Made by a program: the position numbers and the translations under genes | Part shown: piece after piece, positions 1-64,000 of the stretch | Numbering within the stretch: the first letter of the stretch is position 1 | How the letters are laid out: every line of letters starts with the position of its first letter | Notes under the pieces: generated by a model | What the model saw: the letters and a program-made list of their open reading frames with translations, nothing else | Told to the model about the DNA's origin: nothing | Database searches by the model: none | From: Lepraria neglecta | Taxonomy: Eukaryota > Ascomycota > Lecanoromycetes > Lecanorales > Stereocaulaceae | NCBI GenBank assembly: GCA_033220425.1 | Contig: CM065653.1 | Coordinates: 3,596,001 to 3,660,000, forward strand | Direction of reading: 5' to 3' | Length of the DNA stretch: 64,000 bases

Positions 1-305
1 ATACTCTTCCGTTCTGAAAAATCAGCCACCGATTCATGATCCATAGGTAAAAGGGGCGTGGGATATGAGGTCGTTGGATACGTGAACGTTCGTCTTGATC
101 CAGGTTCCACCAATTCGAGGCTCGTACTAGATAATCAACCGCAAAGATGGTAAAAGGTGTGCGTATATTAGTCAAATATATGTATCCAGCAGGATAAATT
201 TGAGTAGGTCCTGATACCCGACTCTTCAACACGTTGATTCCTCTCGTCAATACATTAACCCCCCTCTCATCAATATATTAACCCCCCCGCTTACCCCAAG
301 TCCTA

Positions 306-1270
306 TTGGCAGCCCTAGCCCTAAAGCCATGCCGCACCCGGGGATTGCTCCCGGGCAAGCTCCCGGTAATCGCCCTACCTTCATGGGTAATTCTCGATCA
401 AATTCTTTCAACAACATCAACTTTCACCGCGCCCCCTATGCAGCTACAGCCGCCGCCAGACGGTCTACGAGCAGATGATTGGGACTCCCTCTATCGCTTA
501 ATCAAGCAACATGCAGGTCCACAGGATTAAGCGGTCACTATCCACCGAAGCAAGACAAATAGGCTGGGGACAAAGACAAAAGTCAGAGTTATATGTGATC
601 GAGGGCGCCGCATACGTCAGCAGTCTGGTCGGATTAACTACCACATGAGTTCTCGTACAAACGAGTGTCCATTCCTATGCATAGCGAAGCGGAATCCTGC
701 GACATCAGAATGGGCGCTCAGTGTTGAGAACTCGACTTATAACCACTCAGCGACTCTGCCAGTTGAGCACCCTTCTCTACGCAAGCTGAACATGACGGAG
801 GAGGTGTACCAGATGATCGAGGCGCGTACAGCAGCCGGAGATACGCCTAGGCAGATTTTTTCAGGCCTACATCATCATGGCGATAAGGAGAACCCGACCT
901 TTATTGCATAGGATATCTACAACGCTAGAGCAGCTATACGTCGGAGGGCATTCGCGCCTACGTCAACGCAGGCAAGAGGTGGATCTACATTGAGGGCAAG
1001 GGACAGGCGGGGAGGTGGGCGGGGAAAAAGTGGATCCAGCCCTGAAGAGGTTGTAGCAGCTGACGCTTCCTTCGGATCTGCGGACAGCGGGACAAGAGGT
1101 GGGATAATATATACTCGGAGTGGAGCTGCGGTGTGGAGAGGACTCCTGGACCTCCTACCGCGACGACAAGGTGCTCCGCCAGCTACACTAGCTGCCAGCG
1201 GAAGCCTGAGGGTAGTGACACCAAGAGGGCAAGGATATGAGGTCACACCACCAGCTTATGGGACCAGTGG
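306..1270 (+). pseudogene. MULE-type transposase relic, N-terminal part
   Basis: One reading frame from about 306 to 990 resembles the N-terminal FAR1-like DNA-binding region of fungal Mutator-like (MULE) transposases. A stretch with GLRADDWDSLYRLIKQHAG is followed, after a stop at 528-530, by AVTIHRSK, then a Cys/His region around 645-760, then HPSLRKL and DIYNARAAIRRR after a second stop at 909-911. Both stops lie in the same frame, so the reading register is conserved. The DDE catalytic domain that should follow is missing. From about 990 to 1270 the sequence is glycine/arginine-rich and GC-rich, like a transposase tail after an internal deletion. No terminal inverted repeats were recognised. 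The element looks non-autonomous and old. Confidence 0.55.
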
Positions 1271-1394
1271 TAGGGGCTCATTTTTTGGTTCTAGATTCAG
1301 ATGTATATTAGTGAATATAACTACATCAAATACTTCTCGACAACAGTCAAGTACGTTTAATCCGTTTTTATCTATGACGATTTCCAGGGCTAAC

Positions 1395-4300
1395 TCATAC
1401 TCTTCGGCGCTTCGGAACGACTTGCGTATCAAATTGACCGCCTTTCTTCCTCTTTCTAGCAGCCTCGGAAGTAGCCCCTGGGGAGCTCAGTGAGTCGTCG
1501 AGAGTTTGCTTTCTCCCTGCTTTCGAATCATCATCGTTAGATCGGCTGAAAACACCACAAGGACAGCATCTGTATAGCTGTAGCTTATCGTGAGCTGCAT
1601 TTCCAAATTGTGCATCTATTTGCTGCTGGTGAATGAACCACGTCACACTATGGGGAAATCCGCTAATCTTCCGTTGTTCCAGACCATGGACTTTGAGGTT
1701 AATACTAAACACATCGTCGGGATGGCGTACGGAGAACTGTACTCTTCTGCAGTATAGATGGCAGCGAGAACAGATGTCATCAAGAGTCAGCGTCCCTAGA
1801 CTTTCGAAGTCAGTAATAAACTCAAGGTTGCTGTGGATCTTAGCAAGCGAGTTCAGGACAGCCCGAGAATCATTACGGCAGCGGAGGAAGCCTCTGCAAC
1901 AATACCGATTCGCCTCGAAGGCAGGTACCGTTTCCGTGTCGAGCTCCAAGTAGAAGCTTGCCACCAGAAGAGCGAAGACGATGCTGGCTCTGTCTTTCGG
2001 GCCATCCGGCTGAAGCTGTACACTTCTCCTGAGATCTTCCATGCATTGGACATCGTCCAGACGAGGCTCATCTCCTCGAAATGACACGTTGAGTCGAAAG
2101 TAATCAGCCTTGGAGCTGTCGTCTAACCGATTTACCAAGTCCCTCGAAGAACGTTCGCCATCGAGCGAAGACATGAACAACCGAAATAACCGAGGAATAA
2201 ATCCATCGTTAAAGACATGGCGGAATTTAGGGGCTTTCGGCGAACTTGGGTTGTCATCCATACCAGTCCCAAGTGAGACCACAACATCCGGGCTTGTGCT
2301 CGACGGCCATAGCTTGGGACACTCCCATAGCGCCAGATCCGTTGGGTTGTTGTGCCGTAAGCCTCCATCTTGGAAAGAGCCGAGCGAGGCGATTGATGCG
2401 GTCTTGAAAAATCTACCGCAGGTTAGCTCTCCGCTTCGGAGGATGTTTTTGGTCACCTACCCAGGCGCGGCTGACGTTACCCTGCCACTGTTGACGATCA
2501 GCAATCACTCATGGAGGCACAGCCATTCCGCTTACGCTTCCCAGACGAGAGGCTCATTCTCGATCCTGTCAGGCCGAATGTGTTTATACCCTCCTGGCTG
2601 TTAGTTCGTATCCTAGAGTACAGGCCTGCCAAGTACGTACCACAGCCTCTATCCCTGGTTTTGCCATTGTAATTGGAAAAGATGTACGTAGAGGTATCGG
2701 AAAGAGTAGTGGCGGTGACGGCTACTTTCTGCCCGGATATTCCAGACCTATCTGCATCGAATAACCTCCGATCATTTCCGAAGATGTCTTTCAACGAAGT
2801 CTCTAACAAATCAACGTCATACCGGCCATCGCTGAGCCAGCAACGAAAACAGTCGCGAAGTCGTGTGAGAAGGCCGGTACCCTTGGTCACATGTATGCCG
2901 AAAAAGTCACGGATAAGAACATCGAAGATTCGAGCACAGCGGGAGACATCCCAATGTTTAATAAAGAGTCCGAGGACAATGAGTCCACCTATGATATGTA
3001 AGAGGTCATCGTCCTTGTTACCAGAAGAGCACTTCTACCTACCGGAACTGGTACCGAACGCTTGCTCGAAAAGATCCTGCACCGGGAGTTCTGACCCTAG
3101 ATGTCCTTGCAAGAGTCCAAGGAATTCCAATGGCACCACCCCACGCACTCCCCCTCTATCAACACTCAAGATGCGGGCTCCCGCTGTCGCTGGCTTCAGT
3201 CTCGCGACCAATCTTCCCTTTGTTAAACAGAGAATGCAGCCATCTATCTCAAACTGGCATTCTTTACCTGCAATCGAATGGCCGAAAATGGCGACGCAGG
3301 TATCACAAATGGCGTGCTCACACGTGACGACATGTTCAGGCCTTCGGCGGAGACAGAATAAGCAAGTCCGATGGCTGTAGATTTGGGTCCATTGCAAGCG
3401 GAAGGATCTGATATTGTTGGTGTGAAGTTGCACTGACGTCTCGAAGCCCAGGTCGATAGCCGGAAACAGCCGGTCCATATGATCCTCGATACAGATGCAG
3501 AGATCTTCAGCGAACATGGGGGAATTCAAAACCTGCACCATAGCTCGAAAGGAGTGCTCTCTATACAGTCGTTGAAAGACATGCCTGGGATCGAATGCTA
3601 TCAGAGCATTAGCGGAGTCCAAGAATCAAGGAGTCTTATTCCTTACCATGCATTCGGGGTGGGTACGCGTCCATCAGTATACTGGAAGCGATAAAAGACG
3701 TGAGGCTTCCATAAGATATGAAGACATCCGTGCTCAAGGCCACAAAGGTAGCGATGTGATCACTATAGTCGTGTTGGACTTGGTTCTGCAGGCGAGTACT
3801 CTCGATAAAGTCAAACGGCTGATCGGTCGATTTTGCCAGGTGGTGGATCGCGCAACTGAAGAAGGCTTCGAAATGCACTGCGGAGAAGTGCACTCGTTGT
3901 TCGATGCGCTCGACACGCGAAATCTCCACCTCGGCCAGCAACACCTCCTTCAGTCGTCGATGTCGAGCCAGAGGTGATATATGCTCTCCCGCAAGGTGCA
4001 TGAGCGATATTGACGAGAAGACTTTCGCTCGAGCCTCGTGGTCTTGAAGTTTGAATCGAAGATCTGCCATCTGAAGGATACCATGAGTAGCTGCCGCCTC
4101 CTCGTCACGCACGACAATTATCACCCGTGGACGAACACTCGTTGGTAGGGTAGAAGCATCCCCTTGTTCGATCCAGCCTGTGAGAAACCGTGCCACACCG
4201 TCAAGTCCGCCAAGATCTTCTGCGAAAATGCACACAACGTCACTAAATATTGCTACTAGCCGAGCGTAGACAGAGTGTAGAACGCTCTGGTCCTGGGTCG

Positions 4301-4565
4301 CCGACCAAGCCAGCGGTAATGTCCTGTCTTTATGGCATGTTGCACCTCCCAGGCGAGGAGGGATATGAGCCCGGGGATCCCCGTCCGCAAATAGGAGTGG
4401 TGTGTCGGAACTGAAAGTCGAGGAGTCTAGCCGGAGGTTGACGACTCCATCGCGGTTACCTCGTCGAATGTTGTTGTTTGGGAATATTTCGCGCAGCGCA
4501 GCGTCTTTTGACTGTCTCCCTACAAAGAATATCATAGATGGAAACTGCTTATCGGGACTCGCCAT
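1395..4565 (-). CDS. Patatin-like phospholipase (PLP) with degenerate G-domain-like and RING-like regions
   Basis: Six exons (4565-3647, 3597-3043, 2988-2641, 2593-2536, 2487-2461, 2412-1395) give 974 aa. The C-terminal half is a patatin acyl hydrolase: an oxyanion loop DRGGVRG, nucleophile elbow GTSSGG (Ser-Asp dyad serine; the codon for Gly spans intron 2) and the catalytic Asp in DGGLRHNNP. The oxyanion loop has Arg where DGGGxRG is usual. Ahead of it is a cysteine-rich RING-like stretch (CLFCLRRRPEHVVTCEHA, then C..CV and CILC). The first 300 aa resemble the GTPase-like region of fungal homologues (PLLFADGDP), but the P-loop reads FVGRQSKDA, without GKS/T, so nucleotide binding is probably lost. 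The tail holds basic clusters RKRKKGG and KRRR, a likely nuclear signal. It diverges from DUF3723 across about 300 bp. PLPs are standard Starship cargo. Predicted activity is lipid acyl hydrolysis; the biological role is unknown. Confidence 0.88.
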
Positions 4566-4865
4566 CTCATGGACAACGCTTGATGTTCGAGTGCCATAGT
4601 GAAGTTGGAAGCTTTCTCTACCAGAGAGATAAAACTACCCGATGTGATGACAGGTATTCATCTTTTCTTGCCCAATCGATCTTGAAAATGTGAACAAGTG
4701 AATGGACTCTTCACACAATGAATTGCTTTTATACCAGATGCGAATTAAAAACGATGTCAAAATTAGAAAGAAGGGGGGGGGTATACCTAAAAATACGTTC
4801 AGGCGACTAATTTCGATAATATACATTACTACCTCTCGACAAAAGGACTTTATGATCTTTCAAGG
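4566..4865. promoter_or_regulatory. Shared divergent promoter region of PLP and DUF3723
   Basis: This 300-bp AT-rich gap separates the start codons of two genes transcribed away from each other, so it must hold both promoters. It contains a G9 run at 4773-4781 flanked by A-rich sequence. No factor-binding site can be named. Confidence 0.55.
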
Positions 4866-7559
4866 ATGTCTCTTGATAATGAAGAACAGACGCAATTCAC
4901 AAAAAGACAGCGAAATTATCGAGGCAGCGCGAAGATCAAGCTTCGACATCTGCAATTTGACATGTCCGCCTTCGTCGATCCGAAGAACGTCACCCGCTTG
5001 ACCCAGATCTTCGAGCTTGAAGGATGTCATAGATTGGATCTTGAGCATCATGTTCCTGCGATAATTGACGACAAGGTGCTACAGTCCAACTTAAGGCTTT
5101 CTAACATTACGAGCCTTGATTTAATGCAACGGATCCCTCCCAAGCTCAAACTCCCTGCGGATTTCAACCTTGATTGTCTCCATGGAAAGTACCGTATTGC
5201 AGCGGCCAAAAGCTTCCTCTACCTGCCTGATGACAAGTGGTGGACTGTGGATCTCTATTCTGACCGTAGGTTGTATCACAAAGGCCCTGAAATGTTGATT
5301 GATCGCCAATGAAACTTGCAGGTCTCAGCCAAACTTTACGTCGGGATATCCGAGAGGACTACGCCAACTCAAGAAACTTCTGCGATGGCGATATTTTCCG
5401 TCAGATCCGATACTGCCAGCTGAACCATGATGATGCGGGAGAAGGACGTTGGTGGGCAAGACTTTCCGACAGTAAGCGTAAAGATGTCAAGAGCCTACAA
5501 AGGAGCAAGGAGCTCAAGCCGTTGGCTTTAGCTTTGGACGAATTACTACCGTACGTAGGCTTCTGGCCAGGGCTGCAATTAGGAACTCTTCATAGACTTC
5601 TGAACGTCAAATGTCCCGAGGTCAGTGCTGACTCCTCTTCGTGCTGCTTGATCGTGGACTAGGACCCTAACTTTATACTAGGAGTTACGACACTATGTTC
5701 ATCACATACGAGACTATTGGCTCCGGGTTTTGGACAAAAACCACGAGCTGAAGCCCTTAGTCGATTTCGGGACAATACGATTGCTTCAGATAAGGAATCC
5801 CTGGGCTTCTGCTGTAGATAACGATGTCGTCAAGGACCTCATGCGTGATCACATCCTTTTTCCACTGATTACAGATCTTAACCTACGATCTCGTATTCTG
5901 AAAAATATTCTCGCAACGGATTGCATCATACCTTCGCTGTATACCTTTATCGAGGACACCAAGTGGCTCGAGCCATGCGCAAAGGCAATTCGAAATCTTC
6001 TACCAACCAATTGTAGAAAGTCCACGTACAAGTCGATGTTCGGTAGCTACCAAGGTGCCAATATACCTGATGGTGTTGTCCTCATTCAGGAAAATGAAGC
6101 AACGGGTACTCAACAGCCAGGGTCTGAGCTTGATGCCATCGAGTGTGGCTACCGACAACTTTGGCTCTTTGCATGGCGCTATTTCCCGGAATTATCCGCG
6201 ATGCTGCCTCGAAAAAATGCTGGTAAGGTAAAGCCCCGACCCAAAGCTTCGAATGAGCGATGCTGGCACCGCTTTGCCGGGCTAGCCCGATCGCTTGGCT
6301 TTGAATCCGATAACATCGATAGACTTCTACGTCAGGACCCCGATGCCGCAATGGCACTTGAATTTATTCGCCAAGCACGACCAGATTATCTCTACCAGAT
6401 GCCGAATGAAACACGGACTGCGGCGGCCCTTGAAATTTGCCATATACTGAGCTCTATGGAATGGCAGATGAACAGTACCTCTGGAGAATCCCGGAGTAGA
6501 CAGTGCTCGGAGATTTCTCCTCAGCTCCGTTGTGGGAGACCATACGAGCAATCTCACAAAGAATCAAAATCTCGCTTTTTCTACCCTGATATATATGCGA
6601 CCAAGAAAAAGACTTTGACGCATTTCTCAATTAACCGGGACATATTCCACGCCTTCTTTGAATCCGTGCCCCCTGTCACATTGGAGCAGGCTGGTACAGT
6701 ATCCGACATGGACGAGGACACAGATAACGCTCAGCCGGTTACGACAACCGAGCCTGTTCAGCCGGTTACGACCACCGAGCCTGCTCAGCCGGTTACGACC
6801 ACCGAGCCTGCTCAGCCGGTCACGGCAACCGAGCCTGCTCAGCCCGATGTGTCTCCAATATCAGAACGGCCGGAAGTGCCAGAAGACCAACAACTATTAC
6901 AAGAGTCTTCCGGACCTCTTTTGCCTGGAGAAGCAGATACCAATATTGAAACTACGGGCGGAGGAGATCTGGTATCCTGGAGAGATGAAACAACAACCCA
7001 GCCGACTGTCGACACCAGTAGGATGGCCGAAATCGTATTGCAGACACAAAGTATGAACGACGCAGAAGTTACCGCCTTATTCGAAACAGATCTACAAGCC
7101 TTAGATTTGTTCGAACATTGGGAACGTCGGTGCAAAATTGGAGACATCTTCGCGATTTTAGTGTACCAGGGTGAGTTTGCGCATTACTGCAAGGAGCCAG
7201 CATTGGAAACAGAGCTGGGCAGAGGGATTCTGCCCGCAAGTCTTAAGCAATTAGCCGGCGCGTATTACTTTGCGACTTATATTCCGGAGAAGAAGACGCT
7301 GAGATGTATTGGCCACGATAATATTCTCAGATACGCCATGGACTCAAGGCACGACGGAGTGATATACATATTCAGGCGCCCTACTGACGACGCGACGCGC
7401 AAGGAAGTCCCAAAGGCCTACAGAACGCAGATAAGGGATGAAACCTGTCAGAGTATAACAGGAGAGACTACGAAGGCCCGGCTTTTCAAAGTCGCGGAAC
7501 GATTTAAGAAGAAGCGTGGACAGCCTAGTGAACTAGAATCTGAGACATATAAGCTCTAA
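4866..7559 (+). CDS. DUF3723 family protein
   Basis: Three exons (4866-5265, 5322-5620, 5682-7559) give 858 aa. Introns are gtaggt..gcag (56 bp) and gtcagt..ctag (61 bp). The family is recognised from CLHGKYRIAAAKSFL followed by WWTVDLYSD at the exon 1/2 joint, then IREDYANSR, GDIFRQIRYCQ and WWARLSDSK in exon 2, and HYVHHIRDYW at the start of exon 3. The HGxxRxxAA motif recalls the GxRRxxAA motif of ParB-type nucleases; that link is inference. The middle carries four 9-residue QPVTTTEPA repeats (6729-6836) in an acidic, disordered linker. After it comes a conserved-looking block (SLKQLAGAYYFATYIPEKK), then a basic tail. No premature stop was seen. DUF3723 genes are among the commonest Starship accessory genes; their biochemical function is not established. 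Confidence 0.92.
6729..6836 (+). repeat. 27-bp coding tandem repeat, four units
   Basis: Four in-frame 27-bp units inside the DUF3723 gene encode near-identical nonapeptides (AQPVTTTEP and VQPVTTTEP; the last has TAT). The multiple-of-three length keeps the frame open when copy number changes. Confidence 0.9.
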
Positions 7560-7857
7560 CAAACCAACGATCGGCGAAAGGTAGCCAGTCGAGGTAGAGT
7601 TTTAGAATTGGAGCCGAGATTATGATTACATCTGAGCGCCTGGGTCTAGGTTGGCATCGCAATTTTGGCTTGCTATATACCCTGTCTATCCTCCTATGTT
7701 GCTATCCATGTGATCGTCCTCGGTCTGTGAATGTTTATGATATTTCCCTCAGGTGTATTGACTACATAGCGTAGCTCTGGTACGAAGCCGTTAGCCGTGA
7801 AAAACGATAGTCCGAAGCACAAGAGGATGCTTACCAACTCCTTCATGCTTGACCGGT
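7560..7857. other. Intergenic, downstream of DUF3723
   Basis: No gene was recognised. It lies between two convergent genes and presumably holds both 3' ends. A possible 3' exon of the minus-strand gene (ending near 7694, after a gtaagc..ccag intron) could fall here, but it is not in frame with the main exon as read. Confidence 0.4.
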
Positions 7858-8496
7858 TCAGCCTGATCTCCATGATAACCGAAGTTGTTGCCGAACCACC
7901 GAATCCGGAGGGTAGCCCGAATGCGGTCTGAAAGTGTCGACAGGAAGAACCAGAAGGTCTCCAAACAAGCGAGGCTCTAATAGGCCTGTGACGTTGGGGT
8001 AGCTGAGCTTCGTTCCATTTGCTATTGAAAGGCTTTCCAGGATGATCTCGCTCCATAATCCCGGGCCATTCACGACTCCGACGTATTTGGTAGGGACTTG
8101 CAGATGCAACACCTTTGACTCGCGCTGTTTTTCGGTCCTTTGAAGAGCAATTACAATGGCCTGAACGGTGTTTGGGGGTACTGGTCGTCCTGCCATTGTC
8201 GTGACGGTCCATTGACAGAATACTATTCGGTCCGAGTCTCCGCAAGAAGGCTCTGACTTCTCACGCTGACTGTACTGGATACTAACGATAGCCCGAGCGT
8301 AGATCTGAAGGAATGGCGTGATCGGCTCTCCAAAAGAATCGATTTTATCCGAGTCATTGAGAATTCCACCTCGAGCTTCGACAACGATGTATCGCAGACT
8401 ATGACTTCGTAGGGTTGGAGACTGAGTGTCCAGGAAAATTTGAACCGTTTGAGCTTTTCCGCCGATATCTCTGGCCTTCGGATGAATACAGGCCAT
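7858..8496 (-). CDS. Hypothetical protein
   Basis: A 212-aa frame starts at an ATG (MACIHPKARD) and has mixed, non-repetitive composition. It contains FGEPITPFLQIYARAIVSI, QWTVTTMAGRPVP and KVLHLQVPTKYVGVVNGPG, giving a beta-rich, soluble-looking profile. No signal peptide or known motif was recognised. The antisense and other frames here are weaker. It lies convergent to DUF3723. It could be an exon of a longer gene or chance coding; confidence is moderate at best. Confidence 0.4.
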   Translation of the reverse strand: MACIHPKARDIGGKAQTVQIFLDTQSPTLRSHSLRYIVVEARGGILNDSDKIDSFGEPITPFLQIYARAIVSIQYSQREKSEPSCGDSDRIVFCQWTVTTMAGRPVPPNTVQAIVIALQRTEKQRESKVLHLQVPTKYVGVVNGPGLWSEIILESLSIANGTKLSYPNVTGLLEPRLFGDLLVLPVDTFRPHSGYPPDSVVRQQLRLSWRSG

Positions 8497-9487
8497 GTTT
8501 GATGCAGTCTATGCTTGAAGGGACTCTCCCTAACCGTCGAGCTGGAGGTTTTTGGATAGAACCTGCCATAACTTGCATGAGAGTGATGGTTCTGATATTG
8601 TTCTCACTCCTGCTAAATATCCTAAGTATCCGGTGAGGAGTAGACAGGGAAAAAGGATATAGAGAGAGGAGGGGTATCGATACTGAGGTGCTAGGTACTT
8701 CATTACTCAGAGCTCTTGCCGTATCATAAGCGCAGATCGAGTCTGAAGGACTTCCAGAGGGTAGATGAGTTTTCTCTACCGCTGCGTCCCGGATTCTTAG
8801 TGACACCCTGCACGTGAATGATGATAGTGCTAAACGATAGTATATCCGGGGTACTGAAGACGATTTGGGCCTCGCTATTATTAGGGCTCCTCGATCTATA
8901 ATAATCAGATCATTGCGTGATCTGGCGTAGACCTTATTATTTGGTCTCACTTGCTAACCGCCGCAAGTTATACGAAGATCTAGGCCTATGAACATCTTCA
9001 AGCCACAAAGGTAAATCCTGCCTATTGCTCTTGTCTACTTCGCTTTTGGTGGTTTCCCCCATCTGGGGTATGATTATTAGAGTTAAGGTTTTCACCCACA
9101 CCACATTTATTTTGGGGCAGGGGTTACTGGCGCTGGCCTTGTCCAGAAATGGTGATAGCGCCTCAGCCTTAACCCGCCCAGTGCCGAGCTGGGCTGGCGC
9201 TGCGCTACGCGAGTCATCTTCGCTACCCGCCGACGCTGGCGGCAACTTTTTCCTCTGCGCCCGAAAGCCAAAAACATGAATATAACACGGTAAGTGTAGC
9301 GTAAATCGTTTCTGCCCGCCTACAGCAGGGCCTGGATCTTGATATCCTAGGGGCCAAGAAACCTTCGCACCTTTTTGTCGGTTGAACATTTCGGAAAGTG
9401 AGCGAGTCCGAGTGTGCATCATTGTGTTCAGATGTTCGCCTAGTCTTGTTGTCCACAAAAGCTGAACGTTTTCGAGGAAGCTCTGCA
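8497..9487. other. Intergenic, 1 kb, no gene recognised
   Basis: Overlapping frames on both strands look like chance. A purine-rich stretch (about 8637-8682, GA-rich) is the only visible feature. The promoter of the plus-strand gene at 9488 should lie at the right end. Confidence 0.4.
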
Positions 9488-10234
9488 ATGAAACCTGCAT
9501 CAGAACCAAGTCCACCGTCGCTAGGTCCACCATGTCGTCCCCTACTTCCCAGGAAAGCTGCCAGCTCAGCTACCACCTCAACTCCCACCTCGATTCCCGC
9601 TCCAGCAATCGAGCTGACGGCGAGATACACGATGCCCTCGATACCTCGACTACCGATAGTGGAGCACCTGATTTGCTTGAACGATTTTCTGCGGGTTCGA
9701 CCAAGGAATTCAGAGCAGGCCAAGGTGATAGCCATCGATGGCTCTGACAGAAACGCTGTCCAGATGCTGATCGCCGACCTACAAAACCATATTACGACGA
9801 ACATCAAATGCACTGTCCGCGTTATGGATGATGATTTCGCTCGACGACCCATGGACCCGTCAACACAGCTTCATAATTACATCCGACAAATACATGATTG
9901 GGGTATGATGTGGGAAAAAATCGCCGAAGCTCCTCCCCCTAGGCCGCCGCCCACTCGTGCAGGTCTGTGCATATATCTCCTGCCTCTTTCGCCGTTGATG
10001 GCTACCATCCGGGCGTCCAATCTTCTCGCACTGACAGGTACGTACAGTACAGTGGACCACTGGCGCTGGTTGGCCAGTTACTGGTCTGGGCATCCTCGGC
10101 CTGATATAACAATAAACATCGAAGATATGGCTGATGTTTCGGTCAATCGGGAAATTCTTCGCCTTCAAGGCCGGGATATGAACACCCTTATTGTGACAAA
10201 GGGACTGGATGGTGGAGTCGACCTTGGTCCTTAG
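9488..10234 (+). CDS. Hypothetical protein, proline-rich N-terminus
   Basis: A single open frame of 248 aa is read from ATG at 9488; the frame stays open 90 bp upstream but without an ATG. The first 50 residues are Pro/Ser/Ala-rich. The rest looks like a folded alpha/beta domain (VIAIDGSD, IADLQNHI, VRVMDDDFARRP, IHDWGMMWEKIAE, then LLPLSPLMATI and a VSVNREILRLQGRD block). No family was recognised. Codon pattern and lack of stops support a real gene. It is convergent with the coiled-coil gene to its right. Confidence 0.65.
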   Translation: MKPASEPSPPSLGPPCRPLLPRKAASSATTSTPTSIPAPAIELTARYTMPSIPRLPIVEHLICLNDFLRVRPRNSEQAKVIAIDGSDRNAVQMLIADLQNHITTNIKCTVRVMDDDFARRPMDPSTQLHNYIRQIHDWGMMWEKIAEAPPPRPPPTRAGLCIYLLPLSPLMATIRASNLLALTGTYSTVDHWRWLASYWSGHPRPDITINIEDMADVSVNREILRLQGRDMNTLIVTKGLDGGVDLGP

Positions 10235-10441
10235 TAATTACATCGAGTGTGTTTCGAGGTAGACGAGTGGCTTTTCTTGGGTTAAAAGGGTATTTGGAAG
10301 TGTTTTACTTAGAGAGATTTGCGGCAATTTAATATGAAACTGCGATGTTTTAATAGTACAAAAGCAAACTGATATTACATTTGATCCCCAAGATCCGCGC
10401 TTTATCACAAACTTTCCTCTTTGATAGCAGGACGCTCCCTT

Positions 10442-11145
10442 TTATCGTGAAGTTCTGGGTCTTGATCTGCGGATGTCATAGCGGCTGCCTCCTCTTCTTT
10501 GTTGGCTTTCCCCCCTCCCCCGAAAACGTCTTCGTCGTTTTGTAGCTTTCATGAATTCCGATGATTCCGGCGCCTCCACCCTCGGTGTCGACTTCATGTA
10601 CTCTCGTTGGAGAGCTTGGTCAAGCTCGTGGATACGTTGTGCCTGGCCCATGAACTCTTCTGTATGTTGCGCCGAGTCGGCTTCGAGTTTCCCCTTTAGC
10701 TGAACCGAAAGTTGGGCAAGCGTTCTCTCCGAATCCGCGTGAAAAAGTCGTTCCTGGTCCAATACTTCCTGGCATATACGGTGCTCCTGGCGTTCATTGT
10801 GTAGCTCGTTCTCAAGCCTAGCCCGAGCGGCTTCCGATTGATTGAAGCCACTCTGTAGCTGCTGCATGTGATCGTGTGACTTGTTCAGCGCTATCCGGTC
10901 CTTTTGAGTGGTCTGACCAGTGTGACGTAGAGCTGCACCGAGCTGAGCGACGTGGCCATTGAGACCCTGGATCTGTTGCTTGGCCAACTCTTCTCGGTTG
11001 AAGAATTCCTTCAAGAACTCCCAATCGGACCGCCGGGCACAAGTTTGGCAGTTTATATGATTGTCCTTCGTATATTGTTAGACAATATCTCACAAGGATC
11101 GGGGCTTGCTCTTACCTCCTGATCTGAGGCGGCGATGTGTGCCAT
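10442..11145 (-). CDS. Coiled-coil protein with N-terminal Cys pair
   Basis: Two exons (11145-11116 and 11065-10442; intron gtaaga..gaag, 50 bp) give 217 aa. The spliced N-terminus has CQTCARRSDWEFLKEFF, a CxxC pair after a short leader. Residues about 30-150 are strongly heptad-like and rich in Gln, Glu, Arg and Leu, a long coiled coil. The C-terminus is very basic (KRRRRFRGRG and further Arg/Gly/Ser), suggesting nucleic-acid or nuclear binding. No known family was recognised. The clean splice that joins the CxxC segment to the coiled coil argues for a real gene. Confidence 0.7.
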
Positions 11146-11541
11146 TGTACTCAATTCATAGATAAACTAGGGGCCTGTGAAGCGATTGATGATGTGAAAC
11201 GATTGATGATGTGAAAAAGAACACTGAGGTGGTATTGGTCTTATATATCAAGCTTGAACGTCATACACCTTATGTGGTAACTCCCTCGCGCGCGCGTGCA
11301 GGTGTGGAGCATTACCTTGCCGTACGACATGAGCTATTTTCAGTGGGCGTTAGTATCACGGACAGGGAAGTATTAATATCATTTTCTTGATGGGTACAGC
11401 GTCTACTAGCTGAGAGAATAGACATTTTGTATTAGACTCGATGGGAAAGGAGGTCAGAGCTGCGCCGGTCGCAACAAATCTGTAATTAAGTAGGGTTGGC
11501 TTGATGCTTGGATCATGCTTAGATGTATTCGAACACAGAAA
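11146..11541. other. Intergenic with CG dinucleotide run
   Basis: This presumably holds the promoter of the coiled-coil gene and the 3' end of the SANT gene. A cgcgcgcgcg tract lies near 11287-11297 and a short direct repeat (cgattgatgatgtga) at about 11182-11212. No coding signal. Confidence 0.45.
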
Positions 11542-12121
11542 TTATTGCCTTCGTGTGCCAGCCGCAGCCTCCAGAGCGGCTTTTCCCTCCATTTCCATTC
11601 TCTCAAATTCCTCCAACACTAGAGCCGAGTAACCCTGGCTATTAAAAGAACCATCCCAAGAGCTGTATAGACTTTCTGAAAGGACAGCGCGATCTTCCCT
11701 TGATTCAGTAGGAGACGGTGGGTACTGTTGGCGTCAGCGTTAGAAGGGCTTGTGAATGTCCTGTGAATTGACAAACCTCTTCATGCAAATCCGGATGTCG
11801 AGAATCCATACCATGCGTACGAGTGACTTCGTTCACGGCATTCAGCTTACTGCGTACCTTGAGAAGATTCCTCCCTTTACAAGCAATACCCGCTTCCGAG
11901 CGCGCTCTTTCGACAGGAACGGCTTTGTTGAATGTGTCTGCAATAGTAGACCATTCGGCTTGAGGATAAGTCAAACGTACGTTCAGAAGGACTGCTTCAT
12001 CGTCGTAAAATTTGGTCTTCCATGGAATATTCGTACGCTTTGCCGGGTCGACCGAACAGTTCGATGAGGTATCAGGTTGAGCTATAGGACTTGCGGGAGA
12101 AGTTTTGTTCAATAGAGACAC
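11542..12121 (-). CDS. SANT/Myb-like DNA-binding protein
   Basis: Two exons are supported (12121-11777 and 11724-11542; intron gtttgt..acag with branch-like ctaac). They give about 175 aa, ending EGKAALEAAAGTRRQ. The core FYDDEAVLLNVRLTYPQ, then EWSTIADTFNKAV, RSEAGIACKGRNLL has the acidic-helix, Trp-x-x-IA and third-helix layout of fungal SANT/Myb-like regulators. The upstream limit is uncertain: 12121 is not an ATG, and a further 5' exon ending GPNATSSDK-like sequence at about 12200 (donor gtaagt) is likely. SANT/Myb-type genes occur in Starships near captains. Predicted nuclear regulator; target unknown. Confidence 0.65.
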
Positions 12122-12985
12122 TCAAATACAGAGCCAGGTAAGAGTTGGGGGAGCGGGTAATGCCCAGAGACGAGATCTGAGAGCTGACCATTACTTACTT
12201 TGTCCGAAGACGTGGCATTCGGAGCAGATTTCCTATCGCCATAGCCACGATCTACGCGTACGGACCCCGAAGTTAGATCAGCCAACAACGAAAGATTCGG
12301 TTGGCTCCCATTTAATGAGTGCTTGAGCTAAGAATACGATGGCAGCAGACATGACTTAACAAGTAGAGAAAGCCAGTGATGGGCCAACAAGAATCACATT
12401 TTGAACGGCTGGCTATCATTAATACAGTGCGTGAGCTAGGAATCGACCATATACGAACGGCTGGCTGTTATCAAAGAAGTGCGTGAGCTAGTGAAGTCAA
12501 AACACGCCTCGGCTTCGAGGGACAAAGACGAGATGGTATAGTGTAAAGGTAGATCGGGTGGAAGTGCCTTTTGGTTTTAGAGATGAAGTTGCAAATGAGC
12601 ATGCAGCCGCTGGCGGAAACGGGACGCCCATCACGCTCACCGAGCTAGTTGTGAACCTGCATGAACGAACGGTCAGCTGATACAACCAGTCACTAATAGC
12701 ACTTAGACTGCGTTGTAAACGACCAACGAGACTTTCAACCACCCCTACCACCAGTTGGGAAGTAGTCCGGTGCATGCGCCATGAATCCGCCACCCGTCTC
12801 CCAGATCTGTCGTGTTCGCGTAAGCCGTTGAAGCTTGGTCTATTCTTGGGGCTATTCAAGAATATTAGCGTTATGATGCTGGGAATGAGCAGGCGCCCTC
12901 ACCAAGCGTACCGCCCAGCAAGTCCTCGTACAAGATCTCAGGACAGTGAAAGATATAAAACCCAAGTCCTTGGTCTTTCCTCTAC
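12122..12985. other. Intergenic with a 58-bp-spaced direct repeat
   Basis: Two imperfect copies of a roughly 38-bp segment (gaacggctggct...gtgcgtgagctag) start near 12400 and 12457. A possible 5' exon of the SANT gene lies near 12190-12240. Other frames here are not convincing. Confidence 0.5.
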
Positions 12986-13739
12986 ATGGGAGGAACAGAC
13001 AAGATGGCAAATACAAACGATTTCGACGAACAGTGGCATCAATTCATGCAGGACAGGGATCTCATGAGCGCTGTGCGATGGAACTCTACTGCCGAGACTA
13101 AGCCGGACTTTACCGATCTGGAGCTGGACTACTGGCTCAATCAAGACTACTTCACTGAACCCGACACGATCACCGATGTGGAGCATGCTGGTGGTCAGGC
13201 TCAGGCTCAGGCTCAGATCTTATCCCCGCCACTGTATGCCGCCTTTACCGATCGGGATGGTCTCCAAAACCACGAGCCCGCTCAACAATCAGAGGATCAA
13301 GCTGTGCAACCCAATTGGTCAGAGGCGGAGCTGAGATCTGTGGTGCGGACGCTGCAGCTTGAGTGAGTCTCGCTGTCAACATGGAATTGCAAGGAGATGT
13401 ACTGACACGGTACCAATTCAGACTGGAAAATAGGACAAAGTTCTTGCAATCCACCTCCTGGCCGTAGCAAGTTGCTGACTACATTCCAGGAAAATCGCTC
13501 TCATGAGTGAATATCTGGATGAACTTCAACCATGGACCTTCTACATTGGTAGTCTCGTGCATGACTCTGACGAGAGGATCACCGGGATCTCCAATTCAAT
13601 TGGTAGGCAATTCAATCCGGCATCACCCACCCATAAGAAGACCGACATGACAGGGGTTTCCAAGGGGAACTTTGGGCGTGGCAGCGAAGGGGAAATTCCA
13701 GGTTCCGGCGCCAAGGACGCTACCGGCGGGAAGGGCTAA
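12986..13739 (+). CDS. Small acidic hypothetical protein
   Basis: Exon 1 runs from ATG 12986 to 13362 (MGGTDKMANTNDFDEQWHQF...) and is followed by gtgagt. The best acceptor is the cag at 13489, giving exon 2 13490-13739 and 208 aa; an earlier cag at 13421 would add LENRTKFLQSTSWP but needs a 26-bp second intron, too short to trust. The protein is Asp/Glu/Gln-rich, with a QAQAQAQ run, a leucine-rich helix across the splice joint (LQLE then KIALMSEYLDELQ), and a Gly/Lys-rich tail. No family was recognised. An acidic region with a short helix would fit a small regulator; this is speculation. Confidence 0.5.
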
Positions 13740-13868
13740 ATAGCTAGAATAGACAATTCCATTCTCCAGTACCACTCCATACAAGCAATTCATGTTACCA
13801 ATTCAATAGCTTTCTTCCATAAGTGAAAGCATTTCAGCGTCATCAAGATGACACTGTGATTATGTATC

Positions 13869-14197
13869 TTGCTTCGAGGTACGTTGGCTAATGAAGGATG
13901 CAGCAAAATTGCAGCTCTCAAAACCGCGGGGCGATTCGACTCAGCTCAAAGCCAATTGGAAATTCAAAGAAAACTCATGATATCCGTAAGGTTGATGGTC
14001 TTTGGAGCGAGTCCACAGGCTGGCATCATGCAAAAGTCGACGAGTGGCTCGTGGCGCTGGGTCTATACAACCTCAGGACCCTGGCTGGAGTGGATGTAGG
14101 GTATCGATCCTTTCTACAACGCAGAGCTAAGATACAGAGGAAAACCGTCAAGACTTCTTGCGTACTGTCCTTGCACCAAGCATCCTGCACGACCTAA
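13869..14197 (+). pseudogene. Possible gene fragment, unknown family
   Basis: Two adjacent frames carry protein-like sequence that could once have been continuous: KIAALKTAGRFDSAQSQLE in one and GLWSESTGWHHAKVDEWLVALGLYNLRTL (only parts quoted here: HHAKVDEWLVALGLYNL) in the other. The change of frame near 13985 marks decay or an unseen intron. Family not recognised; it may be chance. Confidence 0.25.
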
Positions 14198-14359
14198 AAG
14201 CTTGAAGACACGGCATGGGTTTGCAAGACTGGAGTCATAGATAGCTTGCAGTTATCGATGGATCAGATGGAGGCCTTGGAAACAATGTGATTATTGCTAT
14301 TCGTTGCTATTCATACATGCTGGTGTCGCTACTGGCCGGGAAATACCAGCAGAGCTTCT

Positions 14360-15507
14360 TCATTGCATACAAATCTCCCTACCCCTATCAATGGATCTCT
14401 CAGTAATAATGACTAGAGGCTTAAGGCAATGGCTCTCCGGTGATTTTTCCAAAAACTCATCCTGTCTAGTCAGAAACCTTACGGAAGGCGACCGGTAGGG
14501 GGTAGACCGTACCTCTTGAAGACTCTCTCTAGAACAGCTGGCCGTCTTTTTTAGAAACTTGACAATCTGCTCGTCCCAGATTTCCGGTTTCTTCAATTCC
14601 AAGGAATCAGGAGCTTGAAGACTAGTATCAAGTTCCATCAACTGGACCATTAGCAGTCCCAGGGCCCGCAAGTCTTCCTGCTCGTTGTGAGAGCTTACGG
14701 TACCCTTTAACATGCTTTGACCGATGTTTGCTGATTGTGTCAGGCAAGGCAAACACGGCTATTGGGTCCATATACCAAGTTTGATATTGCCATCCCTGTC
14801 GACCATAATGCTGTTCGTGTTGATGGAGCCATGTAATATCTTCAGTTCTGTATGGATGTATTGTATACCTTTGAGAACCTAATGGTCGTATTAACGATTG
14901 TCCGGGCCAGCGCGTTTCTGAACCTTACCTCTTTACATATGACTGCAATCTGATACGAGGCCAAGCCACCATACGGTGTCGACTGAATCTCTGCAAGCGT
15001 CACATCCATGCATTCATACAGGAAGAAAATCGTCTCATTATCGATGTAGGCACCGAGTAAGGATACAATATTCTCGTGGAGGCATCCAGCAAGACTCTCG
15101 ACGCAACTGCTTTTTGTAATTTTGGTTTCTCTTATGGCAATAATTGGATGCTCAACCTCCTGTTTATGGGCAATTGTGACTTGGCTACCTTGATCTTCTT
15201 TCAAAATAGTATAACATTCTTGCCAGGGATCGCCTTTGACGCAAACGAAGCCGTATGGAACGGGGACTTGTTTCGGCTTTGAGGTAAACCGAGACCTTGA
15301 AGAATACTGCGATGAGTCTAAGTTTACTGGTAGACGGATGGATGGCGGTCGTGGTCGTTGCTGGTTGTGCACAAATCCAGGAGCCTTGGGTATCTTAGAG
15401 GCAGAGAGTCGCAATGTTTCCTGTCCAGCTACTGCTTGTCGTTTACGAGAGGTATTGATACTGGAATTACCGGGAAATATGGTCGACCGCTTATTAGAGG
15501 AAGCCAT
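14360..15507 (-). CDS. Protein kinase-like protein (predicted pseudokinase)
   Basis: Three exons (15507-14929, 14878-14776, 14730-14360) give 350 aa. After a basic, disordered N-terminus of about 85 residues comes a kinase-like fold: IIAIRETK at the VAIK site (Arg replaces the ATP-binding Lys), ENIVSLLGAYIDNETIFFLYECMD as the hinge region (only LYECMD is the hinge itself), LKGIQYIHTELKILHGSINT at the catalytic loop (HGS instead of HRD) and KLANIG spliced at the DFG position (Asn instead of Asp). All three catalytic signatures are altered, so phosphotransfer is unlikely. Similar HGS/ANIG-type pseudokinases occur in filamentous fungi. The last exon keeps helices (EQEDLRALGLLMVQLMEL) and ends after HCLKPLVIITE. 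No stop was seen. Confidence 0.72.
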
Positions 15508-15859
15508 CTGGAGACCAGGAGGAATTATGATGATCGAACAATCTACTCTTGTATCTTAATCGTTGAGCTGTTGACTATCATATTCTATTTATATCATTGC
15601 TATTCCTAGATTGCTATTTTGATCCTCCTAAGCTCATGCTGGGCGCTTACAGCTTCTTATTTATAATAGCGAATTCCCTTGCCTAGGAGCAACATCATGG
15701 AACGAAACGAAAAACGCAGTGCTGGATAACCTCCAGAGATCACAGATCTAGATGCTCGTATCGCTCGCGCTGGCGGTACATCCTCTCGAATCGAATTACA
15801 GCCTCATAGGCTTCGTCAGACCAAATTACAGCCGTGCAAGTCAACGAAAACCTAACTCG

Positions 15860-16086
15860 ACGACCTAATACAAGAGAACGGCTCTTTGAGACAAGAGTTA
15901 GTGTACTATCGAGAATCAAAGAACGCGATGTAAGGATTTCATAGTCAAACTTTGGAAGCCTATCACGGTCTCCATATGGTATTGAGAGAGCTTTCTGAGA
16001 AGTTGGTAATAGCCGAGGGCAGGCTTGAGAAGTACTGGGGGATACCACTGAATGGGGCCGGTCAGAAGGATATTACTGTACTCTAG
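15860..16086 (+). pseudogene. Coiled-coil gene fragment with one in-frame stop
   Basis: A frame reads LRQELVYYRESKNAM, then TAA, then GFHSQTLEAYHGLHMVLREL and EGRLEKYWGIPLNG, ending ITVL-stop at 16084-16086. The heptad pattern continues across the internal stop, which could be a CAA codon changed to TAA. The pattern is like a coiled-coil segment seen in repeated fungal proteins; no name can be given. The 5' part is missing. Confidence 0.4.
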
Positions 16087-16194
16087 AACAACTTTCTCGA
16101 TCCCCAAGCAAATTTCTTCCTAAACGGATTTTAGCTAAAAATACCACTTTATGCCCCAGGGGCTAATTAATTCAGGGGTAGGCTTCTACGAGCT

Positions 16195-16575
16195 ATCCTA
16201 GTAAAACTTCAAAGTATAGGGACTTTAAAAGTGTAGGGACCTTAAAAGTGTAGGGACTATTATGCCGTAGGGACCTCAAAAGTGCAGGGACTTTTATGCC
16301 GTAGGCATTATGAAAATATAGGGACTCTTAAAGTGTAGGGACTGTTATGCCGTAGGCATTATGAAAATGTAGGGACTCTTAAAGTGTAGGGACTGTTATG
16401 CCGTAGGCATTGTGAAAATGTAGGGACTCCAAAAGTATAGGGATCTTAAAAGTGTAGGGACTTTAAAAGTATTCTAAAAATATGTTCAAAAGGTGGGCAT
16501 TTGAAATAGGGAAAGTCTAAAAATATCTTTAAAAGTGGGCATTTGAAATAGGGAACTTTTAAAGGGGTAGGCATT
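16195..16575. repeat. Degenerate minisatellite
   Basis: A dense array of the motif gtagggact (with aaag or ccgt linkers). Within it a higher-order unit of 51 bp starting ttatgccgtaggcatt begins at 16294, 16345 and 16396. The right end changes to gtgggcatttgaaatagg units at about 16492 and 16530. AT-rich and non-coding. Confidence 0.85.
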
Positions 16576-16604
16576 TGTTTAAAACTAAATTAACAAATCC
16601 TTCT

Positions 16605-17300
16605 TTATACGGCTGAAAATTTTCGTATGATTGGTGGCTTCGAGCTCCTCGATCGCCTATTTGCTATCATTGTGTCGTAGATTGGTGGTTTCGAGCTCTC
16701 AAGTCGTCCGTTTGCTGTCTTTGAAGCATAAATCGGTGGGCTTGCTCGGTAGCGCAGTACAGGCTCGGTCAGTGGAGCGTCGTGCGTGACGTCCTTGTCC
16801 AACGATGCGGGGAATGACCCTTCCATGTTAGACTGTTCGAAGGCTGTCCTAAAGTAACAGTCGTGATGAGCGCTGTCAAAGTCGGGGGCCCTATTATTGA
16901 TGACTTTTGGAGGTATTTGACAGCCGCCGATTTGAGTCAGATCATTACAAACAGCCGGACTCATTTTGACCTTACTAGCACTGGTATTTTCCCCACGATA
17001 ACGCTGTGCTTGTGCTTCCGACTCATCCTGCTGGAACAAGGGCCGAACCTGTAAGGAACTGAGTGTATGAACGCAACCAGTCATTTGGGAAGATGGGCTT
17101 ACATTCCCTTCGTGCCATGGTAACCATGTTTGTGATTCCTCCGAGTTAAAACAGTAAAAGTTGTTCGACCGGCGAACTACAATGAAGACTTGGGCTGAAG
17201 ATCGTAGTACTGCCTTAGCGCTGCCCATCAACGCCTTCCGCCGGTCCTTGAAGCGCTTCTTGGCACCCTTCTTAGAAACTCCAGCGTACGGCTCTGCCAT
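16605..17300 (-). CDS. MADS-box-like small protein
   Basis: Two exons (17300-17103 and 17048-16605; intron gtaagc..acag, 54 bp) give 213 aa. The N-terminus KKGAKKRFKDRRKALMGSAK, then AQVFIVVRRSNNFYCFNS, has the basic RRKxLxxKA helix and following beta strand of MADS/SRF-type DNA-binding domains as they occur in short fungal proteins. The second exon is hydrophilic with a C-terminal repeat: ASPPIYASKTANGRLES, SKPPIYDTMIANRRSRS, SKPPII. It faces away from the ferric reductase, so their starts lie about 200 bp apart and may share a promoter. Assignment to MADS is by pattern only. Confidence 0.55.
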   Translation of the reverse strand: MAEPYAGVSKKGAKKRFKDRRKALMGSAKAVLRSSAQVFIVVRRSNNFYCFNSEESQTWLPWHEGNVSPSSQMTGCVHTLSSLQVRPLFQQDESEAQAQRYRGENTSASKVKMSPAVCNDLTQIGGCQIPPKVINNRAPDFDSAHHDCYFRTAFEQSNMEGSFPASLDKDVTHDAPLTEPVLRYRASPPIYASKTANGRLESSKPPIYDTMIANRRSRSSKPPIIRKFSAV

Positions 17301-17500
17301 TGTGGTTCTGAGGTAATAGGACGTTGTTGGAAAGAAAGCAAGTCCTGGGCCTTAAGAAAGGGGTGCGCTTCAAGGCTTTTGTATATTTGGAAGCACTAAA
17401 TATAGTCGTTATATAGGGCGCATTGTACCCGCGCGCTACGGTGTGATGTGTTCCTGAGAAAGTATATTTTGCCTTTATAAGTCGCAATTTCCCCTTCTGC

Positions 17501-19244
17501 ATGCGTGATTCAGTCATGGATCCTATTACAGTTTACGGGATTGCTGCTGGCGGCATAGCTCTGATTGCATTCCTCTACAGTACCTCTTCTCATATCTCAC
17601 GATGGATTCAAGACCGCACATTTTTCTACGTTTTCAAGTACTTGATATACCCGATCTTTATCCAACGCAATCGTCTCTTTGCAACTTTTTCGCGCTGGCA
17701 CACGCTTTTGATGATGATATACTGTTCCGGCACAGTAGCCTGCAACCTTGTGGGAGTAGCAACGATCTCGCAGGCCGGGAAAAGGGCTGGGGCTCTAGCT
17801 GCGCTGTATCTCGTACCACTGCTTTTCACGAATCGACCTAGTTTCGCTGCAGATCTGCTGGGCATTTCCGTGCAGAGTTATCTGAAACTGCATAGCTTAC
17901 TAGGTCTTATGACCTTCTTACAGAGTCTGATCCATATAGTCATCTTCTTCACCCGGAATGCTTTTCGAATTGGAGATTCACTGTAATTCTATGGGTTCCT
18001 GGTATGGAATTGCAACAGCGTGTCCGATATTTGCAAACTTACGACTAATGCTGTCCAGGGTGCAGTGGCAATTGCGTCTCTAACGCTTCTATCGACCCTC
18101 CGGATACCATTTTTCGAATTCTTCCAAAAGACTTATTACGCTCTTGCAATTCTCACCGCATACGCAATCTGGCGACATTTATCGATAAAGCCAGCTGTCG
18201 TAAGGATCTACATCATCGTTGCAGGTTTTGCATTCTGCCTTACCACCATTGCTCGCTATTCCAGGCTAGTGGTGCGTAACGTGGTTTGGCGACAACCATA
18301 TACGGCGACCAAGCTCGTCGGAGTACAAGATGTCGTGCGGGTCCAGCTTACTCCCGCTCGACCCTGGAAGATACGTGCAGGGCAGTACGTGTATATCTGG
18401 ATGCCAGGAGTCAGCTTCTGGTCTCCATTTTAAAGCCATCCTTTTATGATAAGTTGGTGGGAACACGATATTCGTGGAAGAGGCACGAACATATATCTCC
18501 TGGTGAAGCCTGCATCTGGATTTACTCAAAAGCTTCTACGACACGCCGGTATATGCGGCCTGAAGGCATGGATTGACGGCCCCTACGGAGAGCTACATGA
18601 TATTGGCGATTATGGCAGCGTTGTAATGTTCGCGAGTGGAATGGGTATAGCTGCATAGGTACCGTATATCAAGGAGCTCCTGAAAGGGTTCCAAGAATAC
18701 AAAGTGAGGACAAAGAGTATATTACTAGTGTGGCAGTTAGATAATGAAAGTGAGTCTTGTTCTTTGATTGGTCGTAGGTCAGTATCGTATACGCTAATTG
18801 GGGCGCTGCAGGTGATGAGAATTGGGTCCAAGAGTGGATGACGCGGCTTCTATCCGAAGACAAAGGTTCCTACGTAAGTAGAAAGACGAAGAAGACAAAG
18901 GAAGAGCACCACTGATGACTTAGGTCCTACGGATTACCTTGTATGTTCTTCGAAATTTCAATGACGAGCAAATCTCATATGGTCGGAAAGAGCAATATGG
19001 TGACCATGAACGAATCAAAAAGCTCTATAGGAGACCTTATCTGGAGAAGATTGTCAAGTCGGAGATAGATGCGAAAAGGGGCCGTTTGGTCATCACAAGT
19101 GAGTGTATAAGCAACTTATGAATCTCTGGTGCTGACCCTGGTAAAGCATCCACTGAATGTAATATGCAAGACCAAATCCAAAGGCTGGCCCACAAATATC
19201 TTGACAAGGACGTCAAGTTGATCCATCTTGCGTTCCAGCCGTAA
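17501..19244 (+). pseudogene. Ferric reductase (FRE), disrupted by three RIP-like stops
   Basis: Five exons (17501-18001, 18059-18749, 18812-18873, 18924-19098, 19147-19244) give 508 codons in one frame. Seen: membrane segments from residue 7 on; heme-ligand histidines in RWHTLL and in LHSLLGLMTFLQSLIH (13 residues apart); the FAD motif HPF; and an NADPH-side WIDGPYG plus SVVMFASGMGIA, ending LAFQP. This is the FRE layout: plasma-membrane flavocytochrome b reducing Fe3+ with NADPH. Three in-frame stops lie at 17984-17986 (TAA), 18431-18433 (TAA) and 18656-18658 (TAG). Each sits where a Gln codon would give CAA or CAG, and the first falls in the usual DSLQFYG segment. All fit CpA to TpA. FRE is one of the signature Starship accessory families. 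Confidence 0.88.
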
Positions 19245-19969
19245 GAATCTCGCGGTTTCTGGGCGCCGAAGCCGTCTGAAGTAAAATATGAGGGCGTGGT
19301 CTAATCTATAGAAGATTTGATCACGACTTGTTCTAATCGAGGGGAGTTTTGCGATCCTTTCGGCGGGCAATAATATTTTACATTAAATAGCACTATATGA
19401 GGAGTAAATTTTTAAAATTCATTGAAGAGCCTTTTCGTTGATGTAGGGCTACTCGAATACTTCTACGTACGGTCACTTAGCAGGTCAATAATCCTTATAA
19501 AATCGCTGCGCTTCGGCGCTTAATCAAAAGTTAAAACCCGATTTTGAGTACTGTCTAAACGCGGCGCTTACGTGACAGGAGACGTCTATTCCCAGAAATA
19601 GGACCCCCCCCCCTCCCCCCCCTCAAAAGACTCCTCCCCCGCCCCTCATCTTCGATCTCTTTATATTGCATGTAGATATATATAAATGAGCGCTTAGTTA
19701 ATCTTGGTATCAACTCGACTGTTGTCGACTAGCATCAGTATGTATTAAAATATACTTGTATATAATATGTTCTCTTGATTGATCAGAACACCCTTTGAGC
19801 TTGCCAACGATACCTACAAACATCATCTACCAGCCGCTGTCTAATTACACACTCGAATTCAAAAGTGGTTGAGATTCCAAGGCTTGTTCTACTGAGCTAT
19901 AGCTAAAATTGTCTAGGTACTAAGCCATGTGTCTCGTGTCTTTCGTCGTTATCAACGTGAAGCATAACG
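19245..19969. other. Intergenic, AT-rich with poly-C tract
   Basis: No gene. C10 at 19604-19613, one T, then C8 at 19615-19622, followed by a further C-rich stretch to about 19648. A small inverted motif (gcgcttcggcgc) lies near 19509. Confidence 0.6.
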
Positions 19970-20260
19970 ATGCGTTCACTAAAGACTCCCACGCAGGCGT
20001 GGGAGCATGGCTACGCCGGCATTTTTTCCTCCCAGCACCGCAGGTCAGGCTTTACTGTCTTTCCTGACGGTAGTACTACCAATATGGATGGAAGGCAGCC
20101 CCCTCCATACCTAGAGCAACGCCGCGATCCCGAGATTGTTGCGCAGGTGTTTGAGGGAGATAATCGACGCGCTATTGATCATGAGCCCGAAGTGAACCAC
20201 GAGACGCCAGAAAGTGATGTTGGAGCAACGGGTATAGGAGAGGTCACTGGGTATTACTAG
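19970..20260 (+). CDS. Small hypothetical protein
   Basis: A 96-aa frame from an ATG: LKTPTQAWEHGYAG, GFTVFPDGSTTNMDG, then a charged tail rich in Glu and Arg. Composition is protein-like, but there is no recognisable motif or neighbour support. It could be an exon of a larger gene. Confidence 0.35.
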   Translation: MRSLKTPTQAWEHGYAGIFSSQHRRSGFTVFPDGSTTNMDGRQPPPYLEQRRDPEIVAQVFEGDNRRAIDHEPEVNHETPESDVGATGIGEVTGYY

Positions 20261-20559
20261 TGATTGTTCAGGGCTAGGTGGTCTGCGGCTTTTACAGTCT
20301 AGCTTTTGTGTGTAACATTAGAGTACCTAAGAACGTTGCCCTGATACCTCAAGAATTGATATCTCCTTGTGATGGAATCATAATTCCCAGTACGAAGAAC
20401 AACAAAATCTTGAGCTCCTAGCACATTGAGTCGCCGTCAACAGATTGAGAGACTACCGAATCTTACTCGCCGGAAGAGCCTTAGATGTTAGCCTGGTATA
20501 GAGGACACATGTGATGTCCCCAAAATGCAACGTTTAGGATAATTCACGAAGGGGCTGGG
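20261..20559. other. Intergenic, nothing recognised
   Basis: About 300 bp between the small frame at 19970 and the minisatellite. I see no coding or structural signal. Confidence 0.4.
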
Positions 20560-21265
20560 GGACTGGCTATGAACAGACAAGAAGGTGCTGTCAAGGGGCT
20601 CTCGAGACGCCCTGCTCCCGAAATAACACGACTGGGATCGTCTCTGATCGAGGGATTGGCCCTGGTACGACGAGAATTGGGCAAGGCGCTTTCCAGGCAC
20701 TCGAGACACGTGCTCCCGAAATAACACGACTAGGATCATCTCTGGTCGAGGGATTGGCCCTGGTACGATGATAATAACTGTGCAGGGCGCTGTCCAGGCA
20801 CTCTCCAGACGCCTGCTCCCGAAATAATATGACTGGGATCATCTCTGATCGAGGGATTGGCCCTGGTACGACGAAAATTGGGCAAGGCGCTGTTAAGGTA
20901 CTCTCGAGACGCCCTGCTCCCGAAATAACACGACTAGACTCCTCTCTGATTGAGGGATTGGCCCTGGTACGACGAAAATTGGGCAAGGCGCTGTCAAGGC
21001 AATCTCGAGACGCCCTGCGCCCGAAATAACACGACTGGGATCGTCTCTGATCGAGGGATTGGCCCTGGTATGGCGAGAATTGGGCAAGGCGCTTTCTAGG
21101 CACTCTCGAGACACGTGCTCCCGAAATGACATCGTCTGGTCGAGGGATTGGCCCTGGTGCGATGATAATAACTGTGCAAGGCGCTGTCCAGGCACTCTCC
21201 AGACGCCTGCTCCCGAAATAACATGACTGGGATCATCTCTGGTCGAGGAATTGGCCCTGGTGCGA
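20560..21265. repeat. Minisatellite, about 100-bp unit, seven copies
   Basis: Seven head-to-tail units share gacgccctgctcccgaaata and gagggattggccctggtacg. The ctcccgaaa landmark falls at 20615, 20713, 20816, 20917, 21018, 21118 and 21210, so spacing is 92-103 bp. Units differ mainly by single bases and by two alternating end types (gacgaaaattgggcaaggcg or gatgataataactgtgcagg). Long frames on either strand across it are by-products of the periodicity. Confidence 0.95.
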
Positions 21266-21491
21266 CAATGATTGCGGATAGTGTGGGCTTCAAGCTTAGC
21301 AATAAGCTGAGACCAGCGTCAGGGGTGGTTAAACAATCGACTGGCTTCTGTTGCCTGCCACTCCCTTCGGTAGTACAGTAAAGATCGATCAGAGCGCTAG
21401 GACACCGTCCAGGCAGCAACTCATCACTTCACATAATAATTTTGAATTTGCCAACATTTCGAAGTGCAAGTCTCTTGGTCCCAGTTATCAG

Positions 21492-22207
21492 ATGCCGCCC
21501 CAACGTCACCGCCGCGCTACTCCAGTATTTCGCCCTCCTCCAGGCTACGAGCGTCCAATATTTCGCGTTCCTCCAGGCTACGAGAGTCCAGGTGATGCTC
21601 AGGGACGAGACAAGAGTAAGTCCGGCTGCTGAGTTGATATTCTTGTTCTAATTCCACAGCAGGCTCGCCGATCCTGCTCGACAATCTTAATGACGATAGA
21701 GAGAAGGGCGATGACCAAAGCACTACCAGTACGCAGAAGCCTGACATCTTAGATGATCCTTTCGCATGGTTGGCCAATGTCTGCGGATATTCAGTATCGC
21801 AGGACTCAGCAACGCTATCAAAACTCGACCAAGGTCTCATGAGGATGATTTCCAGTCGAGATGAGCTTCTCCAGGGTCTCTGGCAATCAGTATACTTCCA
21901 CCGTCAAGAAGCAAGCCAAGCACGCGAAAGTTTGTCTGTGGAGAGTAAGAGATTAGATAACGCCACGAACCTCGTGAGATCTCGTGTGAGACATCAGGTC
22001 GACGAACGAGCACGTCGCGATTTCAGCCAGCGACTTGATCCTCGTTTGACGTGCCCCATATGTTGGGAGAATGACATTGACACCATGACCAACTGTGGGT
22101 ATGTGTTCTGTCAAAGTTGCCTGGTGACGTTGAAAGCAGTCAAAGATATATGTGAATGTCCTCAGTGCAGGAAACAGATAAAGAAGACGCAGCCACTCTA
22201 TATCTGA
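21492..22207 (+). CDS. RING-finger-like protein with a ligand change
   Basis: Two exons (21492-21615, 21660-22207; intron gtaagt..acag, 44 bp) give 223 aa. The N-terminus has a doubled proline/Tyr motif (FRPPPGYERP, FRVPPGYESP). A middle helical region (about residues 60-150) is coiled-coil-like. The C-terminus has CPICWEND, NCGYVFCQSC, then CPQCRKQI: a C3HC4 RING in which the usual His of CGHxFC is Tyr. CAC/CAT to TAC/TAT is a CpA to TpA change, so this may be another RIP-type hit that removes a zinc ligand. Predicted E3 ubiquitin-ligase type; activity is doubtful with this change. Confidence 0.75.
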
Positions 22208-22572
22208 ATAAAGGCTCTACTCAAAATTCGGCCTTATGTAATACTATAGTGCCGAGAATATACGAAGTCAAAGAAGCTCCTGTGAAATGATTATCCCACT
22301 TATACTCCAATTTGTATGAACTCTATATAGAACTCCTAATCTCTTTGAACATGCCGCTCGCTTATGATGACTAAGGTTTTCAGATAATTGCTACCCGACG
22401 AACTGTCCAAGGGAGTACTTAGTCAACAGCGTCGACAATGCAAGCTGTAAAAGGAATCCTTACCTTTAATGAGAATTACGATGGACCTTTCTGAAGAATG
22501 TGTATTGATTAAGACTAGTCTAGGCTCTATCTATGTAATTTCGCCTGCTCCTAATCAATGACTGTATACATT
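22208..22572. other. Intergenic between convergent genes
   Basis: AT-rich, no coding signal; presumably holds the 3' ends of the RING gene and of the GPI-protein gene. Confidence 0.45.
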
Positions 22573-23517
22573 TTAGAGACAGAATAAGAGTAATCTAGCA
22601 ACCAACCAAGTCGAGGACCGATTGGCTACTTTTGTGGCCGATCCCGTAAACGATGTCGGTGCTGCTGTAGACTTCAAGAACCCAGATGATACGTTGGACG
22701 TTGTAGAATACGTGGTAAGTGAGCTGGCCGAAATCTGCTCCTTTGATACTATTCGGGTGGGTTGTAGCTGTGTCGAGGTAATCCCAGTGCCACCTGAAAC
22801 AGTCTTGGTACGAGACGAGATCTCAATCTCAATACGGGTTGAGACCTCGTTGAGAACTTGGGAGCCGGGCAGGGTCGGGGCTAGGGGCATTCCGCTTTTC
22901 GAAAAGGTCCATGATCCGTTGGAAATAGATCCTGAGGTCGGTGCCAACCTAGAGACTCCGCTAGCCCCACCAATAGCGCTACCAGTAGGTTGAAAGTGGA
23001 TGGCGCCGCCCCCTGTCGCTGCTGTTCCCGCTATCGTCTTCCATGGTAGAGTAGTTGCACCGCTAGTAAGTAGATTCGAGTTCGGAGAGTTCGTCTGAAG
23101 GCCGCTACCTAACAAAGATAACTGGTGCGTAGAGAAGGGTCGTGTTGTTGCTGCACCTTCGAAGAGTAACGGTGCCATCCTACTACTTGGGAGTATTAAA
23201 GGTGATGTAGTAGTGCCGGAGTGAAAGGTTACACTAGAAGACTCCACCGTCGCTGTAGGGATAATGCTAGAAGTCGAGGACTCGTCGCTAGCGACGCTAC
23301 CCAGAGTTAATGCTAACGCAAAGTTCCCAATACCGCTTGCCGAATTCGTATTATCAATATCGCCACTGTAAGTTGTTGTTAGCTTGCACAAGGTTGTTCG
23401 TGAATCCAATAAATATTACCTTCCAAGAGCCTGCCCAGCAAAGCTAACTTGTCCTACTGTTTGCCATGAAAATAGTAGTATTAATAGTGAAGCCAAAGAC
23501 TTCTTCTGTAAAACCAT
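22573..23517 (-). CDS. Secreted Ser/Thr-rich protein, probable GPI anchor
   Basis: Two exons (23517-23420, 23365-22573; intron gtaata..acag, 54 bp) give 296 aa. Residues 1-23 form a clear signal peptide (MVLQKKSLASLLILLFSW). The mature chain is rich in Ser, Thr and Gly with no folded domain visible, as expected of a heavily O-glycosylated wall protein. The C-terminus ends in a hydrophobic stretch (STWLVARLLLFCL) after a small-residue region, the layout of a GPI-anchor signal. No enzymatic motif. It is probably a cell-wall or plasma-membrane surface protein; family not recognised. Confidence 0.72.
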
Positions 23518-23985
23518 TATGAATGTTTACTGATTGCTGTGTTTGAATGATAAATCTTTTGCGTTTTCAGAAAGTAAAGATAGTGTAATGAAGCCCGCTT
23601 GAGAAAAGAATAGTTAATAATCTAACGAGTAAATAAGAGATAAATAAGATAGCTTCTAGATGCTAAGCTAGCGTATAAAAGTGAAAAGAAAAATACAAAT
23701 ATAGAAAAAGATAAAGATATTTATGAGGAGAAAGGGGAGGGGGGAGGGGGGGGTGTCTTTTTTTAGCAAGCTAAGGGGGGCAGTCTATTCTGAACGAGTT
23801 TCTTCATTTAAGCTACGTACGTTCTATAAAGTAACGGCGTTTTCCGAGAGTTTAGTATAGTATAAACGCACAGTCTTCGCCTGTTGATCAGGAAGTTTCT
23901 ACAAAGAGGCGATAGATTCTCGAATTAAGCAATCAGATCGTGAAATAAGATCCAACTACCGTTATCATCAAAATCTATACGCAAG
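23518..23985. other. Intergenic, AT-rich with poly-G tract
   Basis: A G4-A-G6-A-G8 run at 23734-23753 sits in otherwise AT-rich sequence between two divergent genes, in the region where both promoters must lie. Four G blocks would permit a quadruplex. Confidence 0.6.
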
Positions 23986-25524
23986 ATGACGCCGGTACCA
24001 AAGTCAGGGACGAAGGCCAAAGCAAGAGATATAGCAAAAGAGATGGTAAGAGGAAAAGCAGAAAAAGCGAAAAGGTTGGACGTCATCAAAACCTCTAAGG
24101 CCAAGAAAACCACCGAAAAGCAGAGTATCGACGAGCAGATAGACAAGCTAAAGAAAGACATCGCAGCAATTTCTGCCGTTGAGCTCGAGGACCCCGAAAA
24201 AAAGAAACACTATGATGATCTTAAAGAGCAGCTAGAGTCCCGATCTATACTTTTGAAGGAGTTTGAGAGTGTACTAGAGTAACTCAACAAGGAAGCGGAG
24301 GATGTCGAAATGGAAGACGCAGAAGACATAAAGCAGGAGGAGTCTTCTTCACCTCCGGTAATCAAGATTTCGTCTGAAGCTGACGGCAATGACATCTCGA
24401 ATCCATTCGATCTAACCGATCTGGGAGCTGAGGTGGATTTACTCAAGCCTCAAGAGACATAACCTACGGCAGGATTACTAGATCCAGACAAATACCGCAA
24501 ATTAATGGTGACTAAAGGGGCTCCGGGAGGGGGAAGAATAGGTATTGTCGGATACGGACCACAGAATGCATCGATATTCAGGCGAGAAATGCTTGCCGAA
24601 GGAGAGGACTTAAACGGTGTCGTAGATATCTCGGAGGCTAAGTTGCGCATCGGAGAAGGGGCAGACTACGTTCAAGGCAAAAAGGTTTGGTGGGTTTCTC
24701 GTCGTAACATCGTCTCGATCTAAGGTATAGCGATTCCAGAGTCAGCCAGCCTGAAAGATCTCGACCCTGACCGCAAAAGCGCCCGTGATCTATGGATCCC
24801 CACGGACATTCTTATCAAATGGAGTAAAAATGGGAAGATTCTCAGGAGTTGGGAAACCAGGGCGAGCTTTAGAAGAGTATGGGGTAAACAGGGAGACGGC
24901 CCAGATTGGGCTATCTTTGATGCAGCTAAGTATGCCGAGAGTCGATTCAAGCAATGGAAGAAGGGCGCGCGACCGGCTCTAAGCCGGTCAGTAACCCCAA
25001 ACCTAGAGTATATAGCGGATATGGAGCGAGAAAAGGCCAAGAAACGGGCATTAAAACGCAAGGCCAAGAAACGAGGGAAAAAGGGCACACGCAAGTCTAG
25101 AAAGTTAAGAGATGATAGTGATGACAGCGATGATAGCGACGACAGCGATGACAGCGAGAGTGAGGACGACGATAGCGCGGGAGGCAGACATAAGAAAAGA
25201 GGGAAGAGCAGCAAACGCAAGTCTAGAAAATCAAGGGATGACAGCGATGACAGCGACGACAGCGATGACAGCGATGACAGCGACGAGAGTGAGGACGATG
25301 ATAGCGATACGGGCGGCAGATATAAGAAAAGAGGGAAGAGAAGCAAACGCAAGTCTAGAAAGTCAAGGGACGATAGTGATGACAGCGATGTCAGCGACGA
25401 TAGCGACGTCGATCCCAAAAAATTCAAAAAATCGTGGTGCTACGTCAACGGCAAGGTTTCCGGTCATTTGAGCAAGAAAGACCAGCTAAAAATGAAGAGG
25501 GCTTTGAAGAAGGCGAGGTCGTGA
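23986..25524 (+). pseudogene. Lys/Ser/Asp-rich protein gene with three in-frame stops
   Basis: A single frame of 513 codons from ATG 23986 to 25524 is interrupted by TAA at 24280-24282, after PQET (about 24459-24461) and after RRNIVSI (24721-24723). Register is kept across all three; each could be CAA changed to TAA. The N-terminus is a charged coiled coil (IDEQIDKLKKDIAAI). The middle looks folded (APGGGRIGIVGYGPQNASIF, VWWVSRRNIVSI, LIKWSKNGKILRSWETR). The C-terminus has three KKRGK...KRKSRKS blocks alternating with Asp-Ser-Asp runs, ending WCYVNGKVSGHLSKKD. Family not recognised; composition suggests a nuclear or chromatin-associated protein. Confidence 0.6.
25105..25410 (+). repeat. Asp-Ser-Asp coding repeat
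   Basis: Near-perfect gatgacagc/gacgatagc 9-bp units encode DDS runs, arranged in two long blocks and one short block separated by basic segments. The larger unit is about 125-130 bp. Confidence 0.85.
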
Positions 25525-26144
25525 ATGGCAAGAATCGCGACTCGGTAATTTGGGCGGATTGAGTCGTGCTGGGAGGCCATCTCAGCAGGCGGAGTGGCCC
25601 GCTTGTTCGTGTTTATGCTTTTATTGTTTGAGTTTGATTTGTTTGTATGTAGATGTTTCTAATAGTAGTATTAGCGAATAGATTGATTTGAGCCGTGCTA
25701 TGGAAAATTAGAATACCAGCGATGCTGCTTCTGCGATTAGTTCATACTGAATGTTTTCGATTCTTTCCATGCTCGGCCTCTTAAATTATGTGAATTCTCT
25801 ACCAGCATCCCAAGTTGGGCTCTGACCACCTGCATCGAGTAACGGATTATCGCGTAAGATGTCCTGCTAAAGGTAGCGCGCGCTAACGTAAAATCCTCGG
25901 TCGAAAAGATGGACCAAGTATGAGAATAGAGACAGTGCAAAGACTGGGTAGGGGATTGTCCGAATTTAGGTTAGCAGAAGGGAGGGGGGGGGAGGGGGGG
26001 GGGGATGGGGTTCCAAATTTAGATATCGGGTAAACTTTCCAAACTATGATTGGGCTTCTTATTGAAGGACGGCTGCGTTCTCTCCATGTTTGACAGGATT
26101 ACTGAAAGTTAGCACATTGATTCTGCGTATAGGAAGCTGTTCAA
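25525..26144. other. Intergenic with the longest poly-G tract
   Basis: No gene recognised. At 25980-26010 the strand reads G3-A-G9-A-G11-AT-G4, the longest G-tract in the window. Confidence 0.6.
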
Positions 26145-26868
26145 ATGGCACCACTGAGACAGAGTAATTCAGATTGTGCAGCTTATAGAACAAAATGCCG
26201 GCGGAAACTCTCCGAACATATTCGTAAGATCTGGCTGCCCATTGGAGGATGCACTTTGCTTACAAGTTCCCAAGTGATCAAGCTTGGAATCTCAATTGAG
26301 CCGGCCGAAGTACGCTTGATCACAAGTGCGAGCGATCCCTATACTTGGCAAGCACTACTAGAGAAACGGCACCTCTTCAGGAAAAAAGCACTCTATTGGT
26401 GCTTATCGAGAATTATGTCGAGGAGTTGGTGTATCATTTGAAGCTTCCCTGGTAAATGAATCGAGTAAGGCAGCTGGGGAGATATTATCGGAGGAGAGAC
26501 CAGGAGCTATAGTATGCGTGTTTTGTATTGCTTGGCCACCAACTAAGAATATGCAGAATACATCCAATGTCGATAACACCTTCACCACGGTGATCGAGTA
26601 ATTAGAAGCAGAAAAGCGTAAGCTCACCGCTGAGCTGCAAGAGTCACATGTTCAAGCAGCAAAGGCAATGGATTCAAAGGAGCTGGCCGAAGAAAAAGTG
26701 ACCCGATTAACATCATTGATTCAAGCGGCTGATACGGAAAAGCAATTGTTACAGCAACAAGTATTAAGTCTGACAGGCATGGTGGAATATCTTAGAAACA
26801 CAACGGTCAGTTCGGTGGATGAGTTCATAAGCAGACTCAAGCTTGACCTGAGCCTTTTCCGTGGATGA
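26145..26868 (+). pseudogene. Decayed gene with coiled-coil C-terminus
   Basis: ATG 26145 opens MAPLRQSNSDCAAYRTKCRR and runs in frame to 26441. From about 26430 a second frame reads SFEASLVNESSKAAGEIL, AIVCVFCIAWPPTKN and TVIE, then TAA at about 26600, then LEAEKRKLTAEL and a long heptad region ending SLFRG at 26866. The internal stop would be CAA to TAA (IEQLEAEK is a natural coiled coil). The first and second frames differ, so an intron or a frameshift lies near 26400. No family name can be given. Confidence 0.4.
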
Positions 26869-27109
26869 AGCTTTGTATGGAGACTGTACACGTTACATGG
26901 ACTAAGATAGCACCAAAAATGAGCCACAATTCAGCCTTTTCAAGTAAAGAAACTAGATAAACCGTAAGCCCGAAAGGAGGGCGTCTGCGAATATGCTGGA
27001 GTGGACTTGCGGTATATAAGAGGAATGAGTACAAGCAAACCGATGCTGCCGTACTTGATGGATGTTTCGAGGCAGCCAATGTTGCCACTGAAAACATGAT
27101 ATGGTTGAC

Positions 27110-30100
27110 TCAATGGCTTCCTCTTCTGCGACCCTTGACACCCCGCTTGATATGACGAGAGGTCCGTTGACTTTGATTCGCCGTTGGCTTTGGTTGACTT
27201 AATCGTAGTACGATCCTGGGCTTAGCTTGGCCGACTCGAAGCGTGATGCGAGGTTTCTTGGTATTGATAGGGATGTCTTTCGCGCTCGCAGTGCTGCCAT
27301 CGCTCGGATCTACTAGATGAGCTCCCTGATTCGTGGAGAGGCGAGTATCACCGATAGTCATGGTATGCGAAAGTGTGCTCTTGGTGTCACTATTGCAGTC
27401 GTCGCCAATCTCTTTTGCGGAGGAACATGATAGGGATCGGGAACGTAGGTATAGAGAGAATAAAGCGTCTTTATCAGGCGGAGGGAGCTTCCCTTTATCA
27501 GTCTCAGACAAACTTGTTGACCACTCAAGCTCGCCAGGCGGTTCTCGGCTGAACTCGCCTGTCATGAACAGCTCATCAGTATCTGGAGGTGACGTGGCCT
27601 CGCTATAAGTTAATCCCGGTAGATCCTGTAGGCTGTCCTTGGCTGTCGTATCAGTGGAATCGGCCTTGGACAAGAGGTGTGAAGATGTAAGGCAGATGCC
27701 GTTCGGAGTGGTTTCGATCAACAAGGGCGGAGGTGTCTTAATGCTTCGATTTATCTTTCGGGCGTACTTGATTCGCTTCGGAGGCTGTAGCTCGTGCTCT
27801 TGCTCATCTCTATTCTTGTTCTGCCGCTTCTTGCCTGCGGTGCCAGGTGTCCATTCGACGAAAGGGTCCCAACTGGGCTCTGTGTGCTCACCTATAGCTA
27901 GTTTTAGGCGCATCTGGAATAGGTGCACATCGCGCATATGGTAGCCAAAGGACGGTCTATCTTTAAGCTGCAGCGTGTATAAAGGATGAGGACATGGCAA
28001 CGGCCAACGGGACTTTTCTAGATGTTTTCCGAGATGGGTCCTTAATGCAGCTTCTCTGGTCCAGGAGCACAATCTCGATGATGGCTCGGCGTCGTGGTCA
28101 CCTATGCAGAAAACACAAAAGGCAGGACGGAAAAGTGTATGGCAGAGGGTGATAGACCCGCACCGCTTCGAAGTAATCGACTCGAGGTGCGTTTGGCAGT
28201 ACTGACCCCATTCTTCTTCGACAAACCAATCGAAGCAAGCGAAGCAATATTTCAATTCGGATTACAGTCGCTCGAGGTTATACGCCAGCTGTTTGCGACA
28301 GTAGTTGTGGGTGTGTATGCTCCGTTGAGGTTTGCGTAGACTGCGACCGTTAGACTTCTACCAATCCGACGGACTATAAGGATTATACCTCATCATCTCC
28401 ACACCACAGCCCTCCACGGGGCAAATACCCTCGACAGGTTTCTCTCCAGGTCGGTATAAGATCGTGGAGTCTTGAGATGCAAGGGTACACAGATCTTCGA
28501 TGGCTTGTCTTCGTTCTTCCTCGGATACGACTTCATCTAAGACTATCATCTTTGTAAGGCGATGGCGTTCTGGCATTACTCGTGAGAGAATCTCTAAGAG
28601 GTCTGTTTGTTTCTCATCATCGGGACGCTCCTTCCCGCAGGTCGTGATTTTCCAGTCCCGCCGCTGCCGGACCCATTCGAGTTTATATTGCTGCAAAATC
28701 TTCTTTGTGAGGCTAGCTCGATAATTACGGACTTTGTTTTCGGCCGCTTTGATTTGGGAAGCAGTACCATTTCTTTTCTTGAGCCGGTAGACTTCGCTTT
28801 CGAATTCCAACAGTTGTGGATCCCGTCTAATCGCATCTTCTTTTTCGGCTGGTAGTTTGGTGGGAAGGCCCTTTTCGCGAAATTTGGCAAAGGATTGGAA
28901 ATAGTCAACGTGATCGTGTTGAGCAGGCTCCTTGTGGAAGGCCGTTTTTCCACAGCAGGAAGAGGTATTCGCCACGTAGCTTGAGCCGTAGACACGAGGA
29001 TCCTTTTGGGTGATATGCTGGGATCGTTGGACCTCCGTATACCTCTCTATACGGTTTATTCGTCAGCGAGAGGGACAAAATTATATCAAGTTTGACTTCA
29101 AAACCACTTACCGTCGAGCATCTTTGCCAGGTAGCGGCGTATGGCATGAACTGTAGCATTGCCAAAGTATCCCGAGAGGTTCAATACAGACTTGACAATG
29201 CTATCGAAGGTGCTCTTCAGAAGCGGATCTTCGGTGACACCCCGTTGCTTAGTGGCGTTGCGGAGTATGGGGAGAGTCTCTACGGAATCATTCCATGGAA
29301 CGATGAGCTCGTCTTCGCCTGGAGGTATTTGTAGCTGCCATAGATCTTTGAATGAATCTATGCCCTTAATAGCATTGTCTGCGATAGCTAAAGCAAGTAG
29401 ATACTGGGTATCATCGTAGAGCAGCTTGCTGTGTTGACTGGTAGACGCACTATACCTTCAAATGTAAATCTTTATTAGTGAATATATATAAGACAATGTA
29501 GAGAGGACATTACGTAGTATTCTCGGGATCACGGTTGTTTTTCACCCAACGCTGGTCGATCCGATATATCGCCTTCCAACCACCACTGGGGATCCGTTTC
29601 AGAACGAGGTCAATATCCTGTAAGGAATCAGCGAATTTCCCCCTCAAATCGTTCCAGGGAGATATACCCGGTACCGAAGACCCCCTTTATCTTTGTTCTC
29701 CTTCTCTGGGAAGAAGGCACTGATTCGTGCTCCTGTCCAGCAGAAGACGGCAATTATAAAGGGAATTTGAACTTTATTGCGTGGATGGATGAATTGGGTA
29801 TCGTCGACAGTCCAGAATGTGATAGTGAACTGAACTAGCTCCTTTTGACCGAACAAGTACTTCGGCTTCTTCTTGTTCACTACTAGGCCATCTTTAGTCA
29901 GGGTATCCCTGATCCACTGATAAAGTTCCTTTTAGCTATGGGGACAGTATCTTGTACTTTGGTATGTACTTACATCGTATACCGCACTTCTATCCTCCTT
30001 ATCGACACAGTTACCCGTTACTCGAGTGAATCCAGTAAAGAACCACTCCGTAAAGGTTTTCATTGAATCGACGGTGACCTTTTTCTGTCCGTCGATAATT

Positions 30101-30570
30101 CCCTGGCTGGTCGAGATAATAAAGCGAAGGAAGTCCTTGATGGTGACAAGATCTAGAGGGGGTAAACCTTCTCGGAGACTCCGTGATCTAACGGTATAGG
30201 AGACGTCGACCGCGGCATCGTCACCAAAAAGTGCCTCTCCTGTATCCTGTTCCGGCTTTTCGACAGCAAATACCCATCTGCTCAACTAGGTAAGTATATA
30301 TCTTGTGATAGGGGACCGAGCCTACGTTTGTACTCACTCCTTATAGCGTCTTAAAGCAATATCCTGATTCCTCAGGGTACTCTTGACATACTTTGTATTG
30401 TTCCTCTTGCTATCCTCTTCCTGATGAGCTCCCTGCTTGTAGCCGTTGGCTGTAGCTCTCTTCAGTAGCTCTGCTGGCGACACGTCGTTCCGGCCTATGA
30501 CCGTATGAAATAGAGAGAAGAGTCGAGGATAAGTGTGGGGGAGATAGTGGTCGTAATCTGTGGGTCATAA
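27110..30570 (-). pseudogene. DUF3435 tyrosine recombinase (Starship captain), two in-frame stops
   Basis: Exons: about 30567-30338 (preceded by an unresolved first exon), 30277-29974, 29916-29668, 29617-29514, 29455-29112, 29046-27110; exons 2-6 with the two bases carried over give 980 codons in frame. Seen: NTKYVKSTLRNQDIALRRYK then WVFAVEKPEQ at the N-terminus; catalytic Arg in FCWTGARISAFF; HAIRRYLAKMLD (His-x-x-Arg box); catalytic Tyr in DPRVYGSSYVANTSS; then DYFQSF, WVRQRRDW, and ILYRPGEKPVEGICPVEGC. A Cys/His C-terminal region follows (KYCFACFDWFVEEEW, SKRCGSITLCHTLFRP) and a basic tail. Two stops, TAG at 28358-28360 and TAA at 28262-28264, separate the recombinase part from the zinc-binding part; both fit CAG/CAA to TAG/TAA. 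Captains cut and integrate the whole Starship. The catalytic part is otherwise open. Confidence 0.92.
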
Positions 30571-30722
30571 GAGTAAGAATTGAAGAGCCAGGATGGGCGG
30601 CGCACCGCTCCCTGTTATACCCCACCTCAGCGGCCATCTCTGAGACCCCTGAGGTGGGCTGTGTGAGAGCGCGCGCTTTTTTTGGAGGCTCGAACGAGGG
30701 GTTCTTAGTGAGTGGAAGGAAA

Positions 30723-30800
30723 GGTGAGCGCGAAGCGTTGATCACCCAGTCGGGGTGTTGGATCACCAGGGAGGGGTGCCGCATCACCCCTGCTCACCCA
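30723..30800. repeat. Cluster of short inverted repeats next to the captain
   Basis: The hexamer GGGGTG and its complement recur: CACCC-AGTCG-GGGTG (30743-30757), GGGGTG-CCGCAT-CACCCC (30773-30790), with further TCACC or GGTGA copies at 30723, 30763 and 30794. It lies upstream of the captain, where Starship 5' termini carry recombinase-binding repeats. Whether these are such sites is inference. Confidence 0.5.
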
Positions 30801-31144
30801 GCTCCCTCGCTAAAGCGGCAGGGCCCGCGCGAGCTTCCACTGAGCTCGACGCAGATTTCTGTTGTCTTCTATTGCCAAGACTTGGCGTTTTTCATAGGTT
30901 TCACTTGGCAGTTGCTGAATCCCAGGTTACACTCGGATTCGGACTACATCGGAAGGGACAAGCCCTGAACCTTCTCGGAACCATGGACGAGGACTCAACC
31001 TTGAGGAATTTGAAGCCAGTGCATGCCACGGCTGTACCGTTTGCCCGCCAACGCAGTGACCAGGCGCGAGACCAGCGGTGAGGGCCCCAAGAGCCAGAGC
31101 TTCCCACCTCTTACGATACTACTGTATTAGCAGTACCCGCCAAA
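30801..31144. other. Probable element edge and methyltransferase promoter
   Basis: About 340 bp between the inverted-repeat cluster and the methyltransferase ATG. The Starship 5' boundary should be here or slightly to the left. A 33-codon frame from an ATG at 30984 is not convincing. No duplication of a target site could be identified without the other end. Confidence 0.5.
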
Positions 31145-32289
31145 ATGGAGCAGCATATTGCCCCGAGTAATTCAGAGCCTCGAGATCCGCTTCTCACTCG
31201 CTCCCCATCTACTGGCATCGGCGATGAATACAAAATTCCACCTCCAGCTTCCACCTCGTTTAGTGTGCTGAAAGATCGTATCAAGCAACACTACGAGATC
31301 TGCTCTGATTACTATTACTCGCTTTGGTAGGTATGCATCCCTGTGCACTTGGACCATTCACTGACCAACAGGGGCGAGCACATCCACCATGGCTACTTCC
31401 TCCACCCTGAAGACACGAAAGAGCTGGCCCAAACTCGACTCATAGACCTCTTGCTCGAAACCTCCAATCTAGCTCGTGGAAGTAGCGTACTCGACGTTGG
31501 CTGTGGAATAGGTGGCACGACACGATATCTGGCGAGGGAAAAGGCGTGCAATGTCACTGGCATCACCATCAGTGGGCAGCAAGTGAAGATGGCGAGACAA
31601 TTGACGGCAAAGGAGGCCGCCAGTGGAGGACAAGACACTGATGGGGCTACACCTGTGAAGCTGAATGACGGAATAGTACGTTACATGGAGCTTGACGCTG
31701 AGAAAATGGGAGACTTCTTCAACAAGGCTACATTTGATGCTGTCTGGATATCGGAAGCGATGAGCCACTTGCCTGATAAAGAGCTTTTCTTTCGCAATGC
31801 GGAGACTCTGCTAAAATCAGGCGGCAAACTTGTAGTAGCGGATTGGTTCAAGGGGGAAGACCTGACCGAAACGCAAATGGACGCGGACATCAAGCCCATT
31901 GAAGGTCAGGGCAGTTCCTGTCCTACCGTAGATATTTTACTGATTGTTCTCGAAGATGGAATGCTGCTCCCAAGCTTGTGTACAACATCGGACTACGTCC
32001 AATATGCACAGCAGGTCGGGCTGAAGGTTTTTGCAAAACCCATCGATATTAGCAAAGAGGTGTCTAAGACTTGGTAAGTCGATACCTTGAGTGTAATACA
32101 ACGCCACTGCTCATCATGAACACTATGTACAGGGACATTTCATGGTCGCTCATCCAATCGCCTGCGCTGTGGGCCTTTGCCTTTTCTCAAGGCCGAGATG
32201 CAATAGCATTTTTGCAAGCTTTTCGAGCAATGAGGAGAGGTTATGCGAACGAGACCTTTCGCTATGCTGTAATGGTCTTCCAGAAGTGA
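31145..32289 (+). CDS. SAM-dependent methyltransferase (class I)
   Basis: Four exons (31145-31326, 31372-31904, 31956-32073, 32133-32289) give 329 aa. Motif I is VLDVGCGIGGTTRYLA; motif II region is YMELDAEKMGDFF; motif post-II is FDAVWISEAMSHL; motif III is LKSGGKLVVADWF. The general plan resembles small-molecule C-, N- or O-methyltransferases of the UbiE/tocopherol/sterol type. No signal peptide; cytosolic. It is the first gene beyond the captain and heads a run of P450 genes on the same strand, so it may have acted with them on a secondary metabolite. The substrate cannot be predicted. No disruption seen, but its upstream region is only a few hundred bases from the transposon edge. Confidence 0.85.
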
Positions 32290-32882
32290 CAGCAAGCATG
32301 TGTCCGCATGTATCACATACCATCACCAATCCAACTAAGAATGTGAGAGAACGATGTTTTTGGTCGAGCCTTGGTGATCTAAAGTTTTCATAGCCCGTCA
32401 TAATAGCATGCCGTTGAGCATCTAGGAAAGTTCTAGATGCAATGGCGTTTTGGACAGAATAGCCTTTCAGTTGACTGGGGCTCCTGCAAGGGTATAGACG
32501 TACAGGCCGAGTGCTTACCACGCTCAAGAACAGCCACAAACTAGTCGAGGGAACGCATAAAAAGATCGTTCCGTCTGCAAGACATTATTTTCGGCCCATT
32601 GAATTCTTGATATAGAGTCGTCGGTGGTGTGAGCGATCAATTGCACTGATTGCGTGACTGGGATGCCTAACGGCCTTCTCTCCAAATCTAACTCGGTTGT
32701 GTGGTTCGACCTGCACCTGGACGCCCGATGATAGGCATGCTGAACACCATCACCTGCTTATACGTAGGCGAGCTGAGCCCATTCAGAATGCCTTATCGCA
32801 AATTCGGCCCCAATGTTCTTTCACATCACACCTCTGTCCAAAGGCTGAGAAACACAGGTGTATTGCTTTCGAGCAAAGCACA
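32290..32882. other. Intergenic, no gene recognised
   Basis: About 600 bp between the methyltransferase and the decayed P450, presumably the 3' end of one and the promoter of the other. A 12-bp direct repeat (tagaaagttctagatgc-like) lies near 32422. Confidence 0.4.
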
Positions 32883-34590
32883 ATGATCAACCTTCCAATT
32901 TCGCCTGCCACTTCGGTGGTCGTATTGGTTGGAGTAATCGTGCTCCATACCGTCGTGACTGCAATTTATCGCTTGATTTTTCATCCTCTGGCTGGGCTTC
33001 CTAGTCCTAAGTTGGCTGCTCTTACAAAGTGGTACGAATTCTATTTTGACCTTGCAAAGGGCCATGGCGGACAATTCGCGTGGGAGATTAAGCCCGTGCA
33101 TAAGGTGTATGGTACGTCGAGATCTCTGCAGTATCTCTGCGACAGTCAAAGAGTGCGATGCCCATTGATCAGGGCCAATTGTCAGAATCAACCCAGAAGA
33201 ACTTCATATAGAGGATCCTAATTGGCATGAGACTCTTTACGCGGGCAATCCTACGAGAAGGGATAAATGGCCAGTAGCAGCTAGGATGGCTCGCTCAGAC
33301 CTAGGAAGTAAATGGTGACTGGCTCCGACATCGGATCCAGCTTAGAAGCTGATTTGGTTCCTGGTGATACATAGCTTTTGGGACTGTCCAGTATGACCTC
33401 CACCAGAAACGAAGCGCCGAGAACAGTCGGTTCCTCTCTGGCCGTGCCATAACCAACTCGGAACGCATCATACAAGCCCAAGCGCAAACTCTGTCGAACC
33501 TTCTTCAAGGTTGCTTTGAGAAGGGCGAAGTCATTGAGCTTCGTAAGACGCTGTTGGCGTACACTACCGATTCGGTAGCTCGATTTGCGCTTGGTGATTG
33601 GTTGGGTCTCCAGAACAACTAACGACGAGCGGATGAATGGTATCAAACAATACGCGCCGTTGCATTGAGCACTCCTTTGGTGAAACACTTCCCTTGGGCA
33701 ATGCCCTTGGCTCAATGGTTGCCTGTGAAACTGGTCGGCCTTGTCCAGCGGCAGTTGGCGAGACTGTTGCTTGTACACGATGCGAGGATCCACACAGACA
33801 TGCGCCTAGAAATGGGCCCGGCTGACAGGATCAATCATCGCCACAGGACGTGCACCCCGCAGCCCGCCGCTACTAATCGAGGGACCAAAAAGAAGAATAC
33901 AACTACATCGATACTCACATTACCCATGCCGCTCTTTTCTCATCTATTTGTGAAAGCTCTCTGCCAGCTCCTGAGAAGGATGCGAAGCGCCTAGCTCACG
34001 TACGCTTCGTGATGATTGTTACAGGGTGAGAATCAACGGCCCGGATATTAAGGATAGCAATATTTCACATCTTGTCGAATGTTGATGTACTGAGGCGCCT
34101 ACAAGACGAAGTGGTGACGGCCATGCCGGATGTCTCGAAAATGCCATCCATGAAAGTTTTGAAGGAGCTGCCTTATCTGGTATTGTTCCGAGCTCTTTTG
34201 CCTCTTTCGTCAATTTGGTACTTGACCACTAACTTAGGGATTTAGACCGGAGTCATCAAAGAAGCACTACGCCTATCGGCTTCCGTTACATCGAGAAGTC
34301 TTCTGTTGGCTCACCAGGAGTTATCATACAAGACATACGACGAGCTTCCTTCTATCTAAGCTTCTGTCATAATTTTCCTAGAGTGGTGATAGCTGACGAT
34401 GGTATCAGATTTGCATATGCTGAATTGTTTCTGGCCTTAGTAGTCGTTCGGTGGTTTGACTTTCGGCTTTTTGGTACCACTTGGGAACGCAATATTGATT
34501 CTGTGCGAGACTGCCAGAGTCATCCCGAGGGGCAGAATGGAGATAGTAGGACTTCGACCGTAGGAATTAGCTATGGGAATTGGTCGCTGA
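32883..34590 (+). pseudogene. Cytochrome P450, decayed
   Basis: The 5' end is clear: ATG 32883, a membrane anchor (VVVLVGVIVLHTVVTAIY), then RLIFHPLAGLPSPKLAALTK and YEFYFDLAKGHGGQFAWEI, typical of fungal microsomal P450s. The frame then moves repeatedly: [20 protein letters not shown] at about 33190, KHFPWAMPLAQWLPVKLVGL at 33680, LSNVDVLRRLQDEVVTAMPD at about 34080, GVIKEALRLSASV (the ExxR helix) at about 34250. It ends with LFLALVVVRWFDFRLFGTTW at 34410. Several frameshifts and stops are present, and the heme-binding Cys loop is missing between the ExxR part and the final segment, so about 100 residues are deleted. Not functional. Confidence 0.82.
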
Positions 34591-35307
34591 ATTGAGCTAC
34601 CACTGGAATCTAGGGGCGAGCTATCCGGGTACTTTCCGCTTGAAAAGGCTCTCAAGGTAAATCTTCGGTAACTCTTCTATTTTCGGCCGGAGCACTATCC
34701 CGTGCTCACCTTCGCATTCAAGGACTGTTGAAGCTGACATTCGCTCTTGCCACACCGCCATCAAGAGTTCCTCCGAGAGCAGCTCGCCTCATTCGGCTAC
34801 GTTTTAAGGCCGAGGGGACATCAGGCGGGAAGGGACGCGCAACTCTTCGGTTCCGCTTTCCAAAACTGTACACTAGCCAATCAACGAATCATTTGTTATG
34901 CACACCGCCGATCTATGCATAGTGGTTGATAACAGAACTGAAGGAATCCCGATCAGCTCCCTGGCATGCATATCGACACTTGCAAGGTAAGCTTACTGCA
35001 TAAACGATGCGGTGTGGATCTGTCAGTATTAGACTGCTAGTCTCGTTGCCTATTTCTTAATGCCTAGTCTTCGTCGTATCTCGCAAGAGTTCTTTGTATT
35101 AGGTAGAGGCTAGTTAGCACAACACGGAAAGCCCAGAATTATCTCTGCTTACATCAGCGTAATGGCGTCTCACTCAATTTTACGAGACAATTGTCCGGCT
35201 TCGTATCAGCGTTGTATCAGCAGCCAGAGCGTTGTTTATAAAATCGCCCTTTTCCTTTTCTGCATTTCTCGTCTCTTGCAAATTCCTTTGTACCGAATCC
35301 CGGCACA
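34591..35307. other. Intergenic, possible gene debris
   Basis: A short frame at 34747-34929 has some protein character (HQEFLREQLASFGYVLRPRG) but cannot be assigned. The right end holds the promoter of the intact P450. Confidence 0.4.
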
Positions 35308-37097
35308 ATGGCTCTCAGTCAATTGACCCAATGGTTCAGTCTCGCACTACTGGCCGTAGTGATCCGATTCGCATCTTTTCGTTACGTCTATGGAGTTCAG
35401 AAATTTAAAGGCCCTCTGTTGGCTTCTTTCACAGATTTCTGGAGATTTCTACATGCCTATCGTAACAATTTGTTCCCATCGCGACATTTGCACGAGGAAT
35501 ATGGCGATGTGGTGCGAGTAGGCCCGAACGCACTTTGCTTTCGGGATCCGCAAGCAATCAGAGATATCTTTGGGGCTGGAAAGAATTGGGAAAAGGTATT
35601 TCAACCTCCAAGAAGTCGGTCAAAGTTACATCTACTGACCAAGTCTTTATGTTCGAAGTCAGGACTATACGCTCCCAGCGCCCCTGTCTCTAGAGGAGAA
35701 TGGGCGCACACCTTGTTTTCGAGTCCAGACCAAACATGGCATCGGAACGTTCGCAGAGCCATGAATCCATTTTTCTCCCAGACCACAGTAACTACGTACG
35801 AGCCACTCGTGGAATCAACGGTCGAGCCTTTCTTGGCGGAACTTGAAAATCGTTTTGCCAACAAGGATGGTGATGAAGGCTGTGTGGACGTGTTTACCTG
35901 GATGACTTATTTCACCTTCGATGTGATGAGTGATTTGACGTACAGCCAACGCCATGGATTCATTGCACGCGGTGAGGACGTTCACGGCATAATAGGTTGG
36001 GTAGAAAAGTTTCTGGCATATGGCTTCTGGGTCAGTCCAGTGCTCTTCTCTTTCTTGCACTGCGCTCGTCACGACTAACCAACCCTTCAGGCGGGTCAAA
36101 TGCCATGGATCGATAGGCTTTTCAGGCACAACCCGTTCCTCATGTGGCTTGAGAGGCGCGGATGGTACGCCGGCAATACCTTTCCCGGCGCCAGATTTGC
36201 CCTTGAACGACTTGCAGAAAGAGAACAGGAGGAGGCCATTACTGGAAACGATACCAAGAAACGTGAAGACCTGCTTGACAAGTTCCGCAAAGCTAAGAAA
36301 GAACGGCCGGAGCATATCACCATCAGAGAAGTTTTGGGCCTTAGTCTGTCGACTATCATAGCCGGTTCAGAGCCAAGGTGAGTGCTACTCATATCACGTC
36401 AACAATAGAAGCTAACCTCTCATCCCCAAAGCGCGGTCAGTCTAACCTCGATATTTTACTATGTGCTACGCACACCGGGCTGCTACGACAAGCTCCAAGA
36501 CGAGCTATTCACCCGCCTCCCAAACCCAGCCTCCTCGAAATATCCTCAGACCCCCTTCACCATTGCTCGCTCGCTTCCATATCTCCATGCCTGCATTCAA
36601 GAAGCATTCCGTCTACACCCTCCTTTCGCCATCAATTTCGAACGCCTCGTTCCGCAGGGAGGTGCCACCATCTGCAACCACTACATTCCCGGCGGTACGA
36701 TCGTTAGTGTGAATCCATGGGTCACGCAGCGTGATAAAGCTACATTCGGAGACGATGTGGATGATTTTAGGCCGGAGAGGTGGATGACACAAGATGAGGA
36801 GAAAGTTAGAGCAATGGAGAGGGCAATGTTTCTGTTCGGAGCAGGGAGTCATATATGTTTAGGCAGGAACGTTGCGCTGATGGAGATTTATAAGCTTGTT
36901 CCTAGTTTGCTGAGGATGTTCGAGGTGCGTGGTTCTCACTTATTATCTTTTTGATTAGATGGCACTGACCAACTCTCCTTCTGTCATAGATTTCGATGGT
37001 GGACCCTAAGAAAGAGTGGACGGTCGATACTTGGGCCGTTTCGAGACAGAAGGGTTTCGAGGTTCGGATCAAGAGGAGGTGGAACTTGGAGAAATGA
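35308..37097 (+). CDS. Cytochrome P450, CYP57 (pisatin demethylase)-like
   Basis: Five exons (35308-35595, 35659-36030, 36091-36377, 36432-36924, 36990-37097) give 515 aa, the normal length. Seen: N-terminal membrane anchor; WxxxR-type helix C (WHRNVRRAMNPFFS); I-helix IIAGSEPSAVSLTS, in which AGSEPS stands for the usual AGxDT; ExxR as EAFRLHPP; PERW as FRPERW; and the heme loop FLFGAGSHICLGRNVALMEI with the thiolate Cys. The overall pattern resembles the pisatin-demethylase group of fungal P450s. Endoplasmic reticulum monooxygenase needing a P450 reductase; substrate unknown. All introns are 54-65 bp with good signals and no stop is present. It lies downstream of the methyltransferase and the decayed P450 on the same strand. 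Confidence 0.9.
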
Positions 37098-37806
37098 GAG
37101 ATGTCGTTAGTGGAAAGCTACCAGGGGAGTTTGCGCGCTCCTGCTCCCATTCCCCCTCGAAACAGACCTCTCTCCTCAGTCTCGTTACGTTGTTTATTTG
37201 GATCGAAGAGGGCGCTAGCACCTTTGGACACACACAATGATCTAACTATGATATAATGCCAGTATTACATGATCGAATCAAATATGTCATGACTTGATCG
37301 AGCCCCCAGGTCAATGGTGTGTAGCATCTTATGACAGTCATCACGGATGCCCTAAGCCTCTTGCCTCTTCAATCCGACAACTGCCTAGCAGTGTTTTTGT
37401 CGCACCATGGCAGCGCAAGAGAACGCTAGATCTCAAGGACTGTCATGTGGATGAGGGAGAGGGTCAAAATATTATTCTAGCGAGGACTCGCATAAATGCC
37501 GATGATGAGCTTCAAGATCAAATACGGACGAGTATCACTCCAGCGGGAAACAGCGCTTTTGGCAGGCCCTGGTTTTGAGATCCCAGATCCACCGCTGATG
37601 GAAGATGGTGAGTCTGCTTGGCTGATGGGAGTGTCCGCTACAGTGGTGATTGCTACTGTATTGCTACCAAAGGCAGATGCGATGAGACTTTCTATTTGTC
37701 GCTCTCAGAAATAGAACTCGCTGTCGACACCTCCAACTCCACTTCCGTTGAGCCTGACTGGTCCACGAAACTCTTCGTAAACGTTGACCCTTACTCTTCG
37801 CCAGGT
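37098..37806. other. Intergenic, no convincing gene
   Basis: Three overlapping plus-strand frames between 37294 and 37869 have weak protein character and overlap the end of the minus-strand gene; none is supported. Confidence 0.35.
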
Positions 37807-40800
37807 TTATTGGCTGCAGTAGTGCCTATGGCCAGAGAAATTGGCCCAGACGGTGCCGGAGCCAACTAAAATTACATGACTGGAATGCATCGTCTGGACT
37901 CCGGGCGGAAGTGTTGTGCTTCCAAGGACCAAGCCGCCATCAGAAGCTTCATGCAGTAGTGGTATGGAAGTGCGTGGAGTTGCACTAAGAAGGTAAGGAG
38001 TCCTATCGATAGTAACGATGTTGGAGCCAACCGACAGCGTGTGACTCGAGTATGTGATTTGTGCTCCTGGCAGAAAGGTAGTGCTTTTAAGCACCACGCC
38101 GCCATCGGCAGCTTCATAGAATGAAGGGTTGCTGCCCTGAATCAACGGTATGGAAGCCCCCTGACTTGCACCGATAGTGTAAGGGATATCATCCACAACG
38201 ACATGATTTGAGGCAGCCGATACGATTTGACCCAAAGTCGTGACGTGCGCGCCAGGAGGCAACGTCAAGCTTCCCACCACGACACCACAGCCACTTGCTT
38301 CGTGAATATCTGGATCGTCAGCCATAGTCAATGACAGAGGAACACCAGAGCTTAACGTGCGAGTGCCGTCTATAATGACGACACCTGAAGCAGCCGAGAC
38401 AATGTGTCTGATACTTGTGATTTGTGCTCCCGGAGGCATTGTCAAGGTTCCAAACGCTACACCATCGCCGCTAACTTCACGTACAGTCGGTTCACTGGCG
38501 TCCTCTAATCGCACAGAAGCGCCAGTACTCAAAACAAGAGGATTCAAATCTGATCCAGCAGAAATAATATAACCCAAACTTGAGATCTGAGCGCCTGGTG
38601 CAATTGCCAGTGTCTCTATGACAACACCACCACCAGAAGCTTCGCCTAAAAGCGGGTCGTCGGCTGTAGCTAACTGCTCAGGGCCATCTCGCGTGAATGA
38701 ATTTGAGCTCAAAACCTCAATACCGCCTAGCCCTCCACCTACTGCTTTAGAGTCCAAGGCAATGGTACTTTGTACGACTCTTCCATCAGTGGGTTCGAGT
38801 AGATCTGGCAACCCCGCTTGAGAAGTCTCGAGTGCCGATAAACTGGGATCTAAGGCATTAGGCTGCCATTGTTGCTTTGGATCTGTGCCATCACAATGGC
38901 TGGGTGAGCCGCCGCTCGGCGATGGAACTATTGTCATTGTTGACACGCCCTCATTCGCTATGCTTTTCTGAGCTCCAGATTCTGGCCGTGCTATGGATCT
39001 CGCCGCAGGACCAATTGTCTGCTCTTCCGACTACTCTGTACGAAGTGATTTTGCAGGCGATTCAGCAGACCCGTCCTCTCCAGGTAAGTTCGCAGCTCCA
39101 TGAATATTATTTGGGGAATCCTCGCCCGTGTCTCGATTTTCCACCAACGGTGTTTGAGTTTTGGTAACCAGAATAAGGTGAATTGGCAGCTCCTGCTCCA
39201 GCTTGCTGCGGAGATGCTCCTTCAGCGGCTGCAGGAGGCGAATTGCTCGCTCTAACCTTTGCAAGCTGTGCGGGTTGAGCCGGCGAAGCATTGACATCAG
39301 CATCAGGAAAGCCAGGATCTCGTTTGCCTGCTGGTGCCACGTCTCCAGCATCCGGCCGTATATCGCTCGCACTTGCTATTACTATGCTGTTCAGTGCGCT
39401 GCTCACTTCTGTACTCGCTTGGAGCCCAATGACAGGCTCATTGGCATTTATTTTATCGTTCGTATTGGCTGGCGGTGCATTTCCATCAGGTTCCCCCATT
39501 TGGCCGTGGTGGGCCTGAATCGGCGTAGGTACATGGTTTGGCACAGGAGTCACAGCAGCCGGATGGCTAGACCCGCTGTTATGGGCGGCGCTGGGCTCCA
39601 TGAGGCTATTCAACAAATTACCAGATCTCATTACCGCGGATTGGTTTGGGCCTGCTAGGATGGGAGTAGTAGGGCTCGTCATAGTTTCAATGGAGAGTGT
39701 GGGTGTGACAGTAGGGTACAGACTGTACTGTTGTTGTTGCGGTAGAGCTTTTCAGCAGATCCGTGAGTCAAAACAGAGGCTGCCTCTCAGAGGACAGGAG
39801 GGTCACGGATAGGCAGCTTAGAACACTTTGCCCATTGAGGGTTGACATCCGTGACATCAGGGGGCACAGAAAGCAATGGTATCGGTTCCCAATAATTTAA
39901 AAGAGCCGGAAAGGATGAAGCCACGGACCTTAGTCCCGTACAGGCAGGATTGGCTAAGAGTTGTGAAACCGATTCAGGTGAGACCAGTTCGGTGTAATTT
40001 AGCTTCTGAATGATAGACGGATTGCAATTGTTGGCGGCTGATACGTCTTCCGACCTGTAAGGGCCTCCTGTGTACTTGGCATATATCGAGCCTATCTGGG
40101 CAGTATTAAAAGAGCTGCAGTCGTAGCTTGCTTGTATACTTTCATATACCATGTACACAGAGGGCGATAGGCTACTAGACATTAGTACATACCGTATAAG
40201 GATTAATCTTGACTCGCAAAGCATGGCCATCGGACACAGGACCGTACGAAGCACCAGAAACCAGGATTGGGGAGCCCGCAGTCATGACGCCAGTTTCAGG
40301 TGTCCAGAAGACAAGGGAAGCATCGGCGCCTAATATGGTGCACTTGGTGCAATATACTATCGATGGCGGAAGTGTCGTAGTGGAAATTGTTTGTGAGGCT
40401 TCGCAAGGTCGTTCCCCTTCTGCGGCTGGGTTGGTATCACATGCCGACGTATGAATTGTATACGTCACAATTTTTGGAGTAGCCCAGGCGCATCTTAGAC
40501 AAGCGGCATCTGAGCCGTTCGCATAGATACTGGGTAACGAGGCTGCAGATATCAACATGCTTGAGTTGCGCGGCGAGCCTTGAGTGGCGTTTTGATGGTT
40601 ATCTCTCAATGCCATCGCATTATCCAAGGTCCCAGTGCCGGGCGATAACAGCGAAGCAGCTTTTGTGTAATTCAGAAACATTTTTCTGCCCAACTGCCCA
40701 ACTTGAATTGCTCGTATTGTGCCACGTCTGTAGTACTGAGGGGATCTGCGCACTTGCAGTCGTGTTTAGGGCCAGAATCGAAACGGACGAGGAATTCTTG

Positions 40801-41163
40801 GACGTGGGAGTACTCGATGTTGGCTCCTGTTGGATTGCTATGTCATGCTCTTGGACCTCACTTTTCTGCGGGAAGCTGGAGGTTGAATCACACGGCGTCG
40901 ATGCTGTTGCTGTAAGGATCGATCTGCTTGAATTGAGCCACAATGGTGCTGACGTTGATCTCTGCACGCCTTCGCCCGCGGTTGAAAGGTCTGAGTCCGA
41001 GCTGCGTGAGGGTAATACTGAAAACCCCAGAAACCATTAAATACTTTCAAATGCGTCCAAAATGAGGCCTAGGGGACGTTGCTTCATACTTACAAGTTCC
41101 CATGGCTCCCGCAAATGTGTCCACCAGAAAGAGGAGTGTATAGAGACTTCTAAGATAGGCCAT
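37807..41163 (-). pseudogene. Secreted repeat-rich surface protein, decayed
   Basis: ATG 41163 begins a signal peptide (MAYLRSLYTLLFLVDTFAG). After an intron (41093-41018) the chain is Ser/Thr-rich with many N-glycosylation sites (NSS, NTT, NTS, NYT, NAT). A Cys-containing block (CLRCAW, YCTKCTILGAD, YDCSSFNT) follows, then a proline/alanine-rich linker (39682-39107), then at 38950-37807 five or so repeats of about 60 residues built on PPGAxITSxxHIVSAASxxVVIDG. This plan is seen in fungal wall proteins. Reading changes frame near 40690 (an A5 run) and near 39170, and a TAG lies at about 39031-39033, so one continuous product is unlikely. Alternatively there are two genes split near 39.0 kb. 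Another intron lies at 39806-39748; one near 40.1-40.2 kb is unplaced. Confidence 0.6.
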
Positions 41164-44100
41164 TTGGATGTCTTGGCTCTGGATTGACTGTGGTTGCACG
41201 AGAGGAGTAATGTCTTTTCTTCGGATGGACTCTCCATGATCTCGCTCAAAAGAAACGCACATCGAATTTACAACATAGCCTCAATCTATCTGTCAGTCAA
41301 CGGATACGCATAGAATGCAAGATCGTCGACAGCTCTAGCCTTACCGGTCGGCTAGTTATAGGCAGAATTTCATGCATGTTTGGCGGCATTGGCAAAGCCC
41401 TTGTTGAGAGATGAGATACAAGCGCCATTGCTCCTTCCCCAGTTCAGGTCACTGCCGCCCCAGTGGGCGCTATAGCGCAATGATCTGCTTGTCAAATATC
41501 CCACGGGTTTGGTAGTCCAAGCAAGTGGCGTCTTAGCCATCCTGGATTCGACATACGCGATGCGAAAAGTTTCAAGTATGACGAGTGGCCCATGCATTGT
41601 TCCTGGCACATGTTGATCATCGATCCGAATAATAAGTAGCTTTCTGCTAGGAGATTTTGCGGCAACGAACTTTCACAATAAGGTAAGGAACTTTGATAAT
41701 GCAGTGAGAACAGGCTGCTGTTGGCATAACCTCTCTCATTATCACTTCACAGCATACTATCTCATGGCAACATAACTCCTATCGTCTTTGCGCGCGGCTG
41801 CTACCTTGTTTAATTAAAATGGCCATGCCTTCAGGCGAGTTGCTGAGCCCCGTTGTCATAATTTCTCCAATCCATCTACGCTTGTCGCGCTATTGTCAGA
41901 GCGGCTCGTGCGCATCTTTCAATGACTGTCTTCGAGGCTGCGGATGGAAGTCCACACTAGCGCTAGAAGCTGCCAATTGATATGATGAGCACGCTTTGGA
42001 GGATTGGATGTTGGGAAAGGAGTTCACCAGAGTGGCCGACTTGATGACTAAGCGTTCCATCTTGGCGCGTTCAAAGACCAACATAAGAAGCTTCACTTAT
42101 CTACTGCTGACAACCAGGCGACTGCACGCCTCTCGTGAGAATAGCCTCCTATTGCGGACCGCTGTCCAGAAGCTCCAGCGCTAGTACTCAAGTCGGGTGG
42201 TCCTAAGTTGAAGGAATCGGCCTCGTCTAGCCAGCCTACCTCCTTCAACCGATCGATACTTGTGCCCCGCCTTTTTTTTCTACCTTCGCTTCTTGCCGCT
42301 GCGAACTGGGGAACGCAACCCGTCACTGCGGAGCTGGGACACAGGCAGGATCGGTGAACATGATCAAGGACAAGAGAGAGCTATTCCCGAATGGATGAGC
42401 AATACATGAAAGGATACATATCGTGTGAAGACCGACGGAAGGTCCGAGGCGCCAACTCGAAATCTGATCAGGCGTTACTCGCTATATGACAACCGTCCTG
42501 GAGGCGCTTTGTGCATACATAGGCACTTGTAAGCCGTCTCCTTGGGGGGAAGAATTGTTGTGCCCTGGTCTGATTGACAGCTCCACGATGATGAGCCTAG
42601 CAAGCGCACACTTTGAGTTCTCCTGGTAATAGTGGCTCTTCCAGAGGACGAGATTGCCTCGTGGTCTCACAACCATACATTCACATCTACCATGACTTAA
42701 TCAACATCGGATCTACATTCATGAGAAGATTGCCAGGAGGTCTGGCTTATTCTGAACAAAGGCTCTAGTTTTGAACTGCTGGCCTTTAGACACTGGTTAT
42801 CTCGCACCCATGATTTGGATCGGTGGGCAGGCATGGATCTTGGAGGAAATGGAATTTCAGAAGCAGAGAGATTGTTGAGAACAGACCGTTTTCTCTGTGG
42901 GTCCAAATCTCATTGAAGCGTGCCGAAGAAATACACAAGTTGAGACGCTTGATCTCCGTTGTACAAGAGTACAGGACCTGCAGTAATGCGTTTCATGAGC
43001 TCACTAACCGAGCTCTCACTCCCATGATCAGACATTGCCTTCAGGCGCAAGCCAACGAGACGAGAGAGCGTGGTGTTCATGAACAATGTTCTCTCCCACT
43101 CTGAAATGTCTTGTTCACCCTTACCGTTGATCCATAGCCTCCTCGCCAACGGAATTCAGCTCTTCTCGACTGCCCATACTTCGTCCCCGTATGGTAGATA
43201 TACTAAGTCGCGGATTTGATAACGGCATCTCTTCTCCCGGCAGTGATTCACCGTGTCCTCAACTGTATGGGCAAGACACCTGCAATCCTTCACCTAGAGC
43301 TGGTTGGCTACGTACACAATATTCTTCACCGTCTTATGAAGACTTTGACTATTTGAATCGAGGAATTCACAGATTTATTCTGTAGATTCTCAAGCCAGCT
43401 CGCATCTTCATGAAGGAACCACGGTTTCACAAGGTGAAGGCCAACCCTTGACATTGAATCGGTCTTCACATGTTTTCAAATCCATTATCGAGTAGGAAGA
43501 TCGTGTTCACGCTCTTGAATTTACTAGATAGTATTATAGGAGAAAGTGACAGAAATGCTCGCACCCTCCCAAGCGTTCACCCGGCTTCCACGATACCGTC
43601 ATTCATCAACATGTGTTATCATGTCATAGGCTCTTTTGTGCATATAAACGCCATCCCCAACCTGTAGAATTACAACATTGTCAGCAGAAGCTTTATATCT
43701 TACCAACCTCCATCGAGATTGTCTTGGCACTAATTGATAGCGGTACTCTTCGCGCTTTGACGTTGCGACTTCCTCAACTTCTACACAAGTAACAGGAAAC
43801 CACGCCCCTGCTAGATACACGTCATTGATGTGAGTCACTAAGGTCGAGCTACTAAGCAACTATAGTCTTCACACAACACAAGCTCAAGTCGGTCAGCCAC
43901 ATCGCTTGAGCTTCATTTGGCCAACACAAATCAGATTCACTCACGATTCGACGTGAATTAGGTTGAACCCCCCTGCCAGCATTCGCCACTTTGCACTTCT
44001 ATAAGTACCTTCGGCCCTCCCTCTTTCCCACCACCTCCACCACTCCTTCCGCGCCTCTGTCAACATCCACCGCATTACAAGACTGCTCTGACAGACGACT

Positions 44101-44495
44101 TGTCATACGAGGCTCTCCACTACTTCTACCAACAGATCACACCCCAGCACCAGCGAGCATGGCTGCTGCAGGTCTACCGCTTCGAAGCCGCTCTCTCTCG
44201 GTCAATGTCGGTTACGGATCCGTGGAGTGACAAACCGGCCAAGCTTCTTCTACAATCACCTCTACTTGTCCCTCAGGCTCTCCAAAAATGCAAAGTCTGC
44301 CTTCACGGATCCTCTGCCGAACAAAGACACAATTGCCTCAATCGCAAAGACCGATCCTAGTTCTTATATATGTCAGGCCTTCAAGTGACTCGCGTTCTTC
44401 AATATATGGAGACACTACTTGAGAGTCGATGAGAGCATCACTCTTTCCTATTCTCCAAGTCCACCTGAAGTCAATACCTCCCACCTTCAGCATCT
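41164..44495. other. Long gene-poor stretch, 3.3 kb
   Basis: No gene can be named. Weak candidates are a minus-strand frame 43149-42910 (ARRLWINGKGEQDISEWERT, amphipathic) followed by another at 42906-42697, which could be exons of one decayed gene, and a minus-strand frame 43859-43599 (WFPVTCVEVEEVATSKREEY). None has a recognisable motif. Confidence 0.4.
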
Positions 44496-44864
44496 TTGCC
44501 GTCATCTCTAGTACGAGCTCCTAATCCGGAATCTTATTCCGAAAGCAGCCCAACAGACACCCGCTTCTCTATCGCACAGCTCAACACGTTCCAGACCAAG
44601 CAGCAAGCAACCAAGCGGAAAATCGGCGGCATGAGCAATCTCAACGTACCCAGCGTCCACGGTATGCCAGCCATCAAGAACGCCGCCTCCACTGAACCAA
44701 CCCCAGCTGCAGCTCAAGCCTCGGACCAAACCTCTCCTCAAAATACCTCATCACAAGGTGCGACATTTACATATATAAACCTGCCGCAGAGCGCACATCT
44801 CCTATGCCCCAACTCACTCAAATCAACATACTCACCTCCAACGATATGGAGAAAACAACACTAA
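44496..44864 (+). CDS. Hypothetical protein fragment
   Basis: An open frame rich in Ser, Thr, Pro and Gln; the first ATG is at 44631 (MSNLNVPSVHGMPAIKN). It is low-complexity and disordered-looking. Real coding is possible but unsupported. Confidence 0.25.
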   Translation: MPSSLVRAPNPESYSESSPTDTRFSIAQLNTFQTKQQATKRKIGGMSNLNVPSVHGMPAIKNAASTEPTPAAAQASDQTSPQNTSSQGATFTYINLPQSAHLLCPNSLKSTYSPPTIWRKQH

Positions 44865-45740
44865 CCGCAACTACAACCGCTGCCCAAGCATCCGGTCAAC
44901 TGACGTATAGGCCGGTAGGTATCTCTATTAGGAGAGGAGTGTTAAATACCAATGGTAAGCAGGCTTCGATGTAACCGGATACTAGACTGGTCTGGTGTAG
45001 GAATATAATATATTTAGCGCCTAGTAAGAGATCTATATAATAGAGGAAGTTGAGTACGATACTCCAAGTGCGAGCAGCGCTCTATGTATATACATATAGG
45101 AAATCCTGCCAAGCCCCTTTATGAGCGATGACCGAGGCTTCGCTCGTCGCTCATCCTATAAGCGATAGTAGAACCGTCGCTTGTCGCTCATCCTTCTGCG
45201 TTCCTGATGAAGCCCCGTTCCACGGACTTTGGGTCCTGGACCCTGATCCTAACATCTAGCCGCTAGTTGGGAACGCGTATCAATATAAATAGTAAATAAA
45301 GGCCAAGCCGTAATATTAAACAAAAAGAGTAGGATATAGAAGTATATCTATATTAATAGGGAGGGAGTATCTAAGAGTTATAATAGTAGCTAAAACCCGA
45401 GGGGAGAGGTAGTAGGAAGTAAAGGGCGGCGAGGTAGAGGCTAGCCAGATACGGTACGCTTTACCGGATAAAGTAATTTACCTGTATATAGACTACGCGC
45501 GCCAGTTCGCAAGAGGAATTCGCCGAGGTTCATCGGAGGAATCAATGCACAGCGGTGGGGTAGCTGTCTGAGAGGGGGAAAGATGCGCATAGCACTGCGT
45601 AGCTGTAGGCTGCCATTATCTTTCGACTCTGGAAGTACTAGAGCTCTCACAAAGACCAATATTGGTGTATAGTTGCGCCAGAGGCCTACCGCCATTCAAT
45701 TGGAACACTACATCCCGCCTACGGATGAGCCGAAACAGCA
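44865..45740. repeat. AT-rich repeat-like region with two hairpins
   Basis: Sequence changes to TA-rich, gene-free DNA. At 45122-45153 TGAGCGA pairs with TCGCTCA around a GC-rich loop; directly after, AAGCGA (45159-45165) pairs with TCGCTT (45177-45182), followed by a second TCGCTCATCC. The two copies of cgctcatcc and paired arms suggest a small degraded repeat. No element family can be assigned. Confidence 0.4.
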
Positions 45741-47849
45741 ATGGCTTTAGGTAGGTCTAGCCTCCCGCTCCATATGAGTAAGAAGACTGACATAATGGTT
45801 CGATATATAGCTACAACAGCTGCAATAGCTGCAGGAACGGCGACCGCAGCAGCATACACAGAAGCAAAGTTCCACATCTGGAAAGACATCAACACACTCT
45901 ACGGCCTCAAGAAGATCCAGCGCGACTTTGAAAAAGCCGGTACTATCTCCACTCTCTGTGCATACACGTCTTCAGTCGCTACTCTTCGCTAATATAGATA
46001 TCTGTATACAGCAAAGAAGAACCGCGTATCCTGCTTTTACTTCCATGAAGAAGCCGTCAACAACCACCCTGACACCCTCGCTATCTGGTCTCGAGAGGGG
46101 AATTACACATGGAAAGAAGTGCATACACGGGCATGTCAGTATGCTGCATACTTCCTCGAGCTGGGAGTCAGGCCTGGGGATTTGGTAGCCTTTTACTTGC
46201 AGAATTCGCCGGAGTTCATCTTTGCGTGGTTGGGGCTTTGGGCAATAGGATGTGCACCAGCAATGATCAACTTTAACCTGGCCGGTGACGCCTTGATACA
46301 CTGTCTCAAAGTCTCCGGGGCGAAGATTATCTTGGTGGACGGAGAGGAGAAGGTCAATACCCGGATTAAAGAGAAAAGCGAGACGATAGAAGCCGAGCTT
46401 GGAATGCAAGCCATTATCCTCGACCAACAACTGAAGACAGCCATAGCCGCCAGGGCAGCACAACGACCCGACGACAGCTACCGAGATGGCGTGAAGGGGA
46501 ATTTCCCTGCAATGATCATCTATACCAGGTAAGAACATCCCTCCCTTGTCCTGCCCCACTCATCCACTACCAAGCTAACACCAGCTCTCCCTACCAGCGG
46601 CACCACCGGCCTCCCCAAAGGCGCCACCTTCCCCACTGCCCGCATGCATATGTCCGGCGCCCGCCGCTCCAACCTTCTCGGCCAAAAGCGCGGCCCAGGT
46701 GGCGACAGATGGTACATCTGTATGCCAATGTACCACGGCACCGGCGGCGTGCACGCCATGACAAACATAATGTCCGGCGTCAGTCTCGCAATCGGCAAGG
46801 GCTTCTCAGTCCGTAATTTTTGGAAAGACATCCGCGACTCCGAATCCACTTTCTTCGTCTACGTAGGCGAAACGGCGCGCTACCTCTTAGCAGCGCCGCC
46901 GGATCCCCTGGATAAAGAACACAAAGTGCGGGTAATGTACGGCAATGGGCTCCGGCCCGACGTATGGCGACGATTCAGAGAACGCTTCGCCGTACCCGAA
47001 GTAGCCGAATTCTTCAACAGCTCAGAAGGCATGCTCTCCCTCTTCATCTGGAACCGTGGGGACTATTCAGCGGAGTGCGTAGGCCACCACGGCGCTCTCC
47101 TCCGCTGGTATATGCGCGACACCTTCGTCCCAGTCCAAATCGACTACGAAACCAACGAGATCGTCTGCGATCCGAAAACCGGCTGGGCGAAACGAAATGA
47201 CTATAAACAGGGCGGAGAGATTATTGTGAAAGTACCTGACGAAGCAGCATTTCCGGGATACTATAATAATCCTGACGCAACCAAGAAGAAATTCATCCGC
47301 GATGTGTTTTCGAAGGGTGATCTTTTCTACAGAACGGGCGATGCATTACGTCGCACTGATGATGGGAGATGGTTCTTCATGGACCGCCTAGGCGACACCT
47401 ATCGCTGGAAATCCGAAAACGTCTCCACGGCCGAAGTAGCAGAAACACTCGGCCATTTCCCCGGCATCCACGAAGCGAATGTCTACGGCGTACAAGTCCC
47501 CGGCCACGAAGGCCGAGCAGGCTGCGTGGCTCTTAGTCTTGATGATGGAGCCCGCAAAGATTTCGATTGGAAGAGGTTGGCGGCGTTTGCGTATCAGAAA
47601 TTGCCGCGGTATGCGGTTCCTGTGTTTGTGAGGGTGTTAGGTTCTGAGGTGGGGAGTGCGGCTAGTCATAATAATAAGCAGGACAAGGTTAAGTTGAGGG
47701 CTGAGGGGATTGATCCGGGTTTGAAGGGGAAGAAGGTGCTTGGTGGGGAGGGGGATGAGGTGTGGTGGATTCCGCCGAGAGGGGAGAGATATGTAAGGTT
47801 TGAGGAGAAGGATTGGGATAGTTTGGTTAGGGGGAAGGCTAGGCTATGA
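45741..47849 (+). CDS. Very-long-chain acyl-CoA synthetase, FATP/FAT1 type
   Basis: AMP-forming ligase of about 669 aa. Exon 2 (45998-46528) has RPGDLVAFYLQNSPEFIFAW; exon 3 (46598-47849) has the AMP-binding loop split at the intron (YT then SGTTGLPKGA), GEIIVKV, and the FATP signature YRTGDALRRTDDGRWFFMDR followed by LGDTYRWKSENVSTAEV. The C-terminus ARL fits a PTS1 peroxisome signal; the N-terminus has an Ala/Thr-rich hydrophobic segment. Activity: ATP-dependent CoA loading of long or very long fatty acids. The first joint is odd: frame requires a 30-bp intron (45968-45997), shorter than any other here, so exon 1 may be frameshifted or mis-joined. A later start is possible. Confidence 0.85.
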
Positions 47850-48178
47850 GATGGGATGTTGATGATTGGTGTTTTGTTGAGATGCATACAGCGATAGAAC
47901 AGCTTCCGTCAGATAGACGTTGCAGTCATAAGCTAGATGCTTCAAATTACCCGGATTTCTCTCGGAGTCGCCTCGTGATCAAGAGACATTTGTTAAAATA
48001 TCATCTAGTTCAGCCGCACTTATTGCATGGTACGTATAAGGGGCGCCTATCTACCCTTCAGAAGCCGATTGAAGCAGGCCATGATATTTTGTATAAGATA
48101 GCTTAGCTTCGTGAGACCTGCTAACAGAGCTATGTGGACATGTCGATGTCTTCCGCAACATCTAAAACACCAGCATAT
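47850..48178. other. Intergenic between convergent genes
   Basis: No gene; 3' ends of the acyl-CoA synthetase and of the esterase pseudogene. Confidence 0.4.
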
Positions 48179-50424
48179 TCAGACTTCTCCCCACGTCAAC
48201 CCACAAGCGCTTCCTCCATGCCTGCCCCCTTCATTCTCCCAAAACAACTTCTTCAACTTTCTCTCCTTCTCATCTTCGATATACTTATCGAACCTAGCCT
48301 CCTCTTGATCCAGGCCTTTGCCCTGATACACTTCGTGCGGTAGGAAAGCGCACTTCTCCTCTGCCCCAGCCAAATATCTGCAGACATGCGTATGCAGGAA
48401 GATAGCAACGCGCTGGTTGCCTTGTTCTATCAGCCTCCACTTCGCAGGAGTCACGGTCTCGTCGAGGAAGAAGTCTGCGATCTGGGAATCTTCGATGTCT
48501 GGGTCGAGCCAGAATACCGCTTTATCTCCGTCCGCTCTGAGCTTGGTTACTGCGTTCTGGGTAGCTTGTTCGAGCTGTCCTCGCAATGGTCTCATGACGA
48601 CGATTGGAATTGATGCTGGGGCGGTGCTTGGGACGATTCCCGTCGTGCCAGCTCGTTCGCTTTGGATGATACTTGAATGTTTGGGATAAGCTAGGTTTCG
48701 TATGGCTTTGATAAGTGACACGTATTTAGTCCCGAACCTTTCCGAGAGGTCCCAGAGCGTCTTGTTGTATTCTGTTTCGTAGGCGTGGAATGAGGCGTCG
48801 TCCGAGCTTCCAATGTTAAGGACCTAGGAATCTGTTAGTTAAACCTGGTGGTAGTATCTACATGAGTGGCCAATTACCAAGACATCCGGGAGATAGGAGC
48901 TAAACATCCATGGGTGCTCATAGTATGTCGAGCCAACTGGGCCACTGCACGTTGATCAGCACTAGTCTCCAAGCAAGGCCGACGAAACGATACCTGCGAA
49001 AGAAGACATCGCCCATGCCAACCGGCTCTCCCGTGCCACCTTTGCAGTCTGGCGTTAGACACATTCCTTCAACACCACTAATGCTAACATGATCAGCTCT
49101 GAACATCTCCCCAAGGAGATAGTCCTAGCCCATGACACCAGCCAATAGGCCGTCGGCTCCTCCAGCCCGTCTTCCTCTTCGCTTCCGTGAGAAAGATCCT
49201 GGCGAGTCAGTAATGACTTCATGTACCTTCTTTCGATCCTAGTTAGCCAACAGTAGCTCTTCTTCCTCATCGCTAGCAGTCTGTCAGCCACTCTTGCTAC
49301 TACCGCTCTGCTTGATGTCGTTAAGTCCAGTCCGATGCTTCTCTCCCACTTGATCGTTCTCAGCCTTTGAGGAGATCTTCGTCAATGTAATCCTTGCTCA
49401 GCATCGAGCCAGCGACTTTGACCAGCTTTCCACCCTTGCTTAGCCAGAGTCCGTCCAATTCCACGACTCCTCGCCCATGGCCATCGGTCATGGGAGCAAT
49501 GATACGGACATGGTGTTCTTTATCCTTGTCCAGATCATTAGAGCGTATCGAAACCAGGGAAGAGGAGATGGCAGATTAATGTGTTCTTGGTCGTCCACTT
49601 GAGCTAGTAAGGAGACAGCAGGGGCTGGCTTCTCGTTCGAGGAGATTGGGTGAAAATGAAAATGTCTGTGACCGGCTGACGAAAGAGATGTTGGCACTTC
49701 TGACGAGGCGTATGCTGAGGTGCTTGTCTCTGGCTCCGGAGCATTGCGTAGCGCGAGGAGTAGTGAAGTTGTGTTCTCGATGGTGATATCAAAGTAGACC
49801 CCTGTACTCCTATCAGCCATGAGCTAATCAGTCAAGGACTTGCATGAATTACCAGGGAAGGTCCCATCCTTGCGCAGCCGATTCGGCGTGGAAGTCTAGC
49901 GTCTAATGTACTAGGCACTGTAAGCAGGAGGACTAACCTCTAAACCTACATAGATGTATGTGTATCTTGGGATTCGTGGCAGGGTCGAATTGATAGTCAT
50001 AAATCCTTTTATTCAAGAACTCTTTCCTGAGTCCAGCAGCACCCAGCTTGACAAAATCAAGCTCCTCACTGCCTTCGTTGAACCACCACAATGTCAACGC
50101 AATGACCATGAGGAAGAGGAGTACCGGCTTGTTAGCGAACATGCGTTTGATTCGAAACCAATTGTATTTGGCCTACCCAGGTCTGGTTTTGTTCCGAGTC
50201 ATGTGGGATCCTGAACCTCCATATGGATTTGGGGCTTTGAAGCCTGCAGAAAGGAAAGGCGAATATGCTGTCTTGGCAAATGGAGTATCGCCTGGAGTGG
50301 GGTATGGGTCGGTAAATGGACTCGCAGGAGGTGTGCTTTGGTTTGGATTCCTAGGAGAACCAGTGAGCTGTGTCAGGCCCAGGTGCAGATTAGGTCGATT
50401 CCGTAAAGGCGGGGGTTGGGACAT
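48179..50424 (-). pseudogene. Membrane-anchored SGNH-hydrolase-like esterase, decayed
   Basis: The order of parts is retained but frames shift. At 50424 a Pro/Ser-rich cytosolic start (MSQPPPLRNRP), then a transmembrane anchor (PVLLFLMVIALTLWWF, 50120), a beta domain (GVYFDITIENTTSLLLALR, 49800; DLDKDKEHHVRIIAPMTD and VVELDGLWLSKGGKLVKVAG, 49510-49420), GMCLTPDCKGGTGEPVGMGD (49060), YEHPWMFSSYLPDVL (48900), then after an intron LNIGSSDDASFHAYETEYNK (48800), YVSLIKAIRN, MRPLRGQLEQATQ and HVCRYLAG. NIGSSD fits SGNH block III of fungal GDSL esterases. At least three frame changes occur between 49.55 and 49.06 kb, plus stops. Not functional as a whole; the C-terminal third is open for 180 codons. 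Confidence 0.68.
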
Positions 50425-50816
50425 TGTGTTGTGGTGATTCTATATAAAGTTGAACGACTTCCTCAAGGTTTGTTTATTTTGACTAGTTCTGGAAGACATC
50501 AGGAGAACTTGTTGCGATTGCCGGCAAAACTCCATGTAGAGATAGTTTGGTAAGGGAGAAGGCGCGAGGTAGGCGTCAATTCACGCGCGAGTCAACAAAT
50601 AAATTACGGATATGGAAGGTAAGATCTCATCCAGCAGCCCCAAAAACAAAAGTCAATTCCATACGTGGGATCACGTTGGATGGGTCTTACATCAATTGTA
50701 CGATTGGACCATGCGCTTGGAGAGCACAAGAGGATCAGCTCAGAGGTAGAGACCCACCTTCTGTTGAGGTCTATTAATGTTTCATAAGAGGCATATCAAT
50801 CATGTCGCCGGCTCTG

Positions 50817-51410
50817 TTATTGAGCAGCGAAGAGGGCCAGGTACACTCCCCAACCCAACCCAACTAAGCTTCCCACCACAGTCTTCTTTTCTACGGGGAT
50901 AAAGACATGCTGTATGAGGTTGACAGTGGGCCAAAGCTTATATCCCGCTTTCATTATGGGCCACATTTGCTACGAGCAGCTTGTTAGCATCATCCAAAAA
51001 ATAATAGTTTCCACAATAAAACATACCTCCTTAACCGCATCCCAGCACGCCCCCGCCGGAACGCCTCTCAACAACCGCGTTCCCCCAATATATGCCCCCA
51101 CGTTCACCACCGCGCCCACAGTCTGATCAAGCCCAAACTTCACCAACGTATTCCTAACATTTAACCTCTCCTCCACCTCTACTCCGTTCCCGCCATCGTC
51201 CACCTCAACCTTCTGGACTTTGTAGCCAGGGAACTTGGACTCCATCCATTGCTGCCAAAGAAAGTTGGGAGGCGTGGAGAGCAGGGTGAAGATTAGGAGC
51301 GCGGGGATATTGGGTGGTGGGTCAGCTTTGGTGAGGAAGCGGGCGATGAGGAGGGAGCAAAGGGCAAGGAAGGTTGATTGTAGAGTTGCGACTAGGATTG
51401 GTGAAGCCAT
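50817..51410 (-). CDS. Mpv17/PMP22 family membrane protein
   Basis: Two exons (51410-51027, 50969-50817; intron gtatgt..gtag, 57 bp) give 178 aa, normal for the family. The C-terminal signature is clear: KAGYKLWPTVNLIQHVFIPV followed by EKKTVVGSLVGLGWGVYLAL. Hydrophobic helices at residues 4-24 and 35-50, then TPPNFLWQQWMES, match the four-helix plan of Mpv17, Sym1 and PXMP2 proteins of the inner mitochondrial or peroxisomal membrane. Function in fungi: stress-related metabolite passage, not well defined. Intact. Divergent from the MFS gene, about 310 bp apart, so the two may share a promoter. Confidence 0.88.
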
Positions 51411-51718
51411 GGTAGGATAAGAATAGTGCAAAGAGAGGAGAAGGGATAAGAGTAAAAATGTTCCTCGTGGAACAAATATCGAGGACGAGAATGTACGACG
51501 CGCTTCGAGATGCCCAGAAATTCTTAGCGTGATCTGATAAGCCGAATTGGGCAAGCGCGAATCTTATCGCCAAGGCAGAGAAGATCTGACTCGCATACAT
51601 GCTTTTGCCCAGTCGCAACGGAGAACTCATACAACATGAGCCAATAGATCCTTTGTGCATTATATGCCTGCTATAACACTTTCACAAATGACCATTCCCG
51701 CTTAATCTTTATCCCACA

Positions 51719-53504
51719 ATGGTTCGCCCCTCAGCCGCAATGGTCCGGCGCAAGTCCAGCACAGTCCACTACCAGACCTTCCCCACGCCCCCTCCAAAAT
51801 CCAAAGGCCAGCCTCCCTCTGATACCTCCTCCTCTCCGAACGGCACTGGTCATGCTAGGCATGCCTCCCACACCTCCCAACACGACGAATCCCCGCTCCC
51901 TATCAAACAGCTTGTCGTCCTCGCCATCATATCCCTCTCCGAGCAGACGGCCCTCAACTCCATTGGTCCATATCTCCCACAAATGGTTTCGACGTTCCCA
52001 GACGTCGATATTGGACAAGTGGGTCTCTACGTTGGCCTTGTCGCGTCATCTTTTGCCTTAGCTCAATTTGCCACCAACTTCTTCTGGGGATGGCTGAGTG
52101 ATAGGATTGGGCGGAAACCGGTTATCCTCACGGGGACGCTACTTACAGCAGTTTGTTTTGTTGGGTTCGGGTTTGTGAGGACGCTTTGGCAGGCTGTGAT
52201 TGTACAGGTGCTTATGGGACTGGTGAATGGGAATCAGGGCGTTGTGTCTACGTGCTTGGGAGAAATCACGGATCGGAGCAATCAGAGCCGGGCGTTCACA
52301 TATCTGCCGGTTATCTATGGCCTGGGTGGGATTACGGGACCAGTCGTTGGGGGTTTGCTCGTGGCACGCAATGCGCGTTTCACGAAGAAGGATCCATATC
52401 CATATCTCAGGCCAAACCTTGTTTCTGCGGTGGTGCTCGTGGTGGACCTTTTGATTGCAATGATTTTCTTGGAAGAGAGCCTGGAGGAGGCGAGGGATTT
52501 GCCGCCGTTGGGGAAGAGGGTGGGGAATCTTTTCAGCTGGGCTTGGCAGTTTGCAAGCTCGAGTCGGCCAAGTTACTTGAGGATTCCGGATGTGGCTCGC
52601 AAGCCATCTAGGCACACGAATGGCGACGCTGCTATGGATGACGACGAGGAAGATGACTCCGACTCGGATTCCGCGTCTCAGGCTTCGATACCGACGATGC
52701 TACCTCATCATACTACGGATCTCAGCCACTCGCAGGTATTCAACCGGGATACTGTGCTACTTATGTCCACATACTTGATTTTCCAGCTCTCCAACATCTC
52801 CTACAACTCGCTCTATCCCATCTTTGGCCAAGCTGCTCCACCCCGAGGACGAAACCTATCTCCTGAGGAAATTGGATTCTCTCTTGCTTTCGCTGGTGCT
52901 GCGACCATAGCCTTCCAGCTTGGGATCTTCGGCAAGCTAAGGGAGAAGATGGGTAACAAAATCACTTACAGAGTCTGCTTGGCTGGGATGGTCATTGCAT
53001 TTGTGCTGACGCCTTGGGTTGGCTACAAACACATTGAGAATGGGGATGGTGGCATATCAAGCGGCAAGGGGTGGTTGTGGGCAGAGCTGGCCTTCATCCT
53101 CTTGGTGAAATCCTTGGCTGCTGTGGGGTGTTTGACAAGCTTTCTTCTACTGGTGGGTTCCCTTATCATATTCAGCTACACTAGCTAATCACTACGATCA
53201 GATCACCAACTCCGCCCCCAATCATTCCGTCCTCGGCACCCTCAATGGTCTCGCACAAACACTCTCAGCCGCTGGCCGAGCTGCAGGACCTTTCCTAGCG
53301 GGCGGTCTCTTCTCCCTCGCCACGCACGTTGAACCCAAGGGCGAAGCATTGGCGTTCGGTGTCTTCGGCGGTATTACTGTCGTCGGCTTTCTCCTCAGCT
53401 TCGGTATACGTGGAAAAGGCCTCGAAGCTGACGACTGGGATGAAGAGGACGGGAGCGAGGATGGTGAAGATGATGAGGATGAGGAGGAGCATCATGCAAG
53501 GTAG
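51719..53504 (+). CDS. MFS transporter, TetA/YCR023C-like
   Basis: Two exons (51719-53152, 53202-53504; intron gtgggt..tcag, 49 bp) give 578 aa. After a 65-residue Ser/Pro-rich cytosolic start come two six-helix bundles. MFS motif A is visible as GWLSDRIGRKP; helix 1 has SLSEQTALNSIGPYLPQM; helix 5 has GLGGITGPVVGG. The central loop is acidic (DDDEEDDSDSDS), and the C-terminal tail is a run of Asp/Glu ending HHAR. This matches the conserved fungal group related to yeast YCR023C and bacterial tetracycline-type antiporters; substrates are not established. Likely plasma or vacuolar membrane. Intact. TTG or later ATG (51740) starts are possible, but 51719 is the first in-frame ATG after the Mpv17 promoter. 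Confidence 0.9.
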
Positions 53505-53981
53505 TAATTCGGGAGGATGGTATGATGTCTTTAGAAGCATTGTTAGGTGGATACACCAAAAGGAAATCATAGCGAAGGTGCTGGAGGCGTTCTGAACTTG
53601 GTCGGGAACCCTGTTGATATCAAAAAGTGGGATTCGTGCAGTCAGTAAGTGCGGCTTTTGTCGGTGGTCATCCCAATATTTGTGCCATTGCATTGATTAT
53701 GGTCCGCATAAACTCAAAGCTTCGAGCTCCAGATACAGCTAGACATAGAAATTCTAATGCTTCGAAGCGCTATCAGTGAAGCACCTACTGCCTTTAGTGA
53801 GCATAAATTTTGCGGATCATGGACTTCAAGATTGCTACACTTCTCGCGCAATTGGGGACTACACTATACGAATTGGCCATTTCGCCGCTCAAGCCCAGCT
53901 CAGAACTGTGCTTGTCACGCTTCACGAGACCCAAAAATTGTCCAAATCTTCGCCTCGTAACCTCAAGTGTAAGCGCTTCGC
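53505..53981. other. Intergenic, nothing recognised
   Basis: About 480 bp after the MFS gene; small frames on both strands look like chance. Confidence 0.4.
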
Positions 53982-55096
53982 TTGATAGACGCCTCAAATA
54001 CTTCACTTCTCTCACACTACCAAACTTTCAATCCCGAACTCAATGAAGCTTCTCGTCAACTGCGTCGCAAGGTGATATACTTACCGCCACTCCGTCGATT
54101 TCTTCTCCCAGCCATCGTCTTCGTCACGCTCATCATCTCATATCGGGCAATACCTACACCAAGCTCTCTACCATCCCTCGTCTTTCATCCACCACTTTCC
54201 CCTCAACAAAGCATCCGCGTTTCCATCTCCAGCCTACAAAAGCCATTGCCCATCGCTAATGCCTCGTGCAACCATCTATTACAACTACAACAAGGATCAG
54301 AGGATCTCGAACAAGACAAGCAGTTCGGCATTATGGTAACCTGTCCTTGATCCAATTCTTGAGCCTCTGTTCACATGTCCAGTCAAGGCAAACCAGTACA
54401 CGGCGCACACGCAGCTTTCGAATATCGTCCAGAACATCTCGCAGATACCAGCAGGATCGTCGAAATAGGAGTCCAGAGTCTTCTGGAACCCTACGCTGAT
54501 TGCTCTTCCATACTGGTCCGAGAATCAATACCTCGTCGTTAGCAGAATCCTCACGCATGGTAATTACCAATAAAATGTCCTCTGCGAAGCTAACATCTGC
54601 TACGTTCATGGCCAGGATGCAAGACCAGGCGAGAAGCCATGTACGGAGGACGATCTGAAGTATGTTGGTCCTGGAGGGGGCATGAGATGTGCTTCGCATC
54701 CAGTGGCATTTAGTGTGCCCCTACGCCTGCGGAGAAATGTGATGGCGAGTTTATGCCGTATATGGATATTCCGGGATTCCATGACCCGAGGATCTTTTGG
54801 AGTGGGAAGGGGGAACCGTTGGTGATGGTCAGTACACAGTATGCTGCCGTTTCTCTTCACCGAGCTATTGAGGGTAATTACTACAGATCACGCTACGCCT
54901 GCTTCGGGCTCTGGATCATAGACCTACGCACTCTCTACTCTCCTCTAGCCAAGCTCCTCTCCTCTTCGCCTATTCTCCCCTCTCTAAGCCCTCTCAAGTC
55001 ATACCCAACGCTACAGCATCCCCTGCTCATCGTCAACGAAACCGCATCCGGCTGGCCCGCCTCTGACAACTGGTCTGGTAACTCTACCAACGGATA
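53982..55096 (+). pseudogene. Conserved fungal membrane-anchored protein, decayed
   Basis: The first 120 codons (53982-54350) give a basic cytosolic stretch (RQLRRKVIYLPPLRRFL), one transmembrane helix (LPAIVFVTLIISY) and a lumenal stem. The frame then changes: DPILEPLFTCPVKANQYT, FWNPTLIALPYWSENQYLVV and CEANICYVHG follow at 54360-54620 with two stops, then DIPGFHDPRIFWSGKGEPLV at 54760 and YACFGLWIIDLRTLYSPLAK at 54890. Type II topology and the FHDPRIFW-type motif suggest a Golgi or surface protein with a five-blade-propeller-like domain; that is a guess. I do not know the family name. The last in-frame residues run straight into the NRPS-like remnant. Confidence 0.55.
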
Positions 55097-55119
55097 AGGG
55101 TTCTGTTATCCGTGCTCAG

Positions 55120-56711
55120 GTGTATAAAATGTTTGAGCGGGAGATTGACATGTCTTACGCCCTCCTTGAGAACAGGTCAGAGGGCACGATGAAGCTGGAT
55201 ATCCCTGATTTGGGAAAGTATCTGATGAAGCTGGGTAGGGAAGTAGTCGGTCCACAGCTCTCTGATCTTCACGATGACCTCTTTACCCTTGGGATAAACA
55301 GTCTGCAGGCTATACAGATACGAGGCAGCATTGTGCGAGACCTGGATCTTGGTGGTAATGGGAAGAAACTCAGTCAAAACGTTGTTTTTGAACAAGGTAA
55401 CTTTGGAAATCTTGCCAATTTTCTGTGGTGGCGAGGCCTCGTCCGAGCGCTTCTGCTGCACCTAGCAAGCATGTGATTGTAAGTCAAAATCCATCCATAA
55501 TTGACTATGGATATTGAGTGGCCTAGGTCCTTACTGGTACAACGGGAGGCTTGGGTGCACATCTCTTGGTTCAAATACTCGAGCAGCATAATGTCGAAAA
55601 GGTCTACTGCCTAGTAAGAGGTAAAAAGCCTTCTTCACGGCTCCACGAGGCATTGGAGAGCCGTCACCTCATCATCAGCAACCAAGCGAAGCTTTCTGTG
55701 TTGATGAGCGACCTGAGTCGTCCCAAGCTTGGCCTAGACGACTCAACGTATAGCAAGCTTCTCTCTGAACTGACCCACATCATCCACTGCGCATGGCCAG
55801 TGAATTTCCAGCTCGCCCTATCCGCTTTCGAGCCTTCAATTCAAGGTTTGCAAAACCTCATCCAATTATCTCTGGATGTCAGCTCTTCATCACCAGCACG
55901 CTTCCTCTTCTGCTCTTCAATATCCACAGCGCTTGGCACTCCTTCACCGGCACGCATACCCGAAGCACCTATCGAAGACCTAGAACAGGTCTCCCTCATA
56001 GGCTATGCGCAGTCTAAACTTGTCAGCGAGCGAATCGTGCAAGCCGCTGTCGCAGAATCAGGCGCCAATGCGACTATCCTTCGAATAGGGCAGGTCGTTG
56101 GTGATACGAAATGGGGTGTTTGGAATGATAATGAGGCTTTGCCATTGATTATCAGGAGCGCGATGACGATGGATATCTTGCCGCAATTGGACATGGCTTG
56201 CTCGTGGTTACCGGTGGATACCTTTTCGGCGAGCGTTCTTCAGATTGCAGGTCTTGCTACTGGCGCTGTCTCTTTAACGAACGAGTTGCATAAAACTAGT
56301 CCTCGTCTGGTATACAACATCGTCTCTCCCCGCACGTTCTCCTGGAACTCCTCCCTCCTCCCCGCTCTCTCATCCGCTTGCCTATCGTTTAGGCCGGTCT
56401 CCCCAGAGATATGGATGCACCAGCTGCGCCTATTCTCTTCTATACAATCTAAAAGCGGTGATAGTGATATTACGGTTAATGAAGCAGCTTCAGACCCTAC
56501 TCAGAATCCCGCTGTCAAATTAGTTGAGTTTTTCGAAGAGAATTTCCTGACGGATGGAGAGGAGGGTGAGGGAGGAACTGGGGTGGTGTTTGAGACTGAG
56601 GAGGCGGAGAAGATGGCGAGTGCGCTTAGGGAGGCGCCGTTGGTGGTGGAGAGTGGGCTTTTGGGGAAGATGGTGGGGGTTTGGTTGGAGAAGTGGAAGG
56701 TGAGGGTTTAG
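55120..56711 (+). pseudogene. NRPS-like reductase remnant (carrier plus thioester-reductase domains)
   Basis: The first 357 bp encode a carrier domain: DDLFTLGINSLQAIQIRGSI carries the phosphopantetheine Ser (GINSLQ), then NVVFEQGNFGNLANFL. After an intron (gtaagt..ctag, about 55494-55528) the reductase begins VLTGTTGGLGAHLLVQ (TGxxGxxG NAD(P) site), followed by HIIHCAWPVNF, FCSSIS, GYAQSKLVSERI (YxxxK) and ILRIGQVVGD, ending at 56711. In intact enzymes (Lys2-like carboxylic acid or aryl acid reductases) an adenylation domain of about 500 aa precedes these; it is absent here, replaced by an unrelated decayed gene. Frame also shifts between carrier and reductase near 55430. The reductase itself is open for about 390 codons. 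Truncated by rearrangement. Confidence 0.82.
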
Positions 56712-57576
56712 TGTAGCTGGGATTATCTTGGGTAGCAAAAATTGGGGGGTTTAGCTGTTGACGGAAGTTTCGTCTCTCCAAGATTAAGGGACAAACCTAT
56801 GAAGGTTCTTCGCACGCGTGATACCTCTGGCAATTAGCTTCAGCGTCAGGATTGCTGGTCGAGACCATGAATCCGTGTGGCCAGATGAGGTAATGAACAA
56901 GATCAATTTCACCAGAGATCGAATTCTATGTGGACTTTTCATATTAAGCTATGAAACTAGACTACAAGATCAACGTGACAGCTTCCATTTCTTGGCATCA
57001 ATGGGACGGAACGGGTGGAAGTGCGGGTCGCTTCTGTTAGCTAAAGTAGGCACTAGCCACAAAAGGATAACATTTGATGACGTGCAAAATATGCGGTAAT
57101 ACACAAGCGCTTCCAACAAACTTGTCATACTATTTCTCTTAAATCGACACAACTGTAAGCTTTTTCGTCATCTATAGGTGGCCTTCTACTTTGTTATTAC
57201 TTTGCGCTCATCGAGCTTGAAGGCGAATATTTGAAGGTATGTATAATTTCAGAGCACTTCGTTCCAAATCTGCATCGTGATTTCAGGCTTGTTCTGCAAG
57301 CGAATGCTCTTTTTCTGCCTCCAATCTGCTCATAAGACTTGGCTGCTAGCCTACAACCTGAATCTTATTCTGGGCATTAAACCATGCTCTTGGAGCAAAG
57401 AGTGGGGTTCTTACCTCGCCCATGTCTCTCATTACTTTCTATCAACCCAGCCGCGTACTTGACAATTTAGTCTAACTCCGAATTGCATGCAGGTTGATTA
57501 ATCTGTCGAGGACTATCATTGGATATCATAACGGCGGCATCTTTCGTCTACAAGAGATATAGGTTCTCTTTAGATA
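56712..57576. other. Intergenic, nothing recognised
   Basis: Gene-free stretch of about 860 bp; the right end holds the SDR promoter. Confidence 0.4.
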
Positions 57577-58663
57577 ATGGCTAGTACCACAAGAGGCGGT
57601 CGCCTTGCGGGGAAGAAGGCGATTATTACTGGTGCAGCAGGGTGGGTTCGGGAACCATCTTGATTATATATGTAAATGGATACTGACAATTATTTTCTTT
57701 CTGACAGCGGCATCGGTCTCGAAACCACCATTCTCTTTGCCCGAGAAGGCGCTGCGGTCTTGATGGCTGATATATCTGAATCTGCTCTCGAAAAAGCTAT
57801 CGCCAAAGTCCACGACATCCTTCCTGATCCGCCGCGCTTGGAGACGATTAAGTGTGATGTTTCTAAAGAAGCTGACGGTAAGCTATATGTTTTGCGGATT
57901 CTTGATTTATGAGCCGGGTTCTCAAGGATGAGGGTCCTATGTCGGGCCTTGTTCTACTCTCTGGCTATGTTCCTTGAGCCGATTCTGTGTATCGATGAGA
58001 AAATACTGACTCTTACTCTATTAGTGGAAGCAATGGTAGCCCATCTCGACTCCTGGGGCGGCGTCGACATCATGTTCAACAACGCTGGAATCATGCACGC
58101 CGACGACGCAGACGCGGTCGACACTCCTGAAAAAATCTGGGATCTCACTCACAGCATTAACGTCAAGGGAGTCTGGTTTGGAAGCAAGCATGCGGTGTTG
58201 AGTATGCGTAAGCACAAGAAGACGAATGGAAGCATCATCAACACGGCGAGTGTGGTTGCTTTGGTGGGGAGTGCAACGCCACAGTTGGCGTACACGGCTA
58301 GCAAGGGAGCGGTGTTGGCGTTGACGAGGGAGTTGGCTATCGTCCATGCGAAGGAGGGGTTTAGGTTTAATGCTTTGTGTCCGGCGCCGTTGAAGTAAGT
58401 CGCACCTTACAGACTATGCCTTGTGCAAGTCATCGGCTGCTAGAGAAGGATACTGACGCGTGTACCCTAGCACACCTCTCCTTCAAGACTGGCTCGGCGA
58501 CGACGCAGCCAAACGTCACCGCCGCGAGGTTCACTTCCCGTCCGGCCGCTTTGGTGAAGCTATCGAGCAAGCTCATGCTGTTCTTTTCCTAGCTAGTGAT
58601 GAGAGCAGCTTCGTGAATGGACAGGACTTCGTTGTTGACGGTGGCATGACCAAGGCATGTTGA
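57577..58663 (+). CDS. Short-chain dehydrogenase/reductase (classical SDR)
   Basis: Four exons (57577-57641, 57708-57877, 58025-58394, 58471-58663) give 265 aa, the classical SDR length. Seen: cofactor motif TGAAGGIG (formed across intron 1), the acidic residue after strand 2 (MADIS, favouring NAD), NNAG at strand 4, catalytic Ser in [15 protein letters not shown] (Tyr-x-x-x-Lys), and the C-terminal [16 protein letters not shown]. The 147-bp second intron is the longest clean intron in the window. It oxidises or reduces an alcohol/ketone of unknown nature. No membrane segment; cytosolic. Intact. It sits 0.9 kb after the reductase remnant on the same strand. Confidence 0.92.
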
Positions 58664-59829
58664 TCTTTGCTTTGTGCTTGTGTTGAAAACTCTAGATTGG
58701 AGAGTCCCGGCTGACGGTCTTACTCCTTTAGGCATATGTCACTGCGCAAGGTCCTCCGACTAAGGCGCCTACCAGTTTTGCTCGTTAGCGAGACTCCGGT
58801 ATGACTGATTTTGTGATGGAGGAGATACTACTTGCGAGGGTTTGACGAATGACTAATGCTCAAGAGGAGATGAATCTCTGCGATGATCCTCTTTCTTAGA
58901 ATCATATTAGACTATGAGACTTCTATGTTTCTTAGAACTGGATAGATAGATCATAGACTTGTCTATTCCTAGATTCGATCAGTATCACGTGATAGTAAGT
59001 AGTTACGGTATTGCTAACTCAACATCGGTCGAATCGAGTCTACATATACGGCTTACAATCACTCCCTTCTCCAACACACCACGAGATTATCCTATATTTG
59101 TGGTATGCATCCGTTGCAATTGAGCCATTTTCGATTCAAAAGACATTGAAGCGGTGTCATTTGCAACGCCTGTAGCTCTTAGAACTTGACTGGTTTACAT
59201 AACATCGAAGTTTAGATTGGACAATATCATGGTATGCAACCTTATGATTCAGCCATTTTTAAATCAAAGCGTATTGTATTGGGTGCCATTTAAAGGGTAC
59301 TTTCTTAATGATTGTGCATATTCCAGTCTTCTCCTAGCTTTTGAATTGCAGGTTTACTGCTCCCGTTACTGGGAAAGTTTACTTCTAAGGCATTGTGCCT
59401 ACAAATCTGCAGTTCTGATACTTAACATCACAGTGAAGTTGTGAAGTTTGTTGGTCGATTGAGTCGTAGTTGAAAACATAGAATTAGGCCCCGAAGTAGA
59501 CTTTCGAACTTACCAGACTTGCGGTGACATTCTAGAGTTTCGTGTCATCCGCGAGACGTGTCAGGATCTAAAGTAGTGCGCGGCAGCTGACTGTCCGGAT
59601 ATGACAATGTTTACATTACCTGGCCACTTCTCAAATTCACAATACTTGACTTCCCGAGACATATGGTCTTGCAAGATGCAATCCGGCGCTGATGGACCCA
59701 CAACTGCCAGCTTCCAGTGCGGCCGGAATTGAGCCAACCCCATCGCAGCCGGGACAATAGGGCGTCGTCCTTACCTCACCAGAAGCTATCCTCAGCACAG
59801 TCATAAAGCTATCGCCTTAACTCTTCCTC
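58664..59829. other. Intergenic, nothing recognised
   Basis: About 1.1 kb, AT-rich in places, no coding signal seen on either strand. Confidence 0.4.
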
Positions 59830-61298
59830 ACGGTATTGCGAGGATTCCCAAAGAGTAAATGTCTAAGAGAGCTACGACTTGTCTCCCGGTAGTTCAACGC
59901 ATGGCTATTACCGCTGTTCTACCACCATGTCACCTTGAACGATACTATCATCGGCCACTTCAAGGGTGAGCATGAACGAACCGGACCACAGCTTTACATG
60001 AGCCTATTCACGAGACACATATCAATCACCACCAAGCTCTACTGGCCGCATGTGGAGGAACTTTTCAGGTCAATTGAAAATCTTCGGTATCTCACGTGAG
60101 TGGACCTTGTTGCCTACTTTCATCGCTTGAAGGATTACGCATTGCTTACAAACTCATCACAGTCTCTTGAACTGGACAAATATTCAGCCATCCACTTATT
60201 CTGGGATTCAGTCAAAAGACCTTGCCCTTGCTGCCGTCACCTCAAAGTTTCCAAGACTTGAGATCGTCATCAATAGAATCTCAAAATCTGCCGGTCTTGA
60301 ACGCTTACCCTGTTCGCATATCGTCTCTTACGAACTCGCAAACTTTTTTTTTGGATGCCAACAGCATTGATACTATGCTGCTCGCGACGCCTCAATTGTC
60401 AACCCTATCATGTTTTGGCCATGGTCTTTTCATGCAAGCGCGCGATGACAGCAATACGGATTGCCTTCCTCCTATCAAGAAGTTGGTCTTGACGAGTGTC
60501 TCTTGGAAATATACGGCCCAAGATTCTGTTAATCTCTGGAATTGGACACAGATCACTCATCTGGAATTCCGCTACATCGGTGTCGACAATTCCCTTAAGA
60601 ATATATCGCCAGAACATCTGGTCCAATTGCAGACTCTAGTAGTGATTGGTTCCTCCTCCAACCATCAGGCCGATAGAACGGAAATCCGAAGGACCAACAA
60701 GATATTTAATCTTGTGAGGAAGGTGCGTGGACTTGAGACGCTTGTCTTGCGATGCAAGATTCTGAACATCGGCCTCTTGCCTGCCATTCTCAGGCACGGC
60801 CCCACCTTGAGATTCTTGGATGTTCGGGACCGCTACAGCTCGTGGTCCCCACGGTTCACGGTCTTCACAACACAACAATTAGCAGACATTGGCGCCAACT
60901 GCCCCAACTTGATGGAATTAATCATAGAGATGAAGCTCCATGACTACGTGGGACCTCATCATCTACTACAGCGTGCGAATAGTGCGCTCGCAGAGTTTCA
61001 CAGCCTCAGGAGGCTAAGGGTTCATATCACCAGCGGAGACCGTGATTGTGACGCATTCGATGATGCTGTACGCTCGTGGCTCGAATGTCTGCTGTCGACG
61101 AAAAAAGGGGCAAGATTCGAGAGGATTATTGTTCATGTTTGGCTGGGCCCGATAGCCGCACCGCAGCTCCATTCCTGTTCAGCCTGGTACGACTACACGG
61201 AGGGTGTGAATATCGATACGTTGGCGAGGAAGTTTGAAAGAGACAGGGATCCATTCCGGGTCAGCATTGTATGGTTGGACGGAAGATCAGGTCACTGA
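59830..61298 (+). pseudogene. F-box/LRR-type protein gene, disrupted
   Basis: The 5' part reads KCLRELRLVSR, a TAG, then FNAWLLPLFYHHVTLND, the typical end of a fungal F-box. After an intron near 60096-60162 it reads SLNWTNIQPSTYSG and VTSKFPRLEIVINRISKSAG, ending YELANFFFGCQQH at 60370. The rest is in another frame: FLDANSIDTMLLATPQL, HLEFRYIGVDNSL, VRGLETLVLRCKILNIGLLP, LADIGANCPNLMELIIEM, FHSLRRLRVHI, leucine-rich-repeat-like to a stop at 61296-61298. The frame change coincides with a T10 run at about 60342-60351, a place where polymerase or sequencing slip is common. F-box/LRR proteins select targets for SCF ubiquitin ligases. Confidence 0.6.
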
Positions 61299-62529
61299 CA
61301 CGTTGGTAAAGCAGGTGGAAATGGATGGGTGGGGAAGGGTCTGACGAGTGGTGTCAAAGGCCATATGCGACGTCTCAAAACAACTCTAAATGCACCGATC
61401 CTGCCCGCTTCGTGCGAAGGGAGTGCAGCAAGAGCTTGAGCTTCGGTGTTGGCAGTTTCAGTTGCCGAGTGCTTTCCACTTGTCACCTGTTCCCAACTTC
61501 GTCCTATTAAGCTGTTTGAACCATTACATAGAGTGCTTGCAGAAATTCAAAGTATGGTCATTTTCAATTGGTGCAAATCTCAATTGTGCAGGCCGAGCCG
61601 GCTACTCTCTGAGATGTAGTCCGTCCGTTAGAGAATCAAATGCTGGGGTGGCGAGGCGTGATCAAGAATTGTATCTTACATAGAAGATTTACAAGCTTGA
61701 GTTTGAAAGCTGTGGCACGGAAAGTAGCTGTGGCATGGCTGCGAAACGTTAGATCTCATTGCCACGCCAAGATTTGTGACACTCCAGTCATACGCTACCT
61801 CCCGCCTTCCCCAAACTCTTAACTTCCTCGATATTATTAGATTCAGGAGCCAGGGAGTCTCAAAAAGCCAGTCTCTTGATCAGTAAACCGGCATTCTTCC
61901 TTCTCCGACGCGCTCAATCGGGACCGTTGCTCTCAGATGTCAGACTCAATATCGCGCAGGCTTTACCATCCTTTTCAGTGCCTCCTTACCGTTTACCTTC
62001 GCGCCTCATACTTCCTCATCTACCAATGAGCATGGAACATTAGCTGATTGGATGAACTGTCTTATCAGCGGCACAGCAGCCATCCGATCAAAGGGTAATG
62101 GCGGCACAGTGGTGGAGGTGTGGATCGCCAATTCCATCTTTACTGATCAGGCTGAGCCTTGGCGAAATGTCTCATTCGTTCAGAGCTGTGTGGTCCTGCA
62201 GGCATGGCTTCGTCAGACCGGAGACGATCGAACAACGCAAGCCACGTTCCAATTCAGTGCCCCATCAGAGCTTTGTGCTACCCATCTTACTAGAGACATG
62301 AAAGAATTTCAGGGAGCGCAAAATCCGGTACGTTCGATCATTGGATGAGATTGACACAGCGAGTCTGCATACTGATGACTCATCAGCGGCTTATTTTTAG
62401 GAAATAATCGACATTCTCCTAACCTCCGTTACCCATCATCACCGATCCTGACTTTGAAAGCCTGCCGCAATCCTGGTCCTTGATCTTTGCCAAAGTCTCA
62501 CTTGCCCATATTCATAGCCTTACAGCAAT
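61299..62529. other. Intergenic with a possible gene fragment
   Basis: A frame at about 62060-62348 (GTVVEVWIANSIFTDQAEPW) has modest protein character but no recognisable family. Nothing else was seen. Confidence 0.35.
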
Positions 62530-63331
62530 ATGGATCATCTTCCACTACTACCAAACCCAAAGAGACCTGACATCGTGGTGCCATACTTCTGTACAATACA
62601 GTATGACGGGCCTGATCGTGCGCAACACTTTCGCGACTTTCCTCGACGCCATCGACTCAAATACGAAGACAACGGTTTGTTGCGATGGAAGGGATCAGAC
62701 GAAGATATGCTAGGGTTCTATCAGACTTGGCTCTATTTTGGAGTGATGGCCGAGTTCTTTGGACATTCCATCGATACAAAGGACTTTGTCCGAGAAGGTG
62801 ATCCTAGAGGCACACGAACCATTCGCTCCTCAAGACTGCCATCCCTTCTCAAAGCGAGGGATAGTAGAATCAAGCAAAGCTCAGATGTGCAAGCCAAACC
62901 CATCAACTCATCGGGCTACCTTAGCGCTCGCGATTATAGTCCTAGTATGTATAATTCTTGGCAAGGTTACTTCGAAGGCTGCTATCATTTCTATGATGAT
63001 GATATTGTTCGGATTGGCATCCGTCAGCATGATTACTATTACAACGATTCTTGTCATCTCCAGAGCCAGGAAAAAGGTGGCCTTTCGAACGTGGCTCGAG
63101 AGTTTTGCCGGCGGCGGCAACCTTCAATCGATTGACAACAGATCCACCAGACTAGAGCGGCGGTTGAATTTCTCCCTTTATGGGTGGCTCTGGAAATGCT
63201 GGAAGTCTCAGAATATAAGGAAAAAGTTGAGCATAGCAGAAGCCTGGTGGCATGGCGTGATAGATAAGCTCTTGAGAACACGCAGAGGCAGGCCCAGAGC
63301 AGAAAGTCCGACTGAGATAATCTCTGCCTGA
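62530..63331 (+). pseudogene. HET-related N-terminal region joined to a membrane segment
   Basis: ATG 62530 opens MDHLPLLPNPKRPDIVVPYF, then FRDFPRRHR and MLGFYQTWLYFGVMAEFFGH: this is the N-terminal leader typical of fungal HET (heterokaryon incompatibility) proteins. The HET domain does not follow. The same frame stays open to 63135 without clear character, while the next frame over carries two hydrophobic helices (TLALAIIVLVCIILG and MILFGLASVSMITITTILVI) and a basic tail ending at 63331. A frameshift or an unseen intron near 62800 would join the leader to the membrane part. HET-type leaders with C-terminal membrane helices occur in fungi, so it may also be an intact variant. Confidence 0.5.
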
Positions 63332-63760
63332 CCGATCGCATGCAGCAGCTTATGAGCGGAATGTCACGCGATTTCTACCATGAGCAACTGGGCTAAGGCT
63401 TGATCTCAAACGATAAGCTCACCCACTTGGACTTTCTGGTATCCATGAATTCAAAGGCTTCGATATTGGGATAGATCACGGAAGTACCAAAGGACACATT
63501 GTTAAAAGGGTATATCAAATTACATACTACCTTAATTTTCGACGACCGCCTCCGTTCAACAAGCAAATCTGATGTTCCGATTCTTGCTTCCACCCTGATA
63601 ACCCTCATTCTTATCTTGTCCCATATTAAACCGGGGAGCCTGACTCACATCGTAACTATACCCATTATAGCTCACTAGAAGCAGATCCGCCCTGGTGCAG
63701 CGCTGCCACCCCAAAAAACGCAAGCAATTTTTTATCAACGCTGATCGCATGATTCGCCAA
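63332..63760. other. Intergenic between convergent HET-related genes
   Basis: No gene; probable 3' regions of both. A minus-strand frame here (WQRCTRADLLLVSYNGYSYD) has slight protein character. Confidence 0.4.
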
Positions 63761-64000
63761 TCATCCAAGAGTAATAGACTGCTCACTCGCAATTGGCTCA
63801 AAGGCATCCACACGAATCTTGCCAATCCCAAGCCTGTAAGAAATACCATCTTTCCGCTCAACAAGGAGAACATAATAAAGTGGCCAGAACCTATACGGGT
63901 CGTATTTCCTTTTATCAAACCAGCCTGTCCATTTTGGCGACTCGATTGTCGAGGAAAATGACTCACAACGCCAGCCATGCTTTTCGATCTTGGGCATCTG
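63761..64000 (-). CDS. HET-domain protein, C-terminal end (partial)
   Basis: The last 80 codons of a minus-strand gene that continues past the right edge. Seen: KIEKHGWRCESFSS, WPLYYVLLVERKDGISYRLG, FEPIASEQSITLG-stop. The YxxLLVExxxGxxYRxG block followed by a final ITLG is the usual end of fungal HET proteins after the HET domain. Its own HET domain is outside the window. It converges on the HET-related gene at 62.5 kb. Confidence 0.6.
   Translation of the reverse strand, partial: QMPKIEKHGWRCESFSSTIESPKWTGWFDKRKYDPYRFWPLYYVLLVERKDGISYRLGIGKIRVDAFEPIASEQSITLG

Follow-up and report, generated by a model that had tools for sequence, protein, structure and literature searches.

What does the left half of this 64,000-nucleotide stretch of Lepraria neglecta DNA (the window, hereafter) represent and, if it belongs to one of the Starships, the giant cargo-carrying transposons of the Pezizomycotina, what condition is that Starship in? 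Our analyses lead us to favor the reading that it is the 5′ part of a derelict Starship, to which we assign a probability of roughly 0.78. The reasons for calling it a Starship and those for calling it derelict come from different features of the region, and we consider them in turn.

The captain gene and its predicted active site

The gene on which the identification turns lies near the middle of the window:

28262-30562, minus strand: captain, catalytic part (defined by splicing and motifs; PF11917, E = 1.1e-31)

A sequence-only reading of the window had described here a minus-strand protein with TGAR, HAIRR, YGSSY, PVEG/Cys and C-terminal Cys/His blocks assembled across five introns. All but the last of these can be located in a spliced reading of 651 residues, running from 30,562 to 28,262 on the minus strand, but to read through the PVEG/Cys block and its follow-on requires six GT-AG introns, each of 48-65 bases, that join seven exons (30562-30338, 30277-29974, 29916-29668, 29617-29514, 29449-29112, 29046-28389 and 28340-28262). 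The search against the DUF3435 profile (PF11917) that had been set as a check on that reading was passed, as the spliced protein matches profile positions 3-356 of 418 with a score of 110.7, where the cut-off is 25.8 bits, a match far above chance level. No other Pfam family matches the 651 residues at E up to 1, and among PDB chains the captain sequence has no convincing relative (best E = 0.27). The DUF3435 tyrosine recombinase by which a Starship is recognized is present at this locus.

The motifs place candidate catalytic residues at R240 (the end of TGAR), H395 and R398 (HAIRR) and Y430 (the end of YGSSY), with PVEGICPVEGC as the remaining landmark. The H395-R398 spacing of 3 and the R398-Y430 spacing of 32 equal those of H289-R292-Y324 in Cre, the H395-Y430 spacing of 35 equals that of Y381-Y416 in HhpA (it is 34 in Sanctuary), and the offset between R240 and A243 is that between R260 and A263 in Sanctuary (residues of Cre, HhpA and Sanctuary as given in excerpts of PMC12506042). 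This agreement suggests that the nucleophile is Y430, the latter of the two tyrosines in YGSSY. The R240-H395 distance is 155, versus 164 in Sanctuary and 116 in Cre, and K285 falls three residues short of the Sanctuary Lys offset, with the identity of the catalytic Lys uncertain. Judged by motif spacing, the predicted site has the R, HxxR (or YxxR) and Y of a Starship captain at captain spacing. Such an enzyme would cut and join DNA at short direct repeats via its R...HxxR...Y active site, and the segment that it would move runs leftwards from about 30.6-31.1 kb.

Neighboring genes and the edges of the element

What lies on either side of the captain? The features that bear on this question are as follows:

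1395-4634, minus strand: patatin-like phospholipase (PLP) gene of several exons, last junction uncertain (PF01734)
4791-7559, plus strand: DUF3723 gene (PF12520), introns 5266-5321 and 5621-5681
17519-18760, plus strand: ferric reductase-like (FRE) gene, start and 3′ end partly modelled (PF01794, PF08022)
21638-22207, plus strand: RING-finger gene, probable cargo (PF13445, E = 2.4e-07)
30569-31144, no strand: interval between the captain and the methyltransferase start, expected to hold the 5′ edge
31145-32077, plus strand: methyltransferase gene, taken as host flank (PF08241, E = 1.3e-18; first intron 31327-31371)

The accessory families named for Starships in excerpts of PMC12506042 and PMC12134995 are FRE, PLP, DUF3723 and NLR, and three of these four, which are common but not obligatory in Starships, are found leftward of the captain. 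The DUF3723 gene is fully open across its two introns and matches PF12520 over profile positions 1-507 of 508 (E = 8.4e-153). The joined PLP exons match PF01734 with E = 1e-10, in a part that precedes the uncertain junction, and the transmembrane part of the FRE gene matches PF01794 with E = 5.5e-07, while a PDB search with the ferric-reductase piece gave nothing convincing. Pfam scans (at E limits of 0.01, 0.1 or 1, varying by frame set) covered 50 of the window's 61 frames of at least 140 aa, together with some shorter frames, and detected no NLR. A codon-usage gene finder was dropped because it found only five frames.

Several other features of the left side were also recorded. Neither a candidate Myb/SANT gene (11.7-12.1 kb, E = 0.17) nor a candidate kinase gene (14.8-15.6 kb, E = 0.073) was accepted; the minus-strand frames at 14360-15555 do resemble a protein kinase, with the Pkinase value of 0.073 belonging to 14842-15555 and nothing found for 14360-14758. 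The frame at 531-911, which in its appearance resembles the start of a MULE-type transposase, has as its sole Pfam match AFT, at E = 0.016 and below the AFT cut-off. One tandem array, at 20582-21266 inside the presumed element, has a 101-base unit in about 6.9 copies with 81% matches, and another, at 16211-16470, has nested periods of 17, 51 and 85 bases. Plus-strand frames at 24463-25524 are Lys/Arg-rich, with Ser-Asp repeats and a 132-base tandem repeat, and have no Pfam match.

To the right of the captain the content is of another kind. The methyltransferase, which is open once its first intron is spliced, is divergent from the captain and starts 577 bases from 30,568. Beyond it lie P450 segments (35,242-36,954), an AMP-binding gene, an MFS transporter and a short-chain dehydrogenase, as well as a piece at 54988-56711 that has PP-binding and NAD_binding_4 (reductase) domains and the tail only of an AMP-binding domain; this last resembles the end of an NRPS-like enzyme and is perhaps a remnant. 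By eye, the frames at 32658-33994 seem to be fragments of a disrupted P450 gene, and Pfam gave no match for 32658-33221 (E up to 0.01) or 33623-33994 (E up to 1). None of the frames scanned to the right of the captain belongs to a Starship accessory family.

Together, the match to DUF3435, the spacing of the active site, the three accessory families leftward and the divergent methyltransferase rightward lead us to conclude that the left half very probably belongs to a Starship with its 5′ edge between 30,568 and 31,145, and the probability that the Starship call itself is correct is high. In this the sequence-only reading is borne out, both in naming a Starship, as DUF3723, patatin-like and ferric-reductase genes adjoin the DUF3435 gene, and in having its 5′ end face right, as the captain reads leftwards and, among the frames scanned, accessory families occur on its inward side only. 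Starship-type genes extend over 1,395-30,562, or about 29 kb; if they belong to a single unit, it would exceed the length of at least about 15 kb expected of a Starship. The single mobile element of 31 kb in the sequence-only reading is a candidate only, with no left end found in the window and a right edge bracketed to about 0.6 kb.

Where exactly would the element begin and end? Since the methyltransferase is divergent and no accessory families were found beyond it among the frames scanned, the 5′ edge should fall within 30,569-31,144. The distance of about 350 bp between the Sanctuary captain and its element edge (from an excerpt of PMC12506042) is compatible with this interval. Upstream of the captain there is an imperfect inverted repeat at 30606-30673 (28 nt arms, 71%) and, at 30723-30798, a cluster of the motif TCACC/GGTGA whose five copies in 120 bases are the densest in the window, a density reached in none of 60 Markov shuffles; as the motif was chosen after inspection, we treat the cluster as a lead only. 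Between the 5′ interval and bases 1-1,394, inverted matches extend to 11 bases at most, a length reached in 20 of 200 shuffles and so not above chance, and searches for terminal inverted repeats within 1-9,000 and within 30,300-31,200, each separately, gave nothing above chance. Neither a left end of the element nor the flanking direct repeats of Starships, which are often accompanied by terminal inverted repeats, were identified in the window. The Hephaestus motif TTAC(N7)A was dropped as an edge marker (88 matches on both strands, three near the 5′ interval). We likewise set aside a tRNA or 5S rRNA gene as the insertion site: the window yielded no tRNA (with a bacterial setting) and nothing from Rfam at gathering score, in searches by which a partial gene could be missed. 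Searches of the collection viral_contigs gave no relatives of the captain, its tail, the DUF3723 gene or the right-half AMP-binding gene, and a search of genome_contigs gave none of the captain; as both collections are non-fungal, these results say little.

Condition of the captain and competing explanations

Is the captain intact? The sequence-only reading had taken it as one continuous protein carrying all of its blocks, and on this point our results diverge from it. An in-frame TAA at 28,264-28,262 (minus strand) ends the reading upstream of the Cys/His tail, and exon 1 contains no in-frame ATG; with these two defects the gene as sequenced is not the intact captain expected of an active Starship. 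The tail itself follows directly:

27110-28261, minus strand: open frame after the stop, probably the former captain tail (383 codons, Cys/His motifs)

Captains often bear such a Cys/His tail. The frame opens with C-x2-C-x12-C-x2-H, with more Cys/His pairs beyond, and since the longest ORFs of 40 Markov-shuffled windows measure 158-302 aa, every one shorter than its 383 aa, it is probably real coding sequence. Position and motif make it probable that it was once the tail of this captain, and sequence searches with it gave no hit in Pfam (E up to 1) or in the PDB. Could splicing bypass the stop? The stretch from the TAA to the tail's initial C-x2-C contains no AG, the nearest AG past the stop being 47 bases from the start of the TAA, and therefore splicing cannot remove the stop and retain the C-x2-C. 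When the one-intron 5′ arrangements that would supply an ATG were enumerated, none had, in our judgement, a convincing splice-site pair.

Stops also interrupt the FRE frame, at TAA 18431-18433 and at a TAG at about 18659. The PF08022 (FAD-binding) match is broken at the former, with pieces on either side that end at profile position 48 and resume at 50, each weak singly and under the curated cut-off (E = 0.0027 and 0.11). That two genes have stops in otherwise open frames and that the DUF3723 gene is intact suggests that this copy is mildly, and perhaps recently, decayed. We considered repeat-induced point mutation (RIP) as the source of the stops, which are of a type that transition decay can make, but the indices do not indicate heavy RIP and are not generally raised: the composite value is -0.16 over the captain, falling to -0.33 over the left half and -0.59 over the right half, and of the 32 windows of 2 kb, those with a positive value are 22,001-24,000 (0.21) and 44,001-46,000 (0.04).

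The element presumably moved at one time, and its captain gene as written would now make at best a catalytic core that lacks the C-terminal Cys/His tail, a part that the enzyme presumably needs. As there is such a core at best, and no clear start codon, the element probably cannot move itself and would be stranded. Counted against the derelict reading are that the DUF3723 gene is fully open, so that decay is uneven, that the captain stop may be a sequencing error, that RIP indices are not generally raised, and that an edge, repeats, a left end and an NLR were not found in the searches above and the tail matches no family.

An opposing view is that the Starship is intact and possibly active, its stops being sequencing or assembly errors and its first coding exon lying farther upstream than 30,568, across an unusual intron. 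A single stop in the captain, a tail open for 383 codons and an open DUF3723 gene would all fit, and several one-intron 5′ arrangements are possible on paper. Error less readily accounts for three independent stops, however, all of them in frame and spread over two genes of one segment; the 5′ arrangements rely on poor splice sites and no acceptor skips the captain stop without loss of the C-x2-C, and so we consider an intact element unlikely. That the element edges were not located could instead mean that the DUF3435 gene is an orphan, a relic or nested insertion in an older mosaic region and not the captain of its neighbors, and such genes are abundant, as surveys leave 10,628 orphan captain-like YR genes beside 143 Starships (in an excerpt of PMC12289983). 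Yet three accessory families occur in the adjoining 30 kb, and the scanned frames show them inward of the gene and nowhere else, so that we give an orphan rather little credence.

A Crypton is a small element without a large cargo, and here large Starship-type cargo adjoins a captain whose sole Pfam match at E up to 1 is DUF3435. Tyrosine recombinases are common to Cryptons and Starships, though very distantly related (according to an excerpt of PMC12134995), but that a Crypton or another small tyrosine-recombinase transposon accounts for this locus is hardly credible. The derelict Starship, then, remains our preferred reading, and it admits one extension that we offer as a long shot: the truncated captain might still be made as a tail-less core that acts in trans, blocking or helped by other captains, with the TCACC cluster as a putative subterminal binding site for full-length captains. 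If this were true, a Starship could shift from selfish mover to regulated passenger.

Significance and comparison with known elements

Our study adds one probable, mildly decayed Starship adjoining a metabolic gene set, and it illustrates that motif reading by itself makes a captain seem more complete than it is. The lesions of this copy are few and its stop falls precisely where the catalytic core gives way to the Cys/His tail, so the locus would be a natural case for asking what part of a captain is required for mobility.

The element is probably a new, decayed member of the already known Starship superfamily. Like the Starships Sanctuary of Bipolaris sorokiniana and Hephaestus of Paecilomyces variotii, it has a DUF3435 captain that reads inward from the 5′ end, with a predicted active site of Cre-like spacing, and it shares with Starships of this type DUF3723, FRE and PLP accessory genes. 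At the HxxR position its captain has a His, as does Cre, whereas HhpA and Sanctuary have a Tyr, and, unlike those of Sanctuary and Hephaestus, it has a stop before the Cys/His tail and an exon 1 that lacks an in-frame start. Cryptons, the tyrosine-recombinase transposons first found in fungi, have recombinases that are very distant from the present captain (from an excerpt of PMC12134995). Derelict Starships with degraded captains have been described, and those of Aspergillus nomius and A. bombycis combine, as here, genes of Starship type with an adjacent captain that is not intact (both in the excerpted text of PMC11623301). The present element was identified by its accessory genes and not by a resistance cluster and, in contrast to those derelicts, its RIP indices are not generally raised.
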